A stretch of DNA of 64,000 nucleotides from Streptomyces sp. L2. Lineage in GTDB: Bacteria; Actinomycetota; Actinomycetes; Streptomycetales; Streptomycetaceae. Below the pieces are notes generated by a model that was not told the origin of the DNA, did not search any database, and saw only the letters and a program-made list of their open reading frames with translations. Both the position numbers and the translations under genes were made by a program. How positions within the stretch are numbered: position 1 is the stretch's first letter; each line of letters opens with the position of its first letter. Shown here piece by piece: positions 1-64,000 of the stretch. The stretch covers positions 6,758,001 to 6,822,000 of the forward strand of contig NZ_QBDT01000001.1 of NCBI RefSeq assembly GCF_004124325.1, in the 5' to 3' direction.

Positions 1-2
1 TG

Positions 3-746
3 ACCCGCTACATCACGCCCCTGCGTGAGGGCGGTTCGCTGCCGGGGCTCGTCGAGGCCGACGACTTCGGGACCTACGTCATCAAGTTCACCGGCGCCGG
101 CCAGGGCCGCAAGACGCTCGTCGCCGAGGTGGTGTGCGGCGAACTCGCCCGCCGGCTCGGCTTCCGGATGCCCCGGCTGGTCACCCTCCACCTCGACGCC
201 GTCCTCGGACTCGGCGAGCCCGAACAGCAGGTCCAGGAGCTGCTCAGGTCCAGCGGCGGCACCAACCTCGGCATGGACTTCCTCTCCGGCGTCCTCGGCT
301 TCGACCCGCTGGCCTTCCCGGTGGACCCGGCGGAGGCCGGCCGGATCGTCTGGTTCGACGCGCTCGTCAACAACGTCGACCGCTCCTGGCGCAACCCCAA
401 CCTGCTGGTGCACCGCGGCGAGCTGTGGCTCATCGACCACGGCGCCACGATGATCTGGCACCACAACTGGCCCTCCGCCGCCGCCTCCGCGGCCCGCCCC
501 TACGACGCCTCGGACCACGCCCTCGCCCGCTGCGCACCCGACGTCGCGGCCGCGGCGGCCGAGCTGGCGCCCCTGGTCACCGAGGACCTGCTCGCCGAGG
601 TCACCGCCGCGGTACCCGACGCCTGGCTCGCCGACGAACCCGGCTTCACCGGCCCCGACGACCTGCGCCGGGCCTACGCGCGGCCGCTCCTCGCGCGGGC
701 CGCCGTCGTCCATGAGCGCATCACCGGCATCGAGGAGGGCGCGTGA
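3..746 (+). CDS. HipA-like kinase family protein (5' end at window edge)
   Basis: About 247 residues are visible from the first base. The window starts with TG followed by ACC CGC TAC, so the true start may be an ATG whose A lies one base outside; this cannot be confirmed. The reading frame shows a kinase-like C-terminal half: NNVDRSWRNPN resembles a catalytic-loop Asp/Asn pair, and LIDHG resembles the metal-binding Asp motif of HipA/PI4K-type folds. It stops at 744-746, overlapping the GTG of the DUF3037 gene (GTGA), so the two are translationally coupled. HipA-like kinase plus DUF3037 is a recurrent pair in actinobacteria (general knowledge). The substrate is unknown. It lacks an obvious HipB antitoxin inside the window. 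Confidence 0.75.
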   Translation, partial: TRYITPLREGGSLPGLVEADDFGTYVIKFTGAGQGRKTLVAEVVCGELARRLGFRMPRLVTLHLDAVLGLGEPEQQVQELLRSSGGTNLGMDFLSGVLGFDPLAFPVDPAEAGRIVWFDALVNNVDRSWRNPNLLVHRGELWLIDHGATMIWHHNWPSAAASAARPYDASDHALARCAPDVAAAAAELAPLVTEDLLAEVTAAVPDAWLADEPGFTGPDDLRRAYARPLLARAAVVHERITGIEEGA

Positions 747-1192
747 GCGAGCACCACATCCACATGGCCGGACATGTCGTCGAGCGCCACATCACCCGGG
801 CGGGCCAGGGTGGCGACCGGGACGTGTTCGAGTACGCGCTGCTGCGGGTCGTACCCCGCGTCGAGCGGGGGGAGTGCATCAACGCGGGCGTGCTCGTCTA
901 CTGCCGCGCCCACGCCTACGTCGGCGCCCGCACCCACCTCGACGAGGCCCGGCTGCTCGCGCTCGACCCGCGGGCCGATGTGGCCGGGGTGCGGGCCGCG
1001 CTCGGCGCCGTCGAGCGCGTGTGCGAGGGCGGGGACGGGGCGGGGCAGGCGGCCCGCGACGACGCCGGGCGGCGCTTCCGCTGGCTGATCGCGCCGCGTT
1101 CCACGGTCCTGCGGCCGGGGCCGGTGCACACCGGGCTGACCGTCGATCCGGCCGCCGAGGCCGAGCGCCTGCTGGACCTCCTGGTGAGGTAA
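743..1192 (+). CDS. DUF3037 family protein
   Basis: 149 residues, starting at a GTG that overlaps the stop of the HipA-like gene. The sequence FEYALLRVVPRVERGECIN near residues 30-48 and the following GVLVYC are typical of DUF3037 proteins, which have no established biochemical function. No signal peptide or membrane segment is visible. The coupling with the kinase-like gene suggests that they act together, possibly as a kinase and its partner or antidote, but this is inference only. Confidence 0.8.
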   Translation: MSEHHIHMAGHVVERHITRAGQGGDRDVFEYALLRVVPRVERGECINAGVLVYCRAHAYVGARTHLDEARLLALDPRADVAGVRAALGAVERVCEGGDGAGQAARDDAGRRFRWLIAPRSTVLRPGPVHTGLTVDPAAEAERLLDLLVR

Positions 1193-1216
1193 TGGATCAC
1201 ACCGCCACGTGTGCCG

Positions 1217-1245
1217 TTGACACCGGGTGCCAAGGCTTCTAGCGT
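1217..1245 (+). promoter_or_regulatory. sigma-70 (HrdB)-like promoter upstream of the SDR pair
   Basis: TTGACA at 1217-1222, a 17-base spacer, then TAGCGT at 1240-1245. This is a perfect -35 with a usual streptomycete -10 (TAG..T), about 90 bases before the ATG of the first SDR gene. It probably drives both SDR genes. Confidence 0.6.
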
Positions 1246-1338
1246 CACGTGCGGAGAAGGTACTAAGCGGTCGCTCACCGCATGACGAAGGTCCCGCCGG
1301 GGCCTGACAGGTTCTCTCAAGGGCGAGGAGAAGCAGCA

Positions 1339-2100
1339 ATGTCCACCACTGAACAGCGGGTCGCGATCGTCACCGGCGCGGCGCGCGGCATCGGCGCCGC
1401 CACCGCCGTACGACTGGCCGCCGGGGGGCGCGCGGTCGCCGTGATCGACCTCGACGAGGCCGCCTGCAAGGACACGGTCGAGAAGATCACCGCGGCCGGC
1501 GGCAAGGCCATCGCGGTCGGCGCCGACGTCTCCGACGAGGCGCAGGTCGCCGCGGCCGTGGCGCGCGTCGCCGACGAGCTGGGCGCTCCGACCATCCTCG
1601 TCAACAACGCCGGCGTGCTCCGCGACAACCTGCTGTTCAAGATGAGCGTCTCCGACTGGGACACCGTCATGAGCGTGCACCTGCGCGGCTCCTTCCTGAT
1701 GACCAAGGCCGTCCAGAAGCACATGGTCGACGCCGGCTTCGGCCGCGTCGTCAACCTGTCCTCGTCCTCGGCGCTCGGCAACCGCGGCCAGGTCAACTAC
1801 TCGGCCGCCAAGGCCGGACTCCAGGGCTTCACCAAGACCCTCGCGATCGAGCTGGGCAAGTTCGGCATCACCGCCAACGCCGTCGCCCCCGGCTTCATCG
1901 CCACCGAGATGACCAAGGCCACCGCCGACCGCGTCGGCATGGGCTTCGACGACTTCAAGAAGGCCGCCGCCACCCAGATCCCGGTGCAGCGCGTCGGTGA
2001 GCCCGAGGACATCGCGAACGCCATCGCCTTCTTCACCGGCGAGGCCGCCGGATTCGTCTCCGGCCAGGTGCTGTACGTCGCCGGCGGACCGCTCGACTAG
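1339..2100 (+). CDS. 3-oxoacyl-ACP reductase-like short-chain dehydrogenase
   Basis: 253 residues. The ATG at 1339 follows GAGGAG at 1325-1330; the upstream in-frame ATG at 1282 would only add a non-conserved leader. It is a classical SDR: TGAARGIGAA cofactor-binding loop near residue 14, NNAG near residue 90, and a catalytic Ser-Tyr-Lys set in NLSSSSA ... VNYSAAK. The ending YVAGGPLD is typical of FabG-like enzymes. It likely reduces a beta-ketoacyl or related carbonyl substrate with NADPH; a 3-hydroxyacyl-CoA dehydrogenase role is equally possible. A second SDR follows 13 bases downstream, suggesting a two-gene operon. Confidence 0.88.
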   Translation: MSTTEQRVAIVTGAARGIGAATAVRLAAGGRAVAVIDLDEAACKDTVEKITAAGGKAIAVGADVSDEAQVAAAVARVADELGAPTILVNNAGVLRDNLLFKMSVSDWDTVMSVHLRGSFLMTKAVQKHMVDAGFGRVVNLSSSSALGNRGQVNYSAAKAGLQGFTKTLAIELGKFGITANAVAPGFIATEMTKATADRVGMGFDDFKKAAATQIPVQRVGEPEDIANAIAFFTGEAAGFVSGQVLYVAGGPLD

Positions 2101-2113
2101 GGGATGACGGATC

Positions 2114-2872
2114 ATGACTGAACTCCCCGAGCTCTCGGGACGCGCCGCGCTCGTCACCGGCGCCAGCCGCGGCATCGGCTACGGCATCGCCGAGGCCCTG
2201 GTCGCCCGCGGCGACCGCGTGTGCATCACCGGCCGCAACGAGGACGCCCTGAAGGAGGCCGTCGAGACGCTCGGCTCCGACCGGGTCATCGGCGTCGCCG
2301 GCAAGGCCCACGACCTCGACCACCAGAGCGAGGCCGTCGCCCGCACCATGGAGGCCTTCGGCCGCGTCGACTTCCTGGTCAACAACGCCGGCACCAACCC
2401 GGTGTTCGGGCCGATCGCCGACCTCGACCTGAACGTCGCCCGCAAGGTGTTCGAGACCAACGTCGTCTCGGCGCTCGGCCTCGCCCAGAAGACCTGGCAC
2501 GCCTGGCAGAAGGACAACGGCGGCGCCATCGTCAACATCGCCTCCATCGCGGGCCTCGCGCCCTCACCCTTCATCGGCGCCTACGGCATCAGCAAGGCGG
2601 CGATGATCAACCTCACCCAGCAGTTGGCGCACGAGTTCGCGCCGAAGGTACGGGTCAACGCCATCGCCCCGGCCGTCGTCAAGACCAAGTTCGCCCAGGC
2701 CCTGTACGAGGGCCGGGAGGCCGAGGCGGCCGCCGCCTACCCGCTCGGCCGGCTCGGCGTGCCCTCCGACATCGGCGGAGCCGCCGCCTTCCTCACCTCC
2801 GAGCAGTCCGCCTGGGTCACCGGTCAGACGCTCGTCGTGGACGGCGGCCTCTTCCTCAACGCCGGCGTGTGA
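2114..2872 (+). CDS. SDR family oxidoreductase
   Basis: 252 residues with TGASRGIGYG at the N-terminus, NNAGTNP around residue 92, and NIASIAG ... AYGISKAA as the catalytic Ser-Tyr-Lys region. The C-terminus QTLVVDGGLF is conserved in SDRs. It is the second gene after the FabG-like reductase, with a short gap, and is probably cotranscribed. It may act on lipid or acyl-CoA intermediates together with its neighbour, but the substrate is not evident. Confidence 0.87.
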   Translation: MTELPELSGRAALVTGASRGIGYGIAEALVARGDRVCITGRNEDALKEAVETLGSDRVIGVAGKAHDLDHQSEAVARTMEAFGRVDFLVNNAGTNPVFGPIADLDLNVARKVFETNVVSALGLAQKTWHAWQKDNGGAIVNIASIAGLAPSPFIGAYGISKAAMINLTQQLAHEFAPKVRVNAIAPAVVKTKFAQALYEGREAEAAAAYPLGRLGVPSDIGGAAAFLTSEQSAWVTGQTLVVDGGLFLNAGV

Positions 2873-2941
2873 TCACCACGTTCCGGGCGCCGCGCCTGCC
2901 ATGAGCGGCGCCCGGAACGCCGTACAAGATCGGGACGTCCG

Positions 2942-2992
2942 GATGACAACGTAGTCATCGCGAAATCGATCAAGAACCCCTGTTCCAGGGGT
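2942..2992. promoter_or_regulatory. two small dyads in the leader of the solute-binding-protein gene
   Basis: GATGAC (2942-2947), six bases, GTCATC (2954-2959) forms one inverted repeat. ACCCCTG (2976-2982), a three-base loop and CAGGGGT (2986-2992) forms a hairpin. They could be a terminator for the SDR pair, an operator, or both. No T-run follows. Confidence 0.3.
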
Positions 2993-3060
2993 GGTTCACG
3001 GCACGGGGCGCTGCGGTATGGTCTGCCGACCCTTGGTATGGCAGATCGAGGAGCGTGCGC

Positions 3061-4635
3061 GTGTTCAACCGGAACCGATTCCTGCGGAGAGTCGCGGCGA
3101 TCGCGTCCATATCCCTGGTGGCCGGATGCGGTCTGCTGTCGAACGGCTCCGACAGCGAGGGCACGATCGTCGTGGGCACCACCAGCGCCCCGAGCACGCT
3201 GGACCCCGCGGCCTCCTGGGACGGCTCGTGGGAGCTGTTCCGCAACATCTACCAGACCCTCCTCGCCTACCCCAGCGGTGCGACCACCCCGCAGCCCGAC
3301 GCCGCCGAGAGCTGCTCCTTCACGGACAACAGCAGCCGCACCTACCGCTGCACGCTGCGCGCCGGCATGAAGTTCGCCGACGGCGACGCGCTGGACGCCA
3401 AGGCCGTCCAGCACTCCATCGACCGCATCCGCACCATCAACGCCCCCAGCGGTCCGGCCGGGCTGCTCGGCAGCCTGGACAGCGTCGACACCAAGGGTGA
3501 CCGCGAGGTGGTCTTCCACCTCAACAAGCCCGACGCGACCTTCCCGTTCGTGCTGGCCACCCCCGCCATGTCGATCGTCGACCCCGACGACTACCCCGCG
3601 AACTCCCTGCGCAAGGACGACAAGGTCTACGGCTCCGGCCCGTACCAGCTCAAGTCGTACGACGAGGGCAAGGAGGCCGTCCTCGTCCGCAACGACAACT
3701 ACAAGGGCTTCGCCAAGCGGCAGAACGACGCGGTGACCATCCGCTACTTCCAGGACTCCTCCGAGATGGTCAAGGCACTGCGTGACAAGCAGATCGACGT
3801 GACCTACCGGGGCCTGGCCGCCGACGACATCATCGCCCTGCAGAAGCACGGCAACAGCGACCTGCAACTGGTCGACGGCGCCGGCATCGACATCAGCTAC
3901 CTGGTCTTCAACCCCAAGGACTCCTGGGCCAAACAGCCGGCCGTCCGCAAGGCCGTCGCCCAGGTCATCGACCGCGGGGCGATCGCGCACAAGGTCTACA
4001 AGGACACCGTCGACCCGCTGTACTCCATGGTCCCCAAGGGCCTGACCGGTCACACCACCGGCTTCTTCGACGACTACGGCTACCCGAGCGTCTCCAAGGC
4101 CCGGTCGATCCTCAAGGACGCGGGCATCACCCAGAAGGTCCCGCTCACCTTCTGGTACACCACCGACCGCTACGGCTCCGAGACCGGCCTGATGTTCAAG
4201 GAGCTCAAGCGGCAGCTGGACGACTCCGGGCTGTTCACGATCACGCTCCAGAGCCGCCCCTGGAAGAGCTACGTGGTCGGCTACCAGAAGGGCGAGTACC
4301 CGGTGTTCGGCCGCGGCTGGTTCCCGGACTTCCCCGACGCCGACAACTTCATCGCCCCGTTCGTGGGGCAGCAGAACGCCCTCGGCACGCCGTACCCGGC
4401 GCCGGAGATCACCAACAAGCTGCTGCCGCACTCCCGCCGCGAGAGCGACCGCGGCCAGGTGGTCAAGGACCTGGAGCAGGCGCAGCAGATCCTGGTCAAC
4501 GACGCCCGGTTGATCCCGCTGTGGCAGGGCCGGCAGTACGTGGCCGCCAGCGACGACATCTCGGGCGGCGAGCAGGCCCTCGACCCGTCGACGATCATGG
4601 AGATGTGGATGCTCCACCGCAAGACCAGCTGGTGA
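3061..4635 (+). CDS. ABC transporter substrate-binding lipoprotein, oligopeptide/dipeptide type (SBP_bac_5)
   Basis: 524 residues from the GTG at 3061, which has GAGGAG seven bases upstream; the GTG at 3055 lies only one base from that site, so 3061 is preferred. A basic N-terminus, hydrophobic stretch and the lipobox LVAGC indicate an exported lipoprotein. The body has family-5 features: GTTSAPSTLDPA, MKFADGDALDAKAV, YGSGPYQLKSY and VRKAVAQVIDRGAI. It should bind peptides or similar solutes on the outer face of the membrane. No permease or ATPase genes lie next to it, so it is an orphan binding protein that must share a transporter encoded elsewhere or have another function. Confidence 0.88.
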   Translation: MFNRNRFLRRVAAIASISLVAGCGLLSNGSDSEGTIVVGTTSAPSTLDPAASWDGSWELFRNIYQTLLAYPSGATTPQPDAAESCSFTDNSSRTYRCTLRAGMKFADGDALDAKAVQHSIDRIRTINAPSGPAGLLGSLDSVDTKGDREVVFHLNKPDATFPFVLATPAMSIVDPDDYPANSLRKDDKVYGSGPYQLKSYDEGKEAVLVRNDNYKGFAKRQNDAVTIRYFQDSSEMVKALRDKQIDVTYRGLAADDIIALQKHGNSDLQLVDGAGIDISYLVFNPKDSWAKQPAVRKAVAQVIDRGAIAHKVYKDTVDPLYSMVPKGLTGHTTGFFDDYGYPSVSKARSILKDAGITQKVPLTFWYTTDRYGSETGLMFKELKRQLDDSGLFTITLQSRPWKSYVVGYQKGEYPVFGRGWFPDFPDADNFIAPFVGQQNALGTPYPAPEITNKLLPHSRRESDRGQVVKDLEQAQQILVNDARLIPLWQGRQYVAASDDISGGEQALDPSTIMEMWMLHRKTSW

Positions 4636-4741
4636 CCCGGCGAAGCGCCCTCGCGGCACCGGTTGTCAGTGGTCGCCTGTAGGTTCTGAAGCCTGGAAGT
4701 GACCGCACACCGTGGTTGATTGACACCGTGAGGACGTTGAC

Positions 4742-5425
4742 GTGACCGACATCGCCATGCTGCCCGAGTCCTGGCGCGGGGTTCTGGGTGACGAGCTGCA
4801 GCAGCCCTACTTCAAGGAGCTGACCGAGTTCGTCGAGGAGGAGCGGGCGAAGGGCCCCGTCTATCCGCCGCGCGAGGAGGTCTTCGCCGCGCTGGAGGCG
4901 ACGCCGTACGACAAGGTCAAGGTCCTCGTCCTCGGCCAGGACCCGTACCACGGCGAGGGCCAGGGCCACGGCCTGTGCTTCTCCGTCCGGCCCGGAGTGA
5001 AGACGCCGCCCTCCCTGCGGAACATCTACAAGGAGATGCGTGAGGAGCTGGGCCTGGAGGTTCCGGACAACGGCTACCTGATGCCGTGGGCCGAGCAGGG
5101 CGTCCTGCTGCTCAACGCGGTGCTCACGGTGCGGGCCGGCGAGGCCAACTCGCACAAGGCCCGCGGCTGGGAGAAGTTCACCGACGCGGTGATCCGCGCG
5201 GTCGTCTCACGCCCCGACCCGGCGGTCTTCGTTTTGTGGGGCAACTACGCCCAGAAGAAGCTCCCGCTGATCGACGAGACCCGGCACACCGTGGTCAAGG
5301 GCGCCCACCCCTCCCCCCTCTCCGCCAAAAAATTCTTCGGCTCCCGCCCCTTCACCCAGATCAACGAGGCCATCGCCCACCAGGGCCACACCCCCATCGA
5401 TTGGCGCATCCCGAACCTGGGCTGA
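4742..5425 (+). CDS. ung: uracil-DNA glycosylase, family 1
   Basis: 227 residues, normal for family-1 UDG. It removes uracil from DNA, starting base-excision repair. Diagnostic motifs: GQDPYHG with the water-activating Asp67, LLLNAVLTV, the Asn-containing uracil pocket, and HPSPLS with the catalytic His189. The GTG at 4742 has AGGACG just upstream. It stands alone, with an intrinsic-terminator-like hairpin behind it. Confidence 0.96.
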   Translation: MTDIAMLPESWRGVLGDELQQPYFKELTEFVEEERAKGPVYPPREEVFAALEATPYDKVKVLVLGQDPYHGEGQGHGLCFSVRPGVKTPPSLRNIYKEMREELGLEVPDNGYLMPWAEQGVLLLNAVLTVRAGEANSHKARGWEKFTDAVIRAVVSRPDPAVFVLWGNYAQKKLPLIDETRHTVVKGAHPSPLSAKKFFGSRPFTQINEAIAHQGHTPIDWRIPNLG

Positions 5426-5443
5426 AAGGCGCCCCGAGGTGCA

Positions 5444-5510
5444 GCGCCCCGAAGGGGCGCGGGGAACTGCGCGACCAGCCCCCACCGGCCCGCAGTCGGC
5501 CACCGGCCAT
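5444..5510 (+). repeat. dispersed Streptomyces intergenic repeat, copy 1, with terminator hairpin
   Basis: GCGCCCC (5444-5450), GAA, GGGGCGC (5454-5460) forms a tight hairpin just behind ung. It is followed by GGGGAACTGCGCGACCAGCC and CCGGCCCGCAGTC. The same block occurs inverted at 19521-19566. The hairpin probably ends ung transcription. Confidence 0.65.
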
Positions 5511-5596
5511 CGCACAACGGCGCTGCCTGCCCCCGTTTCCCGGCGGAGCCATCTAGCCTCGGCCACGACACAACGGCCAACAGCCCGGAGGGCCCC

Positions 5597-6118
5597 GTGG
5601 CGGAGCGACAGGAGCGGACGGCGCCGGACACCGTGCCGACCCGGATCGGTCAGGTCGTGATGCTGCATCACGGCGGCGACCGCGAAGAGGCCCGCAGCCG
5701 CTTCCTGCGGCTGTGGGCCGAACTCGGCGAACACGGCGACCCCCTGCACCGCTGCACCCTGGCCCACTACCTCGCCGACACCCAGGACGACCCCGCCGAC
5801 GAACTCGCCTGGGACCTGCGGGCCCTGTCCGCAGCCGAGGAACTGGCGGACGGCCGCTCCACCGCCGGCCCCTCGGAGCTGCGCGGCTTCTACCCGTCGC
5901 TGCACCTCAACCTGGCCGCCGACTACCTCAAGCTGGGCCGCTCCGAGGCCGCCCGCGCGCACCTGAACCGGGCCCGCCGCGCGGCCGGCGCCCTCACCGA
6001 CGACGACTACGGCCACGGCGACGGCGTCCGCGCGGCCATCAGCCGGCTCGAACTGAGGCTGGACGACGACGGACCGCCCGGCGGCGAGTCCTGGGGCCGG
6101 CCGCGCCGCCCCAGCTGA
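5597..6118 (+). CDS. TPR-like helical hypothetical protein
   Basis: 173 residues from a GTG preceded by GGAGG. The sequence is helical and Ala/Leu rich. Its spacing resembles tetratricopeptide repeats, for example HHGGDREEARSRFLRLWAEL, CTLAHYLADTQDD and LNLAADYLKLGRSEAARAHLNRARRAA. No enzymatic motif is visible. Proteins of this type usually mediate protein contacts. It is a conserved-looking actinobacterial hypothetical; function unknown. Confidence 0.7.
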   Translation: MAERQERTAPDTVPTRIGQVVMLHHGGDREEARSRFLRLWAELGEHGDPLHRCTLAHYLADTQDDPADELAWDLRALSAAEELADGRSTAGPSELRGFYPSLHLNLAADYLKLGRSEAARAHLNRARRAAGALTDDDYGHGDGVRAAISRLELRLDDDGPPGGESWGRPRRPS

Positions 6119-6170
6119 TGCACTCCGGCCGGTGTCCGCCGGCCCGGCTGACACCGGCCGACGGACACCC

Positions 6171-6632
6171 TCAGCGGCCGTACGCCTGCTTGCAGATCAC
6201 CGCCTCGGGACTGTCCTGGTGCCAGCCGCCGTACTTCTTGCCGAGCGCGCACACGTCCGGGCCCGCGGGAACGGAGTGGGAGAGGCGCGGCAGGTCGACC
6301 CGAGCATGCCCCGAGTGCTCGGGGTGCTCCGGACGCGGCCGGGGAGGCGCGGGCGCGGCCGGCGGACGGTGCGCGGCCGGGGGGCCGGGCGCTGCCCGGT
6401 GCCCGGACGCGTGCTGTTCCCGGTGCGGGCCGACCATCTCCAGTGCCTCCTGGGCGGGTGCCTGCACCACGCGCGGCTCGGTGCTGCCGTCCGGCCGGGG
6501 CGCCGACGGCTGTACGGGCGCCGAGTCCGGCGCGGCTGCCGGGGCCGCCGGGCGCTGGACCGTCACACAGCCGGAGAGGGCCGAGACGGCCACGGTGACC
6601 AGGAGCGCTGCGGTCGTCGTCGTTCGATGCAC
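6171..6632 (-). CDS. small secreted lipoprotein
   Basis: 153 residues from a GTG at 6632, the start that places a signal peptide first: a short basic lead, TTAALLVTVAVSALSGC and a lipobox Cys near residue 21. A long Pro/Ala-rich linker with many PAP and HRP runs follows. The last 30 residues are distinct and contain two Cys (PDVCALGKKYGGWHQDS ... ICKQAYGR), suggesting a small disulphide-bonded domain held away from the membrane. The start is not certain because no strong ribosome-binding site is seen. Function unknown. Confidence 0.55.
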   Translation of the reverse strand: MHRTTTTAALLVTVAVSALSGCVTVQRPAAPAAAPDSAPVQPSAPRPDGSTEPRVVQAPAQEALEMVGPHREQHASGHRAAPGPPAAHRPPAAPAPPRPRPEHPEHSGHARVDLPRLSHSVPAGPDVCALGKKYGGWHQDSPEAVICKQAYGR

Positions 6633-6756
6633 CGCGCCACTGTGCTGGCTCGGCCCCCGACTCCGCACCGAAGACCGGAGGTTGCTGCCCCCGTACGGGT
6701 GATCTCGTACCCCGTACGAGGGGAACCGGCGTGCCGACGGTGACGTCTGCCGCTCC

Positions 6757-7269
6757 TCAGTCTCCGGTGGCGCCGTCGATCCGCTCCCGGATGAGGTCGG
6801 CATGGCCGTTGTGCCGGGCGTACTCCTCGATCATGTGGGTGTAGATCCAGCGGAGGCTGAACGCCTGCCGGGAGTTGTGGCTCAGCCCCTTGGAGAAGTC
6901 GTCGAGCGTGAGACCGTCGGTATGCCGGCGGGCGGTCGCGATCTGCTCCTGCCAGGTGGCGTGGGCCTCCTTCCAGGTGTCCGCCTCGGTGACGTGGAAG
7001 TCGCCGTCGCGGTCCTCCTCCGTGCAGTACAGCTCGCCCGGTTCCACGCCCAGCAGCACCTCGTGGAACCAGTACCGCTCCACCTCCGCCATGTGCCGGA
7101 CCAGGCCCATCAGCGACATGGCGGAGGGTTCGACGGCCGCGGTGCGCAGTTGCGCGTCGGTCAGCCCGTCGCACTTCCAGGCGAGGGTCCGGCGGTGGTA
7201 GTCCAGCCAGCCGTCCAGCATGGCGCGCTCGCCCGCGTCGAGGGCGGGCTCTTCCCGTTCGATGGTCAT
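6757..7269 (-). CDS. DinB/DUF664 family protein
   Basis: 170 residues from ATG 7269. MTIEREEPALDAGERAMLDGWL, HMAEVERYWFHEVL and the C-terminal HMIEEYARHNGHADLIRERI are hallmarks of the four-helix DinB-like fold. Their histidines form the usual divalent-metal site. In actinobacteria, members act as thiol (mycothiol or bacillithiol)-dependent transferases or remain uncharacterised. It is divergent from the oxidoreductase that follows, across about 120 bases. Confidence 0.85.
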   Translation of the reverse strand: MTIEREEPALDAGERAMLDGWLDYHRRTLAWKCDGLTDAQLRTAAVEPSAMSLMGLVRHMAEVERYWFHEVLLGVEPGELYCTEEDRDGDFHVTEADTWKEAHATWQEQIATARRHTDGLTLDDFSKGLSHNSRQAFSLRWIYTHMIEEYARHNGHADLIRERIDGATGD

Positions 7270-7390
7270 GCCTGCATCATTTCCCAACCCACCGGCACCC
7301 ACCACGCGTTTTCGCCGGGGGAGCGCCGGCCCGCGGTCCCCGTATGCTTCCCGCAGGGAACCCGCAGGCAACCCGGTAGGGGAGAAGCAC

Positions 7391-8302
7391 GTGAAGGTCG
7401 GCTGCATCGGACTCGGGGACATCGCGCAGAAGGCGTACCTGCCGGTGCTGGCGAGCCAGGCGGGGGTCGAACTGCACCTCCAGACCCGCACGCCCGCCAC
7501 GCTCGCCCGCGTCGCCGACACCCTCCACCTGCCCGGGGGACAGCGGCACACCACCCTGGACTCCCTGCTCGCGCAGGGCCTCGACGCCGCCTTCGTGCAC
7601 GCGCCGACCGCGGTCCACCCGCAGATCGTCACCCGGCTCCTGGAGGCGGGCGTACCCACCTACGTGGACAAGCCACTCGCCTACGAACTGACCGACTCCG
7701 AGCGCCTGGTGGACCTCGCCGAGCAGCGCGGCGTCTCGCTCCTCGTCGGCTTCAACCGGCGGTACGCCCCAGGTTACGCGCAGTGCCTGGAGCATCCGCG
7801 TGAGCTGATCATCATGCAGAAGAACCGGGTGGGGCTGCCCGAGGAGCCCCGCTCGATGATCCTGGACGACTTCATCCACGTCGTCGACACCCTGCGGTTC
7901 CTGGTGCCCGGCCCGGTCGACGACGTCACCGTGCGCGCCCGCACCGAGGGCGGCCTGCTGCACCACGTCGTGCTCCAGCTCGCCGGGGACGGCTTCACCG
8001 CGCTCGGCGTGATGAACCGGCTCAGCGGCTCCACGGAAGAGATCCTGGAGGTCTCCGGTCAGGACACCAAGCGCCAGGTGCTCAACCTCGCCGAGGTCGT
8101 CGACCACAAGGGGCAGCCGACGCTGCGGCGGCGCGGCGACTGGGTGCCGGTGGCCCGCCAGCGCGGCATCGAGCAGGCCGTCCTCGGCTTCCTCGACGCC
8201 GTCCGCGCCGGCAAGGTGCTCAGCGCCCGGGACGCGCTGGCGACTCACGAACTGTGCGAGCGGGTCGTACGAGCGGTGCGGCCCCCGTCCTCCGCAGCCT
8301 GA
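7391..8302 (+). CDS. Gfo/Idh/MocA family oxidoreductase
   Basis: 303 residues from GTG 7391, with AGGGGAG six bases upstream. The N-terminal Rossmann domain has GCIGLGDIAQKAYLP; the VDKPLAYEL stretch carries the family's conserved Lys (EKP-like). The C-terminal half should form the alpha/beta substrate domain. The family oxidises or reduces sugars, inositols or imines with NAD(P). Substrate unknown. Its 3' end overlaps the convergent lnt gene by 83 bases. Confidence 0.85.
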   Translation: MKVGCIGLGDIAQKAYLPVLASQAGVELHLQTRTPATLARVADTLHLPGGQRHTTLDSLLAQGLDAAFVHAPTAVHPQIVTRLLEAGVPTYVDKPLAYELTDSERLVDLAEQRGVSLLVGFNRRYAPGYAQCLEHPRELIIMQKNRVGLPEEPRSMILDDFIHVVDTLRFLVPGPVDDVTVRARTEGGLLHHVVLQLAGDGFTALGVMNRLSGSTEEILEVSGQDTKRQVLNLAEVVDHKGQPTLRRRGDWVPVARQRGIEQAVLGFLDAVRAGKVLSARDALATHELCERVVRAVRPPSSAA

Positions 8303-9794
8303 GGGCCCGCATCCCCTCGGTGGCGCACAGCGCGGCCAGCACCAGCAGGGCGCCGTGCACCGGCCAGTCGCCGTAGCGGACGTACGGGGTGACGCCGTGC
8401 GCGAGCGGTACATCGTACACGCGCGCGGTGGACGCGTCCGTGCCGAGCCACGGGCCGAGACGCTGCCCGTCCGGGCCGTAGACGGCGGAGACACCGGTGA
8501 GGGTGGCGTGCACCATCGGACGGCCCGTCTCGGCGGCGCGCAGCGCGGCCAGCGAGGCATGCTGCTCCGGGGCCCAGCTGCCCTGGAACGACGACGTGGA
8601 GGACTGGCCGAGCAGCACGTCGGCACCGTCCTCGGCGAGATGCCGGCTCATGTCGGGGAACGCGGTCTCGAAGCACACGAGCGGGCCGACGCGCAGCCCG
8701 TGCCCGACGTCCATCACGACCTGCTCGGTGCCGCGCCTGCGGTCCTCGCCGGCCGCCTTGCCGACCGAAGTGGCCCAGCCGAGCAGCGAGCGGGCCGGGA
8801 TGTACTCGCCGAACGGGATGAGCCGCATCTTGTCGTACCGGTCGCCGGTGAGGCCGTTCGGGCCGACCAGGATCGAACTCTTGTAGATGCCGGGCCGGTC
8901 GGAGCGCCGGGCGTCCACGTTGACCAGGATGTCGGCGCCGGTTCGCCGGGACAGCGCGGAGATCCGCCGGGCCAGGTCGGGCCGGTCGCCCAGGTCGAAA
9001 CCGACGCTGGACTCGCCCCACACGATCAGGTCGACGTGCTGAGCGGCGAGCCGCCGCGTGAGCTGCTCCTCGCGGTCGAAGCGCTTCTCACCGCTGTCCT
9101 GTCCGCCCACGATGCCCGGCTGCACGATGGCGATCCGGACCCGCCCGTCCACGTCCGGGCGCGGTGCCCACGCCCAGGCCGCCGAGGTCGCGGCCGCCGT
9201 GGCGACCAGGGAGGCCAGCGCCGGCACCCGGGCCTCGCGCACCGAGACCAGCACCGCCGCCGCCACGTTGACCGCCACCACCAGGAAACTGAGCAGCCAC
9301 ACCCCGCCCACCGACGCCAGCCGCAGCGCCGGGCCCACCTGCCACTGGCTGGAGCCGAGCATGCCCCACGGCCCGCCGAGGCCCTGCCAGGAGCGGACCA
9401 GCTCCACCACCAGCCACACCGAGGGCAGCACCAGCAGCGCGGCCGCGCCCCGCCCGGGCGACGGCACCCCGCCGAGGAAGCGTCGGATCAGCCAGCCCCA
9501 GGGCGCCCAGAGCGCGCCGAGCAGGGCCGCTATCAGGAAGATGAACACGTGCAGGCTGGGCAGCAGCCAGTGGTGCACGGCCACCAGGAACCCGAAGCCG
9601 CCGCACCAGCCGTCGTACGCCGCCCGCCGTCCGGTCGGCGCCGAGCGGGCCAGCAGGATCCACGGCACCAGGGCGACGTACGCGAACCACCACAACGACG
9701 GCGCGGGAAACGCGAACACGGGCAGGGCCCCCGCCAGAGCGGCCACGCCGGAACGCCGCCACGGGGACGCCGACCAGCGCTCGAACACCCTCAT
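8220..9794 (-). CDS. lnt: apolipoprotein N-acyltransferase
   Basis: 524 residues, the usual size. It transfers an acyl chain from phospholipid to the N-terminal Cys of lipoproteins in the cytoplasmic membrane. About six hydrophobic segments occupy residues 15-210. A nitrilase-type domain follows with the Glu-Lys-Cys triad: E261 in WGESSVG, K322 in YDKMRLIPFGEY and C374 in VCFETAFPD. The C-terminal helix is at ALLVLAALCATEGM. It is convergent with the Gfo/Idh/MocA gene; both coding ends overlap, so no terminator separates them. Confidence 0.92.
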   Translation of the reverse strand: MRVFERWSASPWRRSGVAALAGALPVFAFPAPSLWWFAYVALVPWILLARSAPTGRRAAYDGWCGGFGFLVAVHHWLLPSLHVFIFLIAALLGALWAPWGWLIRRFLGGVPSPGRGAAALLVLPSVWLVVELVRSWQGLGGPWGMLGSSQWQVGPALRLASVGGVWLLSFLVVAVNVAAAVLVSVREARVPALASLVATAAATSAAWAWAPRPDVDGRVRIAIVQPGIVGGQDSGEKRFDREEQLTRRLAAQHVDLIVWGESSVGFDLGDRPDLARRISALSRRTGADILVNVDARRSDRPGIYKSSILVGPNGLTGDRYDKMRLIPFGEYIPARSLLGWATSVGKAAGEDRRRGTEQVVMDVGHGLRVGPLVCFETAFPDMSRHLAEDGADVLLGQSSTSSFQGSWAPEQHASLAALRAAETGRPMVHATLTGVSAVYGPDGQRLGPWLGTDASTARVYDVPLAHGVTPYVRYGDWPVHGALLVLAALCATEGMRALRLRRTGAAPLVRPARTVRESPARPGR

Positions 9795-9869
9795 ACGGAG
9801 CCTCCCTACCCAGGGCTGACTCCAGTGTGCGCGCCGAAAGCGATCTACGACAGAGGGCGTGGCTACGGC

Positions 9870-10355
9870 TCAGGCCGGGTCGCCGGGGGTCCTGTCGGGC
9901 AGACGGCGCCACTTCTCCTCGACGACCACGGTGCGCAGCCGCCACCCGCCCTCGGTACGCAGCAGCCCGAAGTCGTACCGGCCGCCGCAGACGAAGTCCG
10001 GCGCCGAGGAGCCGTCGTCGGTCGCCGCCGCGAACCGCATCGGGTTGAGGTAGTCGGCGCGGACCCGCGCGGTGTCCCCGGTGTCGTGCTCCAGCACCCC
10101 GAACCTGAGCCGCCGGTTGACGATGAGGTGCTGCCGCATCGGGAACATCCCCAGGTTCTCGGCGAGCCACCCGGCGATCCGGACGGCGTCGCCCTCAATG
10201 CCGCCCGCCGAGCGGTAGTCGGCCCGGCCGTCCGCCGTGAACAGCCCCCGGTACGCCGCCCAGTCGCCGTCGTCGACGGCCGACGCGTACTCGGTGACCA
10301 CCTCGTCCACGGCCAGCCGGTCCATCACGGTAGCGAGCTCCACGCGCTGCGTCAT
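9870..10355 (-). CDS. SnoaL-like/NTF2-fold protein
   Basis: 161 residues from ATG 10355; a GTG six codons earlier (10373) is the alternative. YASAVDDGDWAAYRGLFTADGRADYRSAGG is typical of the SnoaL_4/NTF2-like cone fold, and QHLIVNRRLRFG and VCGGRYDFGLLRTEGGWRL match its later strands. Such proteins are small cyclases, isomerases, dehydratases or ligand binders; conserved Asp/His residues line the pocket. No biosynthetic neighbours explain its role here. Confidence 0.8.
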   Translation of the reverse strand: MTQRVELATVMDRLAVDEVVTEYASAVDDGDWAAYRGLFTADGRADYRSAGGIEGDAVRIAGWLAENLGMFPMRQHLIVNRRLRFGVLEHDTGDTARVRADYLNPMRFAAATDDGSSAPDFVCGGRYDFGLLRTEGGWRLRTVVVEEKWRRLPDRTPGDPA

Positions 10356-10396
10356 CGGCTCAGTGTTGGGCACCGGGGGCGGGGAACCAAGAGGGC

Positions 10397-11059
10397 ATGC
10401 CGGAAATTCGGTGGTGGGAGCACGGGAAAGGGCGCGAACCTGTCCAGGTGAACGATCAGCCGGCGGCGACCGAACCGAAGTTCCGCGTCCGGGCCGCCCA
10501 CACCGAGTCCACGCTCACCGTCTACCAGGCCTACCGCCCGGAGATCGGCGGCCCGGCGGCCCGCACCGGCCGCTTCCCGTCCTCCTGGAAGCGGGACCGG
10601 ATGACGTGGATCAAGCCGTCCTTCCTGTGGATGATGTACCGCTGCGGCTGGGGCACCAAGGAGGGGCAGGAGACCGTCCTGGCCGTCGAGATCGACCGCG
10701 CGGGCTTCGAGTGGGCCCTGCGCCACGCCTGTCTGTCGCACTACGTGCGCGGGCTGCACGACGACGAGGCGGCGTGGAAGCGTGATCTGCGGCGGTCCCC
10801 GGCCCGCGTCCAGTGGGATCCGGAGCGGGACCTGCACCACAACCCCCTGCCGCACCGCTCGCTGCAGCTCGGTCTCGCCGGTGAGGCGACCGCCCGGTAC
10901 GCCGACGAGTGGATCACCGGCATCGAGGACGTGACCCCGCTGGCCACGGAGATCCACGCGCTGGTGCGGGCCGGCGACCTGGACGGGGCGGCGCGGCTGC
11001 TGCCCGAGGAGCGGCCGTACCCGGTGCCGGACGAGGCCCTCGCACACCTGCGGGCGTAG
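10397..11059 (+). CDS. DUF4291 family protein
   Basis: 220 residues. TVYQAYRPEIG, MTWIKPSFLWMMYRCGWGTK and HRSLQLGLAG are signature stretches of DUF4291, a family without known biochemical function. It is divergent from the SnoaL-like gene by about 40 bases, so the two may share a promoter region. No signal peptide is visible. Confidence 0.88.
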   Translation: MPEIRWWEHGKGREPVQVNDQPAATEPKFRVRAAHTESTLTVYQAYRPEIGGPAARTGRFPSSWKRDRMTWIKPSFLWMMYRCGWGTKEGQETVLAVEIDRAGFEWALRHACLSHYVRGLHDDEAAWKRDLRRSPARVQWDPERDLHHNPLPHRSLQLGLAGEATARYADEWITGIEDVTPLATEIHALVRAGDLDGAARLLPEERPYPVPDEALAHLRA

Positions 11060-11089
11060 GCTCCCGGTCCCGGGCGCGGTCCTGTGGGG

Positions 11090-13144
11090 CTACTCCACCT
11101 CGACGCCGTAGTCCCGCACGAGTTCCGCGAGGCCGCCCGCGTAGCCCTTGCCGCCGAGGACGAAGTCCCAGTCCCCGTTGGGCCTGCGGCGGAAGGACCC
11201 GAGGACCAGGGCGGTCTCGTGGGGCCGGCCGTCGGAGACGTCGAGCCGGCTCAGTTCGGTCATGCCCGGGTCGAGCAGCCGGATCTGGGCGTCGGTGAAG
11301 CCCGAGAGGTCGGCGTCCGGATCCACCTCCGGGTCGACGGCGGCCACGAGGACGAACCGGTCGGCCTCCGGGGGCAGCGCGTCGAAGGAGACACCCAGCG
11401 CGGCCCGGTCGGGCGCGGTGGCGGGCAGCGCGTGCACCGAGCCGTCCGGAGTCCCCGGGTTGTTGAAGAAGACGAAGTGGTCGTCGCTGAGGACACGGTT
11501 GCCGTGGCAGACGAGCGCGCACACGTCCAGGGCGACCCCACCGGTCCACAGCATGCCCAGGACGTTGTGGTCGGTGGGCAGCCGGGCGCCCGGACCCGGC
11601 GCTGACGGCGGTGCCGAGGGGTGGCTCCGCCCCTCGCCCAGGCGGCCGCGCAGCCCGTGCCGGTGCAGCAGGTCGACGAGTTCGGGGCCGGAGACGAGTT
11701 CCAGCGGCTTGCCGTTGGCGAACGTGTGCGAGCCGGGGCCGAAACCGGACGTCGTGACGAGGACGCCCTTGTTGGCGCCGGCGTGCTGCACGGTCCCGTA
11801 CAGGTCACGCACGGCGGTGGGCGGCACGGTGTTGCGGTAGCGCTTCACCTGCACGACGATCTCGCCGCCACGGATCGGTGCCGGGTCCAGCGCCTTCACG
11901 TCCACCCCGCCGTCGTTGGAGCGCGTGGTCGTCACCGCCCGCATCCCCATGGCCTCGAAGAGCGCGGCGACGAGGTTCTCGAACGCGATCGGATCCATGT
12001 CGTACAGGTCCGGTTCCTCGTCGCCGCCATGGGCCGCGGCGCGGTTCCCGACGTCCTCGGGCCGTCTGCCCGGCCGTACGGCGGTGAGCTGGTCGGGACG
12101 GGCCGAGAGCTGCCCCCGCAGCGCGTCCGACAGACAGCCGGCCGCGTCCACCTGCGCGAGGTGCAGGTCACGGAACGAGGCACGCGACACCATGACGGTG
12201 GCCAGGACGATGTGGCCCGGCCGGCCCGTCGTGGGGTCATGACCGTCGACGAAGCCGTTCAGGGTCACCGACTCCAGCGCACCCGCGTCGTCGGCGGCGA
12301 AGAGTTCGTGCAGCACGAGGAGCACGCACTGGGCGAGCACCCCCCGGTACAGCGCCCGGCGCTGGCCGACGGGCCGAGCGGTCTCCTTGTCCTGGTCCAG
12401 CCCCGGCATGTAGCGAACGGACTTCACCTCGGGGACGACGTCGTACGCGGGCAGCTCCCAGTCCAGGACGAGCTGTCGCGCGGGCGCGTCGTAGGCCGCC
12501 GCCACCCGGCGCGGGAAGCCATCCGGCCACGCCGTCGACGCGTAGAGGGCGGCGGAGAAGTACTCGACCACGGAATCGGGGTCCCGGCGCCGCACGCCGT
12601 CGGTGATCGCGACGATACCGGCGTTGTGCCGCCGCACGTCGGCGAGCTGGGCGTCCGCCCACTGCTGGTACTCCCGCTGGTACGACGCCAGTTGCCGCTG
12701 GCGGTGGGCTTCCGCGGCCTGAGCGTCCTGCCAGTCCCGTTCGAACCGGGCCCGCGCCTCGGCCTGGGCCCGGCGGCCCACGCTCCAGCCGCTTTGGGTC
12801 TGGTAGCGCTGGAAGTCCGGCATGGGCACCGGCTGCGCCAACGGCCCCGGGGCGAACGGCTGGAGCTGCTCGGGCCGCATGAGGGCGGAGGCCCGGAAGG
12901 CCGGCGCTCGGCACCCCGAGGCGAGGAGCCCCTGCAGCGTGGCGACCCGCGCCTCCAGTTCCTCCGTGCGGCGCCGCGCCTCGGCCTGCCGGTAGTCGCG
13001 GTGGCTCTGGGCGGCTTGCCGCTGGTGAGCACGCGCTTGCTGTTCCTGCTGCCTTCGTCGCCGGGCTTCGGCCTCGATCTGGCGCTGCTGCTGCCGTTGC
13101 ATCTCGGCCCAGACACCGACGAGACCGGACGAGCGACGACTCAT
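11090..13144 (-). CDS. Mrr-type restriction endonuclease fused to a TerD domain, with an N-terminal coiled coil
   Basis: 684 residues from ATG 13144, which follows GGGAGGG; the ORF could extend 21 codons but without support. Residues 1-90 are rich in Gln, Arg, Ala and Glu and should form a coiled coil. A middle region of unknown fold follows. Around residues 400-510 lies an Mrr_cat/PD-(D/E)XK nuclease: PIAFENLVAALFEAMGM, then NDGGVDVKA and QVKRYRN, giving the D ... QxK catalytic set. The C-terminal 170 residues resemble TerD, a calcium-binding stress fold: GVALDVCALVCHGNRVLSDD, FFNNP, VLVAAVDPE and GYAGGLAELVRDYGVEV. The combination suggests modified-DNA cleavage or stress-linked defence; this is inference. 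Confidence 0.82.
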   Translation of the reverse strand: MSRRSSGLVGVWAEMQRQQQRQIEAEARRRRQQEQQARAHQRQAAQSHRDYRQAEARRRTEELEARVATLQGLLASGCRAPAFRASALMRPEQLQPFAPGPLAQPVPMPDFQRYQTQSGWSVGRRAQAEARARFERDWQDAQAAEAHRQRQLASYQREYQQWADAQLADVRRHNAGIVAITDGVRRRDPDSVVEYFSAALYASTAWPDGFPRRVAAAYDAPARQLVLDWELPAYDVVPEVKSVRYMPGLDQDKETARPVGQRRALYRGVLAQCVLLVLHELFAADDAGALESVTLNGFVDGHDPTTGRPGHIVLATVMVSRASFRDLHLAQVDAAGCLSDALRGQLSARPDQLTAVRPGRRPEDVGNRAAAHGGDEEPDLYDMDPIAFENLVAALFEAMGMRAVTTTRSNDGGVDVKALDPAPIRGGEIVVQVKRYRNTVPPTAVRDLYGTVQHAGANKGVLVTTSGFGPGSHTFANGKPLELVSGPELVDLLHRHGLRGRLGEGRSHPSAPPSAPGPGARLPTDHNVLGMLWTGGVALDVCALVCHGNRVLSDDHFVFFNNPGTPDGSVHALPATAPDRAALGVSFDALPPEADRFVLVAAVDPEVDPDADLSGFTDAQIRLLDPGMTELSRLDVSDGRPHETALVLGSFRRRPNGDWDFVLGGKGYAGGLAELVRDYGVEVE

Positions 13145-13336
13145 GTGTTCCAGGCCCTCCCCAGGACGCCGGCAGCCGAAAGGCGCGGTGGCCGTCGCCT
13201 TGATCACCCCTTGGTTGTCCCCACAACCAGGCCCAACAGACCGACTCTACCCAGCAATCTCTGTCCCCGGCATCCACTCGCCCCCAGGGGTAGGCTCTCG
13301 ATCTTGGGCGCGCGGTTCCCGGAGCAAGGAGGAGAG

Positions 13337-14071
13337 ATGACACGTCCCGTCACCGTCGTCACGGGCGGCAGCCGGGGGATCGGCGCGGCGACCTGCCGGC
13401 GGCTCGCCGCGGACGGGCACGACCTCGTCCTCGGATACGTCCGTGCCGCCGAGGCCGCGGAGTCGGTGGCCCGGCAGGTGCGCGAGGCGGGCGCCCGCTG
13501 TGAGACCGTCCACGGCGACACCTCCGTCGAGGCGGATGTGGAGCGACTGTTCGAGGTGGCCGAGACGCGACTCGGCCCGGTGACCGGGCTGGTCAACAAC
13601 GCGGCCGTGACCGGACCGCTCGGGCGGCTGGCGGACACCTCCACCGACGTGCTGCGCCGGGTCGTGGACGTCAACCTGATGGGCACGCTGCTGTGTTCAC
13701 GCCGGGCCGCGCGGTCGATGACCGAGGGCGGGGCGATCGTCAACGTGTCGTCCGGTGCGGCGACCCTTGGCAGCCCCGGCGAGTACGTCCACTACGCGGC
13801 CACCAAGGCCGCCGTCGACGCCCTGACCGTGGGCCTCGCCAAGGAGCTGGGCCCGGACGGCGTACGGGTCAACGCGGTCGCTCCGGGCGTCGTCGACACC
13901 GAGATGCACGCGGAGATGGGCGACCCGGACCGCGCCCACCGGATGGCCGCGGCCGTTCCGCTGCGCCGCCCAGGGCGGGCCGAGGAGATCGCGGCGGCCA
14001 TCGCCTGGCTGCTGTCACCAGAGGCGTCGTACACCACGGGGGCGGTGCTGCGGGTGGCCGGCGGGCGCTGA
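13337..14071 (+). CDS. SDR family oxidoreductase
   Basis: 244 residues from ATG 13337, with an ideal AAGGAGG at 13327-13333. Motifs: TGGSRGIGAATC, NNAAVTGP and NVSSGAATLGS ... YVHYAATKAA (Ser, Tyr, Lys). The C-terminus TGAVLRVAGGR is FabG-like. It is divergent from the Mrr/TerD gene over about 190 bases. The substrate is not evident. Confidence 0.87.
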   Translation: MTRPVTVVTGGSRGIGAATCRRLAADGHDLVLGYVRAAEAAESVARQVREAGARCETVHGDTSVEADVERLFEVAETRLGPVTGLVNNAAVTGPLGRLADTSTDVLRRVVDVNLMGTLLCSRRAARSMTEGGAIVNVSSGAATLGSPGEYVHYAATKAAVDALTVGLAKELGPDGVRVNAVAPGVVDTEMHAEMGDPDRAHRMAAAVPLRRPGRAEEIAAAIAWLLSPEASYTTGAVLRVAGGR

Positions 14072-14094
14072 GCACGCGCACCCGGGCCCGCCCG

Positions 14095-14274
14095 TCACGC
14101 CGCCTCCACCACCTCACCGCGGATGGCCTCCGCCCACTCGACGACCAGCAGTTCGTACTCCGCGCGCTCCGGCACCGACAGGGTGCCGCCGGCGCGCAGC
14201 CACAGGGCGCGGATCTGCTCGTTGACCTCGGCAGCGGACCGCACGGAACCACGGGAGAGCACATCGGGGGACAT
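14095..14274 (-). CDS. small conserved acyl-CoA-carboxylase-epsilon-sized hypothetical protein
   Basis: 59 residues from ATG 14274; a GTG ten codons upstream (14304) is possible. The sequence SVRSAAEVNEQIRALWLRAG and PERAEYELLVVEWAEAIRGE looks like two amphipathic helices. I recognise this as a type of small protein common in Streptomyces, but know of no function. It is convergent with the SDR gene 24 bases away. Confidence 0.6.
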   Translation of the reverse strand: MSPDVLSRGSVRSAAEVNEQIRALWLRAGGTLSVPERAEYELLVVEWAEAIRGEVVEAA

Positions 14275-14279
14275 GCGGG

Positions 14280-14576
14280 CAAGCCTAGGGGCAAGCACTG
14301 ACACTGCGCTACCGCGCGGCTACGCGGACGGTATGGGCTTGGTCACCGCCGAGGCCGCGCGCGACGCCCGGCGCGCCCGCGGCGGTGACGGCCGCCGCGC
14401 GGGTCGGCCCAGCCCAGGCGGCATATGCCGGGCGGGTCGGGCCGGTCCGCGGGGCGCGCGTCGCGGGCTCGCGGATGTCCGAAACAGCGCGGGCGGGCCA
14501 GGCGGTCGGGTGCCGGCGGTCAGGCGCCGACGGCCGGGCGCCGGCGGCCGGACGCCGGCGCTCAGGGTGCTGACGG
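14280..14576. other. gene-poor G+C-rich tract with degenerate short repeats
   Basis: No supportable gene. From about 14500 the sequence is a decaying array of GGCGCCGGCGGCC-like units. Open frames here exist on several strands at once, which is expected from base composition alone. Confidence 0.4.
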
Positions 14577-15059
14577 TCAGGTGCAGGCCGGCGCGGTCAC
14601 CGGCCCTGAGACGGTCCAGCCCGGTGCCTGGGGGTGGGCCGTCAGGTCCTCGTGACGCACGTTCTCGCCACAGGCCGAGCAGGTGACCGCCGGCATCAGC
14701 TCGTGCCCGCAGACGTGCTCGATCACCATGGGGCGGTCGGCCGCTGTGCGCAGATGGCGGTCGCCCCAGGCCATCAGCGTCATCAGCACCGGCTCCAGCT
14801 CCAGGCCGGCCCGCGTGGGCCGGTACTCGTAGCGCTGCGGCCGTTCGCTGTAGGCGCGCTTGGTGAGGATCCCGGCGTCGGTGAGTCGCCGCAGCCGGGT
14901 GGCCAGGACGTCGCGCGGAGCGCCGGTGTTGCGCACCAGTTGGTCGAAGCGGCCGTTGCCCAGGCACACCTCCCGCAGGACCAGCAGGGAGTACTTCTCG
15001 CCGACCAGCGCGAGGGCGTCGGCGATGGAGCAGGGGCGCGGGTCTTTCTGGGCGGCCAT
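14577..15059 (-). CDS. HxlR-type winged-helix transcriptional regulator
   Basis: 160 residues from ATG 15059. PCSIADALALVGEKYSLLVLREV and FDQLVRNTGAPRDVLATRLRRL are the HxlR winged-helix signature. RYEYRPTRAGLELEPVLMTLMAWGDRHL is the dimerisation helix. The C-terminal 40 residues add CGHELMPAVTCSACGE, a Cys/His-rich, possibly zinc-binding tail. It is divergent from the thiolase gene, and two matching palindromes lie between the two starts, so it very probably represses itself and the thiolase. Confidence 0.88.
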   Translation of the reverse strand: MAAQKDPRPCSIADALALVGEKYSLLVLREVCLGNGRFDQLVRNTGAPRDVLATRLRRLTDAGILTKRAYSERPQRYEYRPTRAGLELEPVLMTLMAWGDRHLRTAADRPMVIEHVCGHELMPAVTCSACGENVRHEDLTAHPQAPGWTVSGPVTAPACT

Positions 15060-15098
15060 GACGGCCAGTCTAGGGGCGTGGGGAGGCCGTGTTCCGTA

Positions 15099-15121
15099 GT
15101 GGGTTTGATTTTCCAACTCAC
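15099..15121. promoter_or_regulatory. operator candidate 1 for the HxlR regulator
   Basis: GTGGGT, 11 bases (TTGATTTTCCA), ACTCAC: a near-perfect dyad. It is the same size and layout as the site at 15131-15153, with centres 32 bases (about three helical turns) apart. Confidence 0.6.
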
Positions 15122-15130
15122 GGGGCTATG

Positions 15131-15153
15131 GTGAGTTTGGATTTCCTACTCAC
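15131..15153. promoter_or_regulatory. operator candidate 2 for the HxlR regulator
   Basis: GTGAGT, 11 bases (TTGGATTTCCT), ACTCAC: a perfect six-base dyad. The half-site consensus with copy 1 is GTGAGTTTGGA. It lies about 50 bases before the thiolase ATG. Confidence 0.65.
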
Positions 15154-15201
15154 TGGTAGTCGCCGGCGACCTCACGCCGGCCGTCGCGGGAGGCCCGCCC
15201 C

Positions 15202-16371
15202 ATGCGAGACGCAGTCGTCGTCGAAGCCGTACGCACCCCCATCGGCAAGGGAAAGCCGACCGGCTCCCTGGCCCACGTCCACCCCGTGCGGCTCCTCGCG
15301 CACGCCCTGCGCAGCCTCGTCGAGCGCTCAGGGGTCGATCCGGCCCTGATCGACGATGTCATCGGCGGCACCGTCGACCAGGTCGGCGAGCAGGCCATGA
15401 ACACGACCCGCTACGCACTCCTTTCGGCAGGCTTCCCCGAGACCGTCCCGGCGACCACCGTGGACCGCCAGTGCGGCTCCTCCCAGCAGGCCGTGCACTT
15501 CGCCGCCCAGGGCGTCATGTCGGGGGCGTACGACCTCGTCGTGGCCTGCGGGGTGGAGTCGATGAGCCGGGTGCCGATGTGGTCCAACGTGACCCACGGC
15601 TCGGACCCGTTCGGGCCCGGCATCGCCGAGCGCTACCCCGAGGGACTCGTGCCGCAGGGCATCAGCGCCGAACTCATCGCCGCCAAGTGGTCCCTCACCC
15701 GCGCGCGGATGGACGAGTTCGCGGCGACCTCGCACCACAAGGCCGCCGCCGCGTGGGAGGCCGGCCTGTTCGACGCCCAGGTCGCGCCGCTGGACGGCGT
15801 CTCACGCGACGAGTGCGTACGGCCCGGCACCACCCCGGAGATCCTCGCCGGCCTCAAGCCCGCCTACCACGACCCCGGCTTCGCCGAGCGCTTCCCGCAG
15901 ATCGAGTGGAACATCACCGCGGGCAACGCCAGCCCCGTCAACGACGGCGCCTCCGCCGTCCTGATCACCTCCAGCGACACCGCGGCCCGCCTCGGGCTGC
16001 GCCCGCTCGCCCGCCTGCACAGCTTCGCCGTCACCGGTTCCGACCCGCTGCTGATGCTCACCGGCGTCGTACCGGCCACCGAGAAAGTGCTGCGCCGCGC
16101 GGGACTGACCCTGGACGACATCGACCTGTTCGAGGTCAACGAGGCCTTCGCCGCCGTGGTCCTGGCCTGGCAGCAGGAGACCGGCGCCGACCTCGCCCGG
16201 CTCAACGTCCACGGCGGCGCCATCGCCCTCGGCCACCCCCTGGGCGCCAGCGGCACCCGGCTCACCACCACCCTGGTCCACGCGATGCGCGAACGCGGCG
16301 CCCGCTACGCCCTGCAGACAATGTGCGAGGCGGGAGGACTCGCCAACGCCCTGATCCTCGAAGGAGTCTGA
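15202..16371 (+). CDS. acetyl-CoA C-acyltransferase (thiolase)
   Basis: 389 residues, normal for the thiolase family. Catalytic residues are all present: nucleophile Cys91 in DRQCGSSQQ, NEAF, His345 in GGAIALGHPLGASG, and the second Cys375 in QTMCEAGGL. It should cleave 3-ketoacyl-CoA in beta-oxidation, or condense acyl-CoAs in reverse. It is divergent from an HxlR regulator and likely induced when that regulator releases the two operators upstream. Confidence 0.94.
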   Translation: MRDAVVVEAVRTPIGKGKPTGSLAHVHPVRLLAHALRSLVERSGVDPALIDDVIGGTVDQVGEQAMNTTRYALLSAGFPETVPATTVDRQCGSSQQAVHFAAQGVMSGAYDLVVACGVESMSRVPMWSNVTHGSDPFGPGIAERYPEGLVPQGISAELIAAKWSLTRARMDEFAATSHHKAAAAWEAGLFDAQVAPLDGVSRDECVRPGTTPEILAGLKPAYHDPGFAERFPQIEWNITAGNASPVNDGASAVLITSSDTAARLGLRPLARLHSFAVTGSDPLLMLTGVVPATEKVLRRAGLTLDDIDLFEVNEAFAAVVLAWQQETGADLARLNVHGGAIALGHPLGASGTRLTTTLVHAMRERGARYALQTMCEAGGLANALILEGV

Positions 16372-16438
16372 GCCAGAGAAGCCCTAGAAGCCCTCGCCGG
16401 CCCGGCGAGTCCATAACGGCGGCCGGCCCGACGGGCCG

Positions 16439-17200
16439 TCAGCGGTCCCGCAGGTGGTGGCGCTTGCGCCAGGCCACCACCACGCCGGACAGCGCCGGTA
16501 CGGCGATACAGGCCAGCGCGATCAGGAAGGCCGGCGAGGTCGGGGCCGAGGCGCGGGCCCCGGCGACCGCGTACGCGGCGGTGTTCGGGATCGAGCCGAG
16601 CCCCGTGGCCACCAGGAACGGCAGCCAGCCCATCCGGGAGACCGCCGCACAGTAGTTGGCCGCGCAGAACGGCACCCCCGGGAACAGCCGGACCGCCAGC
16701 ATGGAGCGGAAACCGTGCCGGCTGAGCTGCCCGTCGGCCGCCCGCAGCCAGCGCCCGCGCAGCAGCGGGCGCAGCGCGTCCTGCCCGAGCACCCGGCCCA
16801 GACCGAACGCCACACCCGCGCCGAGTACAGTGCCCGCCAGCGCGGTTCCCAGCCCGAGCTGTGAGCCGAACAACGCGCCCGCCGCCAGGTTCAGCAGCGG
16901 TCTCGGCACGAACGCCACCGTGCACAGCCCGTACGCCACCGCGAACACCAGCGCCGCCGCGGCACCGCTGAGCTGCGGCGGCCAGCCGTGCGTCAGCAGC
17001 CGCTGCGGCTCGAACAGCAGCACGCACACGCCGGCGCCCGCGAGGAGCGTCAGCAGCAGCGTCAGCCGGGCGTACGGCGACATGAGCGCGCGCGTGCAGC
17101 GCACGGCCAGGGCCGGTGGGAGTGCGCCGGCCGGCTGCGTGGCGGTGGCCCGGGGAGAGGCCGTGGCGGTGCCCCCAGAGCGGTTGGGTGCATCGAGCAT
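16439..17200 (-). CDS. TVP38/TMEM64 (VTT-domain) membrane protein
   Basis: 253 residues. A variable N-terminus is followed by six or so hydrophobic segments. VAFVPRPLLNLAAGALFGSQ, with the FxxxPG-like reentrant motif RLFPGVPFCAANY, and LGSIPNTAAYAVAG are typical of VTT/DedA-superfamily proteins, thought to move or scramble lipids or undecaprenyl phosphate. The C-terminus is basic (WRKRHHLRDR). Confidence 0.85.
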   Translation of the reverse strand: MLDAPNRSGGTATASPRATATQPAGALPPALAVRCTRALMSPYARLTLLLTLLAGAGVCVLLFEPQRLLTHGWPPQLSGAAAALVFAVAYGLCTVAFVPRPLLNLAAGALFGSQLGLGTALAGTVLGAGVAFGLGRVLGQDALRPLLRGRWLRAADGQLSRHGFRSMLAVRLFPGVPFCAANYCAAVSRMGWLPFLVATGLGSIPNTAAYAVAGARASAPTSPAFLIALACIAVPALSGVVVAWRKRHHLRDR

Positions 17201-17248
17201 TCGGTGACATTAACCGACGAACGTGTGTGATCGCCGTATGGTCGTCCC

Positions 17249-17971
17249 ATGACCGTCACCGGGGCGGCCCCGCCGACCGTGCCGCACAGCGTGCTCGCCG
17301 ACACCGTCGTACCGAGGGTGGCCGACGTGTACGCCGCCGCCGCGGACCCCGGGCGGGCCGGGGCCATGCGCGCCTACATGAAGGACGTCGCCCCCTTCCT
17401 GGGCATCCCCACGCCCGCCCGCCGGGCCCTGACCCGCACGGTGCTGGCCGGCACCCCGCGTCCCGGCGAGGCCGACTGCACGGCGATCGCCCTGCGCTGC
17501 TGGGCACTGCCCGAGCGCGAGTACCACTACTTCGCCGTCGACTACCTGCGCCGCCATGTGCCCCGCTGCTCCTCGGACTTCCTGCCCGTGGCCAGGCACC
17601 TCGTCACCACCGTGCCCTGGTGGGACACCGTCGACCTGCTCGCCGCCCATGTCGTCGGCCCGCTCGTCACGGCCGACCCGGCGCTCGCCGCCGTCATGGA
17701 CACCTGGATCACCGACGACGACCTGTGGCTCGTGCGCACGGCCCTGCTGCACCAGCTCCGCCACAAGCAACGCACCGACACCGAGCGGCTGTTCGCCTAC
17801 TGCCTGCTGCAGTCCGGGCACCCCGACTTCTTCGTCCGCAAGGCCATCGGCTGGTCCTTGCGCGAGTACGCCAAGAGCGACCCGGAGGCGGTACGGGGGT
17901 TCCTGGCGCGGGAGCGTGGCCGGTTCGCGCCGCTGACGGTCCGCGAGGCGCTGAAGAACATCGGCGCCTGA
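17249..17971 (+). CDS. AlkD-like DNA alkylation repair protein
   Basis: 240 residues. The HEAT-repeat AlkC/AlkD fold is visible in MKDVAPFLGIPTPARRALTR, YHYFAVDYLRRHVPRC, VPWWDTVDLLAAHVVGPL, DDDLWLVRTALLHQL and FFVRKAIGWSLREYAKSDP. The Trp-Asp in WWDTVD matches the catalytic pocket of AlkD. It should excise bulky or cationic alkylpurines. It is a single gene, divergent from the VTT protein by under 50 bases. Confidence 0.88.
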   Translation: MTVTGAAPPTVPHSVLADTVVPRVADVYAAAADPGRAGAMRAYMKDVAPFLGIPTPARRALTRTVLAGTPRPGEADCTAIALRCWALPEREYHYFAVDYLRRHVPRCSSDFLPVARHLVTTVPWWDTVDLLAAHVVGPLVTADPALAAVMDTWITDDDLWLVRTALLHQLRHKQRTDTERLFAYCLLQSGHPDFFVRKAIGWSLREYAKSDPEAVRGFLARERGRFAPLTVREALKNIGA

Positions 17972-17985
17972 ACACCCTCTTCGGG

Positions 17986-18060
17986 GCGCGGAGACCGGTG
18001 ACGCGGAGATCGGTGGCGCGGAGATCGGTGGCGCGGAGACGGGTGGCGCGGAGACGGGTG
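17986..18060 (+). repeat. 15-bp tandem repeat, five units
   Basis: Five consecutive units of GCGCGGAGAYSGGTG (17986-18000, 18001-18015, 18016-18030, 18031-18045, 18046-18060), differing by one or two bases. They lie in the tuf3 upstream region directly behind the AlkD-like gene. The 15-bp step equals about 1.4 helical turns. It may be a slippage product. Confidence 0.8.
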
Positions 18061-18098
18061 GCTCGGAAAACCATTCGACGCCGGACGGGCCGTCGGCC

Positions 18099-18212
18099 AT
18101 GATCAGTGGCATGTTCCGGTACGCCTTCCTCCTCGCAGCATCCGCAGTCGCGGATGCGCCGAAGGCTGCCGTCCCGATCCTCGTGGCCGCTGTCGACGGC
18201 GCCCGAAGCTGA
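18099..18212 (+). CDS. possible 37-residue leader peptide upstream of tuf3
   Basis: ATG 18099 to TGA 18212. It encodes [20 protein letters not shown] and 17 more residues, hydrophobic and with 11 Ala. An internal ATG at 18111 would give 33 residues. No good ribosome-binding site is visible, so it may not be translated. Its stop codon falls exactly on the first arm of the stem at 18211-18253, a layout like an attenuation leader. It could also be chance. Confidence 0.3.
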
Positions 18213-18272
18213 CCCTCTCCGGACTGTCCGGCGGACCCCGCAAGGGGAGGGTCGGCGAGTTCCCGGGGTCCG
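18211..18272 (+). promoter_or_regulatory. two interlocked stem-loops in the tuf3 leader
   Basis: Stem A pairs GACCCTCTCC (18211-18220) with GGGGAGGGTC (18244-18253), nine of ten bases. Stem B pairs CGGACCCCG (18232-18240) with CGGGGTCCG (18264-18272), perfectly. The arms interleave, so the stems exclude each other or form a pseudoknot. They end about 40 bases before the tuf3 start. Confidence 0.5.
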
Positions 18273-18312
18273 GCGATCTTCCTCACGACAGCAGAGACTT
18301 CGAGGTACACCC

Positions 18313-19482
18313 ATGTCCAAAACGGCATTCGTGCGCACCAAACCGCATCTGAACATCGGCACCATGGGCCACGTCGACCACGGCAAGACCACCCTGACCG
18401 CCGCCATCACCAAGGTGCTGGCCGAGCGCGGCACCGGCACCTTCGTGCCGTTCGACCGCATCGACCGCGCCCCGGAGGAGGCCGCCCGCGGCATCACCAT
18501 CAACATCGCGCACGTCGAGTACGAGACCGACACCCGGCACTACGCCCACGTCGACATGCCGGGCCACGCCGACTACGTGAAGAACATGGTCACCGGCGCC
18601 GCCCAGCTCGACGGAGCGATCCTCGTCGTCTCCGCGCTGGACGGGATCATGCCGCAGACCGCGGAACACGTGCTGCTCGCCCGGCAGGTGGGCGTCGACC
18701 ACATCGTCGTCGCGCTCAACAAGGCCGACGCGGGCGACGAGGAGCTGACGGACCTCGTCGAGCTGGAGGTCCGCGACCTGCTCACCCAGCAGGGCTATCC
18801 GGGCGAGGCGGTCCCTGTCGTACGGGTCTCCGGGCTGAAGGCCCTGGAGGGCGACCCGCGCTGGACCGCGTCGATCGACGCGCTGCTCGACGCGGTCGAC
18901 ACGTACGTGCCGATGCCCGAGCGGTACCTGGACGCGCCGTTCCTGCTCCCGGTGGAGAACGTGCTCACCATCACCGGGCGGGGCACGGTCGTCACCGGCG
19001 CCGTGGAGCGCGGCAGGCTCCGCCCGGGGGACCGGGTGGAGGTGCTCGGCGCCGGGCTGGAGAGCGTGGTCACCGGCCTGGAGACCTTCGGCAAGCCGAT
19101 GGACGAGGCGCAGGCCGGCGACAACGTGGCCGTGCTGCTGCGGGGCGTGCCGCGGGACGCGGTCCGTCGCGGGCACGTCGTGGCGGCGCCGGGGAGCGTG
19201 GTGCCGGCCCGGCGGTTCTCGGCGCGGGTGTATGTGCTGGGGGCCTCTGAGGGCGGTCGTACGACGCCGGTGTCGACCGGCTACCGGCCGCAGTTCTACA
19301 TCCGTACGGCGGATGTGGTGGGGGACGTCGACCTCGGCGAGGTGGCCGTGGCCCGGCCTGGCGAGACGGTCGAGATGAGGGTCGAGCTGGGGCGGGAGGT
19401 GCCGCTGGAGCCGGGGCTGGGGTTCGCGATCCGTGAGGGGGGTCGGACGGTCGGTGCGGGGACGATCACCTCTGTGGGTTGA
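18313..19482 (+). CDS. tuf3: elongation factor Tu paralogue (EF-Tu3 type)
   Basis: 389 residues from ATG 18313, with GAGG upstream; slightly shorter than the usual 397. GTPase motifs: GHVDHGKT (residues 19-26), [22 protein letters not shown] and NKAD. Domains 2 and 3 follow with [14 protein letters not shown] and [13 protein letters not shown]. It should carry aminoacyl-tRNA to the ribosome, but divergence from canonical EF-Tu is visible in the switch-I region ([21 protein letters not shown]). In Streptomyces the tuf3 gene is a second copy known for regulation under stress, and such copies can matter for antibiotic resistance. It is monocistronic with a structured leader. It is not next to rpsL/fusA, as tuf1 would be. 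Confidence 0.92.
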
Positions 19483-19520
19483 CGGTCACCTCCGGCCGTG
19501 AGTGGTTCAGGTGCGTGGGG

Positions 19521-19566
19521 GACTGCGGGCCGGCTGTGGCTGGTCGCGCAGTTCCCCGCGCCCCTT
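19521..19566 (-). repeat. dispersed Streptomyces intergenic repeat, copy 2 (inverted)
   Basis: Reading on the minus strand gives AAGGGGCGCGGGGAACTGCG, CGACCAGCCACAGCCGGCCC and GCAGTC, matching the block behind ung at 5452-5500. It lies between tuf3 and the methyltransferase-like gene. Confidence 0.65.
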
Positions 19567-19643
19567 GGGTGGGCTTGTGTGCCCGGCGTTCGAACGGCTC
19601 GGCTTGGTCGTGGCACAGCTACGGCGGGCGGGACAATGAGGGC

Positions 19644-20489
19644 GTGAGTGGAGCCAATGCTGTCGGTCGTGCCGTTGATGGTGGGTTTGCCAAGTTGATG
19701 CCCGATGTGGATCGGGAGCGGGCGTGGCTGTTGACTGTGGACGGGGCGCCGCAGTCGTATGTCGATCTCGACGACCCGACGCATCTGGAGTTCGAGTACG
19801 CGCGGCGGCTCGGGCATGTGCTGGACGGTCTGGACGGGCCCGGGCGGCCGCTGGACGTGCTGCACCTGGGTGGGGGAGCGCTCACGCTGCCGCGGTACGT
19901 GGCCGCCACCCGGCCCGGCTCCCGGCAGGACGTCGTCGAGGCCGACCACGCCCTGCTGGACCTGGTCGCCGAGCACCTGCCGCTGCCGCCGGGTTCGGAC
20001 GTCGCGCTGCACGCGGCGGACGCCCGGGCCTGGCTGGAGTCCGCGCCCGACGACTCCGCCGACGTGCTGATCGCCGACGTCTTCGGCGGCTCACGCGTCC
20101 CCGCGCACCTGACCTCGCTCGCCTACGCCCGCGAGGCCGAGCGGGTCCTGCGCCCCGGGGGCGTCTATCTGGCCAACCTGGCGGACTCGGCGCCGTTCGC
20201 CTTCCTGCGCTCCCAACTCGCCAACCTCGCCGCCGTGTTCGACGAGCTGGTGTTGATCGCGGAGCCCGGAGTGCTGCGCGGCCGACGGTTCGGCAACGCG
20301 GTGCTCGCCGCGTCCCACCGGCCTCTCGACACCGCCGTGCTGGCCCGCCGTACCGCCTCCGACGTCTTCCCCGCCCGCGTCGAACACGGCGAGACACTGC
20401 GGGAGTTCATCGGCTCGGCCCGGACCGTCGGGGACGCCGACGCCGTCCCGTCACCCGAGCCGCCCGACGGGGCGTTCGGCATCGGATGA
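19644..20489 (+). CDS. spermidine-synthase-like SAM-fold protein
   Basis: 281 residues from GTG 19644 with GAGGG just before. The Rossmann core is visible as DVLHLGGGALTLPRYVAATR, DVVEADHALLDLV, DVALHAADARAWL, and DSADVLIADVFGGSRVPAHL. This matches the spermine/spermidine-synthase-like methyltransferase fold, many of which in actinobacteria are uncharacterised fused or stand-alone proteins. The aminopropyl acceptor pocket cannot be judged. No polyamine genes lie nearby. Confidence 0.8.
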   Translation: MSGANAVGRAVDGGFAKLMPDVDRERAWLLTVDGAPQSYVDLDDPTHLEFEYARRLGHVLDGLDGPGRPLDVLHLGGGALTLPRYVAATRPGSRQDVVEADHALLDLVAEHLPLPPGSDVALHAADARAWLESAPDDSADVLIADVFGGSRVPAHLTSLAYAREAERVLRPGGVYLANLADSAPFAFLRSQLANLAAVFDELVLIAEPGVLRGRRFGNAVLAASHRPLDTAVLARRTASDVFPARVEHGETLREFIGSARTVGDADAVPSPEPPDGAFGIG

Positions 20490-20511
20490 CGGGCCGGCCC
20501 CGGCGACCGGG

Positions 20512-21534
20512 TCAGCTGGCCGTGGGGTCGCCGTGGAGGCGCACGGTGCTGAGGATCGTCATGATCGTCTTGGTGTCGACTTCCTTGTCCACGCCCTTGG
20601 CACCGTAGAAGTTCCACGACACGATGTCGCCGGCCGAGTTCTTGAAGCCGAAGGTGAGCGCCTTGCCGTCGCTCGCGCACTTGCCCTTCTGCGGGGTGTG
20701 GCTCGACCGCGCCCAGGCGTAGGCGCCCTTCACGCCGGACTTCGTCGTGTAGTCCTTGGCCTTCTTGTCGTAGGTGATGCTCTTCTTGTCCGGCTGCGTG
20801 TAACCGCCGTACACCCACCACGGAACCTCGCGGACGGCCGCGTCGCCGGGGGTCTTCGCGCCGCTCTCGCCCTTCGTGCCGACCGCGGCCAGGGCCGTGT
20901 CCTCGGTCCTGCCGTCCTTGTCGCTGTCGGTGGTGCACCACTTCGGCATGAGCTGGGCCGGCGCGGACATCATGACGAGCGGCTTGCCGTCGTCGGACTT
21001 GTCGTCGGAGAAGCCGATGGAGGTGCCCGGCGTCTCCACCTCCCAGTCGGCGGGGACGTCGAACGCGGTGCCCCAGCGCGGGTTCACGACGACCTTCCAG
21101 CCCGGAATGGTGGGCTTCTCGGTCTCGTTGCCGCGCGGGTTGTCCCCCGAGCCGGTTGCGGTCGCCGTCGGCTTGGGCTTCGGCTTGGGCGCCTGGCTCG
21201 ACTGCTGATTGTCCTTGCCGCTGTCGGCCTCGTCGTGCTTGGAGCCGCCGAGGACCAGATATCCGGTCACACCGGCGGCCACGACCACGGCCGTGGCCGC
21301 GATGATCGCGATCAGCTTGGTACGGCCGCCACCGCCTCCGCCCTGGGGCGGCTGCGGCGCCTGCGGGGCGCCGACCGGCGCGGCCGGTCCCCACTGCTGC
21401 TGCCCGTAGGGCTGCTGCGGCTGCTGCTGGTAGCCGGGCTGCTGATACGGATTCGGCTGCTGGTAACCCGGCTGCTGGTACGGGTTGTTCTGCGGGTTCT
21501 GCGCGCCCCCGGGCGGCTGCTCTCCTGGCCACAT
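20512..21534 (-). CDS. membrane-anchored Gln/Pro-rich hypothetical protein, paralogue 1
   Basis: 340 residues from ATG 21534 (MWPGEQPPGG). The cytoplasmic N-terminus is a Pro/Gln/Tyr-rich tail with NPYQQPGYQQ repeats. One membrane helix follows (LIAIIAATAVVVAAGVTGYLVLGG). The extracytoplasmic part starts with a KPKPKPTATAT linker and continues as a folded domain with IPGWKVVVNPRWGTAFDVPADWEV, two Cys (KWCTTDSDKDG, KGKCASDGK) and the end ILSTVRLHG. The N-terminal tail resembles those of Streptomyces serine/threonine-kinase-associated proteins. The downstream neighbour in its reading direction is a clear paralogue source. Function unknown. Confidence 0.8.
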   Translation of the reverse strand: MWPGEQPPGGAQNPQNNPYQQPGYQQPNPYQQPGYQQQPQQPYGQQQWGPAAPVGAPQAPQPPQGGGGGGRTKLIAIIAATAVVVAAGVTGYLVLGGSKHDEADSGKDNQQSSQAPKPKPKPTATATGSGDNPRGNETEKPTIPGWKVVVNPRWGTAFDVPADWEVETPGTSIGFSDDKSDDGKPLVMMSAPAQLMPKWCTTDSDKDGRTEDTALAAVGTKGESGAKTPGDAAVREVPWWVYGGYTQPDKKSITYDKKAKDYTTKSGVKGAYAWARSSHTPQKGKCASDGKALTFGFKNSAGDIVSWNFYGAKGVDKEVDTKTIMTILSTVRLHGDPTAS

Positions 21535-21601
21535 GGCGAGTAACCCTAGTCGGGCCTCGGACACGGTTCGGTCACCGCCCCTTGTCAGGGACGTACCGAA
21601 A

Positions 21602-22555
21602 TCAGCCGGCGGGCGGGTCGTAGAGGCGCACCGTCCGCATGATCTCGCGCACCGTCGCGTCCGGAACCTCGTCGGAGACGCCCTTGACGCCGACGAACGA
21701 CCAGGACAGCAGCGCGCCGTCGGGGTCCCGGAAAGCGAACGTCGTCGCCTTGCCGTCGGTGGTGCACTTGTTCTTCTTCACGACGCCGGACGACTGCGAG
21801 GTGACGACGCTTCCGGTGATGCCGGACGCCGTGGTGTACGACGTGACCGGTCCGGTCGTGACCTTCTTGCGGTCGGGCTGGGCGTAGTCGCCGTACACCC
21901 AGTTCGCCGAGTCGTCGCGGGCGGCCTGCGCGGGGCTCTTGGCCTTGGCGTTGCCGCGGGTCCCGGTGTTCGCGAGCGGGGTGTAGTCCGTCGTGCCGTC
22001 CTTGTCCGCGTCCGTGCCGCACCACTTGTCCTGAAAGACGGCGGGCGCCTTCATGCCGACCAGGATCTTCTCGCCGGGGGCGGAGTCGTCGGTGACGTAG
22101 GTGATCCAGTCCTTGGAGCGCACCTGCCAGGTCGGGGGGACGTCGAAGGCGATGTCCGTGTCCGGGTTCACGACCGTCTTCCAGCCCGCGATCGTCGGCT
22201 TCGGACCGCTGTCCGCCCCACGCGGATTGCCGCTCGCCGAGGTCTTCGGCGAGGCGGAGGTGCTCGGTGACGCCGTGGCCGTGGGGCCGGGCCCGGCCTG
22301 GTCGTCGCCCTTGCCGCCGAGGAGCACGAATCCGGTCACGCCGGCCGCGACGACGACGGCCGCCGCCGCGACGACGGCTACGACCTTGGTACGGCCACCT
22401 CCACCGCCCGGCGGCGGCGTCGGTGCGCCCGAGACGGGCTGGGGCCACGTGGCGGGGGGTTGCCGGTCCCCGTACGGGCCGGCCTGCTGGTAGCCGGGCT
22501 GTAGGTACGGGTTCTGCTGTTGGCCGCCGGGTGGCGGCTGGTCCCCTGGCCACAT
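21602..22555 (-). CDS. membrane-anchored Gln/Pro-rich hypothetical protein, paralogue 2
   Basis: 317 residues from ATG 22555 (MWPGDQPPPGG). It has the same plan as the next gene: Pro/Gln-rich tail, membrane helix (VVAVVAAAAVVVAAGVTGFVLLGG), Ser/Thr/Pro linker, then IAGWKTVVNPDTDIAFDVPP, KWCGTDADKDG, KKNKCTTDGK and IMRTVRLYDPP. Two Cys are conserved between the pair and could form a disulphide outside the cell. The 67-base gap between the genes suggests one operon made by tandem duplication. Confidence 0.8.
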   Translation of the reverse strand: MWPGDQPPPGGQQQNPYLQPGYQQAGPYGDRQPPATWPQPVSGAPTPPPGGGGGRTKVVAVVAAAAVVVAAGVTGFVLLGGKGDDQAGPGPTATASPSTSASPKTSASGNPRGADSGPKPTIAGWKTVVNPDTDIAFDVPPTWQVRSKDWITYVTDDSAPGEKILVGMKAPAVFQDKWCGTDADKDGTTDYTPLANTGTRGNAKAKSPAQAARDDSANWVYGDYAQPDRKKVTTGPVTSYTTASGITGSVVTSQSSGVVKKNKCTTDGKATTFAFRDPDGALLSWSFVGVKGVSDEVPDATVREIMRTVRLYDPPAG

Positions 22556-22603
22556 GAGCGGAAACGATACAGCGATCATGGGGCGGCCCTGGCCCCCCGT
22601 CCC

Positions 22604-22615
22604 TACTCGTGAGTA
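22604..22615. promoter_or_regulatory. small palindrome before the hotdog thioesterase-like gene
   Basis: TACTC-GT-GAGTA is a two-fold symmetric site 10 bases before the ATG at 22626 and about 50 bases before the divergent paralogue gene. It may be an operator. Confidence 0.3.
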
Positions 22616-22625
22616 ACATGACGGC

Positions 22626-23081
22626 ATGAGCGCAGACCAGATGTCGATCGGCGACCTCCTCGCCGCCACCGTTCCCATGGCCCGGACCCTGAACCTGGAG
22701 TTCCTGGAGACCACCCCGGACCAGGCCGTGGTGTCCCTGCCGGACCAGGCCGACTACCACAACCACGTGGGCGGCCCGCACGCCGGCGCGATGTTCACGC
22801 TCGGTGAGTCCGCCAGCGGGGCGATCGTGCTGGCCGCGTTCGGGGAGCAGCTCTCGCGGGCCGTACCGCTGGCCGTGCGTGCCGAGATCGCCTACAAGAA
22901 GCTGGCCATGGGCGCCGTCACGGCGACCGCCACGCTCGGGCGCCCGGCCGCCGAGGTCGTCGCCGAGCTGGACGCGGGCCGGCGCCCCGAGTTCCCGGTG
23001 ACGGTCGAGATCCGGCGCGCCGACGGCGCGATGACGGGCGAGATGACGGTCGTCTGGACGCTGCGGCCCAACAACGCGTGA
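22626..23081 (+). CDS. DUF4442/PaaI-like hotdog-fold protein
   Basis: 151 residues. TVPMARTLNLEFLETTPDQAVVSLP and HNHVGGPHAGAMFTLGESASGAIVL, followed by AEIAYKKLAMGAVTATATL, fit the hotdog fold of DUF4442/PaaI-type acyl-CoA thioesterases. The His and Glu in PHAGAMFTLGES occupy the usual active site. It is likely a thioesterase on acyl-CoA; substrate unknown. Confidence 0.83.
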   Translation: MSADQMSIGDLLAATVPMARTLNLEFLETTPDQAVVSLPDQADYHNHVGGPHAGAMFTLGESASGAIVLAAFGEQLSRAVPLAVRAEIAYKKLAMGAVTATATLGRPAAEVVAELDAGRRPEFPVTVEIRRADGAMTGEMTVVWTLRPNNA

Positions 23082-23472
23082 CGCGAGGGGTTTTGCGCCC
23101 GTCCCGGCCGGGGCGGGCGCGGCGGCCGGGGACGGGGCGGGCGCGGCGGTCGGGGCCGGGACGGGAAGTTGGAGATTTCGTGTGCCGGTGCGCCGTTGTC
23201 GCGCACAAGTCGACCGTTCCGCGACCGGCGTATCGCATATGAGTGCGGATACCTGCGGTAACTCTCGCGGAATTTCCCGGATGTGAAATCGAGTCAATCG
23301 AACTTCTTGTTTCCTCTGCGGCGCGTGTGCGAAGGTGAGCCTCCCCACAGGAGGGGCAAAGGCCCGTACCGGTAAGGCCTGCTGCCCTGAAGGTATGCAC
23401 CAATCACACCCCGCTTTCCGACAGGACGCCCCTTTTCGCATGGCCTCCTGCGACGGGAAAGGAAATGGTTCC
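23082..23472. other. intergenic region upstream of the RICIN protein
   Basis: 391 bases without a supportable gene. 23109-23165 holds two imperfect copies of a G-rich GGGGCGGGCGCGGCGG block. An imperfect dyad GTATCGCA ... TGCGGATAC spans 23230-23252. No clear promoter hexamers were found. In-frame starts at 23335, 23395 and 23440 exist but lack ribosome-binding sites. Confidence 0.35.
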
Positions 23473-25395
23473 GTGCAGTCCCGCTACCCCCCACGCCCCC
23501 CGTATCCGCCTGACTCAGGACCGCTCCCGGGAGAGTCCGACCGCGATCTCGTCGCCCAGCTGACCGGCCCCGCCGACAGCCGCCACCACGCCGTCGCCCT
23601 GCTGCTGGCCCGGCACTGGCGCGCCACCTGCGACTACGCGGCCGTCTGCCTGGCCACCACCGGCCCCGCGGCCCAACTCGCGGCCACCACCGCCTTCCAC
23701 CACGTGCTCGGCCGGCTGACCGGCGGCACGGTCCGCGGGGCGCTGCGCCCGCACCTGCTCGTGGCCGTCCGCGAGACCGTCCGCACCTGGGCCGCGGACG
23801 ACGTCATCTGCGCGGTCGTGCCGGAATTGCGCAAACCCACCGGTGGTCGCGGTCTGCGCGCGGCCCCGCCCGGTACGGCCGAAAGACGACATCTCGCCGC
23901 GCGCGCATTCAGGGCCCTTCCGGACGCTTCCCAATGCCTGCTGTGGCATACCGAGGTCGAGGCCGAACCCATAAACATACCCGCTGGTCTGCTGGGGGTC
24001 GAGACCGCCGCAGCGGAGTCCGCTCTGGAGCGCGCCCGCGAGCAATTCCGTACCGTCTGCGTACGGGCCCACCGAGAACTCGCGCCCACCAAGGAATGCC
24101 GTTTCTACAACCGGCTCCTCGACGTCTCCCTCCGCCGCGGCAGCCCGCTGCTCGCCGATGTGGGGGAGCACCTGACGGCCTGCCGCCACTGCCGGCACGC
24201 CGCCGATCAACTCGGCCTCTTCGAGGGCGCCCTGGACATCCTGCTCGCCGAGGCCGTGCTCGGCTGGGGCGCCCGCCGCTACCTCGCCGCCCGGCCCGGC
24301 CGCGGCGCACCCGAGGCGTGGACCGCCACCGCATCGCGCACCCCCTACGGGGAACCCGCCGGCCGGCACCGCACGGCGGCCCTCGGCGGCCGGCGCACGG
24401 CCGTGGCCGTCGGCGTGGGACTGGCCTCGCTCGCCCTGCTCGCCACCGTGCTCGTGGTCAGAAGCTGGTCGGATGACAACGGTGTCCCCGGGCCACACGC
24501 CACCTGGGGCGCACCCGCCGGCCATGCCCCCCGTCCCGGCGCCTCCACGGGCGCCTCCACAGGCACCCGCACCGGCCCCGGCACCGGCGGGATCCGGCCG
24601 TCGGGTGCCGATTCGTCGGCAGCCTCGGCCGGGGAACCGGTCCCACTCGCCCGCGGCACCCTGCGGAACCTTGACTCCGGGCTCTGCCTGGACCTGCCGG
24701 GCGACGGAAGCCGGCCCGGTGCGGAGGTACGGGAGGCGGCCTGCTCGACCGCCGGATCGCAGCAGTGGACGTACCAGGACGACGGTCTGCTCCGCAGCGC
24801 CCTCGATCCCCTGCTGTGCCTGGCCGCAGACCCCGTGGCCCGGCGCGTCACGGTGGCCGGCTGCGTCGTGCACGCCGGGGAGGTGGTATACGACGTCACG
24901 GTGCGCGGCGAGATCCTGCTCCGCGGGCACAAGGGGCTCTCCCTCGCCGTCACACCCGGGCACGTGGTGGTCGCCCGGCGGAACGGGTCCCGCGAGCAGC
25001 GGTGGGCGCTGGGCCCTGGCCTCGACGGCCTGCCGGGGGACTCCGCCGCGCCGGACACCACGCGCCCGACGGCCACCGGGCCGACCGCCCCGGGCGACGG
25101 GAACGAGCCGCCCGGGGAGGACGCGCTTCCCGGGGCGAACGGGCGTGCCGGACGGGACCGCGGAAAGGCCGGACAGGGAACGGAGCGGTCGGGGCGGGGA
25201 CCGGAGCGGCCGCGGCAGTGGTTCACGCCCCGGATCGCGCAGGCCGGTGCCGACGACACGGTCCGGGCCGGCGGTGGAGGCGATCCCGGCTCGGGTCTTA
25301 CGGCGGCTGCGCCTGGCCCGGTGACCGCCGCCGTCTCCCCGGTCACGCGGGCGGTGGCCGCCGCGCCGGCGGCGGTGGGCACCCTCCTCGGCTGA
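23473..25395 (+). CDS. sigma-like/zinc-finger membrane protein with RICIN lectin domain
   Basis: 640 residues from GTG 23473, chosen because GGGAAAGGAAA lies just upstream; the frame is open to 23335. Residues 20-230 are helical and resemble ECF sigma regions 2 and 4 (SDRDLVAQLTG ... LARAFRALPDASQCLLWHTE ... SALERAREQFRTV). Next is a zinc-finger-like HLTACRHCRHAADQ near residues 232-246, as in anti-sigma factors. A membrane helix follows (VAVGVGLASLALLATVLVV), then a Thr/Gly-rich linker. An R-type (RICIN) lectin domain comes next, with NLDSGLCLDLPGDG, SQQWTYQDDG and EQRWALG. A long Pro/Gly/Arg tail ends the protein. Its role may be cell-wall sugar sensing; this is inference. Confidence 0.75.
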   Translation: MQSRYPPRPPYPPDSGPLPGESDRDLVAQLTGPADSRHHAVALLLARHWRATCDYAAVCLATTGPAAQLAATTAFHHVLGRLTGGTVRGALRPHLLVAVRETVRTWAADDVICAVVPELRKPTGGRGLRAAPPGTAERRHLAARAFRALPDASQCLLWHTEVEAEPINIPAGLLGVETAAAESALERAREQFRTVCVRAHRELAPTKECRFYNRLLDVSLRRGSPLLADVGEHLTACRHCRHAADQLGLFEGALDILLAEAVLGWGARRYLAARPGRGAPEAWTATASRTPYGEPAGRHRTAALGGRRTAVAVGVGLASLALLATVLVVRSWSDDNGVPGPHATWGAPAGHAPRPGASTGASTGTRTGPGTGGIRPSGADSSAASAGEPVPLARGTLRNLDSGLCLDLPGDGSRPGAEVREAACSTAGSQQWTYQDDGLLRSALDPLLCLAADPVARRVTVAGCVVHAGEVVYDVTVRGEILLRGHKGLSLAVTPGHVVVARRNGSREQRWALGPGLDGLPGDSAAPDTTRPTATGPTAPGDGNEPPGEDALPGANGRAGRDRGKAGQGTERSGRGPERPRQWFTPRIAQAGADDTVRAGGGGDPGSGLTAAAPGPVTAAVSPVTRAVAAAPAAVGTLLG

Positions 25396-25396
25396 G

Positions 25397-25451
25397 CCGG
25401 AATTGCTCCGATTTCCGGCACAGGGAGGGTGATTCGGCGACTGGCCGAATC
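25397..25451. terminator. two hairpins behind the RICIN gene and before the PKS promoter
   Basis: CCGGAA (25397-25402) pairs with TTCCGG (25413-25418). GATTCGGC (25431-25438), five bases, GCCGAATC (25444-25451) is a perfect eight-base dyad. Neither is followed by a T-run. They could terminate the RICIN gene, and the second could also be an operator for the PKS promoter 34 bases further on. Confidence 0.4.
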
Positions 25452-25484
25452 GGTTCCCTCGCACGGCAAAAGGGCGCGAACTTA

Positions 25485-25513
25485 TTGACCCGTCAGTAGG
25501 TACTCGCTACTTT
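25485..25513 (+). promoter_or_regulatory. sigma-70-like promoter of the PKS operon
   Basis: TTGACC (25485-25490), a 17-base spacer, TACTTT (25508-25513). The spacer and -10 carry the inverted repeat AGTAG-N7-CTACT, a possible operator. The PKS-A ATG lies about 75 bases downstream. Confidence 0.6.
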
Positions 25514-25586
25514 CCGGTGGCCGCCTACCGAGTGTCCCGCCGCACCAGCCCCCCACCGTGCAGTCTTGCCGATTCTTCGGAGCGTC

Positions 25587-28500
25587 ATGACCTCCCCTGC
25601 GCGCGCCCACGACCTGATCCTGTGCCTCACCCCGTTCGGCCGGCCCGACTCCCGGCTCGCCGCCGCCGCGTGCGCCGCCGGCGGGTTCGCGGTCCTCGAC
25701 CTGGGCTGCGGCGACCGAAGATCCCGCGAGGAACTGGCCCGTTTGAGACACGCCGTCCGGGACCCCTTCGGTGTGCGGGTGGCGGGGCGCTGCGCCTTGC
25801 GCCCCGCCGACCTCGACGGTGCCCCCCACACGGTGGTCCTCGGACCCGACGCCCCCTGGACCGTCCCCGAAGTGGTGGGGGAGTACCGGGTGCTGGCCGA
25901 GGTCACGGACCTGGCGCAGGCCCGTGCGGCCCTGCGCGCGGGGGCTCACGGGCTGATCGCGCGCGGTGGCGAGAGCGGCGGCCTGGTCGGGGAGCACAGC
26001 ACCTTCGTCCTCCTCCAACAGCTCCTGGCGGAAAACGAGTTGGACCTGCCGGTCTGGGCCTGTGGAGGCATCGGGCCACGCACGGCGGCGGCGGCCGTGG
26101 CGGGCGGCGCGGCCGGAGTCGTCCTCGACAGCCAGCTGGCCCTGCTCAGCGAGTCCCGGGTCCCTGAGGCGACGCGCACGGTGCTGCGGTCCCTGGACGG
26201 TTCGGAGACGGTACGACTCGCCGGTCACCGTGTCCTGCGCCGTCGCGGACCGGACACGCCGCCCGAGCCCACCGATCCCGGTGCGGTCGCGGATTTACTG
26301 GCCACGGGCGAGCTGCTGCCCGTCGGCCAGGACGGATTCCTCGCAGCCCGGTTCGCCGAGTGGTGGGGCGATGCGCGGGGTGCCGTACGGGGCATGAGGG
26401 CCGCTGTCGAGGAGGCACTCACCGCACAGCCCGATGCCGCCGAACCGCCCGGCACCCCCGCGTCACCGGCGCAGAAGCCCGCGAAGGGGCACCGGAATTC
26501 GCGTCTCGCGGAGCCGCTCAGGACGGCGCCGGTCGCCGGGTCCGAACCGGTCACCGAGGCTGAACCGGTCACCGAGGCTGAACCGGTCACCGGGGCCGAG
26601 CCATGCGACACGGCCGAACCACCCAGCGCACTCGAACCCCCTGCCGTCCCAGCCCCCGGCGCTGCCCTGCGGCCCGGGTCGGTGATGAGTCGGGCGTTGG
26701 GGACGCGGTTGGGGGTCGCGCAGGGGCCGATGACCCGGGTCAGTGATCAGGCGGGGTTCGCCGCGGCCGTCGCCGAGGCCGGGGCGCTGCCCTTTCTCGC
26801 GCTGGCCCTCGCCGACGGTGAGCGGGCCCGGGCCATGCTCACGGAGGCCCGTGCCGTGCTCGACGGGCGGCCCTGGGGCGTGGGCGTCCTCGGATTCGCA
26901 CCCGAGGAGATCCGCGACGCCCAGGTGGAGGCCGTACGGGAACTCCGGCCCACGCACGCGATCATCGCGGGCGGACGCCCCGCGCAGGCCGCCGCGCTGG
27001 AGCGGGCCGGGATCAGTACGTATCTGCACGTCCCCTCGCCCGGGCTGCTGCGGCAGTTCCTGGCCGCCGGGGCGCGGAAGTTCGTGTTCGAGGGCTCCGA
27101 GTGCGGCGGGCACGTCGGACCACGGGCGTCCTTGCCCCTGTGGGAGGCCCAACTCGCCGTCCTGACGGACTTCTTGACCGAGGCCGAACCGGACACCGCC
27201 ACTGGACTGGAAATCTTCTTCGCCGGCGGTATTCACGACGAGCGGTCCGCGGCGATGGTCGCCGCCCTCGCCCATCCCCTGACCGCGCGGGGTGCCGCCG
27301 TCGGCCTCCTCATGGGCACCGCCTACCTGTTCACCGAGGAAGCCGTCGAGCACGGGGCCATCCAGCCCCTCTTCCAGCAGCAGGTGCTGACCGCCACCAC
27401 CACCGCGCTGCTGCGGACCGCACCCGGCCACGCCACCCGCTGCGTCCCCAGCGCCTTCACCGCCGACTACCGCGACCGGGAAGCCGCGTTACGCTCCGGC
27501 GACAGACCCGACCGCGAGGTGTGGGAGGCGCTGGAACGCCTCAACGTCGGCCGGCTGCGTGTCGCCAGCAAGGGCCTGGAGCGTGGCACGGACGGCCGGT
27601 TGACCACCGTCGATGAGGAACGCCAGCTCAGCGACGGAATGTTCATGGCCGGCGAGGTCGCCGTTTTGCGCTCGGTGACCACCACCCTCGCCGCCCTCCA
27701 CCACGCCGTCACCGACGGCGCCGCCGACTTCCTCGCCGCACGGGCCACGCGGCCGGCCGCCCGCCGGCACGCCGCGGGGGAGCGCGAGCCCGAGCCGCCC
27801 GCGCCGCTCGACATCGCGATCGTCGGCATGGCCTGCATGTTCCCCGAGGCCCCCGACCTCGCCACCTTCTGGGCACACGTCGTCGCCGGACGCGACGCAG
27901 TGACCGAGGTGCCGCCCGACCGCTGGGACGCCGCCGCGCACCACGGCAGCACCGCCTCCACCTGGGGCGGCTTCCTGCCCCGCATCCCCTTCGACCCGCT
28001 GCGCTACGGCATTCCGCCCGCCTCCCTCGGCTGCATCGAGCCGGTCCAGCTGCTGTCGCTGGAGGCCGCCCGCCTCGCCCTCGACGACGCCGGATACGGC
28101 AGCGGCGGGAGGGAGTTCGACCGCGAGCGGACCTCCGTGGTCTTCGGCGCCGAGGCGGGCAGCGACCTGTCCAACGCCGTCACCCTGCGCGCCGTCCTCC
28201 CCTCGTACTACGGCACGGTCCCCGACGCCCTCGACGAGCAACTGCCCCGGCTGACCGAGGACTCCTTCCCCGGCATGCTCGCCAACGTCATCTCCGGCCG
28301 GATCGCCAACCGCCTGGACCTGGGCGGCGCCAACTTCACCGTGGACGCCGCCTGCGCCTCCTCCCTCGCCGCGCTCGACGTCGGCTGCAAGGAACTCGTC
28401 ACCGGAACCAGCGACCTCGTGCTGTGCGGCGGTGCCGATCTGCACAACGGCATCAACGACTTCGTCCTGTTCTCCTCCGTGCACGCCCTCTCCCCGACCG

Positions 28501-31500
28501 GCCGCTCCCGCGCCTTCGACGCCTCCGCCGACGGCATCGCCCTGGGCGAGGGCGTGGCCTGCGTCGTCCTGAAGCGGCTCGCGGACGCCGAACGCGACGG
28601 CGACCGCGTGTACGGCGTGATCAAGGGCCTCGGCTCCTCCAGCGACGGCCGCTCTCTCGGGCTGACCGCACCCCGCCCCGAAGGACAGCGGGCCGCGCTG
28701 CTGCGGGCCTACCGCAACGCCGGAGTCTCGCCCGCCCAGGTCGGCCTGGTCGAGGCGCACGGCACCGGCACGGTCGTCGGCGACCGCACCGAACTCGCGG
28801 TGCTCACCGAGGTGTTCGGGGAGGCGGGCGCCGAACCCGGCCGCTGCGCCCTCGGCTCGGTCAAGTCGCAGATCGGGCACACCAAGTGCGCCGCCGGACT
28901 CGCGGGCCTGATCAAGACCACCCTCGCCCTGCACACCGGCATCACCCCGCCCACCCTGCACCTGGACCGCCCCAACCCCGCCTGGACGCAAGGTGACAGC
29001 CCCTTCGCCTTCCACACCCGGGCCCGGCCCTGGGCGTCACCCGCGCCCGAACGCCTCGCCGGGGTCAGCGCGTTCGGCTTCGGCGGAACCAACTTCCACG
29101 TGGTCCTCGCCGCGCACGACACCGCCGTACCGCCGCGCCAGACCCTGGACGCCTGGCCCGCCGAACTGTTCCTCTTCCGCGGCAAGGACGGGGCGGCCGC
29201 CCACCGGACCGTCGAGGAGATCCTCCGGGCCGCCGAATCCGGCACCCACGCCTGGCGGCTGCGCGACCTGGCCCTCGCCGCCGCCCACCGCGCGGACGCC
29301 TCCCACGATCCCGTGCGGGCGGCGGTCGTGGCCCGCGACGTGACCGAACTGACCGGCAAGCTGCGCCGCGTCCTCGCCGGGGAGAGAGACCCGGCGGAGG
29401 GAATCCATCTCGCAGCGGAGACCGCGCCCAGGGATACCGTGCCCGGGCACAGCGCGGCCGGGGACATCGCCCCCGGCGACACCGTCGCCGGGGCAGACCT
29501 CCACCGCGGCGACACCGCGCCCGGGAACACCGCGCCCGGGCACACCGCGCCCGGGAACACCGCGCCCGGGAACACCGCCCCCGGCGACACCGCCCCCGGG
29601 GCAGGCCTCCACCGTGGCGCCACTACGGCCGCCCCGCCCCCCGGCGGCAAGGTCGCCTTCCTCTTCCCCGGGCAGGGCAGCCAGCGCCCCGGGATGCTCG
29701 CCGACCTCCTGGTCACGCTGCCCGACCTGCGGCACTACCTCCACCTCGGCCGCGCGCACGCCGACACCGTGTACCCGCCGGCCGCCTTCGACGACACCAC
29801 CCGGGAACAGCGCCGGGCCGCCCTCACCGACACCCGCGCCGCGCAGCCCGCACTCGGCATCACCGGACTCGCCGCCCACGCCTTCCTCACCGCGGCCGGC
29901 GTCCGCCCGGACATGGCGGCCGGGCACAGCTACGGCGAACTGGTCGCCCTGAGCGCGGCCGGCGCCCTCGACCCCCAGGCCCTGCTCGACCTGAGCACCG
30001 AGCGGGCGGCGGCGATCCTCGCGGCGGCGGGCGACGACCCCGGCACCATGGCCGCCGTCGGAGCCGCGGCCGAGGCCGTGACGGACGTCCTGCGCGACGT
30101 CGGTGTACTCGGACCGGTGGTCGTCGCCAACGTCAACTCGCCCGAGCAGACCGTCATCTCGGGCCCCACGGAACAGGTCGCGACCGCTGTCCGGCTGTTG
30201 CGCGAGGCAGGGTTCGGGGCCCGGCGCATCCCCGTCGCCTGCGCCTTCCACAGCCCTGTCGTCGCCGGCGCGGCGAAACGGTTCGCCGGGGCACTCGCCA
30301 CCACGGCCGTCCGGACACCCGAGTTCCCCGTCTGGGCCAACCGCACGGCAGCCCCGTACCCGGCCGACCCCGACGGCGTGCGGGCCGAACTCGCCGCCCA
30401 GATCGGCGCGCCGGTCGCCTTCGCCGCCCAGATCGAGGCGATGTACGAGGCCGGTGCCCGCGTCTTCGTCGAGGCCGGCCCCGGACGGGTCCTCACCCGG
30501 CTCGTCGGACAGATCCTCGGTGACCGCCCGCACCGCACCGTCGCCGGCGAACCCGACGCCGACAGCGGACTCGCCGGCTGGCTCGACGCCCTCGCGCAAC
30601 TCGCCGTGGCAGGACAGCCCGTGCGCACCGACTGGCTGTTCCAGGGCCGCGACGCCGTCGACGCCCTGCGTACCCCGGCACCCGCACGGCCCGGCTGGAC
30701 GGTCGACGGACACCTCGTCCGCACCGCCGACGGCGCCCTTCTCCCCGGCGCCCTGGCACCGGCCCGACGCGTAGAGGAGACGACTGTGACGACGAACCAG
30801 CCGAACGGCACCCCGGCCGACCGGGACGCGCTGATCTCCGAATTCCTGCGCACCAGCCGCGAGATGATCGCCGCCCAGCGGGACGTGATGCTGACGTACT
30901 TCGGGGCGGTCCCGGGGACGGCGATTCCCGCTCCCGCCCCCAAGCCCGCCTTGCCACCGGTGCAACCCGTGGCCGAACAAGCACCGTTGCCCGAACCGGC
31001 CGCCTCGTCCGTTGCGGCAGCCGCGTCCGCCTCCTCCGCCCCGGCGGGAGCCGATGACGTGTCACGCGTGGTGCTGGACATCATCAGCGAGCGCACCGGC
31101 TACCCCGTCGACATGATCGAGCCCGACCTCGACCTGGAGGCCGACCTGAGCATCGACTCCATCAAGCGGGCCGAGATCGCCGGTGAACTCGCCCAGCGCC
31201 TCGGGATCGCCGGCGGCGCGGACCTCCTCGACGACACCGAGCTGGAGAACCTCGCCAAGGCCCGCACGGCGGCAGCGGTGACGGCCTGGCTGACAGAACG
31301 GATGAGCGGGGGAGCAGGGGCCGATCGGGACGAGGGCGGACCGCTGGACGGCGTGACCCCCGGCGGTCAGGGCGCCGCGTCGCCGGGCGGGCCGGCCGCG
31401 GGCCTCCGGGGCGGTTCCGCGTCAGACCCCGGGAAGCATAACCCTGGGGAACACAGCCCCCAGGACGCGCCCGACCGGACCGCCGGCGCCGCTCCGCCCG

Positions 31501-33014
31501 GGGCGGCCCCCGTGCGCTGCGAGCTGCGCCCGGTGCCGCTCCCTCCGCCAGACCCCACGGCCGACTCGGTCACCGTCCTTTCCGGCGGACGGTTCCTCCT
31601 CCTCGGCGACGCCGACGGCGCGGGCGACGGCGACGGCACCGCCGACGAGGTCACCGCCCGGCTCGTCGCCCACGGCGCCGACGCGGTGAGTGTCGACCAG
31701 GCGGCCCTGCTGACCGACGGGGGCGAGATCGCGGGCGCCGGGGAGATCACCGGCGTCCTGTACCTCGGTGCCCTGCCCGATCCGGGCCTGCCGGTGCTGC
31801 CGGAAGCCTTCCCCGTGCTGAAGGCGGCCCTCGCCCTGCGCCCGCGGCTGCTGCTCGCCGCCCGGCACGCCGACGGGGACGCGGCCCTGGGGTCGGCCGG
31901 GCTGCCGGGCCTGTTCCGCACCATCGCCCGCGAGTACCCGGACACCGTCGCCCGGCTGGTCACGGTGAGCGACCCGAGTCCGGCGGCCGTGGCCGACGCG
32001 CTGATCGCCGAGCTGCTCGCCCCGCAGCAGTCCGCCCCGGTCGTCCTGCGTCCGGCGCCCGGTGTCCGCCACGGACTGGAACTGGTGCCGGTGCCCCTGG
32101 GCCCGCTCGCCTCCACCGGTGCCGGCCCCGCCGGGGTCGGCGTGGCCGAGGCGGAGGCGCTCGGCCTGGACCGGGATTCCGTGGTTCTGCTCGTCGGCGG
32201 CGCCCGGGGCATCACCGCGCAGTGCGCCGTCGCACTCGCCGCCGCCTCCCGCTGCCGTATCGAGCTGGCCGGACGTACGCCCGCGCCCACCGCACCCGAG
32301 GACCCGGGGACGGCGGCCGCGCGTACTCCCGTCGAACTGCGCGCCGCCCTCGCCGCCGGCGGCACGCGGACACCGGCCGAGGTCAACCGGGACGCCGGAC
32401 TCCTCCTCGCGCAACGGGAGATCCGGGCCACCCTCGCCGAACTCACCGCACTCGGCAGCGAGGCCCGCTACCGCTGCGTGGACTTCCGGGACCGGGACGC
32501 CGCGCTCCAGGCCGTCAAGGAGATCCACGCCGAGCACGGCCGGCTCGACGGTGTCGTCTTCGCCGCCGGGGTCATCGAGGACCGGTTGATCGCCGAGAAG
32601 ACACCGGAGTCCTTCCTGCGCGTCTACGGCACCAAGACCACCGGCGCGGCGGCCCTGCTCGCCGCGCTGGAGGAACTGCCCGCCGGGCCCGCCTTCACCG
32701 TGCTGTTCGGCAGCGTGTCCGCCGTCCTCGGCAACCGGGGCCAGGCGGACTACGCCGCCGCCAACGACGCCCTGGAGACACTGGCCGCCGACTGGGCGGC
32801 CCGCACCGGGCACCGCGCGCTCACCGTCCACTGGGGACCGTGGGCACCCACCGGCACCCACACCGGCATGGTCAGCCCGGAACTCGGCCGCGAGTACGCC
32901 CGGCGCGGGGTGCGGCTCATCGACCCCGACGAGGGGACCGCCGCCCTGCTCAGGGAACTCGCCTGGGGTGATCCGTCGGCCCGTGCCGTCGTCTACACCG
33001 CGTCGGGCTGGTGA
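25587..33014 (+). CDS. iterative type I PKS subunit A (NMO-like, NMO-like, KS, AT, ACP, KR)
   Basis: 2475 residues from ATG 25587 (GGAG upstream). Domains: (1) residues 1-240, nitronate-monooxygenase-like, but GGESGGLVG has Leu133 where the second copy has His; (2) 368-705, NMO/PfaD-like flavin domain with QGPMTRVSD, ECGGHVGPR (His509) and FFAGGIHDERSA, a candidate enoyl reductase; (3) KS 739-1176 with Cys923 (VDAACASSL), His1058 and His1098; (4) AT 1355-1640, FPGQGSQ, Ser1448 in GHSYGE, and CAFHS, resembling malonyl-type ATs; (5) ACP 1826-1905, LEADLSIDSIKRAEI with Ser1858, the polyunsaturated-fatty-acid-synthase type; (6) KR 2199-2475 with GGARGIT, Ser2376 and Tyr2389. Repeats fill the linkers at residues 320-338 and 1309-1338. 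It should extend and reduce an acyl chain together with PKS-B. Confidence 0.9.
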   Translation: MTSPARAHDLILCLTPFGRPDSRLAAAACAAGGFAVLDLGCGDRRSREELARLRHAVRDPFGVRVAGRCALRPADLDGAPHTVVLGPDAPWTVPEVVGEYRVLAEVTDLAQARAALRAGAHGLIARGGESGGLVGEHSTFVLLQQLLAENELDLPVWACGGIGPRTAAAAVAGGAAGVVLDSQLALLSESRVPEATRTVLRSLDGSETVRLAGHRVLRRRGPDTPPEPTDPGAVADLLATGELLPVGQDGFLAARFAEWWGDARGAVRGMRAAVEEALTAQPDAAEPPGTPASPAQKPAKGHRNSRLAEPLRTAPVAGSEPVTEAEPVTEAEPVTGAEPCDTAEPPSALEPPAVPAPGAALRPGSVMSRALGTRLGVAQGPMTRVSDQAGFAAAVAEAGALPFLALALADGERARAMLTEARAVLDGRPWGVGVLGFAPEEIRDAQVEAVRELRPTHAIIAGGRPAQAAALERAGISTYLHVPSPGLLRQFLAAGARKFVFEGSECGGHVGPRASLPLWEAQLAVLTDFLTEAEPDTATGLEIFFAGGIHDERSAAMVAALAHPLTARGAAVGLLMGTAYLFTEEAVEHGAIQPLFQQQVLTATTTALLRTAPGHATRCVPSAFTADYRDREAALRSGDRPDREVWEALERLNVGRLRVASKGLERGTDGRLTTVDEERQLSDGMFMAGEVAVLRSVTTTLAALHHAVTDGAADFLAARATRPAARRHAAGEREPEPPAPLDIAIVGMACMFPEAPDLATFWAHVVAGRDAVTEVPPDRWDAAAHHGSTASTWGGFLPRIPFDPLRYGIPPASLGCIEPVQLLSLEAARLALDDAGYGSGGREFDRERTSVVFGAEAGSDLSNAVTLRAVLPSYYGTVPDALDEQLPRLTEDSFPGMLANVISGRIANRLDLGGANFTVDAACASSLAALDVGCKELVTGTSDLVLCGGADLHNGINDFVLFSSVHALSPTGRSRAFDASADGIALGEGVACVVLKRLADAERDGDRVYGVIKGLGSSSDGRSLGLTAPRPEGQRAALLRAYRNAGVSPAQVGLVEAHGTGTVVGDRTELAVLTEVFGEAGAEPGRCALGSVKSQIGHTKCAAGLAGLIKTTLALHTGITPPTLHLDRPNPAWTQGDSPFAFHTRARPWASPAPERLAGVSAFGFGGTNFHVVLAAHDTAVPPRQTLDAWPAELFLFRGKDGAAAHRTVEEILRAAESGTHAWRLRDLALAAAHRADASHDPVRAAVVARDVTELTGKLRRVLAGERDPAEGIHLAAETAPRDTVPGHSAAGDIAPGDTVAGADLHRGDTAPGNTAPGHTAPGNTAPGNTAPGDTAPGAGLHRGATTAAPPPGGKVAFLFPGQGSQRPGMLADLLVTLPDLRHYLHLGRAHADTVYPPAAFDDTTREQRRAALTDTRAAQPALGITGLAAHAFLTAAGVRPDMAAGHSYGELVALSAAGALDPQALLDLSTERAAAILAAAGDDPGTMAAVGAAAEAVTDVLRDVGVLGPVVVANVNSPEQTVISGPTEQVATAVRLLREAGFGARRIPVACAFHSPVVAGAAKRFAGALATTAVRTPEFPVWANRTAAPYPADPDGVRAELAAQIGAPVAFAAQIEAMYEAGARVFVEAGPGRVLTRLVGQILGDRPHRTVAGEPDADSGLAGWLDALAQLAVAGQPVRTDWLFQGRDAVDALRTPAPARPGWTVDGHLVRTADGALLPGALAPARRVEETTVTTNQPNGTPADRDALISEFLRTSREMIAAQRDVMLTYFGAVPGTAIPAPAPKPALPPVQPVAEQAPLPEPAASSVAAAASASSAPAGADDVSRVVLDIISERTGYPVDMIEPDLDLEADLSIDSIKRAEIAGELAQRLGIAGGADLLDDTELENLAKARTAAAVTAWLTERMSGGAGADRDEGGPLDGVTPGGQGAASPGGPAAGLRGGSASDPGKHNPGEHSPQDAPDRTAGAAPPGAAPVRCELRPVPLPPPDPTADSVTVLSGGRFLLLGDADGAGDGDGTADEVTARLVAHGADAVSVDQAALLTDGGEIAGAGEITGVLYLGALPDPGLPVLPEAFPVLKAALALRPRLLLAARHADGDAALGSAGLPGLFRTIAREYPDTVARLVTVSDPSPAAVADALIAELLAPQQSAPVVLRPAPGVRHGLELVPVPLGPLASTGAGPAGVGVAEAEALGLDRDSVVLLVGGARGITAQCAVALAAASRCRIELAGRTPAPTAPEDPGTAAARTPVELRAALAAGGTRTPAEVNRDAGLLLAQREIRATLAELTALGSEARYRCVDFRDRDAALQAVKEIHAEHGRLDGVVFAAGVIEDRLIAEKTPESFLRVYGTKTTGAAALLAALEELPAGPAFTVLFGSVSAVLGNRGQADYAAANDALETLAADWAARTGHRALTVHWGPWAPTGTHTGMVSPELGREYARRGVRLIDPDEGTAALLRELAWGDPSARAVVYTASGW
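26544..26597 (+). repeat. 18-bp in-frame tandem repeat in the PKS-A NMO linker
   Basis: Three units of GAACCGGTCACCGAGGCT (26544-26561, 26562-26579, 26580-26597, the last with changes), encoding EPVTEA repeats between the two NMO-like domains. Confidence 0.85.
29511..29600 (+). repeat. 15-bp in-frame tandem repeat in the PKS-A KS-AT linker
   Basis: Six units of RACACCGCGCCCGGG-type sequence, encoding (G/N/H)TAPG. The array is flanked by a longer imperfect duplication around 29476-29515 and 29581-29625 that encodes GADLHRG/GAGLHRG. Confidence 0.85.
30774..30788 (+). promoter_or_regulatory. in-frame internal ribosome-binding site and GTG within PKS-A
   Basis: GAGGAG (30774-30779), six bases, then GTG (30786-30788) in the PKS-A reading frame (residue 1734). 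It would begin VTTNQPNGTPADRDALI and give a 742-residue ACP-KR protein. The spacing is ideal, so it may be an active internal start or a relic of a gene fusion. Confidence 0.45.
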
Positions 33015-33015
33015 G

Positions 33016-36000
33016 ATGACCGGCCGTCACTCACCCGCCGCGCACGCCGCGGCGGTCGTCGGCATGGCGGTGCTGCTGCCCGGCGCCGCGGACCTCGACG
33101 TCTACTGGCGCAACCTCCGCGACGGCGTGGACGCGATCCGCGAGGTGCCCGAGGGGCGGTGGGACGCCGCCTACTACCGCCCCGGCTCCGCCACCGGGCC
33201 GGCCCTCGCCGACCAGGTGTACTGCCGGCGCGGCGGATTCGTGGACGGCCTGGCCGAGGTCGAGGTCACCCGGTACGGCATCATGCCCGCCTCGGTGCCC
33301 GGCACCGAGCCCGACCAGCTCATCGCCCTCGACGTGGCCGCCGCCGCGCTCGCCGACGCGGGCGGTGCCGATCGGCTCCCCGACCGCGACCGGATCGGCG
33401 TCGCCCTCGGCCGGGGCGGCTACCTCACCCCCGGCCTGGTCCGACTCGACCAGCGCGTGCGTACGGCAGGGCAACTCGTGCACACGCTCGGCGAGTTGCT
33501 GCCCGAACTGTCTCCTGCCCAACTGGACCGGGTGCGCCGGGCCTTCACCGACCGGCTCGGCGCGGACAGCCCCGAGTCCGCGATCGGCCTGGTCCCCAAC
33601 CTCGCCGCCTCACGGATCGCCAACCGCCTCGACCTGCGCGGCCCCGCCTTCACGGTGGACGCCGCCTGCGCCTCCTCACTGGTCGCCGTCGACCACGCGG
33701 TCGGCGAACTCGCCTCCGGACGCTGCGACATGATGCTGGCCGGCGGGGTCCACCACTGCCACGACATCACCCTGTGGAGCGTCTTCTCCCAGCTCCGCGC
33801 ACTCTCCCCGACCGAGCGCATCCGCCCCTTCCACCGCGACGCCGACGGCATCCTCATCGGTGAGGGCACCGGCGTCGTCGTACTGAAACGGCTCGCGGAC
33901 GCGGAACGGGACGGTGACCGCGTCTACGCGGTGATCCGGGGCACCGGCGTGGCCAGCGACGGCCGTACCGCCGGACTCGCCAGCCCCGATCCCGGTGGGC
34001 AGGCCCGTGCGGTGCGCCAGGCATGGCGGGCCGCCGGCCTCGATCCCACGGCGCCCGGCTCCCTCGGCCTGCTGGAGGCGCACGGCACCGCGACCCCGGC
34101 CGGTGACGGCGCAGAACTCGCCACCGTGCGCGAGGTGTTCGGGCCGGGGACGGTGAACGGTGACGGGCGTGCGGTCCTCGGCTCGGTGAAGTCGATGATC
34201 GGCCACACCATGCCGGCCGCCGGAGTGGCGGGTCTGGTCAAGGCCGCCCTCGCCCTCCACCACGGCACCCTGCTCCCGACCCTGCACTGCGACGACCCCC
34301 ACCCCGCCCTCGCCGCGACTCGTTTCCGCACGCTGGAGCGGGCCGAACCGTGGGAGACGGACCCCCGGCAACCGGTCCGGCGGGCCGCCGTGAACGCCTT
34401 CGGGTTCGGCGGGATCAACGCCCACGTGGTGCTGGAGGAGGCGCCGGGGGGCCGGCCGACGGTCCCTCTTCCCGGCCCAGTGACGCGCCCTCGGTCGGCA
34501 ATCGAAACCGAACCGGCTCGCCCAGCGGTCGATCCGGCGCGCCCGGCAGTCGATCCGGCCCGCCCGGCCGCCGATCACCTGCCGGTTCGACCGGGAACCG
34601 GTCCGATGCGACCGTCAGCCATGATGACGTCGGCTCGTACGGCAACCGGTCCGACACCAGTGCGACCGGCAGTCGTCACGACACCGGCCCATCGGATCGA
34701 GGTGCGGGTCACCGAGCCCGAGCGGGTGCTGCTGCTCGCCGCCGACGGCGCCGACCGGCTGGCGGAGCTGCTGGACCGGGACGACACGGCCGTCCTCGGC
34801 TCCGGCCTGGACCCCGCACGGGCGCACTCCGAGGCCGGTCCGGCCCGGCTCGGGATGGTCGGTCCCACCGCCAAGCGGCTGGCCCTCGCCCGGCGCGCGG
34901 TCGCCAGGGGGCGGGCCTGGCACGGCCGAAACGACCTGTGGTTCCGGCCCGCACCGCTGCTGGGGCAACGACGACCGGAAGGCAAGCTGGCCTTCCTCTT
35001 CCCCGGCCTGGAAGGCGACTTCACCCCCCGCGTCGACGACATCGCCGCCCACTTCCACTTGCCGCCTCTCCGGGGTGCCGGCGTCGACGCCGGGGACGTG
35101 GGCCGGCACGGATTCGGTGTCGTCGGCGCCGGCCGGCTCCTGGACACGGCGTTGCGCCGCATGGGGCTGGTCCCGGACGCGGTCGCCGGGCACAGCGTGG
35201 GGGAGTGGACGGCCATGGCGGTCGCCGGACTGTACTCGGGCGCTCAGGTCGACGCGTTCATGGACGGGTTCGACCCCGACACGGTGACCGTCCCGGGCCT
35301 CGCCTTCGCCGCCGTGGGCGCCGGTGCCGCACGCGTGCGCGCCGAACTCGACACGGCGTGGGCCGGTTCCGGGATCGTCCTCTCCCATGACAACGCACCG
35401 CACCAGGCGATGGTGTGCGGACCGGACGAGGCAGTCGAGGAGTTCGCCGGGCACTTCCGCGCCCAGGGCGTCCTCTGCCAGGTCCTGCCGTTCCGCTCGG
35501 GCTTCCACACCCCGATGCTCGAACCGTACCTGGAGCCCATCAAGGCCGCCGCCGGCCGCTTCCGGCTGCATCCGCCGACCGTGCCCGTCTGGTCGGGGAC
35601 CACGGCGGCGCCCTTCCCGGAGGCCGAATCGGCGGTACGGGAGCTGTTCGTACGGCACCTGCTGGAACCCGTGCGCTTCCGGCAGCTCACCGAGGCGCTG
35701 TACGCGGCCGGTCACCGCGCCTTCGTCCAGGCAGGACCCGGCCACCTGGCCTCCCTCGTCGACGACACGCTGGGGGACCGCGACCACCTGGCCGTCGCCG
35801 CGAACTCGCCGCACCGCGAGGGCATGGCCCAACTGCGGCGCGTGGCAACGGCACTGTGGACGGCGGGCGCCGCCGTGGCCCCGACCGTCCCCCACCCGAC
35901 GACCCCGAGCGTCCCCCACCCGACGCCCCCGACCCTCACTCAAGCGACGGCTCCGACCAACTTGCGGCCGACGGCCCCGACCGCTCCCCGCGCCGCCGCC

Positions 36001-38043
36001 TCCGGCCGGCCGCCGGTCCGCCTCGACCTCGACGGCGCCCTCGTCTCGCTCACCGGACCGGACCTCGACGCCCTCCGGGCCGAACTGCGCCCGAGCCGAC
36101 CGGCGGCGGGCCGGACAACGGGGCCCGGCGCATCCCCCCTCGACGACCTGGCCACCCGCATCCCGGCCGCCGCCGAGCTGACCGCACTCCTGCGGGAAAC
36201 CGCGGACACAGCGGTGCACCTACTCACGGCACGCCGGGCCCGCCTCCCAGCCACCGCCCAGGCCACCACGCCGCCGGCCCCGGCAGCCGCACCGCCCGCC
36301 CCCGCAGCGCAGCCCCCGGCGTCTCCCGGCACCCCCGCGCAGCCCCCGACCTCTAGCGCCACCTCCGCACACGCCCCGGCGTACCCCGCCACCCCCGCGC
36401 ACCCCCCGGCATCTCCCGCCCAGCCCCCCGCACCCCCCACCGCCGCCACCACCACCCAAACCCTGCGCATCTCCCCCCACTCCATGCCCCACCTCCTGGA
36501 CCACTGCTTCTTCCCGCAGCGTCGCGGATGGCCGGATGTAGACGACCGTTGGCCGGTCGTGCCCGCCACGACGATCATCCGGCACATGATGGAGGCGGCG
36601 GAGCGAGCGGCCCCGGGGCTGACGGCGACCGCCGTGCACGGGGCCCGGTTCGACCGCTGGCTGACCGCCACGCCCCCGGCCGACGTCCAGGTGACCGTCG
36701 CCCGAGACACCCCGGACCGGGCCACCGTGACCTTCGGTCCGACCGCTCGCGCCGTGGTCGAACTCGCCCCACGGCACCCGGACCCGCCCCCGCCCCACCT
36801 CGCCGACGGCCTCGGCCCCGAACGCACCCCCCGGCACAGCGCAGCCCAGCTCTACACCGACCGGTGGATGTTCCACGGCCCTGCCTACCAGGGCCTCACC
36901 GACCTGACCGCGATCGGCGACCGGCACATCCGGGGAGTGATCACCACCCCCGCTGCGCCCGGGGCCCTGCTGGACAACGTCGGCCAGCTCCTCGGCTACT
37001 GGATCATGTCGACCCGCATCGAGCGGACCGTCGTCTTCCCCGTGCAGATGCGCCGGATGCGCTTCCACGGCCCGCACCCGGCGACCGGCACCCGGGTCGG
37101 CTGCCTGATCCGGATCACCGAACTCACCGACACCCTCCTGGAGGCGGACGCCGAACTCACCGTCGGCGGCAGGGTGTGGGCGGTGATCAGCGGCTGGCAG
37201 GACCGCAGGTTCGACAACGACCCGCAGACCCGGCCCGCCGAACGCTTCCCGGAGCGCCACACCCTCTCCGAGGCCAGACCCGAAGGCTGGGCGCTGGTGC
37301 ACGAGCGCTGGCCCGACCTCGCCTCCCGCGAGCTGATCATGCGCAACACGCTGGGCGGTGCCGAACGCACCGAGTACGCCGGACGTCCGCCGCGCGGCCG
37401 CCGCCAGTGGCTGCTCGGCAGGATCGCCGTGAAGGACGCCGTACGGCACTGGCTCTGGAACCACGGCGAGGGACCGGTCTTCCCGGCGGAACTCCGGGTC
37501 GGCAACGACGAGTCGGGCCGGCCCCACGTCACCGGCGTGCACGGCCGCGTCCTGCCCCCGCTGGACGTCTCCCTCGCCCACCGCGCCGAGACGGGCGTGG
37601 CGATCGTACGGCCGCACAGCGCGCGGCCCGGACCCGGTATCGACGTCGAGGAGGTCACCCCACGCGACCCGGCGACCCTCGCCACCGCGCTCGCCCCGGA
37701 CGAACTCCGGCTGCTGCACGCCCGGTGCGCGTCCGGGACCGACCCGGAGGCCGTGTGGTTCACCCGCTTCTGGGCCGCGAAGGAAGCCGTCGCCAAGGCC
37801 GAGGGCACCGGATTCGACGGCAGCCCCAGGGACTTCACCGTCCTGCGGGCCGCGGCGGACGGCAGCCGGCTGCTCGTCGCGGGCCGCATGTATCCGGCCT
37901 ACACCGTGCACTGCGCGCCCGTGAGCTACCCGCCCGCCCTCCCGGCCCGCGACCTCGTGGTGGCCTGGACGACCGGCCCGGCGGACGTATCCGGAAGAGC
38001 GGACGTATCCGGAAGAGACGATGTGGAGGACCCCCACCGATGA
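33016..38043 (+). CDS. iterative type I PKS subunit B (KS, AT, DH, phosphopantetheinyl transferase)
   Basis: 1675 residues; ATG 33016 is one base after the PKS-A stop. Domains: KS 11-475 with intact Cys218 (VDAACASSL), His356 and His397, so it is not a chain-length-factor type; AT about 657-935 with Ser727 (GHSVGE) and FHTPM His831, but FPGLEGD replaces the usual FPGQGSQ; a long Pro/Thr/Ala linker; a hotdog dehydratase 1148-1400 with His1159/His1163 (MPHLLDHCFF), PVVPAT and Asp1320 (LLDNVGQLL); and a Sfp-type phosphopantetheinyl transferase 1468-1650 with GIDVEEV (Asp1543) and WAAKEAVAKAEG (Lys1589, Glu1590). The transferase could activate the ACPs of the operon itself. The tail holds a perfect 18-base duplication. 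No thioesterase domain is present. Confidence 0.9.
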   Translation: MTGRHSPAAHAAAVVGMAVLLPGAADLDVYWRNLRDGVDAIREVPEGRWDAAYYRPGSATGPALADQVYCRRGGFVDGLAEVEVTRYGIMPASVPGTEPDQLIALDVAAAALADAGGADRLPDRDRIGVALGRGGYLTPGLVRLDQRVRTAGQLVHTLGELLPELSPAQLDRVRRAFTDRLGADSPESAIGLVPNLAASRIANRLDLRGPAFTVDAACASSLVAVDHAVGELASGRCDMMLAGGVHHCHDITLWSVFSQLRALSPTERIRPFHRDADGILIGEGTGVVVLKRLADAERDGDRVYAVIRGTGVASDGRTAGLASPDPGGQARAVRQAWRAAGLDPTAPGSLGLLEAHGTATPAGDGAELATVREVFGPGTVNGDGRAVLGSVKSMIGHTMPAAGVAGLVKAALALHHGTLLPTLHCDDPHPALAATRFRTLERAEPWETDPRQPVRRAAVNAFGFGGINAHVVLEEAPGGRPTVPLPGPVTRPRSAIETEPARPAVDPARPAVDPARPAADHLPVRPGTGPMRPSAMMTSARTATGPTPVRPAVVTTPAHRIEVRVTEPERVLLLAADGADRLAELLDRDDTAVLGSGLDPARAHSEAGPARLGMVGPTAKRLALARRAVARGRAWHGRNDLWFRPAPLLGQRRPEGKLAFLFPGLEGDFTPRVDDIAAHFHLPPLRGAGVDAGDVGRHGFGVVGAGRLLDTALRRMGLVPDAVAGHSVGEWTAMAVAGLYSGAQVDAFMDGFDPDTVTVPGLAFAAVGAGAARVRAELDTAWAGSGIVLSHDNAPHQAMVCGPDEAVEEFAGHFRAQGVLCQVLPFRSGFHTPMLEPYLEPIKAAAGRFRLHPPTVPVWSGTTAAPFPEAESAVRELFVRHLLEPVRFRQLTEALYAAGHRAFVQAGPGHLASLVDDTLGDRDHLAVAANSPHREGMAQLRRVATALWTAGAAVAPTVPHPTTPSVPHPTPPTLTQATAPTNLRPTAPTAPRAAASGRPPVRLDLDGALVSLTGPDLDALRAELRPSRPAAGRTTGPGASPLDDLATRIPAAAELTALLRETADTAVHLLTARRARLPATAQATTPPAPAAAPPAPAAQPPASPGTPAQPPTSSATSAHAPAYPATPAHPPASPAQPPAPPTAATTTQTLRISPHSMPHLLDHCFFPQRRGWPDVDDRWPVVPATTIIRHMMEAAERAAPGLTATAVHGARFDRWLTATPPADVQVTVARDTPDRATVTFGPTARAVVELAPRHPDPPPPHLADGLGPERTPRHSAAQLYTDRWMFHGPAYQGLTDLTAIGDRHIRGVITTPAAPGALLDNVGQLLGYWIMSTRIERTVVFPVQMRRMRFHGPHPATGTRVGCLIRITELTDTLLEADAELTVGGRVWAVISGWQDRRFDNDPQTRPAERFPERHTLSEARPEGWALVHERWPDLASRELIMRNTLGGAERTEYAGRPPRGRRQWLLGRIAVKDAVRHWLWNHGEGPVFPAELRVGNDESGRPHVTGVHGRVLPPLDVSLAHRAETGVAIVRPHSARPGPGIDVEEVTPRDPATLATALAPDELRLLHARCASGTDPEAVWFTRFWAAKEAVAKAEGTGFDGSPRDFTVLRAAADGSRLLVAGRMYPAYTVHCAPVSYPPALPARDLVVAWTTGPADVSGRADVSGRDDVEDPHR
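37981..38016 (+). repeat. perfect 18-bp tandem duplication at the PKS-B 3' end
   Basis: GCGGACGTATCCGGAAGA occurs twice in direct succession (37981-37998 and 37999-38016), encoding ADVSGR twice, just before the stop. Confidence 0.9.
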
Positions 38044-38396
38044 ACCCCACCCGCCTGACCCCCGCGCAGCCCACCGCGGACACCGCGGACACGTCAGACA
38101 CCGCGGACACCGCGGCCACCGTGCTCGCCGACGTCACCGCCATGCTCCGCACCGTCCTGGAGGAGTACGGCGACGACGACGTGCTGATAGGGATGTCCAC
38201 CACCTTCAACCGCGACCTGGAGCTGGAGAGCATCGACCTCGTCACCCTCGCCGGCCTCCTGGAGGAGCGCTACGGGAGGCGGGTCAACCTCGCCGAGTTC
38301 CTGGCCGGGATGGAGTTCGACGAGATCATCGAGCTGACCGTGGGCCGGCTCGTCGAGTACGTGGTGTGGAGCCTGAAGGCGCCGGAGGCGGGCTGA
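38040..38396 (+). CDS. stand-alone acyl carrier protein
   Basis: 118 residues; ATG 38040 overlaps the PKS-B stop (ATGA), with GGAGG at 38025-38029. Residues 12-28 are a TADTADTSD repeat made of nine-base units. The carrier core is ADVTAMLRTVLEEYG, then FNRDLELESIDLVTLAGLLEE, with Ser64 as the phosphopantetheine site in an ESI instead of DSL context, then FDEIIELTVGRLVEYV. It probably carries a starter, or receives the finished acyl chain from the PKS for transfer. Confidence 0.88.
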   Translation: MNPTRLTPAQPTADTADTSDTADTAATVLADVTAMLRTVLEEYGDDDVLIGMSTTFNRDLELESIDLVTLAGLLEERYGRRVNLAEFLAGMEFDEIIELTVGRLVEYVVWSLKAPEAG

Positions 38397-38399
38397 GCC

Positions 38400-39206
38400 A
38401 TGGCCATGGTCGACACGGGCCGCATCCGGCTGCACGTCCAGCGCACGGGACCAGCCGACGGCCGCACCCCCCACGCCACCGTCGTCCTCGTCCACGGACT
38501 GCTCACCGACAGCCTGGCCAGCTACTACTTCACCGTCGCTCCGGCCTTCGCAGCCGCCGGCCTCGACGTGGTCATGTACGACCTGCGCGGACACGGCCGC
38601 AGCGAACGCCCGCGCGCGGGCTACACCCTGGACCACAACATCGACGACCTGGAAGCCCTCCTGGACCGGCTCGGCGTCAACGGTCCCGTCCACCTCGTCG
38701 GCAACTCCTACGGCGGCACGATCGCCTTCGGCTACGCGGCCCGCCACCCCGCGCGCGTGGCCGGGCTCACCCTGATCGAGTCCGAGCCGGCGACCACCGC
38801 CTGGGCGGGGAAACTGGGCGGCATCCTGCGCCGGGTACTGACCGAACTGGCCCACAACGAGCCGGACGTCATCGCCTGGATCACCGCCCACCGCGGCCAC
38901 AACACCGCCCGCCTGGCCAAGGGCGCGGCCCGGCTCGCCCGCGAGACCACCCTCGGCCGGGACATCCCCGCCAGCCGCGTGCTGACCGAGGACGCGATCA
39001 GGGCCGTACGCTGCCCGGTCCTCGGCGTGTACGGCGGCGACTCCGACCTGGTGGAACTGGCGCCCCGCATGGCGGCGCTGCTGACGGACTTCCGGCCGGT
39101 CGTGCTGCCGGGCCACGAGCACTCGGTGCTGGTGGAGGCCGCCGGGACGGTCGGCGGCCACATCCTGGACCTGATCCGCTCCGTCGAGGGAGCGGGGGCG
39201 CGGTGA
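38400..39206 (+). CDS. alpha/beta hydrolase
   Basis: 268 residues. VVLVHGLLTD is the oxyanion region. Ser103 in GNSYGG is the nucleophile, Asp214 or Asp216 in YGGDSDLVE is the acid, and His239/His241 are in LPGHEHSV. MYDLRGHGRS is typical of the family. It begins three bases after the ACP stop and overlaps the glycosyltransferase start. Since the PKSs lack a thioesterase domain, this protein is the natural candidate to release or transfer the acyl chain; that is inference. Confidence 0.88.
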   Translation: MAMVDTGRIRLHVQRTGPADGRTPHATVVLVHGLLTDSLASYYFTVAPAFAAAGLDVVMYDLRGHGRSERPRAGYTLDHNIDDLEALLDRLGVNGPVHLVGNSYGGTIAFGYAARHPARVAGLTLIESEPATTAWAGKLGGILRRVLTELAHNEPDVIAWITAHRGHNTARLAKGAARLARETTLGRDIPASRVLTEDAIRAVRCPVLGVYGGDSDLVELAPRMAALLTDFRPVVLPGHEHSVLVEAAGTVGGHILDLIRSVEGAGAR

Positions 39207-40387
39207 GCGGCTTTCTGTTCGTCGTCCCGCCGCTGGTCGGGCACATCAACCCGGCCGTGGGTGTCGCGGCCCGGCTCACCGCCGACGGGCACCGCGTCGC
39301 CTGGGCCTGCGCCGACCCCGCACTGGTACGGCGGCTCGCGGGCGCGGACGCCCACGTGTACGCCTGCGCCGGCCCGGTGCCGGGCGCCGAGGGAGCCGTA
39401 CGACCGCCGGACCTGCGGGGCGCCGAGGCGCTGCGGTTCCTGTGGGAGTGGTACCTGCTGCCGCTCGCCGACGCCATGGCACCCGGTGTCCGGGCGGCCG
39501 TCACGGAGTTCCGGCCCGACGTGGTCGTCGCCGACCAGCAGGCCTTCGCCGGCGCCCTGGTGGCCGAGCGCCTCGGCGTCCCCTGGGCGACTTCCGCCAC
39601 CACCTCGGCCGAGTTCACCGGCGCCTACGACGGGCTGCCCAAGGTCGCCGCCTGGCTGCGGAACCAACTGGCCGCCCTCCGCGCCCGGATCGGAACCCCG
39701 GCGGGCATCGCCGACCCCCGCTACTCACCCCATCTCCTGCTCGTCTTCAGCACCCCCGAACTCATCGGCCCCCAGGCGCCGTTGGGGGAGCGAATCCACT
39801 ACGTCGGACCGTCCCTCGCCGACCGCCCGGCCGGACCCGGCTTCCCGTGGGAGTGGCTGGACCCCGGCCGCGCCAAGGTCCTGGTGACCCTCGGCACCGC
39901 CAACGCCGACGCCGGCGGACGCTTCCTCGCCGAGTGCGGCACCGCGCTGCGGGAACGCGCCGACCGGGTGCAGACGGTGCTCGTCGACCCCACCGCACCC
40001 CCGGCTGCCGGCGGCACCGACAAGGACGTGCTCACCCTGCCGTCCGTGCCCCAACTGCCGCTGCTGGAACGGATGGACGCGGTCGTCTGCCATGCCGGCC
40101 ACAACACCGTGTGCGAGGCGCTCTGGCACGGCGTCCCGCTGGTCGTCGCCCCCATCCGCGACGACCAGCCCGTGGTGGCCGGCCAGGTCGTCGACGCCGG
40201 CGCGGGCCTCCGGGTCAGGTTCGGCCGGGTCACCGCGCCCCGCCTGGGCGCGACCCTCGACACCGTCCTGCACGACCCCGCCCATCGGGCCGCCGCCGCA
40301 CGCATCCGCACCGCCTTCCGGGCGGCGGGCGGCGCCCGCACGGCGGCGAACCACCTCGCACGACTGGCAGCGGCCACCCACGGGTGA
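39203..40387 (+). CDS. GT1-family glycosyltransferase (MGT/UGT type)
   Basis: 394 residues from GTG 39203, overlapping the hydrolase stop (GTGA). The N-terminal acceptor domain begins FLFVVPPLVGHINPAVGVA. The C-terminal donor domain has VLVTLGTANADAG, LPSVPQLPLLERMDAVVCHA, then GHNTVCEALWHGVPLVVAP and RDDQP, the nucleotide-sugar signature of macrolide and flavonoid glucosyltransferases. It should place a sugar from NDP-sugar on the polyketide or lipid product. There are no deoxysugar genes nearby, so a common sugar such as glucose is likely. Confidence 0.92.
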   Translation: MSGFLFVVPPLVGHINPAVGVAARLTADGHRVAWACADPALVRRLAGADAHVYACAGPVPGAEGAVRPPDLRGAEALRFLWEWYLLPLADAMAPGVRAAVTEFRPDVVVADQQAFAGALVAERLGVPWATSATTSAEFTGAYDGLPKVAAWLRNQLAALRARIGTPAGIADPRYSPHLLLVFSTPELIGPQAPLGERIHYVGPSLADRPAGPGFPWEWLDPGRAKVLVTLGTANADAGGRFLAECGTALRERADRVQTVLVDPTAPPAAGGTDKDVLTLPSVPQLPLLERMDAVVCHAGHNTVCEALWHGVPLVVAPIRDDQPVVAGQVVDAGAGLRVRFGRVTAPRLGATLDTVLHDPAHRAAAARIRTAFRAAGGARTAANHLARLAAATHG

Positions 40388-41598
40388 ACCGGCCCGACCC
40401 GCAAGCCGACGCCGACCGCAAGCCGCCGCCGGACCGCACGCCGCCGACGAGAAGCCCCGCAGAGCCGATGACGAGGAACCCCGCAGAGCCGATGACGGAC
40501 AACGGAGAGCCGATGACCGACCCCGAGAAGGACACCGACCGCGCCGACCACACCGCCCGGATCGCCGCCCTGCGCCCCGCCTACCAGGCCGACCTCGCCG
40601 CCGGGCCCGACCACTTCCTCGGCCCCCGGCGCACCACCTGCCCCTGGTGCTCCTCCGCACGGCTGACCACCCGCCTGCGCACCACCGACCTCCTCCAGCA
40701 CAAACCCGGCCGCTTCACCCTGGACCACTGCACGGACTGCGGCCACACCTTCCAGAATCCCCAACTGACAAGCGAGGGACTGGAGTTCTACTACCGCGAC
40801 TTCTACGACGGCCTGGGCGAACAGCGCATGAGCGGCACCTTCGGCGGACGGGCCGCGATGTACGTCGGCCGGGCCGAGGCGATGCTGCCGCACGACCCGT
40901 CACCGAAGATGTGGCTCGACGTCGGCACGGGCCACGGCCACTTCTGCGAGGCCGCCCGCACGGTCCTGCCCGGCACCGCGTTCGACGGGCTCGACTTCAC
41001 GGAGGGTGTCGATCTCGCCGCCCGCGAGGGCCGCGTCGAGCACGCCTACCGGGGTGCCTTCCCCGACCTGGCACCCGACCTCACGGCCCACTACGACGTG
41101 GTCAGCATGTTCCACTACCTGGAGCACAGCACCGACCCCGACCGGGAACTGAGGGCCGCCCGCGAGGTGGTCCGCCCCGGCGGGCACCTGCTGATCGAGG
41201 TACCGGACCCGGAGAGCCGGTACGCCCGCCTCCTCGGCCGCTGGTGGCTGCCCTGGCTGCAACCGCAGCACCTGCACTTCATGCCGGTGGCCAATCTGCG
41301 GCGCCGCCTCGCCGACCTCGGTTTCACGGTGGTCGCGGAGCAGCACGCCGAGCCGCACGACCCGGTCGACCTCCTCGCCGCCGTCTGGCTGGCCCTGGAC
41401 CACACCGCCCCGCGCGAGGACGCGCCCTGGCTGCCCGAGCCACCCGGCCGCCTGCGCCGGGCGCTGCGCACGGCCCTCCTCCTCGGCGGCGTGCCGGCCC
41501 TGGCCCTGGCCACCCTCCTCGACCGCCTCGCGGTCCGGCCCGTCTCCCACCGCCTCGGCCTGGCCAACGCCTACCGGCTGATCGCCCGCCGGATGTGA
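40384..41598 (+). CDS. zinc-ribbon class I SAM-dependent methyltransferase
   Basis: 404 residues if the GTGA overlap at 40384 is used. ATGs at 40468, 40492 and 40513 are alternatives; the last has GGAGAG close by and gives 361 residues. CPWC (Cys86, Cys89) and CTDC (Cys116, Cys119) form a zinc ribbon. FQNPQLTSEGLEFYYRDFYDG follows. The SAM site is WLDVGTGHGHFCEAA near residue 177. MFHYLEHSTDPDRELRAAREV and PGGHLLIEVPDPES continue the fold. A basic and hydrophobic C-terminal segment (RRALRTALLLGGVPALAL) could touch the membrane. Together with the glycosyltransferase it may methylate the sugar or the lipid headgroup. Confidence 0.88.
   Translation: MNRPDPQADADRKPPPDRTPPTRSPAEPMTRNPAEPMTDNGEPMTDPEKDTDRADHTARIAALRPAYQADLAAGPDHFLGPRRTTCPWCSSARLTTRLRTTDLLQHKPGRFTLDHCTDCGHTFQNPQLTSEGLEFYYRDFYDGLGEQRMSGTFGGRAAMYVGRAEAMLPHDPSPKMWLDVGTGHGHFCEAARTVLPGTAFDGLDFTEGVDLAAREGRVEHAYRGAFPDLAPDLTAHYDVVSMFHYLEHSTDPDRELRAAREVVRPGGHLLIEVPDPESRYARLLGRWWLPWLQPQHLHFMPVANLRRRLADLGFTVVAEQHAEPHDPVDLLAAVWLALDHTAPREDAPWLPEPPGRLRRALRTALLLGGVPALALATLLDRLAVRPVSHRLGLANAYRLIARRM
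40455..40520 (+). repeat. 24-bp repeats carrying three alternative start codons
   Basis: CCCCGCAGAGCCGATGACG occurs at 40455 and again at 40479, and a shorter copy ends at ATG 40513. Each copy places an in-frame ATG after a purine-rich stretch. Copies encode AEPMT. Confidence 0.8.
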
Positions 41599-41683
41599 CG
41601 CACGCGAGTCCGCCCACGAGCAACCCGACCGGGTAGCCTTGGCGTCTGACACGGCAGAGACGGCTACACGGGAGGAACGGGGC

Positions 41684-42331
41684 GTGCACGTCCAGGAATG
41701 GCTCGACTCGGTCCCCGCGGGCGCCGTCTACGCGATGGTGGCCCTGGTGATCGGTCTGGAGAGCCTGGGCATCCCGCTGCCGGGCGAGATCATCCTGGTC
41801 TCCGCGGCGCTCATGTCCTCCCAGCACTCCTCCGGGATCAACCCGATCGTCCTGGGCGCCTGCGCGACCGCCGGCGCGGTGATCGGAGACTCCATCGGCT
41901 ACGCGATCGGCCGCAAGGGCGGACGTCCCCTGCTCGCCTGGCTGGGCGGAAAGTTCCCGAAACACTTCAGCGAGGGCCACGTGGCCACCGCCGAGCGCTC
42001 CTTCGAGAAGTGGGGCATGTGGGCGGTCTTCTTCGGCCGCTTCGTCGCCCTCCTCCGCATCTTCGCGGGCCCCCTCGCCGGCGTCCTCCACATGCCCTAC
42101 TGGAAGTTCCTGACCGCCAACGTCCTCGGTGGCATCTGCTGGGCCGGCGGCACCACAGCCGTCATCTACTACGTGGGCGTAGTGGCGGAAGGCTGGCTGA
42201 AGAAGTTCTCCTGGCTGGGCCTGATCGTGGCGGTACTGATCGGCCTGCTCTCCATGCTGATCCTCAAACGCAAGGCCAAGAAGAACCAACCGACGTCCGA
42301 GGAACGGCAACCTGTAACCGCCGGGGACTGA
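41684..42331 (+). CDS. DedA family membrane protein
   Basis: 215 residues from GTG 41684, with GGAGG at 41671-41675; the open frame continues to a TTG at 41639 without support. It has five or so membrane segments. GLESLGIPLPGEIIL, GDSIGYAIGRKGG and RFVALLRIFAGPLAGVLHMPY are the DedA signature (VTT fold, reentrant motif with Glu and Arg). The family is involved in undecaprenyl-phosphate or lipid flipping and membrane homeostasis. A gap of 85 bases separates it from the PKS operon, so linkage to it is uncertain. Confidence 0.9.
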   Translation: MHVQEWLDSVPAGAVYAMVALVIGLESLGIPLPGEIILVSAALMSSQHSSGINPIVLGACATAGAVIGDSIGYAIGRKGGRPLLAWLGGKFPKHFSEGHVATAERSFEKWGMWAVFFGRFVALLRIFAGPLAGVLHMPYWKFLTANVLGGICWAGGTTAVIYYVGVVAEGWLKKFSWLGLIVAVLIGLLSMLILKRKAKKNQPTSEERQPVTAGD

Positions 42332-42334
42332 AGT

Positions 42335-42400
42335 GCCCCGTCAGGGGCGCGGGGCTGTATCGATATGCGGCTCCGCCGCGTGGGCGCGACAAGCCACAAC
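42335..42400 (+). repeat. dispersed Streptomyces intergenic repeat, variant copy 3
   Basis: GCCCC-GTCA-GGGGC hairpin (42335-42348), then GCGGGGCTGTATCGATATGC, GGC-TCC-GCC and GTGGGCGCGACAAGCC. It shares the hairpin-plus-GCGGGG core with the copies near 5450 and 19550. It lies between convergent dedA-like and gamma-carbonic-anhydrase-like genes, where it may end both transcripts. Confidence 0.55.
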
Positions 42401-42422
42401 ACACCCGCACCCGCCAGCCCCC

Positions 42423-42950
42423 CTACTCATGCACCCCCCGATGCGCCTTCCCCAACTCCGCGTACAAGGTGCCGTTGAGAGTAACCCCCTCACGCTCCTC
42501 CCTGCTGAGCTCGCGCCGCACCTTCGCCGGGACCCCCGCCACCAGCGACCCCGCCGGCACCACCATCCCCTGCGGCACCAACGCCTGCGCGGCGACGAGC
42601 GACCCCGCCCCGATCACCGCCCCGTTCAGCACGGTCGCCCCCATCCCGATCAGGCAGTCGTCCTCCACGGTCGCCCCGTGCACCACCGCGTTGTGACCGA
42701 TGGACACCCGCTCACCGACGCTCACCGGAAACCCGGGATCGGCGTGCAGGGTCACGTTGTCCTGCACGTTCGCGTCCGCGCCGACGACGATCCGCTCGAC
42801 GTCCCCGCGCACCACGGCCCCGTACCAGACGCTCGCTCCCGCGCCCAGCGTCACGTCCCCGATCACCGAGGCCGTGGGTGCCACGAACGCCTCCGGATCG
42901 ATCCGCGGCTCCTTGCCGCCGATACCCACGACCAGCGCCTTGTGCGTCAT
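42423..42950 (-). CDS. gamma-carbonic-anhydrase-like left-handed beta-helix protein
   Basis: 175 residues from ATG 42950. The hexapeptide repeats of a left-handed beta-helix are evident: APTASVIGDVTLGAGASVWYGAVVRGD, then VGADANVQDNVTLHADPG, VSIGHNAVVHGATVEDDCLIGMG. Three His in LHADPG and GHNAVVHG match the metal ligands of gamma-class carbonic anhydrases (CaiE/PaaY/YrdA type). Enzyme activity is not certain, as many relatives are not active. Confidence 0.87.
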   Translation of the reverse strand: MTHKALVVGIGGKEPRIDPEAFVAPTASVIGDVTLGAGASVWYGAVVRGDVERIVVGADANVQDNVTLHADPGFPVSVGERVSIGHNAVVHGATVEDDCLIGMGATVLNGAVIGAGSLVAAQALVPQGMVVPAGSLVAGVPAKVRRELSREEREGVTLNGTLYAELGKAHRGVHE

Positions 42951-43101
42951 CGCCGTCTCACCGTCTCCCCAGGTCCTGGTGTCCTCGCGTCCCGGTGTCC
43001 TCAGCGGCACGCGCGCGTACGCGCACAGTACGTCAGACATGGGGCAAAGATCACAGCAGCCCGCTCTCTCGCCCGAGGCAACCGATGAGTAACGTGAGCC
43101 C

Positions 43102-43866
43102 GTGCCCGAGCCCAAGAACACGTTCTCGTCCTGGCGACGCGGTCTCGCCCAGCGAGCCGTCCACGCGGCCTGGGCCTGGGCGCAGCGCCGGGGATCGGTC
43201 ACGGCCGAGCACCCCGCGGGCTACCGCTTCGGTGCGATCGGGGAGTCGACCAGGCTCGCGTTCCCGCTGGGCACGGTCTTCGGCGAGCCGTGGATCCACC
43301 TGGGCGCGCACTGCATCATCGGCGAGCAGGTCACCCTCACCGCCGGTCTGATGCCCGACCTGGACCTCGGGCCCGAGCCGATCCTGCGCATCGGGGACGG
43401 GGTCGTCCTCGGCCGCGGCAGTCACGTCATCGCCGACACGACCGTCACCATCGGCAGCGACTGCTACTTCGGGCCGTACGTGTACGTCACCTCGACCAAT
43501 CACTCCTACGACGATCCGGACCAGCCCATCGGCAAGCAGTGGCCCCGGATGGAGCCGGTGGAGATCGGCGCGGGCTGCTGGATCGGCACCGGCGCGGTGA
43601 TCCTGCCGGGTGCGCGGATCGGGCGGAACGTGGTCGTCGCGGCGGGCGCGGTGGTGCGGGGCGCGGTGCCCGACCACGCCGTGGTGGCCGGGGCGCCCGC
43701 CAGGGTCGTACGGCGCTGGACGCCCGACGACGGCTGGCAGCCGCCGCTCAGGACGCCCGCCCCGGTGCCGATCCCCGACGGCACGACGCCCGAGCAGTTG
43801 CTGGCGCTGGCCGGCCTCGACGAGGACGGCATCGAGCGACTGGCCCGGCTGGAGGCCGACGGCTGA
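43102..43866 (+). CDS. acyltransferase with left-handed beta-helix (LbH)
   Basis: 254 residues from GTG 43102. Hexapeptide repeats include IHLGAHCIIGEQVTLTAG, ILRIGDGVVLGRGSHVIADTTVTIG and VEIGAGCWIGTGAVILPGARIG. HSYDDPDQPIGKQWP carries a His typical of the O-acetyltransferase active site. Members acetylate sugars or other acceptors from acetyl-CoA. It is divergent from the carbonic-anhydrase-like gene. Substrate unknown. Confidence 0.85.
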   Translation: MPEPKNTFSSWRRGLAQRAVHAAWAWAQRRGSVTAEHPAGYRFGAIGESTRLAFPLGTVFGEPWIHLGAHCIIGEQVTLTAGLMPDLDLGPEPILRIGDGVVLGRGSHVIADTTVTIGSDCYFGPYVYVTSTNHSYDDPDQPIGKQWPRMEPVEIGAGCWIGTGAVILPGARIGRNVVVAAGAVVRGAVPDHAVVAGAPARVVRRWTPDDGWQPPLRTPAPVPIPDGTTPEQLLALAGLDEDGIERLARLEADG

Positions 43867-43931
43867 GTCGGGCGGTGGCGGACGGCTGGGCCGGCCGGCG
43901 GTCGGCGACTGAGTCCGTCGCCGGCCGGCGG

Positions 43932-44789
43932 TCAGCCGGTGGCCAGCAGCAGCGTGCCCAGCAGGGCGAGGCCCGCGCCCGCCGCCTGGACGGCCCGCAG
44001 CCGTTCGCTGAGGAAACCGCGCGCCGCCAGCGCGGTCACCACCGGGTACAGCGAGGCGAGCACGGCCGCCACGGTGACCGGTCCGTGGTGGGCGGCGACG
44101 GAGTAGGTGCCGTTGGCCGCCACGTCGGCGAGACCGACGAAGCCCAGCGCGGGCAGCGCGGACCAGGCGAGACCGCCCTCCGGCAGGGCTGCGGCACCCC
44201 TCCGGACGGACACGTACAGGGCGGCGCCGCCCGCCGCCACGTTCGTCAGGCGCTGCACGAACAGCGCCAGGAACAGACCGGTGAGCGTGGTCGAGGCCTC
44301 GGAGATCAGCACGAACACCGCGCCGAAGCCGAGGGCCGCGACCAGCGTGAGCAGGATCGTGCGCCGCTGCACCGCGGCGCCCCGCAGTTGTGGGCCGCCG
44401 GCCAGCACGACACCGGTGACCGCGACCGCGATCCCCGCGACCTGCAGCAGGCCCGGCCGCTCGCCCAGGAACAGGCCGACGCTCACGGGGACGGCCACGC
44501 TCAGCGTGGCGAGCGGGGAGACCACGCCCATGGGGCCGAGCGCCAGCGCCTTGTAGAAGGAGATCATGGCCACCGGGCCGACGAGCCCGGCGGCGAACGC
44601 GAACCACAGGCGGGGGCCGGCCTCGCTCCAGCCGCCGGTGGCGACCACGATCACGCCCAGGACGGCCGTCGCGATGGTCTGGGACACGACCACCACGGTC
44701 AGCGCGGGCGTACGTCGTGTGAGCAGTCCGCCGCCGAAATCGGCCAGTCCCCACAGGAGACTGGTGGTCAGGGCGAAGAATGCTGTCAC
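43932..44789 (-). CDS. EamA/DMT-family transporter
   Basis: 285 residues from GTG 44789. About ten hydrophobic segments are arranged as two EamA repeats, for example TSLLWGLADFGGGLLTRR, FYKALALGPMGVVSPL and ALGFVGLADVAANGTYSVA. Such proteins export metabolites or amino acids with protons. It is divergent from an XRE-cupin regulator, suggesting that the regulator controls it. Confidence 0.88.
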   Translation of the reverse strand: MTAFFALTTSLLWGLADFGGGLLTRRTPALTVVVVSQTIATAVLGVIVVATGGWSEAGPRLWFAFAAGLVGPVAMISFYKALALGPMGVVSPLATLSVAVPVSVGLFLGERPGLLQVAGIAVAVTGVVLAGGPQLRGAAVQRRTILLTLVAALGFGAVFVLISEASTTLTGLFLALFVQRLTNVAAGGAALYVSVRRGAAALPEGGLAWSALPALGFVGLADVAANGTYSVAAHHGPVTVAAVLASLYPVVTALAARGFLSERLRAVQAAGAGLALLGTLLLATG

Positions 44790-44808
44790 GGCCCGCCTCG
44801 CAGTACAG

Positions 44809-44850
44809 TTCGGTGAACGATCAGGTGCATCACACGGTAGTTCACTGAAT
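44809..44850. promoter_or_regulatory. inverted repeat between the EamA and XRE-cupin genes
   Basis: TTCGGTGAAC (44809-44818) and GTTCACTGAA (44841-44850), nine of ten bases symmetric with 22 bases between. It may be the operator of the XRE-cupin regulator for both directions. A CATAAT (44884-44889) sits about 10 bases before the regulator GTG, which could make its mRNA leaderless. Confidence 0.45.
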
Positions 44851-44898
44851 TGAACGCTGTCATCGAAGATATTTGACTTCTCGCATAATGGACGGAAT

Positions 44899-45471
44899 GT
44901 GTCGGACCTCGAACTCCTGACCCAATCCCTGGCGCGCAACGTCAAGCACTGGCGCGCGGTGCGCGGCTTCACCCTCGATGTGCTCGCCGCCCGGGCCGGT
45001 GTCAGTCGCGGGATGCTCATCCAGATCGAGCAGGCCCGCACCAATCCGAGCATCGGCACCGTCGTCAAGATCGGTGACGCGCTCGGCGTCAGCGTCACCA
45101 CCCTGCTGGACTACGAGCGGGGCCCGCGGGTCCGCATCGTCCCCGCCGACCGGGCCGTACGGCTGTGGCACACGGACACCGGCAGCTACAACCGGCTGCT
45201 GGCCGGCACCGAGGCGCCCGGACCACTGGAGATGTGGGACTGGCGGCTGATGCCGGGGGACAGCAGCCCCTCCGAACCGCACCCCGGCGGCACTGTCGAA
45301 CTGGTCCACGTCCTCGCGGGTGAACTGACGCTCACCGTGGACGGCGAGGACCACCTCGTCCCCGCCGGAGCCAGCGCCTCCTTCGAGGCGAACACGCCCC
45401 ACGTCTACGGCAACCGCGGCGAGGCCCCGATGGAGATGATCATGGCGGTCTCCGTGCCGCCCGTGGCCTGA
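44899..45471 (+). CDS. XRE-family regulator with C-terminal cupin
   Basis: 190 residues. The N-terminal helix-turn-helix is LARNVKHWRAVRGFTLDVLA, then AGVSRGMLIQIEQARTNPSIGT. The C-terminal cupin covers residues 105-185: PGDSSPSEPHPGGTVELVHVLAGELTLTVDGE and the second motif NTPHVYGN. It senses a small molecule and controls the divergent transporter by inference. Confidence 0.9.
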   Translation: MSDLELLTQSLARNVKHWRAVRGFTLDVLAARAGVSRGMLIQIEQARTNPSIGTVVKIGDALGVSVTTLLDYERGPRVRIVPADRAVRLWHTDTGSYNRLLAGTEAPGPLEMWDWRLMPGDSSPSEPHPGGTVELVHVLAGELTLTVDGEDHLVPAGASASFEANTPHVYGNRGEAPMEMIMAVSVPPVA

Positions 45472-45490
45472 GGCTTGTTAGCGTGCGGCC

Positions 45491-46054
45491 ATGCGCGCAC
45501 CGATCGGAAACTTCGACACCGCCACCCCCGCCCCGGACTGCCTCGACGCCCTGATCGCTCCCGTCGCCGACGCCGTACGCCACTGGCAGGGAGGCGTCCC
45601 CGCCGAGCGGATCCTCTACGTCGACACCGAACCGGAGTGGGCCGACACCGCCGTCTTCGTCGAGCACTACGGCAGCGACCTGGTGGAGCGGTCCGCGAAC
45701 TGCGTGGTGGTCGCGGGCAAGCGGGGCGGCGGGACCACGCTCGCCGCGTGCCTGGTGCTGTCCACCACGCGGGCCGACGTCAACGGTCTCGTCCGCCGTC
45801 AACTGGGCGCCCGCAAGGCGTCGTTCGCCTCGATGGACACGGCGACCGGCGAGACCGGCATGGAGTACGGCGGCATCACACCGGTCGGACTGCCCTCCGG
45901 CTGGCCGCTGTTCGTGGACCCGGCGGTGATCGACCTGCCGTACGTCCTCGTGGGCAGCGGCCGCCGCCGGGGCAAGCTGCTGGTGCCCGGCAAGGCGTTC
46001 GCCGAACTGCCGGGAGCGGTGGTGCTGGAGGGACTCGGGCTCGGGCTCGCCTGA
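45491..46054 (+). CDS. YbaK/aminoacyl-tRNA-deacylase domain protein
   Basis: 187 residues. CVVVAGKRGGGTTLAACLVLSTTRADVNGLVR and the following LGARKASFASMDTATGETGMEYGGITPVGLP are the YbaK/ProX core. The loop GMEYGGITPVGLP is the substrate-binding glycine loop. The C-terminus LPYVLVGSGRRRGKLLVPG matches. It likely hydrolyses misacylated tRNA. It starts 20 bases after the XRE-cupin gene, so the two may be cotranscribed. Confidence 0.88.
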   Translation: MRAPIGNFDTATPAPDCLDALIAPVADAVRHWQGGVPAERILYVDTEPEWADTAVFVEHYGSDLVERSANCVVVAGKRGGGTTLAACLVLSTTRADVNGLVRRQLGARKASFASMDTATGETGMEYGGITPVGLPSGWPLFVDPAVIDLPYVLVGSGRRRGKLLVPGKAFAELPGAVVLEGLGLGLA

Positions 46055-46076
46055 GCCGGGGCTTTCCCCGCCCGGT

Positions 46077-47177
46077 TCACGCCGTCAGATGGTGGGCCAG
46101 CGCCAGATGCGGGTCCGTCTCGCCCGGAGCCGGCGCCGGATCGGCGTGCACGAGGGCGGCCGTCAGCCTCGGCACGGCGTGCAGCAGCGCGTGTTCGGCG
46201 TCGACGGCGACCGCGTGCGCCTCCCGCACGGTCACGTCACCGTCCACCACGACCGCCAGCTCGGCCCGCAGCCGGTGCCCGATCCAGCGGAGCCGCAGTT
46301 CCCCCACCTCGCGCACGCCCGGCACGCCCCGCACGGCTCGCTCGGCCCGGTCCACCAGCTCCGGGTCGACGGCGTCCATCATGCGCCGGAACACCTCCCG
46401 TGCCGCGTCCCGCAGCACCAGCGCGATCGCGGCGGTGATCAGCAGCCCCACGACCGGGTCGGCCAGGCGCCATCCCAGGGCGGCACCGCCCGCGCCCAGC
46501 AGCACGGCCAGCGAGGCGAACCCGTCGGTGCGGGCGTGCAGCCCGTCGGCGACCAGCGCGGCCGACCCGATCTCGCGCCCCACCCGCATCCGGTACCGGG
46601 CCACCCACTCGTTGCCCGCGAACCCGACGAGGGCGGCCACCGCGACCGCCGGCACGTGCTCGACCGGCCGCGGGTCCAGCAGCCGTACGGCGGCCGTCCA
46701 GGCGGCGAAGGCGGCGGACACGGCGATGGTCAGCACGATCACGAGCCCCGCCAGGTCCTCCGCGCGCCCGTAGCCGTAGGTGAAGCGCCGGGTCGCCGCC
46801 CGTCGGCCCAGTACGAAGGCGATGCCCAGCGGTACGGCCGTCAGCGCGTCGGCGGCGTTGTGCACCGAGTCCCCGAGCAGCGCCACCGACCCGGACAGCG
46901 CGACCACCACCCCCTGGGCGGCGGCGGTCGCGCCCAGCACGGCCAGCGACACCCACAGCGCCCGCATGCCGCGCGCGGACGACTCAAGCGCCGTGTCCAG
47001 CTTGTCGGCGCTCTCGTGCGAGTGGGGGGCGAACAGATGGGCCAGCCGGTGCCGGAGGCCGGCGGCGGGGTGCGGACGGGGGTGGGCGTGCCCGTGATGA
47101 TGGGCGTGCCCGTGATGATGGGCGTGCCCGTGACGATGGTCGTCGTGGTCGTGGCGGTGGGTGTGCCGGTCGGTCAC
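46077..47177 (-). CDS. cation diffusion facilitator (CDF) metal exporter
   Basis: 366 residues from GTG 47177 with GGGGACC upstream. The N-terminus is a His-rich metal-binding tail made of HGHAHHHGHAHHHGHAH-type repeats. Six membrane segments follow. The metal site is LLGDSVHNAADAL (HxxxD-like) with VADGLHARTDGFASL as the partner (H-x3-D). The C-terminal cytoplasmic domain is VREVGELRLRWIGHRLRAEL and onwards. It should export zinc or a related divalent metal in exchange for protons. It is divergent from an ArsR regulator, which probably senses the same metal. Confidence 0.92.
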   Translation of the reverse strand: MTDRHTHRHDHDDHRHGHAHHHGHAHHHGHAHPRPHPAAGLRHRLAHLFAPHSHESADKLDTALESSARGMRALWVSLAVLGATAAAQGVVVALSGSVALLGDSVHNAADALTAVPLGIAFVLGRRAATRRFTYGYGRAEDLAGLVIVLTIAVSAAFAAWTAAVRLLDPRPVEHVPAVAVAALVGFAGNEWVARYRMRVGREIGSAALVADGLHARTDGFASLAVLLGAGGAALGWRLADPVVGLLITAAIALVLRDAAREVFRRMMDAVDPELVDRAERAVRGVPGVREVGELRLRWIGHRLRAELAVVVDGDVTVREAHAVAVDAEHALLHAVPRLTAALVHADPAPAPGETDPHLALAHHLTA

Positions 47178-47231
47178 GAGGGTCCCCTTCCCGTGGCGGT
47201 GTGGACGTACGGGCGTCCATCGAGCCATTAT

Positions 47232-47247
47232 GTGCGTACGAGCGCAC
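47232..47247. promoter_or_regulatory. small dyad between the CDF and ArsR genes
   Basis: GTGCG (47232-47236), TACGAG, CGCAC (47242-47247 region) is an inverted repeat in the 70-base divergent gap, just before the ArsR ATG at 47250. It is a candidate ArsR binding site. Confidence 0.35.
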
Positions 47248-47249
47248 GC

Positions 47250-47609
47250 ATGCACCTGTCACCTGCGCATCATGCGCACCCGCGCACACCCGGCGCGGAA
47301 CACTTCACGCTCGCGGCGGAACTCCTCGCGCTGCTCGGCGACCGCACCCGCCTCAGCCTGATGCACGCCCTGACGGCGGGCGAGGCCGACGTCAGCACGC
47401 TCACCGGGGCCTGCGGCGCCGCCCGGCCCGCCGTCAGCCAGCATCTGGCCCGGCTGCGCCTGGCCGGCCTGGTGACGACCCGCAAGGAGGGCCGCCGCGT
47501 GGTGTACGGCCTCGCCGACGGCCATCTGCGCCGCCTGGTCGACGAGGCGCTGAACGCCGCGGACCACCGGCTCACCGAGCGGACCGGTGGAGGGGACGCC
47601 TCCTCATGA
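47250..47609 (+). CDS. ArsR-family metal-responsive repressor
   Basis: 119 residues from ATG 47250; a GTG at 47232 would add six. AELLALLGDRTRLSLMHALTAGEADVSTL, then GAARPAVSQHLARLRLAGLVTTRKEGRRVVYGL, is the classic ArsR/SmtB winged helix. The His-rich N-terminus (HLSPAHHAHPR) and C-terminal DEALNAADHR may hold a zinc site. It probably represses the divergent CDF exporter. Its stop codon lies within a long terminator hairpin. Confidence 0.92.
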   Translation: MHLSPAHHAHPRTPGAEHFTLAAELLALLGDRTRLSLMHALTAGEADVSTLTGACGAARPAVSQHLARLRLAGLVTTRKEGRRVVYGLADGHLRRLVDEALNAADHRLTERTGGGDASS

Positions 47610-47657
47610 CGGTGTCCCGCCGGCCAGGAGCGGCCGACGGGACACCGTCATGAGGAG
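47600..47657. terminator. long bidirectional hairpin between arsR and the amino-acid permease
   Basis: CTCCTCATGACGGTGTCCCG (47600-47619) and its exact complement at 47638-47657 form a 20-base perfect stem. An inner CGGCC-AGGAGC-GGCCG (47621-47636) extends it. It contains the arsR stop (47607-47609) and ends seven bases before the permease stop, so it serves both convergent genes. Confidence 0.8.
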
Positions 47658-47663
47658 CGAGGG

Positions 47664-49307
47664 TCAGTGCGCCGGGGCGTCCGTGACCACGACTTCCTCG
47701 ATGTCACGCTGGATCTGCTCGGGCTTGGAGGCGGTGGCCTTGGCCCAGTAGTAGATGCCGATCGAGAAGGCCGCGACGACCGCGATGTCCCACCACAGGC
47801 CGATGTGGCCCTGGCCGCCGAAGCCGCCCTGCCAGGAGATCACGCCGATGCCCACGAGGTACGCCGGCAGCCACTGCGCGGCCTTGAAGTCCAGCCGGGG
47901 CGCGTCGGGCAGGCCCTTGCGGATGGCGTACCAGGCGTACGAGCCGAGCAGCACGTAGCCGAGCAGGATCGCGAAGCCGAGCCGCCACAGGGTGTCCCAG
48001 CCGGCCCAGTAGATGATCAGGTTGGCGACCACGAAGGACAGCGGCGAGATGATCTTGCCGCCGGGCAGCCGGTACGGGCGCTCGTGACCCGGCAGCCGGT
48101 CGGCGAAGACGCCGTACGCCAGCGGGGCGCCCGCGTACATCAGCACGCTCGCCGAGGTGATGAAGCCGACCAGCTGCTGCCAGCTCGGGAACGGCAGGAA
48201 GCAGATCACACCGGTGACGAACGACATGATCAGACCGAACCACGGCACACCGCGGGAGTCCGTCTTGGCGAACAGCTTCGGCGCGTAGCCGTTCTTGGCG
48301 AGGCCGAAGGAGACCCGGGAGGTGGCCGTGGTGTAGATCAGGCCGGTGCCTCCGGGAGAGATGATCGCGTCGACGTACAGGACGAAGCCCAGCCAGCCGA
48401 GGCCCACCATGGTGGCGAGACCGGCCCAGGGGCCGCTGATACCCGGGAAGTCGAGCTTGGCCCAGCCGTGCGCGAACGTGGCGTGCGGCAGCGCGAGGAT
48501 GAACACGACCTGGAGCAGGATGTAGATCACGGCGCCGATCGCGACCGAGCCGAGGGTCGCGCGCGGCAGGTCCCGCTTGGGGTTGCGGCTCTCACCGGCC
48601 AGCTGGATCGCCTGCTCGAAGCCGAGCAGCGCGAAGATGATGCCGCTGGAGCTGATCGCGCCGAGGACGCCCTTGGCTCCGAACGGGGCGAAGCCCTCGG
48701 AGGTGAAGTTGCCCGGGTGGAAGTTGCCGATCGCGATGATGAAGATCGCCGCGAGCGGGACGGCGATCTTCCACCAGGTGGCGGCGCTGTTGGTGTGCGC
48801 CAGGGCGCGGACACCGAAGAAGTTGACGGCGACGAAGATCGCCATCAGGACGACAGCGGCGGTGAAGCCGCTGGTGCTGAGGGTGCCGTCGGCGTGCTGC
48901 AGCCCGTCGGCCCACTTCCAGTGCTTCGCGTAGCCGACCATGGCCTCGACCTCGATCGGTGCGACGGTCGCGGCCTGGAGCCAGGAGAACCAGCCGAACG
49001 ACATGCCGGCCAGGCCGCCGAAGGCGTAGTGCGGGTAGCGGGCGGTACCGCCGGCGACCGGGAACATGCCGCCGAGTTCGGCGTGCACGAGTGCCAGCAG
49101 CACGATGGCCACCGCGCCGATCACCCACGAGATGATCGCCGCGGGGCCGGCCACCACGACCGCCTCCTGGGCACCGAAGAGCCAGCCGGACCCGATGATG
49201 GAGCCCACGGAGGCCCACATCAGACCGATCAGCCCGACGTCGCGGCGTAGACCGCCGCCCGGGTCCTTCGTGGCTACGGGCGCGGCTGCATGGTCGACAT
49301 TCACCAT
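47664..49307 (-). CDS. APC-family amino acid permease
   Basis: 547 residues, about 12-13 membrane segments. VGLIGLMWASVGSIIGSGWLFG is the APC transmembrane-1 motif with the unwound GSGW. LLGFEQAIQLAGESRNPKRDLPRA is the family signature after segment 6. The last hydrophobic segment is followed by a charged tail, QIQRDIEEVVV. It imports an amino acid with protons; specificity is unknown. A 203-base leader separates it from the CoA-binding gene on the same strand. Confidence 0.92.
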   Translation of the reverse strand: MVNVDHAAAPVATKDPGGGLRRDVGLIGLMWASVGSIIGSGWLFGAQEAVVVAGPAAIISWVIGAVAIVLLALVHAELGGMFPVAGGTARYPHYAFGGLAGMSFGWFSWLQAATVAPIEVEAMVGYAKHWKWADGLQHADGTLSTSGFTAAVVLMAIFVAVNFFGVRALAHTNSAATWWKIAVPLAAIFIIAIGNFHPGNFTSEGFAPFGAKGVLGAISSSGIIFALLGFEQAIQLAGESRNPKRDLPRATLGSVAIGAVIYILLQVVFILALPHATFAHGWAKLDFPGISGPWAGLATMVGLGWLGFVLYVDAIISPGGTGLIYTTATSRVSFGLAKNGYAPKLFAKTDSRGVPWFGLIMSFVTGVICFLPFPSWQQLVGFITSASVLMYAGAPLAYGVFADRLPGHERPYRLPGGKIISPLSFVVANLIIYWAGWDTLWRLGFAILLGYVLLGSYAWYAIRKGLPDAPRLDFKAAQWLPAYLVGIGVISWQGGFGGQGHIGLWWDIAVVAAFSIGIYYWAKATASKPEQIQRDIEEVVVTDAPAH

Positions 49308-49510
49308 GTACGAGTGGCCTCTCAGATCGTAAACACAGGATTAACGAGCAAGGACGCCACAGGCTAGGGAGACTTTCCCCGATACCAAAAGACTGTTTCC
49401 GAAAACTTGACCCAGGATCTTGCGTGTCTTGGGGGGAGTCTTCGCACAGGTCAGGGATGGAACCGAATGTCAATATTCAGCGGTGAATTGTGAGAAGAAG
49501 GTGAGACAGG

Positions 49511-49918
49511 CTATCCCAGGAGGGGAATTTCGATCGCCGGGCAGCGGTCCATCACCATGTCCAGACCGGCTGCCCGGGTCCGCTCCTGAGCGGCCTCGTC
49601 GACGACCCCGAGCTGGAACCACACCGCCTTCGCGCCCTTCGCCACGGCCTCGTCGGCGACCGCGCCGGCCAGCTCGCTGTTGACGAAGACGTCGACGACG
49701 TCCACCGCGAAAGGGACGTCCGCGAGGGAGGCGTAGCCACGCTCGCCGTGCACCGTCTCCGCCTTCGGGTGCACCGGCACGACCCGCTTGCCGAACCGCT
49801 GGAGCACCCGGGCCACCCCGTAGGCCGCCCGCCGCTGGTTCGAGGACAGGCCGACCACCGCCCAGGTGTCACCCAGCTCGGTCAGGATCCTGCGGATGGT
49901 CGCTTCGTCGCCGTACAC
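49511..49918 (-). CDS. CoA-binding (succinyl-CoA-synthetase-alpha-like) protein
   Basis: 135 residues from GTG 49918 with GAGGAGG just before. The CoA-binding Rossmann fold is visible: TWAVVGLSSNQRRAAYGVARVL, VVPVHPKAETVHGE, VDVVDVFVNSELAGAV, and AKAVWFQLGVVDEAAQE. The final MDRCPAIEIP is highly conserved. It is a small family (YccU-like) of unknown role. Confidence 0.88.
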   Translation of the reverse strand: MYGDEATIRRILTELGDTWAVVGLSSNQRRAAYGVARVLQRFGKRVVPVHPKAETVHGERGYASLADVPFAVDVVDVFVNSELAGAVADEAVAKGAKAVWFQLGVVDEAAQERTRAAGLDMVMDRCPAIEIPLLG

Positions 49919-50062
49919 GGCCGCCTCCTCGGGCTGCGGGGAACTGTCGTCCGGGCAACAGCGCCCCCGGGGCACTGATTCCCGCCGCCGGCGGCCCGGC
50001 ACGGGGCCCGGAATCGGCGCGAGGTGCCCGCATCCGGCAGCCCGCGCGCTTACGCTCGCACT

Positions 50063-51130
50063 GTGCTGCGCATCCTCGACGCCCGAACCGGTGAGCCCGC
50101 CCCCGCCGCCCCCGCACGCCGGGGCCTGACCCGCGTCGAGGCGTACGTCCCCGGCCTCGACCTCACCGCCCTGCGCGTGCTGCTCACCGCGGACGTGCTG
50201 GTCCGCGCCCTCGAACTCGGCGGCACCCCCGTCTGGGCCACCCTCACCGCCCCCCACCACCTCGCCGAGCTGCGCACCGCCGCCACGACCCTCGGCATCC
50301 GCCCCTTCGAAGACGCCCACGACCCGGCCCCGACCCTGGGCGAGGCCCAGGTGGTCCAGGTGAGGGCGGCGGCTGCGGGGGAGAGCGCGGCGGAGGAGGC
50401 GCCGGAGGGAACGGCGCCCGCGCGCGGACCGGGCTCGGTGCTGGCGGTGGCGGCGGTGAGCTGGGAGGAGGGGCCGGCGCTCTCCGCGCCCACCTCCTCC
50501 GCGTCTGCGGGAGGCCCCCCGGCGGGGGGTCCCTCGTCGGGCGGCGGTCGGAAGTCGTCGGCGGGCGAGCCCCTGCCGGACGCGTCGGCCGAGTCGTCGG
50601 CGGGCGGGCTGGATGCGTCGGCCGAGTCCTCGGATGGCGGGCCCGGCAGGGCGCGCGAGTCGTCGGACGCGGAGGAGCGCCTCGCGGGGCACGGTCCGGC
50701 GGGCACTTCGGCCGGGTCGTCGCATCCCGGCGCCGTTCCCGCCCCCGTTCCCGGGCCGGAGTCGGTCGCCGCGCTCGGTGGCCGTCTCTCCGACCCCGCG
50801 GCGCTTCGGCTGGCCCTCCTCTCTGTGCCCCGGACGAGCCCGGTGCGCCTCGACGGGGAAGCCCTTCGGCAGGCGGGGGAGACCCTCGCGCGGTGGCGGG
50901 GGGCGGTGGCCGGATGGGCGCGGGAGCCGTCGCGGCCGGTGCCCGACGAGGTGCGGGGACGGTTGCGGGACGCCTGGGAGGACGATCTGGACCTGCCCGC
51001 GGTGCTCGCGGTCCTGCGGGACGTGGAGACCGCGTCCGGCCTGCCCGGCGGCGCCCGCTTCGAGACGTACGCCTACGCCGAACGCCTCGTGGCCCTCGAT
51101 CTCCTGAGCGGCCTCGGGAGCCCCGCGTGA
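50063..51130 (+). CDS. degenerate cysteinyl-tRNA-synthetase-like protein
   Basis: 355 residues from GTG 50063. The N-terminal 95 residues (MLRILDARTGEPAP, VEAYVPGLDLTALRVLLTAD, VLVRALELGGTPVWATL) follow the start of CysRS and MshC, but the HIGH and KMSKS motifs and zinc Cys residues are absent. A 130-residue Ser/Gly/Ala-rich insert with GGPSSGGG and DASAESS repeats follows. The last 80 residues (LRDAWEDDLDLPAVLAVLRDV, GARFETYAYAERLVALDL) resemble the CysRS anticodon-binding helices. It is not an active synthetase by sequence. It overlaps the SixA gene by four bases (GTGA). Confidence 0.65.
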   Translation: MLRILDARTGEPAPAAPARRGLTRVEAYVPGLDLTALRVLLTADVLVRALELGGTPVWATLTAPHHLAELRTAATTLGIRPFEDAHDPAPTLGEAQVVQVRAAAAGESAAEEAPEGTAPARGPGSVLAVAAVSWEEGPALSAPTSSASAGGPPAGGPSSGGGRKSSAGEPLPDASAESSAGGLDASAESSDGGPGRARESSDAEERLAGHGPAGTSAGSSHPGAVPAPVPGPESVAALGGRLSDPAALRLALLSVPRTSPVRLDGEALRQAGETLARWRGAVAGWAREPSRPVPDEVRGRLRDAWEDDLDLPAVLAVLRDVETASGLPGGARFETYAYAERLVALDLLSGLGSPA

Positions 51131-51669
51131 TCGCGCGCGCGGGCGCGGGACCGCTGCGGCACCTGGTCGTGCTGCGGCACGCGAAGTCGGCGTGGCCCGA
51201 GGGCGTCGCCGACCACCGGCGCCCGCTGGCGCCGCGCGGGCTGCGGGACGCCCCGGCCGCCGGACGCGCCCTCGCGGAGGCCGACCGGCTGCCCGACCTC
51301 GCCGTGTGCTCCACCGCCGTCCGCGCGCGGGAGACCTGGGAACTCGCCTCCGCCGAGTGGGGCACGCCGCCCCCGGTGCGCCACGACCGCAGGCTGTACG
51401 CGGCCACCGTGGCGGACCTGCTGGACGTCGTGCACGAGACGCCCTCCGAGGTGGAGACCCTGCTGCTCGTCGGGCACAACCCCGGCCTCGCGGAGCTGGT
51501 CCTGGAGCTGGCCGGGGACGGTCTCGACGACACGCTCGGCCAGGTGCGCGCCAAGTTCCCGACCGCCGCCATCGCCGAACTCGCCTGGCGCGGCACCGGC
51601 TGGCCGGCCCTCGCCCCGCGCACCGCCCTGCTGACGTCGGTCACCGTGCCGCGCGGCAGGAAGAAGTAG
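51127..51669 (+). CDS. SixA-like histidine phosphatase
   Basis: 180 residues from GTG 51127, overlapping the preceding stop. VVLRHAKSAWPEG carries the phosphoacceptor RH motif. LAVCSTAVRARETWELA supplies the second Arg, and LLLVGHNPGLAELVLELA the second catalytic His. It dephosphorylates a phosphohistidine or a small phosphoester. The coupling to the CysRS-like protein is notable. Confidence 0.88.
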   Translation: MIARAGAGPLRHLVVLRHAKSAWPEGVADHRRPLAPRGLRDAPAAGRALAEADRLPDLAVCSTAVRARETWELASAEWGTPPPVRHDRRLYAATVADLLDVVHETPSEVETLLLVGHNPGLAELVLELAGDGLDDTLGQVRAKFPTAAIAELAWRGTGWPALAPRTALLTSVTVPRGRKK

Positions 51670-51721
51670 GGCGCTCTCACCGCGGCCCGGGCACCGCTCC
51701 GGCACCGCATAGGGTGGCGGG

Positions 51722-52348
51722 ATGCAGGACGAGTACCGCACAGTCGCCCGCGCGGGCGTGCACGAGACCGAGGTCAACCGCTCCCGCTTCCTGTGCGCCC
51801 TCGCCCCGGCCGCCACCGAGCAGGAGGCGCAGGACTTCATCGCCTCCGTCCGCAAGGAGCGCACCGACGCCACCCACAACTGCTGGGCGTACGTCATCGG
51901 TGCCGACGCGCGCGTGCAGAAGGCGAGCGACGACGGAGAACCGGGGGGCACCGCGGGCGTGCCCATGCTGCAGATGCTGCTGCGCCGGGACATGCGCTAC
52001 GTCGTCGCCGTCGTCACCCGCTATTACGGCGGCGTCAAGCTCGGCGCGGGTGGCCTCATCCGGGCCTACGGCGGAGCGGTCGGCGAGGCCCTGGACGCGC
52101 TCGGCAGCCTCACCCGCCGCCGGTTCCGGCTGGCCACGGTGACCGTCGACCACCAGCGCGCGGGCAAGGTGCAGAACGACCTGCGCGCCACGGGACGCGA
52201 GGTCCGGGACGTCCGCTACGGCGAGGCCGTCACCATCGAGATCGGTCTGCCGGACGCCGACGTGGACGCCTTCCGGGCCTGGCTGGCCGACACGACGGCG
52301 GGCACGGCCGCCCTCGAACTCGGCGGCGAGGCCTATGGAGACGCGTGA
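51722..52348 (+). CDS. YigZ/IMPACT family protein (UPF0029)
   Basis: 208 residues. NRSRFLCALAPAATEQEAQDFIASV, then THNCWAYVIG, ASDDGEPGGTAGVPML and VTRYYGGVKLGAGGLIRAYGGAV are the IMPACT/YigZ signature. The second half is a ferredoxin-like domain. Relatives in bacteria influence translation or peptidase activity. Function not established. Confidence 0.92.
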   Translation: MQDEYRTVARAGVHETEVNRSRFLCALAPAATEQEAQDFIASVRKERTDATHNCWAYVIGADARVQKASDDGEPGGTAGVPMLQMLLRRDMRYVVAVVTRYYGGVKLGAGGLIRAYGGAVGEALDALGSLTRRRFRLATVTVDHQRAGKVQNDLRATGREVRDVRYGEAVTIEIGLPDADVDAFRAWLADTTAGTAALELGGEAYGDA

Positions 52349-52467
52349 CAGAACAGGCATTTCGGGGCAATTGCCTTCATGGTCCCGGTGTATGACGGGC
52401 CGATAAACGGGCCGATACGGGAGTAACCGCCCGTGATGTCAGACCCGCCCGTTAGTCTTCGGGGATC

Positions 52468-53631
52468 ATGAGGCTGCTGCACACTTCCGACTGGCATCTG
52501 GGCCGGGCGTTCCACCGCGTGAACATGCTCGACGCCCAGGCCGACTTCATCACCCACCTCGTCACGACCGTGCGCGAGCGCGACGTCGACGCGGTGGTCG
52601 TGTCGGGAGACGTGTACGACCGCGCGGTGCCCCCGCTGGCCGCCGTCGAACTCTTCGACGACGCCCTGCACCGCCTCGCCGCCCTCGGTGTGCCCACGGT
52701 CATGATCTCCGGCAACCACGACTCGGCCCGCCGTCTCGGCGTCGGCGCCGGACTCATCGACCGCGCGGGCATCCACCTGCGCACCGAACCGTCCGCGGCG
52801 GGCACCCCGGTCGTACTCCGGGACCCGCACGGGGACGTCGCGCTCTACGGACTGCCCTACCTCGAACCGGCCCTGGTGAAGGACGAGTTCGGGGTCGACA
52901 AGGCCGGACACGAGAGCGTCCTCGCCGCCGCCATGGAGCGCGTCCGCGCCGACCTCGCCGCCCGCCCGCCGGGCACCCGCTCCGTCGTCCTCGCGCACGC
53001 CTTCGTCACCGGCGGCCGGGTCAGCGACAGCGAACGGGACATCACCGTCGGGGGCGTGGCCGCCGTCCCGGCCGGCGTCTTCGACGGCGTCGACTACGTC
53101 GCGCTCGGACATCTGCACGGCTGCCAGACCCTCACCGAACGCGTCCGGTACTCGGGCTCCCCGCTGGCCTACTCCTTCTCCGAGGCCGAGCACCGCAAGA
53201 GCATGTGGCTCGTCGACCTCGCCGCCGACGGCTCGGTCGACGCCGAGCGCCTCGACTGCCCCGTGCCCCGCCCGCTGGCCCGCATCCGCGGCACGCTCGA
53301 CGACCTCCTCGCCGACTGGGAACTGACCCGCCACGAGGACGCCTGGATCGAGGCCACCCTCACCGACGCGGTACGCCCGGCCGACCCCATGGCCCGCCTC
53401 ACCGAGCGGTTCCCGCACACCCTCAGCCTGGTCTTCGCCCCCGAGCGCGCCCCCGAGGACCCCCAGGTCTCGTACGCCCGCCGGCTCGCCGGCCGCAGCG
53501 ACCAGCAGATCGCCGAGGACTTCGTCGCCCACGTGCGCGGCGCCGGCCCGGACGAGCCGGAGGCGGCCGTGCTGCGCGACGCGTTCGACGCCGTCCGCGC
53601 CGACCACACCGTGCGGGAGGTGGCCCGGTGA
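52468..53631 (+). CDS. sbcD: exonuclease SbcCD, nuclease subunit SbcD
   Basis: 387 residues. It is the Mn-dependent nuclease of the Mre11/Rad50-like SbcCD complex that cuts hairpins and DNA ends. The five phosphoesterase motifs are in order: HTSDWHLG (residues 5-12), VVVSGDVYDRA, MISGNHDSARRL, LAHAFVTG and ALGHLHG. The C-terminal capping domain ends VREVAR. It overlaps sbcC by four bases (GTGA). Confidence 0.95.
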   Translation: MRLLHTSDWHLGRAFHRVNMLDAQADFITHLVTTVRERDVDAVVVSGDVYDRAVPPLAAVELFDDALHRLAALGVPTVMISGNHDSARRLGVGAGLIDRAGIHLRTEPSAAGTPVVLRDPHGDVALYGLPYLEPALVKDEFGVDKAGHESVLAAAMERVRADLAARPPGTRSVVLAHAFVTGGRVSDSERDITVGGVAAVPAGVFDGVDYVALGHLHGCQTLTERVRYSGSPLAYSFSEAEHRKSMWLVDLAADGSVDAERLDCPVPRPLARIRGTLDDLLADWELTRHEDAWIEATLTDAVRPADPMARLTERFPHTLSLVFAPERAPEDPQVSYARRLAGRSDQQIAEDFVAHVRGAGPDEPEAAVLRDAFDAVRADHTVREVAR

Positions 53632-56612
53632 GACTGCACCGGCTCGACATCACCGCCTTCGGGCCCTTCGGCGGCTCCCAGAGCGTCGACTTCGACGCCC
53701 TCTCCGCCGCCGGACTGTTCCTGCTGCACGGCCCCACCGGCGCCGGCAAGACCTCCGTCCTGGACGCCGTGTGCTACGCGCTCTACGGCACCGTCCCCGG
53801 CGCCCGCCAGAGCGGCCAGGGCCTCAACCTTCGCAGCGACCACGCCGCACCCGGCACCCGCACCGAGGTCCGCCTCGAACTGACCGTCGCCGGACGCCGC
53901 CTGGAGATCACCCGGCAGCCCCCCCGGGAACGCCCCAAGCTGCGCGGCACCGGCACCACCGTCGAGAAGCCCCAGACCTGGCTGCGCGGCTACGACGCCA
54001 CGGCCGGCGCCTGGCGGGACCTCAGCCGCTCCCACCAGGAGATCGGCGAGGAGATCACCCAGCTGCTCGGCATGAGCCGCGAGCAGTTCTGCCAGGTCGT
54101 CCTGCTGCCCCAGGGCGACTTCGCCCGCTTCCTGCGCGCCGACGCCGAGGCCCGCGGTCGGCTGCTGGGCCGCCTCTTCGACACCCAGCGCTTCGCCGAC
54201 GTCGAGAAGCGCCTCGCCGACCGCCGACGCACCACCGAGGCCCGGGTCCGCGAGGGCGACACCACCCTGCTCGCGGACGCGCACCGCATGCAGCAGGAGG
54301 CGGGCGACGCCATGGACCTGCCCGGCCTCGCCCCCGGCGAACCGGGCCTGGCCGAAGCGGTCCTCGGCGCCGCCGCCGTCGCCCGCAGCACCGCCCGCGA
54401 ACGCCTCACCGTCGCCGAATGCCGCCTCACCGCCGCCGAGTCCGCGCACGCCGCCGCCCGGCGCGCCCTGGGCGACGTACGCGAACTCGCCCGGCTGCAG
54501 GCCCGGTTCGCCGAGGCGCGACAGCGCGCCGAGCGGCTCCAGGAGCGGGACGGCGAGCACCGCGCGGTACGGGACCGCATGGAGCGCGCCCGCAAGGCGG
54601 AGACCGTGGCCCCCGCGCTGGAACTGCGCGAGGCCGCGGCGGCGGAGCATCGCCGGGCCACCGAGGCGGAGGCCCGCGCGCGCGGGACACTGCCCGACCC
54701 GCACGCGGGCGCGGACGCGACCGGCCTCGCGGCCGCCGCCCGCCGGACCGCCGAGGAACTCGGCGGCCTGGAGTCGGCCCGCCGCGCCGAACAGCGGCTC
54801 GCCGCGCTCGCCGGGGAACGGACCGGACTCGACGACCAGGAGCGCGCCGACGAGGACGTCCTGCGCGAGGCCGACGCCTGGCTCGCCGACTGGGACCCCG
54901 CCCGTACGGCCCTCCAGTCCCGTATCGAGGCCGCGCAGGAGGCCGCCACCCGCGCGGAACAGCTCGCCGAGCGGCGTGAGCCCGCCCGCCGCCGCCTCAC
55001 CGCGGCCCGCACCCGGGACGAACTGGCCGCCGGCCTGGAGCAGGCCCGGCAGCGGGCCCTCGCCTCCGCGCAGCGCGCCGTGGACGCCCGCACCCACTGG
55101 CTCGACCTCAAGGAACAGCGCCTGAACGGCATCGCCGCCGAACTGGCCGCCCACCTCACCGACGGCGAACCCTGCGCCGTCTGCGGTGCCACCGAACACC
55201 CGGCGCCCGCCCGCAAGGTCGACGGGCACGTCGACCGCGACACCGAGGAGCGCGCCCTCGCCGCGGTCCAGCGGGCCGAGGAGCAGCGCGCCGAGGACGA
55301 GCGGCGCCTCGGTGGTGTCCGCGAGGCCCTTGCCGCCGCCACCGCCGAGGCCGGCGACGCCCCCACCGCGCGGCTCGCCGCCGAGGCCGACGAACTGGAG
55401 CGGGAGTTCGCGCGCGCCCGCCGCGACGCCTCCGCCCTGCACGCCGCCCACGAGGAACTGCGCCGGGCCGAGCAGGAGCGCGAGCGCCGCCTCATCGACC
55501 GCCAGCAGGCCGCCGTGCGGACCGCCGCCCGCGTCACCCGGCGCGAGGCACTGGACCACGAACAGGTCACTCTGGAGCAGGAGTTGACGCAGGCCCGCGG
55601 TGGTGCCGGGAGTGTGGCCGCCCGCGCCGCCCAGCTGGAGCGGCGGGCAGCCCTGCTCACCGCCGCCGCCGACGCGACCCGCGCCGCGGAGGACGCCGCC
55701 CATCGGCTCAAGGACGCCGACGCCCGCCTCGCCGACGCCGCCTACCGGGCCGGCTTCGACACCCCCCGGGCCGCGGCCGACGCCCTGCTGGACGCCGCCG
55801 CCCACCGCGAACTGCAGCACCGGCTGGACGCCCGGCAGGCGGAGGAGGCCGCCGTACGGGCCGTGCTCGCCGAGGAAGGCACCGCGGCCGCGGCGGCACA
55901 GCCGCCCGCGGACCCGGCCTCCGCCGAGCAGGCCGCGGAGGGGGCGGAACAGCGGCTGCGCGAGGCCGTCTCCGAGCGCGACGCGGCGGCCCGCTGCCGC
56001 ACCCAGCTCGACCGCCTCTCCGCCCGCGCCACCGAGGGCGTACGACGGCTCGCCCCGCTCCGGCAGGAGTACGACCGGGTGGCCCGGCTGGCCGCGCTCA
56101 CCGCGGGCACCTCCGCCGACAACGAACGCCGGATGCGCCTGGAGTCGTACGTGCTGGCGGCCCGGCTGGAACAGGTCGCCGCCGCCGCGACCGTGCGCCT
56201 GCGGCGGATGTCCGCCGGCCGGTACACGCTCGTCCACTCCGACGACCGCAGCGGACGCGGGCGCAGCGGGCTCGGCCTGCACGTCGTCGACGCCTGGACC
56301 GGCCGCGAACGGGACACCGCCACTCTGTCCGGCGGCGAGACCTTCTTCGCCTCCCTCGCCCTGGCCCTCGGCCTCGCGGACGTCGTCACCGACGAGGCCG
56401 GCGGCGTCCGGCTCGACACCCTCTTCATCGACGAGGGCTTCGGCAGCCTCGACGACGAGACCCTGGACGAGGTGCTGGACGTCCTGGACTCGCTGCGCGA
56501 ACGCGACCGCAGCGTGGGCATCGTCAGCCACGTCGGTGACCTCCGCCGCCGGATCCACGCCCGGCTGGAAGTGGTCAAGGGCAGAACGGGTTCCTCACTG
56601 CGGCAGCGGTGA
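53628..56612 (+). CDS. sbcC: exonuclease SbcCD, ATPase subunit SbcC
   Basis: 994 residues from GTG 53628. Walker A is GPTGAGKTS (residues 35-43). A long coiled coil with a zinc hook CAVC (Cys516, Cys519) in the middle joins the two ATPase halves. The ABC signature LSGGETFFASLALALGLADV is near residue 900, and Walker B is LFIDEGFGSLDDE near 932-944. It tethers and feeds DNA to SbcD. Its last 18 bases overlap the convergent Lrp gene. Confidence 0.95.
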   Translation: MRLHRLDITAFGPFGGSQSVDFDALSAAGLFLLHGPTGAGKTSVLDAVCYALYGTVPGARQSGQGLNLRSDHAAPGTRTEVRLELTVAGRRLEITRQPPRERPKLRGTGTTVEKPQTWLRGYDATAGAWRDLSRSHQEIGEEITQLLGMSREQFCQVVLLPQGDFARFLRADAEARGRLLGRLFDTQRFADVEKRLADRRRTTEARVREGDTTLLADAHRMQQEAGDAMDLPGLAPGEPGLAEAVLGAAAVARSTARERLTVAECRLTAAESAHAAARRALGDVRELARLQARFAEARQRAERLQERDGEHRAVRDRMERARKAETVAPALELREAAAAEHRRATEAEARARGTLPDPHAGADATGLAAAARRTAEELGGLESARRAEQRLAALAGERTGLDDQERADEDVLREADAWLADWDPARTALQSRIEAAQEAATRAEQLAERREPARRRLTAARTRDELAAGLEQARQRALASAQRAVDARTHWLDLKEQRLNGIAAELAAHLTDGEPCAVCGATEHPAPARKVDGHVDRDTEERALAAVQRAEEQRAEDERRLGGVREALAAATAEAGDAPTARLAAEADELEREFARARRDASALHAAHEELRRAEQERERRLIDRQQAAVRTAARVTRREALDHEQVTLEQELTQARGGAGSVAARAAQLERRAALLTAAADATRAAEDAAHRLKDADARLADAAYRAGFDTPRAAADALLDAAAHRELQHRLDARQAEEAAVRAVLAEEGTAAAAAQPPADPASAEQAAEGAEQRLREAVSERDAAARCRTQLDRLSARATEGVRRLAPLRQEYDRVARLAALTAGTSADNERRMRLESYVLAARLEQVAAAATVRLRRMSAGRYTLVHSDDRSGRGRSGLGLHVVDAWTGRERDTATLSGGETFFASLALALGLADVVTDEAGGVRLDTLFIDEGFGSLDDETLDEVLDVLDSLRERDRSVGIVSHVGDLRRRIHARLEVVKGRTGSSLRQR

Positions 56613-57086
56613 GCGTCCCGGCTCCGCCCGTCCTGGCTCCGCCCGGCCCAGTGGGCGCCGGGGCAGGGGAGAGGAGTACACCACGCTCGTGGTGACCGAG
56701 CCCAGTGCGCCGATCCGGCCCGAGATCTCCTCCAGGTGGGGCATGGAGCGGGCGGCGACCTTGATCACAAAGCAGTCGTCGCCGGTGACGTGGTGCGCCT
56801 CCAGGATCTCCGGAGTCGTCGCCACCAGGTCGTGGAACGGCTTGTAGTTGCCGTTCGGGTACCTCAGCCGCACGAACGCCAGGATCGGCAGGCCGAGGCG
56901 CTCCAGGTCGACGACCGCACCGTAGCCCTGGACGACCCCGGCCTCCTCCAGCCGCCGCACCCGCTCGGTGACCGCGCTGGCGGACATCGAGACCGCCCGG
57001 GCGAGGTCGGCGAAGCTCACACGGCCGTCGCGCTGCAGGACATCGAGGATGCGCCAGTCGGTGGCGTCCGGGGAATACGCGGTCAT
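56595..57086 (-). CDS. Lrp/AsnC-family regulator 1
   Basis: 163 residues from ATG 57086. N-terminal helix-turn-helix: DATDWRILDVLQRDGRVSFADLARAVSMSASAVTERVRRLEEAGVV. C-terminal RAM (ligand-binding) domain: ILAFVRLRYPNGNYKPFHDLV and EAHHVTGDDCFVIKV. The tail holds AEPGRAEPGR, made from a short repeated DNA stretch. It is divergent from the rhodanese gene and probably controls it and itself. Confidence 0.92.
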   Translation of the reverse strand: MTAYSPDATDWRILDVLQRDGRVSFADLARAVSMSASAVTERVRRLEEAGVVQGYGAVVDLERLGLPILAFVRLRYPNGNYKPFHDLVATTPEILEAHHVTGDDCFVIKVAARSMPHLEEISGRIGALGSVTTSVVYSSPLPRRPLGRAEPGRAEPGRSPLPQ

Positions 57087-57179
57087 CCCGGATGGATAGC
57101 AGGGGAAACCCCGGTACATCAAGGGGAACGCCGTGGAACCTCACTTCAGCGCCCGAGGCCGGCGCCATAGATTTTCCGC

Positions 57180-57656
57180 ATGACCACAACCACCTCCGTG
57201 AACCCCGTCCTGCGCGTCGCCCCCTCCGCGCCAGCCGAGGCCGCCGCGTACTTCCGCGCGAGCCTCGCCTTCCACGCCGACGTCTCCGACGTGGCCGCCG
57301 CCCTCGGCGCGGACGGCGACCCGGGCTTCGTCGTGGTGGACACCCGCTCCACCGACGCCTGGGACCAGGGCCACCTCCCCGGCGCCGTCCACCTGCCGAC
57401 CGCGCTCATACCCGAACAGGCCGGCCGGCTCCTCGACCCCGCCGTGCCCGTGGTCACCTACTGCTGGGGCCCCGGCTGCAACGGCGCCACCCGCGCCGCC
57501 CTCGCACTGGCCGAACTCGGCTACCGGGTCAAGGAGATGCTCGGCGGCTTCGAGTACTGGGCGCGGGAGGGCTTCGCGTACGAAACCTGGGAGGGCACGC
57601 GGCGGCGCGACGTGGACCCGCTCACCGCACCGGTCGACGGCGACTGCGGATGCTGA
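57180..57656 (+). CDS. rhodanese-like sulfurtransferase
   Basis: 158 residues. FVVVDTRSTDAWDQGHLPGAVHLP and TYCWGPGCNGATRAALALAELGYRVKEMLGGFEYW form a single rhodanese domain. The Cys in CWGPGCNGA is the sulfur carrier. It ends with a Cys pair (DCGC), possibly metal or redox related. It is divergent from Lrp regulator 1. Confidence 0.9.
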   Translation: MTTTTSVNPVLRVAPSAPAEAAAYFRASLAFHADVSDVAAALGADGDPGFVVVDTRSTDAWDQGHLPGAVHLPTALIPEQAGRLLDPAVPVVTYCWGPGCNGATRAALALAELGYRVKEMLGGFEYWAREGFAYETWEGTRRRDVDPLTAPVDGDCGC

Positions 57657-57674
57657 ACTCGCGTGGCTCCGGGG

Positions 57675-57711
57675 CCTGTTGAGCAACAGGCGTATGGGAA
57701 CGTCGCGTTCC
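57675..57711. promoter_or_regulatory. two perfect small dyads before the Imm21-like gene
   Basis: CCTGTTG-AG-CAACAGG (57675-57690) and GGAACG-TCG-CGTTCC (57697-57711) stand side by side between the rhodanese stop and the Imm21 start at 57728. The first may be a terminator and the second an operator. Confidence 0.45.
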
Positions 57712-57727
57712 GTGTAGGTTCGGGCCC

Positions 57728-58243
57728 ATGGTACGATACGCGGATCCAGGCGCGCAGGAATGGGTGGAATCGGGCGGCGGTCCGCTCATAGCGATCCCCG
57801 AGACGGTCCTGCCGTTCTGGGTGGGCGCCGACAGCGCCGAACCGGCCACGGACTACGACCGCGCCTGCGAGGTCGACGGATACGTGGGCCTGCTCCCCGT
57901 CGGCGACAGCGCGGCCCTCGTCTTCGGCGACGAGCCCGCCGCGACCACCTATCTGCCCGAGCGGGGCACCTTCGTGCGCTGGTGCGCCGCCGACTCCGAG
58001 GCCGAACTGCTCGCCGGTGTCCCCGCCGCCCTGGACACGGCCGTGTGGCAGCCCGAGGTCCGCTGGCAGGTGCCCGGACCGGTGCTGCTGTTCGACTCGG
58101 CCTGGCCGGGCGGGGCCGCCGACCGCACCGGACACCTGCGGGTGCCGCTGCGGCCGGGACCCTACGCCGTGCGCGCCGGCTACGCCCAGCCCGGTCCGGA
58201 GACCTGGGTGGGGCTGGTGCAGCTGAGGAAGCTGCCCGAATGA
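57728..58243 (+). CDS. Imm21-family (immunity protein 21) protein
   Basis: 171 residues. WVESGGGPLIAIPETVLPFWVG, DYDRACEVDGYVGLLPVGDSAALVFGDEPAATTYLP and PEVRWQVPGPVLLFDSAW are typical of the Imm21 family, found as antidotes to secreted polymorphic toxins. No toxin gene lies next to it, so it may be an orphan immunity gene or have a different role. Confidence 0.75.
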   Translation: MVRYADPGAQEWVESGGGPLIAIPETVLPFWVGADSAEPATDYDRACEVDGYVGLLPVGDSAALVFGDEPAATTYLPERGTFVRWCAADSEAELLAGVPAALDTAVWQPEVRWQVPGPVLLFDSAWPGGAADRTGHLRVPLRPGPYAVRAGYAQPGPETWVGLVQLRKLPE

Positions 58244-58267
58244 GACCCCGCCGCGCGAACCCGCGGC

Positions 58268-59959
58268 TCAGAGCTGGGACAGCTCGTCCACCAGGTCGTC
58301 CAGGCCCAGCGAACCCTGGGACAGGGCCGCCATGTGCCAGGCCTTCAGGTCGAACGCCTCCCCGTGCCGCTCGCGTGCCTTCTCCCGGCCCAGCAGCCAG
58401 GCCCGCTCACCGAGCTTGTAGCCGATCGCCTGGCCCGGGATCGTCAGGTACCGGGTCAGCTCGCTCTCCACGAAGTCCGCGGGCCGGCTGCTGTGCGAGC
58501 CGAAGAACTCCTGCGCCAGCTCGGGCGTCCAGCGCTCACCCGGGTGGAACGGCGAGTCCGCCGGGATCTCCAGCTCCAGGTGCATGCCGATGTCGACGAT
58601 CACCCGCGCCGCGCGCATCATCTGCGCGTCGAGGTAGCCGAGCCGCTCCTCCGGCTCCGTGAGGTAGCCCAGCTCGTCCATCAGGCGCTCCGCGTACAGC
58701 GCCCAGCCCTCCGCGTTGGCGCTGACCCCGCCGATCGTGGCCTGGTAGCGCGACAGGTCCTGCGCGACGTGCGCCCACTGGGCGAGCTGCAGGTGGTGGC
58801 CCGGCACGCCCTCGTGGTACCAGGTCGACACCAGGTCGTACACCGGGAACCGGGTCTGGCCCATCGTCGGCAGCCAGGTGCGGCCGGGACGGGAGAAGTC
58901 CTCCGACGGGGCCGTGTAGTACGGGGCGGCCGCACCGCCGGGCGGGGCGATGCACGACTCCACCCGCCGCACCCGCTCGGCCAGGTCGAAGTGCGTGCCG
59001 TCCAGGTCCGCGATGGCCCGGTCCATCAGGCCCTGCAGCCACTCCCGCACCTCGTCCACGCCCTCGATGTGCCGGCCGTGCTCGTCGAGGTGCGCGAGCG
59101 CCACCCAGGGCGTCTCGGCGCCGGGCAGGATCTTCTCCGCCTCCAGCCTCATCTCGCCGAGGATGCGGTGGAACTCCGACCAGCCGTACGCGTACGCCTC
59201 GTCCAGGTCCAGGTCGGTGCCGTTGAAGTAGCGCGAGAGGCGCGCGTAGCGCTCACGGCCCACGGTGTCCGCCGAGCCCTCGATGGCCGGCGCGTACACG
59301 TCCCGCATCCAGTCCCGCAGCTCCACCACGGCGGCGGTGGCCGCGCGGGCCGCCTCGTCCAGCTCCGCGCGCAGCGCGTCCGGACCCGCCGACGCGAACT
59401 CCTCGAACCAGCCGCGGCCCTGGCCGTCGGTGTCCGCCCACTCGGTGAGCTGGTCCACGAACGTCGCGGTCGGCCGGGGCGCCGCGTACAGCTTGCGGTC
59501 CAGGCCGAGGGACAGGGACTCCCGGTAGCCGGCGTAGGCGGCCGGCACCGCGCGCAGCCGCTCGGCGATCGCCGCCCAGTCCTCGTCCGTCCCCGTCGGC
59601 GTCACCGTGAAGATCTCCCGCACCATGTGGCCGGGCGTGTCCATGTTGCCGACCTTGCGCAGGTGCTCGTCGGCCTCGTGGACGGCCAGTTCGGCGGTCA
59701 GCCGCTCGCGCAGCAGCCGCCCGCAGCGGCGCTCCACCTCGCTGTCCGCGCCGGGCCGCCGCTCGGCCTCGTCGAGCCGGGCGAGCGTCGTCCGGGCCAG
59801 ATCCGCCAGCGCCTGCTGACCGGTCGGTGAGTAATCGGGCAGCCTGCCCGAGCTCTCCTTCACCCCGAGATAGGTGCCGGTGACGGGGTCGAGGGCGATG
59901 AGTTCGTCGACGTAGGCATCGGCGACCTGACGGGGCAGCGGGCTCTGGATCTCAGACAT
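58268..59959 (-). CDS. DUF885 family metallopeptidase-like protein
   Basis: 563 residues from ATG 59959, preferred over 59968 because GAGG is about nine bases upstream of it. TWYHEGVPGHHLQLAQ holds the HExxxxH-type zinc motif. NAEGWALYAERLMDELGYL supplies the third ligand Glu. LTRYLTIPGQAIGYKLGERAWL is typical of DUF885 C-termini. No signal peptide is visible, so it is cytoplasmic. The substrate is probably a peptide. Confidence 0.9.
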   Translation of the reverse strand: MSEIQSPLPRQVADAYVDELIALDPVTGTYLGVKESSGRLPDYSPTGQQALADLARTTLARLDEAERRPGADSEVERRCGRLLRERLTAELAVHEADEHLRKVGNMDTPGHMVREIFTVTPTGTDEDWAAIAERLRAVPAAYAGYRESLSLGLDRKLYAAPRPTATFVDQLTEWADTDGQGRGWFEEFASAGPDALRAELDEAARAATAAVVELRDWMRDVYAPAIEGSADTVGRERYARLSRYFNGTDLDLDEAYAYGWSEFHRILGEMRLEAEKILPGAETPWVALAHLDEHGRHIEGVDEVREWLQGLMDRAIADLDGTHFDLAERVRRVESCIAPPGGAAAPYYTAPSEDFSRPGRTWLPTMGQTRFPVYDLVSTWYHEGVPGHHLQLAQWAHVAQDLSRYQATIGGVSANAEGWALYAERLMDELGYLTEPEERLGYLDAQMMRAARVIVDIGMHLELEIPADSPFHPGERWTPELAQEFFGSHSSRPADFVESELTRYLTIPGQAIGYKLGERAWLLGREKARERHGEAFDLKAWHMAALSQGSLGLDDLVDELSQL

Positions 59960-59992
59960 GGCGCCCATCCTCGTACGAGGAGGATGGCTGCG

Positions 59993-60496
59993 TCACCCAT
60001 GTATCGCTGATTCAGCTCTGGGCGTGGCCGGGGGCAGCATCGGCCCGCAGTCCCACTGCTGGAAGATCAGCCGGGTCTCCACCCGGGCCACTTCCTTGCG
60101 CGCGGTGAACTCGTCCAGGACCAGCCGCTGCAGATCGGCCATGTCCGCCACCGCCACGTGCACCAGGTAGTCGTCCGGCCCGGTCAGATGGAACACCGTC
60201 CGGGATTCCGGCAGCGCCCGGATCCGCTCCACGAACGGTCCCACCAGTTCCCGCCGGTGCGGCCGCACCTGCACCGACAGCAGCGCCTCCAGACCGCGCC
60301 CGAGCTTGGCCGGGTCCAGCCGCAGCTGGTGGCCCAGGATCACGCCCGAGCGGCGCAGCCGGGTCACCCGGTCCAGACAGGTCGACGGGGCGACGCCCAC
60401 CTGCGTGGCCAGATCCCGGTAGGTGGCCCGGGCGTCGTTCTGCAACAGCCGCAGCAGGTGGAGGTCGACCGGATCCAGTACGACAGATTCAGCCAT
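59993..60496 (-). CDS. Lrp/AsnC-family regulator 2
   Basis: 167 residues. Helix-turn-helix: LDPVDLHLLRLLQNDARATYRDLATQVGVAPSTCLDRVTRLRRSGVI. Ligand domain: LEALLSVQVRPHRRELVGPF, TVFHLTGPDDYLVHVAVADM. It is divergent from the PLP enzyme below, the layout in which Lrp proteins regulate amino-acid catabolic genes. It shares little beyond the fold with Lrp regulator 1. Confidence 0.92.
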   Translation of the reverse strand: MAESVVLDPVDLHLLRLLQNDARATYRDLATQVGVAPSTCLDRVTRLRRSGVILGHQLRLDPAKLGRGLEALLSVQVRPHRRELVGPFVERIRALPESRTVFHLTGPDDYLVHVAVADMADLQRLVLDEFTARKEVARVETRLIFQQWDCGPMLPPATPRAESAIHG

Positions 60497-60500
60497 TCGC

Positions 60501-60520
60501 CGAACGTAGCACGGCGTTCG
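60501..60520. promoter_or_regulatory. operator candidate for Lrp regulator 2
   Basis: CGAACG (60501-60506), eight bases, CGTTCG (60515-60520), with a third half-site-like CCGTTCGG at 60532-60539. It lies in the divergent gap before the PLP-enzyme ATG at 60557. Confidence 0.4.
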
Positions 60521-60556
60521 ACGCGCGGGACCCGTTCGGTGTTCACCCTTCCGCCC

Positions 60557-61756
60557 ATGGACTCACGCAGCTCCGGTGCCTACGACGACGTACGCGCCGC
60601 ATCGAGAGCACTGGCCACCGAGGCCGTGCACGCCGGCCGCGACGACCTCGCCGGCCAGGGCCTGCACGTTCCGCCCATCGATCTGTCCACGACCTACCCG
60701 TCGTACGACAGCCGCGACGAGGCCGCCCGCATCGACGCGTTCGCCCTGGACGGCGCCGAGCCCGCCGGCCCGCCGGTGTACGGCCGGCTCGGCAATCCGA
60801 CCGTGTCCCGCTTCGAGACCGCCCTCGCGCGACTGGAGGGCACCGAGTCCGCCGTCGCGTTCGCCAGCGGCATGGCGGCGCTGAGCGCGGTGCTGCTCGC
60901 CCGGTCCGCGATGGGCCTCAAGCACGTGGTCGCGGTACGGCCCCTGTACGGCTGCAGCGACCACATGCTGACCGCCGGACTCTTCGGCACCGAGGTCACC
61001 TGGACCGACCCGGCCGGCATCGGCGAGGCACTGCGGCCCGACACCGGTCTGGTGATGGTGGAGTCCCCGGCCAACCCCACGCTCGGCGAACTCGACCTGC
61101 GGGCCGCCGCCCACGCCTGCGGCACGGTCCCGCTGCTCGCCGACAACACCTTCGCCACGCCGGTCCTGCAGCGGCCCGCCGAGCAGGGTGCCCGGCTGGT
61201 GCTGCACAGCGCGACCAAGTACCTCGGCGGGCACGGCGACGTGATGGCCGGCGTGGTGGCCTGCGACGAGGAGATGGCGGGCGCGCTGCGGAAGATACGT
61301 TTCGCCACGGGTGGTGTCCTGCATCCGCTGGCCGGATATCTGCTGCTGCGCGGCCTGTCCACGCTGCCCGTCCGGGTGCGGGCGGCCTCCGCGAACGCCG
61401 CCGAGCTGGTCCGGCGGCTCGCCGCCGACCCGCGCGTGGAGCGCGTGCACTACCCCCGGATCGGGGGCGCGATGATCGCCTTCGAGGTGCACGGGGATCC
61501 GCACGAGGTCATCTCCGGCGTCCGGCTGATCACCCCGGCCGTGAGCCTGGGCAGCGTGGACTCCCTCATCCAGCACCCCGCCTCCATCAGCCACCGCATC
61601 ATCGGCGCCGACGGGCGCGAGGACGCCGGCGTCGGCGACCGGCTGCTGCGGCTGTCGGTCGGCCTGGAGGACGTCGAGGACCTGTGGGCGGACCTGGACA
61701 ACGCGCTGGGGGAGCGGGCCATCACGCCTGTGCCCCTGGGGGAGGCCGTGCGCTGA
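60557..61756 (+). CDS. gamma-family PLP enzyme (cystathionine gamma-synthase/lyase or methionine gamma-lyase type)
   Basis: 399 residues from ATG 60557. TEAVHAGRDD, VYGRLGNPTVSRFETALARLEG, FASGMAALSAVLLA and VESPANPTLGELDL are conserved. The PLP-binding Lys is in HSATKYLGGHGD. GGAMIAFEVHGD and SLGSVDSLIQHPASISH close the site. It acts on sulfur amino acids; which reaction cannot be fixed from sequence. The divergent Lrp regulator fits a methionine-gamma-lyase-like catabolic role. Confidence 0.9.
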   Translation: MDSRSSGAYDDVRAASRALATEAVHAGRDDLAGQGLHVPPIDLSTTYPSYDSRDEAARIDAFALDGAEPAGPPVYGRLGNPTVSRFETALARLEGTESAVAFASGMAALSAVLLARSAMGLKHVVAVRPLYGCSDHMLTAGLFGTEVTWTDPAGIGEALRPDTGLVMVESPANPTLGELDLRAAAHACGTVPLLADNTFATPVLQRPAEQGARLVLHSATKYLGGHGDVMAGVVACDEEMAGALRKIRFATGGVLHPLAGYLLLRGLSTLPVRVRAASANAAELVRRLAADPRVERVHYPRIGGAMIAFEVHGDPHEVISGVRLITPAVSLGSVDSLIQHPASISHRIIGADGREDAGVGDRLLRLSVGLEDVEDLWADLDNALGERAITPVPLGEAVR

Positions 61757-61764
61757 CCTCCGCC

Positions 61765-61800
61765 GGGACGGCCCGGCGGCGATCTTCGCCGGGCCGTCCC
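61765..61800. terminator. bidirectional terminator hairpin
   Basis: GGGACGGCCCGGCG (61765-61778), an eight-base loop, CGCCGGGCCGTCCC (61787-61800): a perfect 14-base stem between the convergent PLP enzyme and GNAT gene. No T-run follows, as is usual in Streptomyces. Confidence 0.8.
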
Positions 61801-61837
61801 GTCTCCCGTCCCGCGCTCTCCCTCCGGGCGGGGGACT

Positions 61838-63103
61838 TCAGTCGTGGCGCGCCGGTTCGCCCGGTCGCTCGCCGGCGGTGCCGTACGGCGGACGGGACGC
61901 GACCGGCGTGGCGTCCAGGCGGGCCGTGATGACCAGGGTGCCTTCCTCGATCTGGTAGTCCAGGGGCAGTCCGAGGCCGCGCATCGCCGCGACCATGCCG
62001 GTGTTGGAGGCCCGCGTGACGGCGTACACGTTCTCGCAGCCGGCCTGCACGGCCAGGGCCACCAGCCGTCCGAGCAGTTGGGTACCGATGCCGCGCCGCT
62101 GCCAGTCGTCCTCGACGAGCAGCGCCACCTCCGTCTCCTCGCCGTCCCACAGCAGGTGACCGAGGCCCACGATGCGGCCCGAGGTGGTCTGCGCGGCCAG
62201 GGTCCGCCCGAAGCGGGGGCTGAGCAGGTGGTTCAGGTAGCGGTCCGCGTCGGCGACCGGGCCGTGGTAGCGCAGGCGCAGGGTGTCGGGCGAGCACCGC
62301 TCGTGCATCGCGCGGGCCGCCGGCAGCTCACCGGTGTCCACGCGGCGCACGGTGATGTCGTTGCCCTCGGGCAGCGTCAGCACGTCCTTGCTCTGCGGGA
62401 TCCGCGGACCCAGCCGGCTGTCCAGCTCCACCAGGGCACGGGCCCGCGCGAACTCCGTCGGCGTGAACGGCAGATAGGGCCGCTCCACGGTGAGCACGCC
62501 GCCCCCCGGCGCCCGCAGCCGGATGACGGTGTCCTCCAGCACTCCCTCGGCGGGCAGCGGTCCGGGCGCGGGGCCGGCGCCTGCCGGTACCGACCGGATG
62601 GTGCACCGGCCGAGCAACTGCCGTAGCGACAGCGGAAGTTCCGCGGTGTCCAGGGCGGTGCGCGCGGCCAGCCCCAGCACCCGGGTCGGGGCGTCCACCA
62701 GGTCGTGGGCGTCGGCCCGCTCGATCCAGGTGGACGTGCCCCCGGCCTCGGACACCGCCTCCCTGATTGCGGCCGCCGTCACCGTGTCCGGCGCACGGAG
62801 CAGGAACTCGTCGACCGTCCCGTCGGCCAGCGGATGCGTCTGCAGGCTCAGGATGTCGGCCCGGTGCCCGGCCAGCGCGCCGCACAGCGCGGCCAGCGAG
62901 CCCGGTTCGTCCCTGACGGTCGTCCGCATCCGCCAGAGCGTGCCGGCCCCGGCCGCGTCCGGCCGGGGCCCGGTATCGTCCGCCGGCGGCGCGTGCCCGT
63001 GCCGCCGTTCCCGCCAGGCGGCGGCGAGCCGGACGAGGCTCCGGCGCCGGCGGCCTGCGGCGTGTCCGTGCTGCTGGGATCCGTGGGGCATGTCTGCGGT
63101 CAT
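61838..63103 (-). CDS. GNAT-family N-acetyltransferase with ACT-like N-terminal domain
   Basis: 421 residues from ATG 63103. After a basic 50-residue lead, an ACT-like domain appears: MRTTVRDEPGSLAALCGALAGHRADILSL. A linker domain of uncertain fold follows. The GNAT domain occupies residues 260-395: ITVRRVDTGELPAARAMHERCSP, ALLVEDDWQRRGIGTQLLGRLVALA (acetyl-CoA loop QRRGIG) and NVYAVTRASNTGMVAAMRGLGL. ACT plus GNAT suggests amino-acid control of protein or small-molecule acetylation. Confidence 0.85.
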   Translation of the reverse strand: MTADMPHGSQQHGHAAGRRRRSLVRLAAAWRERRHGHAPPADDTGPRPDAAGAGTLWRMRTTVRDEPGSLAALCGALAGHRADILSLQTHPLADGTVDEFLLRAPDTVTAAAIREAVSEAGGTSTWIERADAHDLVDAPTRVLGLAARTALDTAELPLSLRQLLGRCTIRSVPAGAGPAPGPLPAEGVLEDTVIRLRAPGGGVLTVERPYLPFTPTEFARARALVELDSRLGPRIPQSKDVLTLPEGNDITVRRVDTGELPAARAMHERCSPDTLRLRYHGPVADADRYLNHLLSPRFGRTLAAQTTSGRIVGLGHLLWDGEETEVALLVEDDWQRRGIGTQLLGRLVALAVQAGCENVYAVTRASNTGMVAAMRGLGLPLDYQIEEGTLVITARLDATPVASRPPYGTAGERPGEPARHD

Positions 63104-63290
63104 GCCACCACTGTGAAGGAACGGTGTTGCGTGATCACGAACGATGTGTGACCGATGGGTAAAGGATGCTTACGCCCGTTTCGTTCTTCTTTCTACGAGC
63201 TCTCGCCGTCCCCTCGGCCGGCCGTCGAAGTCAGCGAGAAAGAGGCGCGGCGGTGGTGGGCCGGCAAGATCCGGGACAGGGTCCGAAGCC

Positions 63291-63338
63291 GGGTCCGAAG
63301 CCGGGTCCGAAGCCGGGTCCGAAGCCGGGTCCGGGACC
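63291..63338 (+). repeat. 12-bp tandem repeat, four perfect units
   Basis: GTCCGAAGCCGG repeated at 63291, 63303, 63315 and 63327, then a degenerate unit. It lies in the intergenic stretch 63104-63439, between the divergently oriented ends of the GNAT and MocR genes. In one frame it reads PGPK repeats, but I do not consider that a gene. Confidence 0.85.
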
Positions 63339-63439
63339 GGGCCGCGCGCCGGGGGATGACGCCGGTGCGCGGCCCGGCGCTCCGAGGGTACGGGAGGCCG
63401 GCCGGGCCGTGGCCCCGGAACCGACGAAGTGATGACCGG

Positions 63440-64000
63440 TCAGCCGGCGAGTGCCTCGGCCATCAGGCGCACGCCCGTCCGGATGCGGGCCGGCGTCAGA
63501 TGGGCGTACCCCAGCACCAGCCGGACCCCGGGCCCGTCGGCCGGGGTGTGCGCGCAGTCGCCGAGGGCGCGCACGGCCACACCCGCGTCCGCCATCCGTT
63601 GCACGAAGGCCGCCTCGGGGCCGTAGCGGTCGGGGAGTTCGGCGATGGCGTGCAGGCCGGCGGCGATGCCGGAGACCCGGGCCTGGGGAAAGTGCTCGGC
63701 GAGGGCGGCGACCAGCGTGTCGCGCCGCTCGCGGTAGGCCCGCTGGCACCGGCGCAGCTGCCGGTCGTAGTCGCCGCGTTCCAGGAAACGCGCGAACAGC
63801 GCCTGGTCGAGGGAGGGGTTGCCGAGGTCCATGGCCCGCTTGAGTGCGACGACCTCCTCGGCCAGGAAACCGGGCACCAGGAGCCAGCCCAGTCGCAGCC
63901 CGGGGGCGAGGGACTTGCTGACCGAGCCGGTGTAGGCGACCCGCTCCGGATCGAGGCCCTGCAGGGCGCCGACCGGGGCACGGTCGTAGCGGAAGTCGCC
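63440..64000 (-). CDS. MocR/PdxR-type regulator, C-terminal aminotransferase-like part (truncated at window end)
   Basis: The last 186 residues are inside the window; the frame is open to base 64000. GSVSKSLAPGLRLGWLLVP carries the PLP-binding Lys of fold-type I aminotransferase-like domains. GNPSLDQALFARFLERGDYDRQLRRCQRAYRERRD is typical of MocR proteins, as is GVRLVLGYAHLTPARIRTGVRLMAEAL at the end. The N-terminal GntR-type DNA-binding domain lies outside. It could instead be a free aminotransferase, but the LERGDYDRQLRR pattern favours MocR. Confidence 0.85.
   Translation of the reverse strand, partial: GDFRYDRAPVGALQGLDPERVAYTGSVSKSLAPGLRLGWLLVPGFLAEEVVALKRAMDLGNPSLDQALFARFLERGDYDRQLRRCQRAYRERRDTLVAALAEHFPQARVSGIAAGLHAIAELPDRYGPEAAFVQRMADAGVAVRALGDCAHTPADGPGVRLVLGYAHLTPARIRTGVRLMAEALAG

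Follow-up and report, generated by a model that had tools for sequence, protein, structure and literature searches.

Six tightly packed genes on the + strand of Streptomyces sp. L2 (positions 25587-41598 of the window, the whole 64,000-nucleotide stretch analysed) probably represent a Type M synthase that makes a very-long-chain lipid with built-in glycosylation. Gene and domain analysis of the window confirmed the block of six same-strand genes described in an earlier sequence-only reading; two PKSs are followed by an ACP, a hydrolase, a GT1 glycosyltransferase and a methyltransferase (MT), with the following features:

25587..33014, + strand, PKS-A, 2475 aa, NMO1-NMO2(ER)-KS-AT-ACP-KR
25653..26213, + strand, NMO1, FabK-like by match to FabK chains, GGxxG kept, His of GGHxG lost
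26682..27605, + strand, NMO2, FMN enoyl-reductase-like
27810..28964, + strand, KS of PKS-A, Cys-His-His intact, clusters with Ars KSs
29658..30566, + strand, AT of PKS-A, GHSxG and CAFH
31068..31256, + strand, ACP of PKS-A, one copy, DSIKR motif
32181..32846, + strand, KR of PKS-A
33016..38043, + strand, PKS-B, 1675 aa, KS-AT-DH-PPTase
33052..34290, + strand, KS of PKS-B, catalytic residues intact
35152..35802, + strand, AT of PKS-B, GHSxG intact
36466..37212, + strand, DH of PKS-B, PKS-type double hotdog, missed by Pfam
37636..37893, + strand, 4'-phosphopantetheinyl transferase (PPTase) domain of PKS-B, by Pfam
38040..38396, + strand, free acyl carrier protein, 118 aa
38400..39206, + strand, alpha/beta hydrolase, GNSxG
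39203..40387, + strand, GT1 glycosyltransferase, macrolide/YjiC type
40384..41598, + strand, SAM methyltransferase, two CxxC pairs (zinc-ribbon-like), one hydrophobic segment near the C-terminus

Domain analysis bore out the order previously read for PKS-A, including the flavin domain fused in front, as well as the KS-AT-DH-PPTase build of PKS-B; for the latter, the model in the VIA list matched over the DH part only and the PPTase call rests on Pfam. Across 80-87 rows, the catalytic residues of the ER, both KSs, both ATs, the KR, the DH, the ACPs and the GT were found to be kept. The His of GGHxG is replaced in NMO1 by Leu in the window and by Arg (69/83) or Pro (11/83) among the loci, and is missing from NMO1 in the Ars group too, while NMO2 keeps it in 83/83 loci. 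The GHSxG and CAFH motifs of the PKS-A AT are taken by us as malonyl-type. The KR retains its Tyr, Asn and the final Asp of an LDD-like motif (IED) in 87/87 rows. The active-site Cys is present in both KSs in all 87 scored rows, and because Cys-His-His is retained in both, neither is a chain-length factor (CLF), in agreement with the earlier reading that there is none.

The DH of PKS-B, with its His in 85/85 rows and its Asp and Gln in 83/83, has an ordinary PKS double-hotdog fold. A Type L DH/I pair, confirmed as FabA by Pfam, was used as a query and gave matches in two control loci but in none of the window's DH regions; against the window PKSs it matched via the AT and linker only. The DH had been described as being in the style of polyunsaturated-fatty-acid (PUFA) and heterocyst-glycolipid synthases; this part of the first reading of class and product was wrong or overstated, as a FabA-like DH/I is absent, while the part describing a self-sufficient, iterative and PfaA-related PKS held. 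Canonical PfaA is described as carrying a DH, too (PMC13291983). The operon carries its own ACP and PPTase, together with the ER, and among NCBIfam models both PKSs score best with PfaA, although under its cut-off (TIGR02813, 865.4 versus 1010.1 bits).

Among the tailoring genes, the attachment Ser of the free ACP was found in 82/82 rows. The hydrolase, presumed to be a release or ester-forming enzyme, has a Ser nucleophile in 76/81 loci and a Cys in 5/81. The catalytic His and DQ donor motif of the GT1 are conserved in every one of the 80 rows, out of 81 loci, that reach them, and the enzyme has CalG-type kin in the PDB; the motif and these distant solved kin suggest UDP-glucose as the donor. 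The MT was found in 62/87 loci, where loci on contigs ending early were counted too. An earlier suggestion of a glycosylated, possibly methylated lipid probably holds, with methylation being frequent.

With a DH-PPTase probe, the synthase was found in 57/199 same-genus genomes of the sample drawn, and the same gene set, all six, is present on two Streptomyces megaplasmids. The operon also occurs in Frankia (L039, strain CpI1, whose contig ends within the PPTase, and L045, strain AgB1.9), in strains other than the three named in a 2011 paper on this class, and the ACP-hydrolase-GT order extends even to an Acidobacteriota locus (L058). The second KS is missing from two relatives, one of which is a single frame of 3365 aa.

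This build, read at first as unusual, is already catalogued and fits the descriptions of the "Type M secondary lipid synthase", given for Frankia, S. avermitilis and Renibacterium with the product stated as unknown (Shulse and Allen 2011, PMC3098273). By the text descriptions, Type M combines a fused pfaDA with a fused pfaBC bearing a PPTase, as the window does; it is found in Frankia and Streptomyces, where the operon also occurs, and no tested feature in these descriptions separates the two. The Type M member R. salmoninarum is described with a fused pfaDA and a fused pfaBC-PPTase, and two Bacteroidota are cited alongside it (PMC13291983). The literature searched yielded no product for the six-gene set, in line with the earlier statement that no characterised product was known for this architecture. 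The NMO-NMO-KS-AT-ACP-KR order is also found in Ars (Type P) loci of Azotobacter and, by kinship, Beijerinckia, which share with the operon the NMO1 without His, the KS group and a separate DH-PPTase protein; the Ars loci differ in having two ACPs (in Beijerinckia), no second KS-AT, and type III PKS partners in place of the ACP, hydrolase, GT and MT. By description, the Hgl (Type F) systems likewise follow a secondary lipid synthase logic, with no DH/I in the heterocyst glycolipid clusters and a very long oxygenated chain plus a sugar (PMC3098273, PMC11804610), but HglC is described with KS-CLF-AT and the system with many separate genes, whereas the operon has no CLF (PMC3098273).

Judged from the KS tree, both KSs belong to the PfaA/PfaC neighbourhood. 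In the tree of 43 rows, from which E. coli FabF, four CLF rows and a Rhodobacteraceae row were omitted, the KS of PKS-A (KS-A) clusters with the phenolic-lipid (Ars) synthase KSs (98/94) and that of PKS-B (KS-B) groups weakly with PfaC KSs (82/58); a first tree of 49 rows, with the CLFs and FabF, showed long-branch joins and unsupported deep forks, and in it KS-A did not join Ars. The duplicate L090 was removed ahead of both trees, the cut was made by hand for FabF, two modular rows, one PfaC KS and one Azospirillum KS, and the rows comprised only two Ars, two modular (both from the window's genome) and zero Hgl KSs. Grouping KS-A with modular KSs was rejected (p-AU 0.020), KS-A with PfaA without Ars stayed unrejected (p-AU 0.373), and constraining KS-A with KS-B gave p-AU 0.128, or 0.047 when Ars was included. 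An ordinary modular PKS, named in the sequence-only reading as the counter-case, was rejected on the position of KS-A outside the modular clade, a clade represented by few (two) rows. PKS-A is 49% identical to a Beijerinckia ArsA-type protein over 971 residues, and PKS-B 27% to the Beijerinckia DH-PPTase protein over 561. The Azotobacter ArsA product is described as C23-C25 acids (PMC4824345) and the Type P chain length as C22-26, although no phenolic lipids are known from Beijerinckia itself (PMC3098273).

In the proposed pathway, the PPTase of PKS-B would prime the ACPs, and the ArsA-like PKS-A together with the ArsD-like DH of PKS-B would iteratively extend malonyl-CoA units to an unbranched acyl chain of about C22-C28, a length drawn by analogy from a relative at 30-50% identity. 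NMO2 would carry out flavin-dependent enoyl reduction, with NMO1 as a partner without catalytic activity, while the second KS-AT, whose KS has been lost in some relatives, may have an accessory role in extension or loading. Some cycles would end after the KR and leave hydroxyls, although the product may instead be fully saturated or an enoyl chain; a saturated or hydroxylated very-long-chain lipid is expected, not a PUFA. The free ACP would pass the chain to the tailoring enzymes, the GT1 would put glucose on the hydroxyl(s), the hydrolase would free the chain or move it onto a sugar hydroxyl, and the MT, where present, would add an O-methyl group to the product, probably at the sugar. The lipid would then cross or enter the membrane; among relatives, this step would fall to an ABC exporter, a flippase-like protein or an MFS protein encoded next to the operon.

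A PUFA synthase feeding a glycolipid would account for PfaA being the best profile and for the KS neighbourhood, and canonical PfaABCDE shares the PfaA-like KS-AT-ACP-KR core and an NMO-type ER. However, the missed PfaA cut-off speaks against it, and canonical systems have four to six tandem ACPs, where PKS-A has one (the absence of a tandem array noted earlier thus stands), a KS-CLF pair and a FabA-like DH/I, neither of which the operon has, and an ER that is not in front, where that of the operon is fused ahead of the PKS-A KS. On DH/I, CLF and ACP number this reading was rejected, and we regard it as very unlikely. Were the product a glycosylated linear polyene, or enediyne-like, the KS-AT-ACP-KR and DH-PPTase parts would correspond to an enediyne-type iterative PKS split in two. 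Enediyne PKSs have a similar domain content, and the CalG-type kin of the GT fit, but the intact enoyl reductase before the KS (83/83) is needless for a polyene maker and KS-A falls with the Ars KSs, away from the S. cattleyicolor row (a putative enediyne PKS), so that this product is unlikely. ArsA/ArsD being the closest characterised synthase would favour an alkylresorcinol or alkylpyrone pathway as in Azotobacter, in which the synthase would supply a type III PKS; against this, two type III PKS queries over 124 sequences (E 1e-10) matched only in the 2 Ars loci, and this partner, not found in the operon loci among these sequences, was rejected; we regard the pathway as extremely improbable.

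Beyond the Type M lipid synthase itself, the product could tentatively be a macrodilactone of the fattiviracin/cycloviracin type, in which two glucosylated trihydroxy very-long-chain acids would be ester-joined head to tail via glucose, the hydrolase closing the ring and the MT being a sugar O-methyltransferase. These metabolites agree with the prediction in chain length, in glucosylation and in the optional methylation of the sugar, the gene count is just sufficient, the ATs appear malonyl-type, and the MT occurs in 62/87 loci; the Cys nucleophile of 5/81 hydrolases may favour acyl transfer over hydrolysis. Cycloviracin oxygens lie at odd carbons (3, 17/19, 23/25), as from an acetate chain. 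Heterocyst glycolipids, described with a 1,3-diol-type end and an omega-1 group (PMC11804610), point the same way. The fattiviracins of Streptomyces and the cycloviracins of Kibdelosporangium are described as glucosylated trihydroxy fatty acids without C2 methyl branches, fattiviracin chains being C22-28/C22-24 and sugar methylation marking cycloviracins (PMC4365757), and Frankia CpI1, the strain of L039, is listed with an unelucidated glycolipid. On the other side, a single GT would need to glucosylate two hydroxyl kinds, glucolipsin, another member of the class, carries methyl-branched chains unlike the expected output of the synthase, the cycloviracin lengths in the review disagree (C23/C26 in its table versus C24/C33 in its text, PMC4365757), and no fattiviracin or cycloviracin genes were found in the literature searched.

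Neighbouring genes were surveyed in 80 loci having PKS-B and the GT, including the window and its copy L097 and leaving out L017, L032, L038, L039, L051 and L078; families in at least 6 loci are reported, apart from the synteny of the window's closest kin. A PF03706 membrane protein lies near the MT in 17 loci, all MT-bearing, and has no homologue in the window. An ABC exporter is beside the operon in 10 loci, in 9 of them directly behind the GT on the same strand (from an overlap of 3 bp to a gap of 186 bp); these 9 all lack the MT, one is from Frankia, and the window has no ABC gene behind its GT. Other recurrent neighbours are an SDR (8 loci), an MFS protein (7), a GFO/IDH oxidoreductase (6), two LacI-like regulators identified by eye (8 and 7), an alpha/beta hydrolase behind the MT (6) and a secreted protein (6); these recurrent families speak against an operon confined to the six genes in all loci. 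Control by bldA was considered and set aside as weak, with 2 TTA codons in PKS-A, yet any TTA in the six genes in only 26/56 Streptomyces loci. The promoter scan gave no promoter-like site, and the terminator scan 1 terminator-like site versus 2.4 in shuffles.

The class was defined in 2011, yet the literature searched gave no product for it, while 57/199 of the same-genus genomes sampled carry the synthase; the placement of its catalytic half on the Ars side shifts the search from polyunsaturates to saturated, hydroxylated, glucosylated very-long-chain lipids, and the one-KS relatives offer a compact synthase for reconstitution. It is conceivable, if doubtful, that Type M operons are the missing genes for the glycolipid macrodilactones of actinomycetes, the fattiviracins, cycloviracins and their relatives, with the two-protein iterative synthase yielding trihydroxy C22-C28 acids by leaving out dehydration in programmed cycles, a single GT1 glucosylating these acids, the hydrolase linking two units and the linked exporters moving the product out. 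This proposal would tie an orphan family of genes to antiviral metabolites of the same kinds of bacteria; if true, the optional MT would separate methylated, cycloviracin-like from unmethylated, fattiviracin-like producers, and a related glycolipid would be made by Frankia.

The operon of Streptomyces sp. L2 is real, well formed and widespread, and its class is already known as Type M, a class for which we know of no product. The complete order NMO1-NMO2-KS-AT-ACP-KR-KS-AT-DH-PPT-ACP-HYD-GT-MT was found in 57 of the 87 loci compared, i.e., the best 80 of at least 580 relatives confirmed in a contig search, six additional loci (L081, L082, L099, L101-L103) and the window; the compared stretch is identical between L031 and L082. 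The two-ACP order without the methyltransferase (MT) was found in 12/87 loci; overall, MT is present in 62, the glycosyltransferase (GT) in 81 and the hydrolase in 81 loci. A DH-PPTase probe was positive in 57/199 same-genus genomes (12 matches at 42-45% identity and 45 at at least 55%) and in 9/396 genomes of a phylum-wide draw, the window's own genome being counted in both. Two of these same-genus matches (G029:C11:133142-134740 and G128:C470:2368-3948) each contain one in-frame TGA and represent either decayed genes or sequencing errors. Two linear Streptomyces megaplasmids of approximately 0.85 Mb (L081 and L082) carry the six-gene unit, flanked on both sides by different annotated genes and with an IS3 transposase shortly downstream, and in a Sulfidibacter locus (L058; Acidobacteriota), where synthase, ACP, GT and hydrolase are all present, identities range from 35 to 64%. 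PKS-A in the window has two TTA (bldA-type) codons, at 26295 and 27489; such codons occur in only part of the relatives.

A literature screen by title and start of abstract, covering few subscription papers, found no product for the operon among the hits listed, and to this extent the earlier claim of no characterized product stood. The architecture itself had already been catalogued; the accessible text of Shulse and Allen (2011; PMC3098273) defines Type M for Actinosynnema, three Frankia, Renibacterium and S. avermitilis, with an uncharacterized product. Likewise, the accessible text of PMC13291983 describes a fused pfaDA and a pfaBC with PPTase, uncharacterized, in R. salmoninarum.

In the main KS tree (43 rows, including 14 KS-A, 13 KS-B and two Ars-type rows, and built without a heterocyst glycolipid synthase row), KS-A and the KSs of the two Ars-type (Type P, phenolic-lipid) synthases form one group (98/94), which joins the PfaA-type rows (95/89). 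The KS-B rows form a separate group (100/99) that is weakly associated with PfaC KSs (82/58). Checked against ordinary modular PKSs, a placement of KS-A among modular KSs was rejected (p-AU 0.020). Grouping of KS-A with PfaA to the exclusion of Ars was not rejected (p-AU 0.373). In an earlier tree of 49 rows that also contained CLFs and FabF, KS-A and Ars did not group together and the deep forks lacked support. A Beijerinckia ArsA-type protein matches PKS-A at 49% over 971, 40% over 379 and 30% over 713 positions, and a Beijerinckia DH-PPTase protein matches PKS-B at 27% over 561. Within the accessible text of PMC3098273, Beijerinckia carries Type P, with phenolic lipid production not known; ArsA supplies type III PKSs with C23-C25 acids (PMC4824345, accessible text). 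Type III PKS queries matched 2/124 sequences, both of them Ars loci. The sequence-only assignment of the DH to the PUFA synthase style was at least too strong, as a FabA-type DH/I pair taken from a Type L locus matched no DH region in the window; the same query matched two of four control loci.

NMO1 and NMO2 alike match FabK-type enoyl reductases. The His of GGHxG is present in NMO2 in 83/83 loci, while NMO1 retains GGxxG and lacks the His in 83/83 (Arg in 69, Pro in 11, and Ser, Lys and Leu in one each). Since both Ars-type loci show the same pattern, the operon and Ars seem to have in common an old pairing of one degenerate and one active reductase. Among the 87 loci, some of which lie on incomplete contigs, so that queries for a KS or an AT may match the paralogous domain there, Cys and His are conserved in KS-A and KS-B, GHS and FH in both ATs, and Tyr and Asn in KR. 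Also conserved are the DH His (85/85) and Asp and Gln (83/83), the attachment Ser of the two ACPs (84/84 and 82/82) and the PPTase W, K and E (77, 79 and 77 of 80 loci). Therefore, neither KS is a chain-length factor, in agreement with the earlier claim, and all steps of a full reductive cycle are available. As nucleophile, the hydrolase has Ser in 76/81 loci and Cys in 5/81 (L007, L047, L049, L056 and L064).

The synthase of L118 (994-11091) is a single 3365-aa open frame, NMO-NMO-KS-AT-ACP-KR-AT-DH-PPT, in which only the second KS is missing; L119, with frames of 2475 and 1074 aa, likewise lacks KS-B. In a quick tree of four PKS-A domains, built without bootstrap, these two loci are each other's closest relatives (SH-aLRT 100) and, together with a Streptomyces group of low identity (94), are nested within two-KS loci (deeper forks 92, 82 and 98), which reads as a single loss of KS-B in their line. 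In genome G142, PKS-A and PKS-B are fused in one 4030-aa open frame. The MT open frame of L119 and L123 reaches over a hydrophobic N-terminal stretch, from a putative start codon; the window MT has a single hydrophobic segment, at residue 361. A Rhodobacteraceae plasmid locus (L104, 7014-21633), encoding NMO-KS-AT-ACP-KR, a TauD dioxygenase, a methyltransferase and an AT-DH-PPTase protein, is a further secondary-lipid variant. An S. globosus plasmid locus (L111, 6678-19792) encodes a free ACP, a thioesterase and a Pfa-like synthase adjoined by SARP regulator and carboxylase genes.

Neighboring genes mentioned below are:
window 23440-25395 (+), gene immediately preceding PKS-A and encoding a ricin-lectin-domain protein
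window 18313-19482 (+), elongation factor Tu gene (389 aa), approximately 6 kb upstream of the operon
L003 18308-19240 (-), example of a PF03706 (LPG_synthase_TM) membrane protein gene

A relative of the ricin-lectin-domain protein occupies the same position in 12/80 loci, and the elongation factor gene is presumably an extra copy of the tuf3 kind. Nine MT-less loci (L011, L014, L045 from Frankia, L048, L061, L062, L063, L067 and L070) have a same-strand ABC exporter starting between 3 bp inside and 186 bp behind GT; both exporters checked contain Pfam ABC_membrane and ABC_tran. Four MT-less Amycolatopsis loci carry an MFS-family gene 0.5-1.4 kb behind GT, with an SDR gene between the two in three of them (both family names being assigned from one member each). 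PF03706 proteins, an assignment checked on two of 17, are encoded near MT in 17 MT-bearing Streptomyces loci, mostly directly after MT and oriented toward it, and are possibly glycolipid flippases; tblastn found no PF03706 homologue in the window.

The operon probably encodes a Type M synthase of a very-long-chain glycolipid. We infer that an Ars-like synthase would build an unbranched very-long chain using ATs whose motifs we take to be malonyl-type, would offer no route to cis double bonds, and would leave hydroxyls where cycles end at KR; the chain would then be released via the free ACP to the hydrolase, GT and MT. The solved structures nearest GT include OleI and the UDP-glucosyltransferase YjiC, and the DQ donor motif is conserved in all 80 rows covering it. 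In cycloviracin, the oxygens lie at odd carbons (3, 17/19, 23/25). A glycolipid macrodilactone of the fattiviracin/cycloviracin type, which we propose as a more specific version of this reading, is a less likely product; the comparison draws on the accessible text of PMC4365757. The export genes in relatives leave the odds of both readings unchanged. Because transporter and membrane genes are linked to the operons of relatives, the simplest reading is that the lipid is membrane-bound or exported, and our own reading is that the operon probably serves as a synthase for a saturated or hydroxylated, exported glycolipid.
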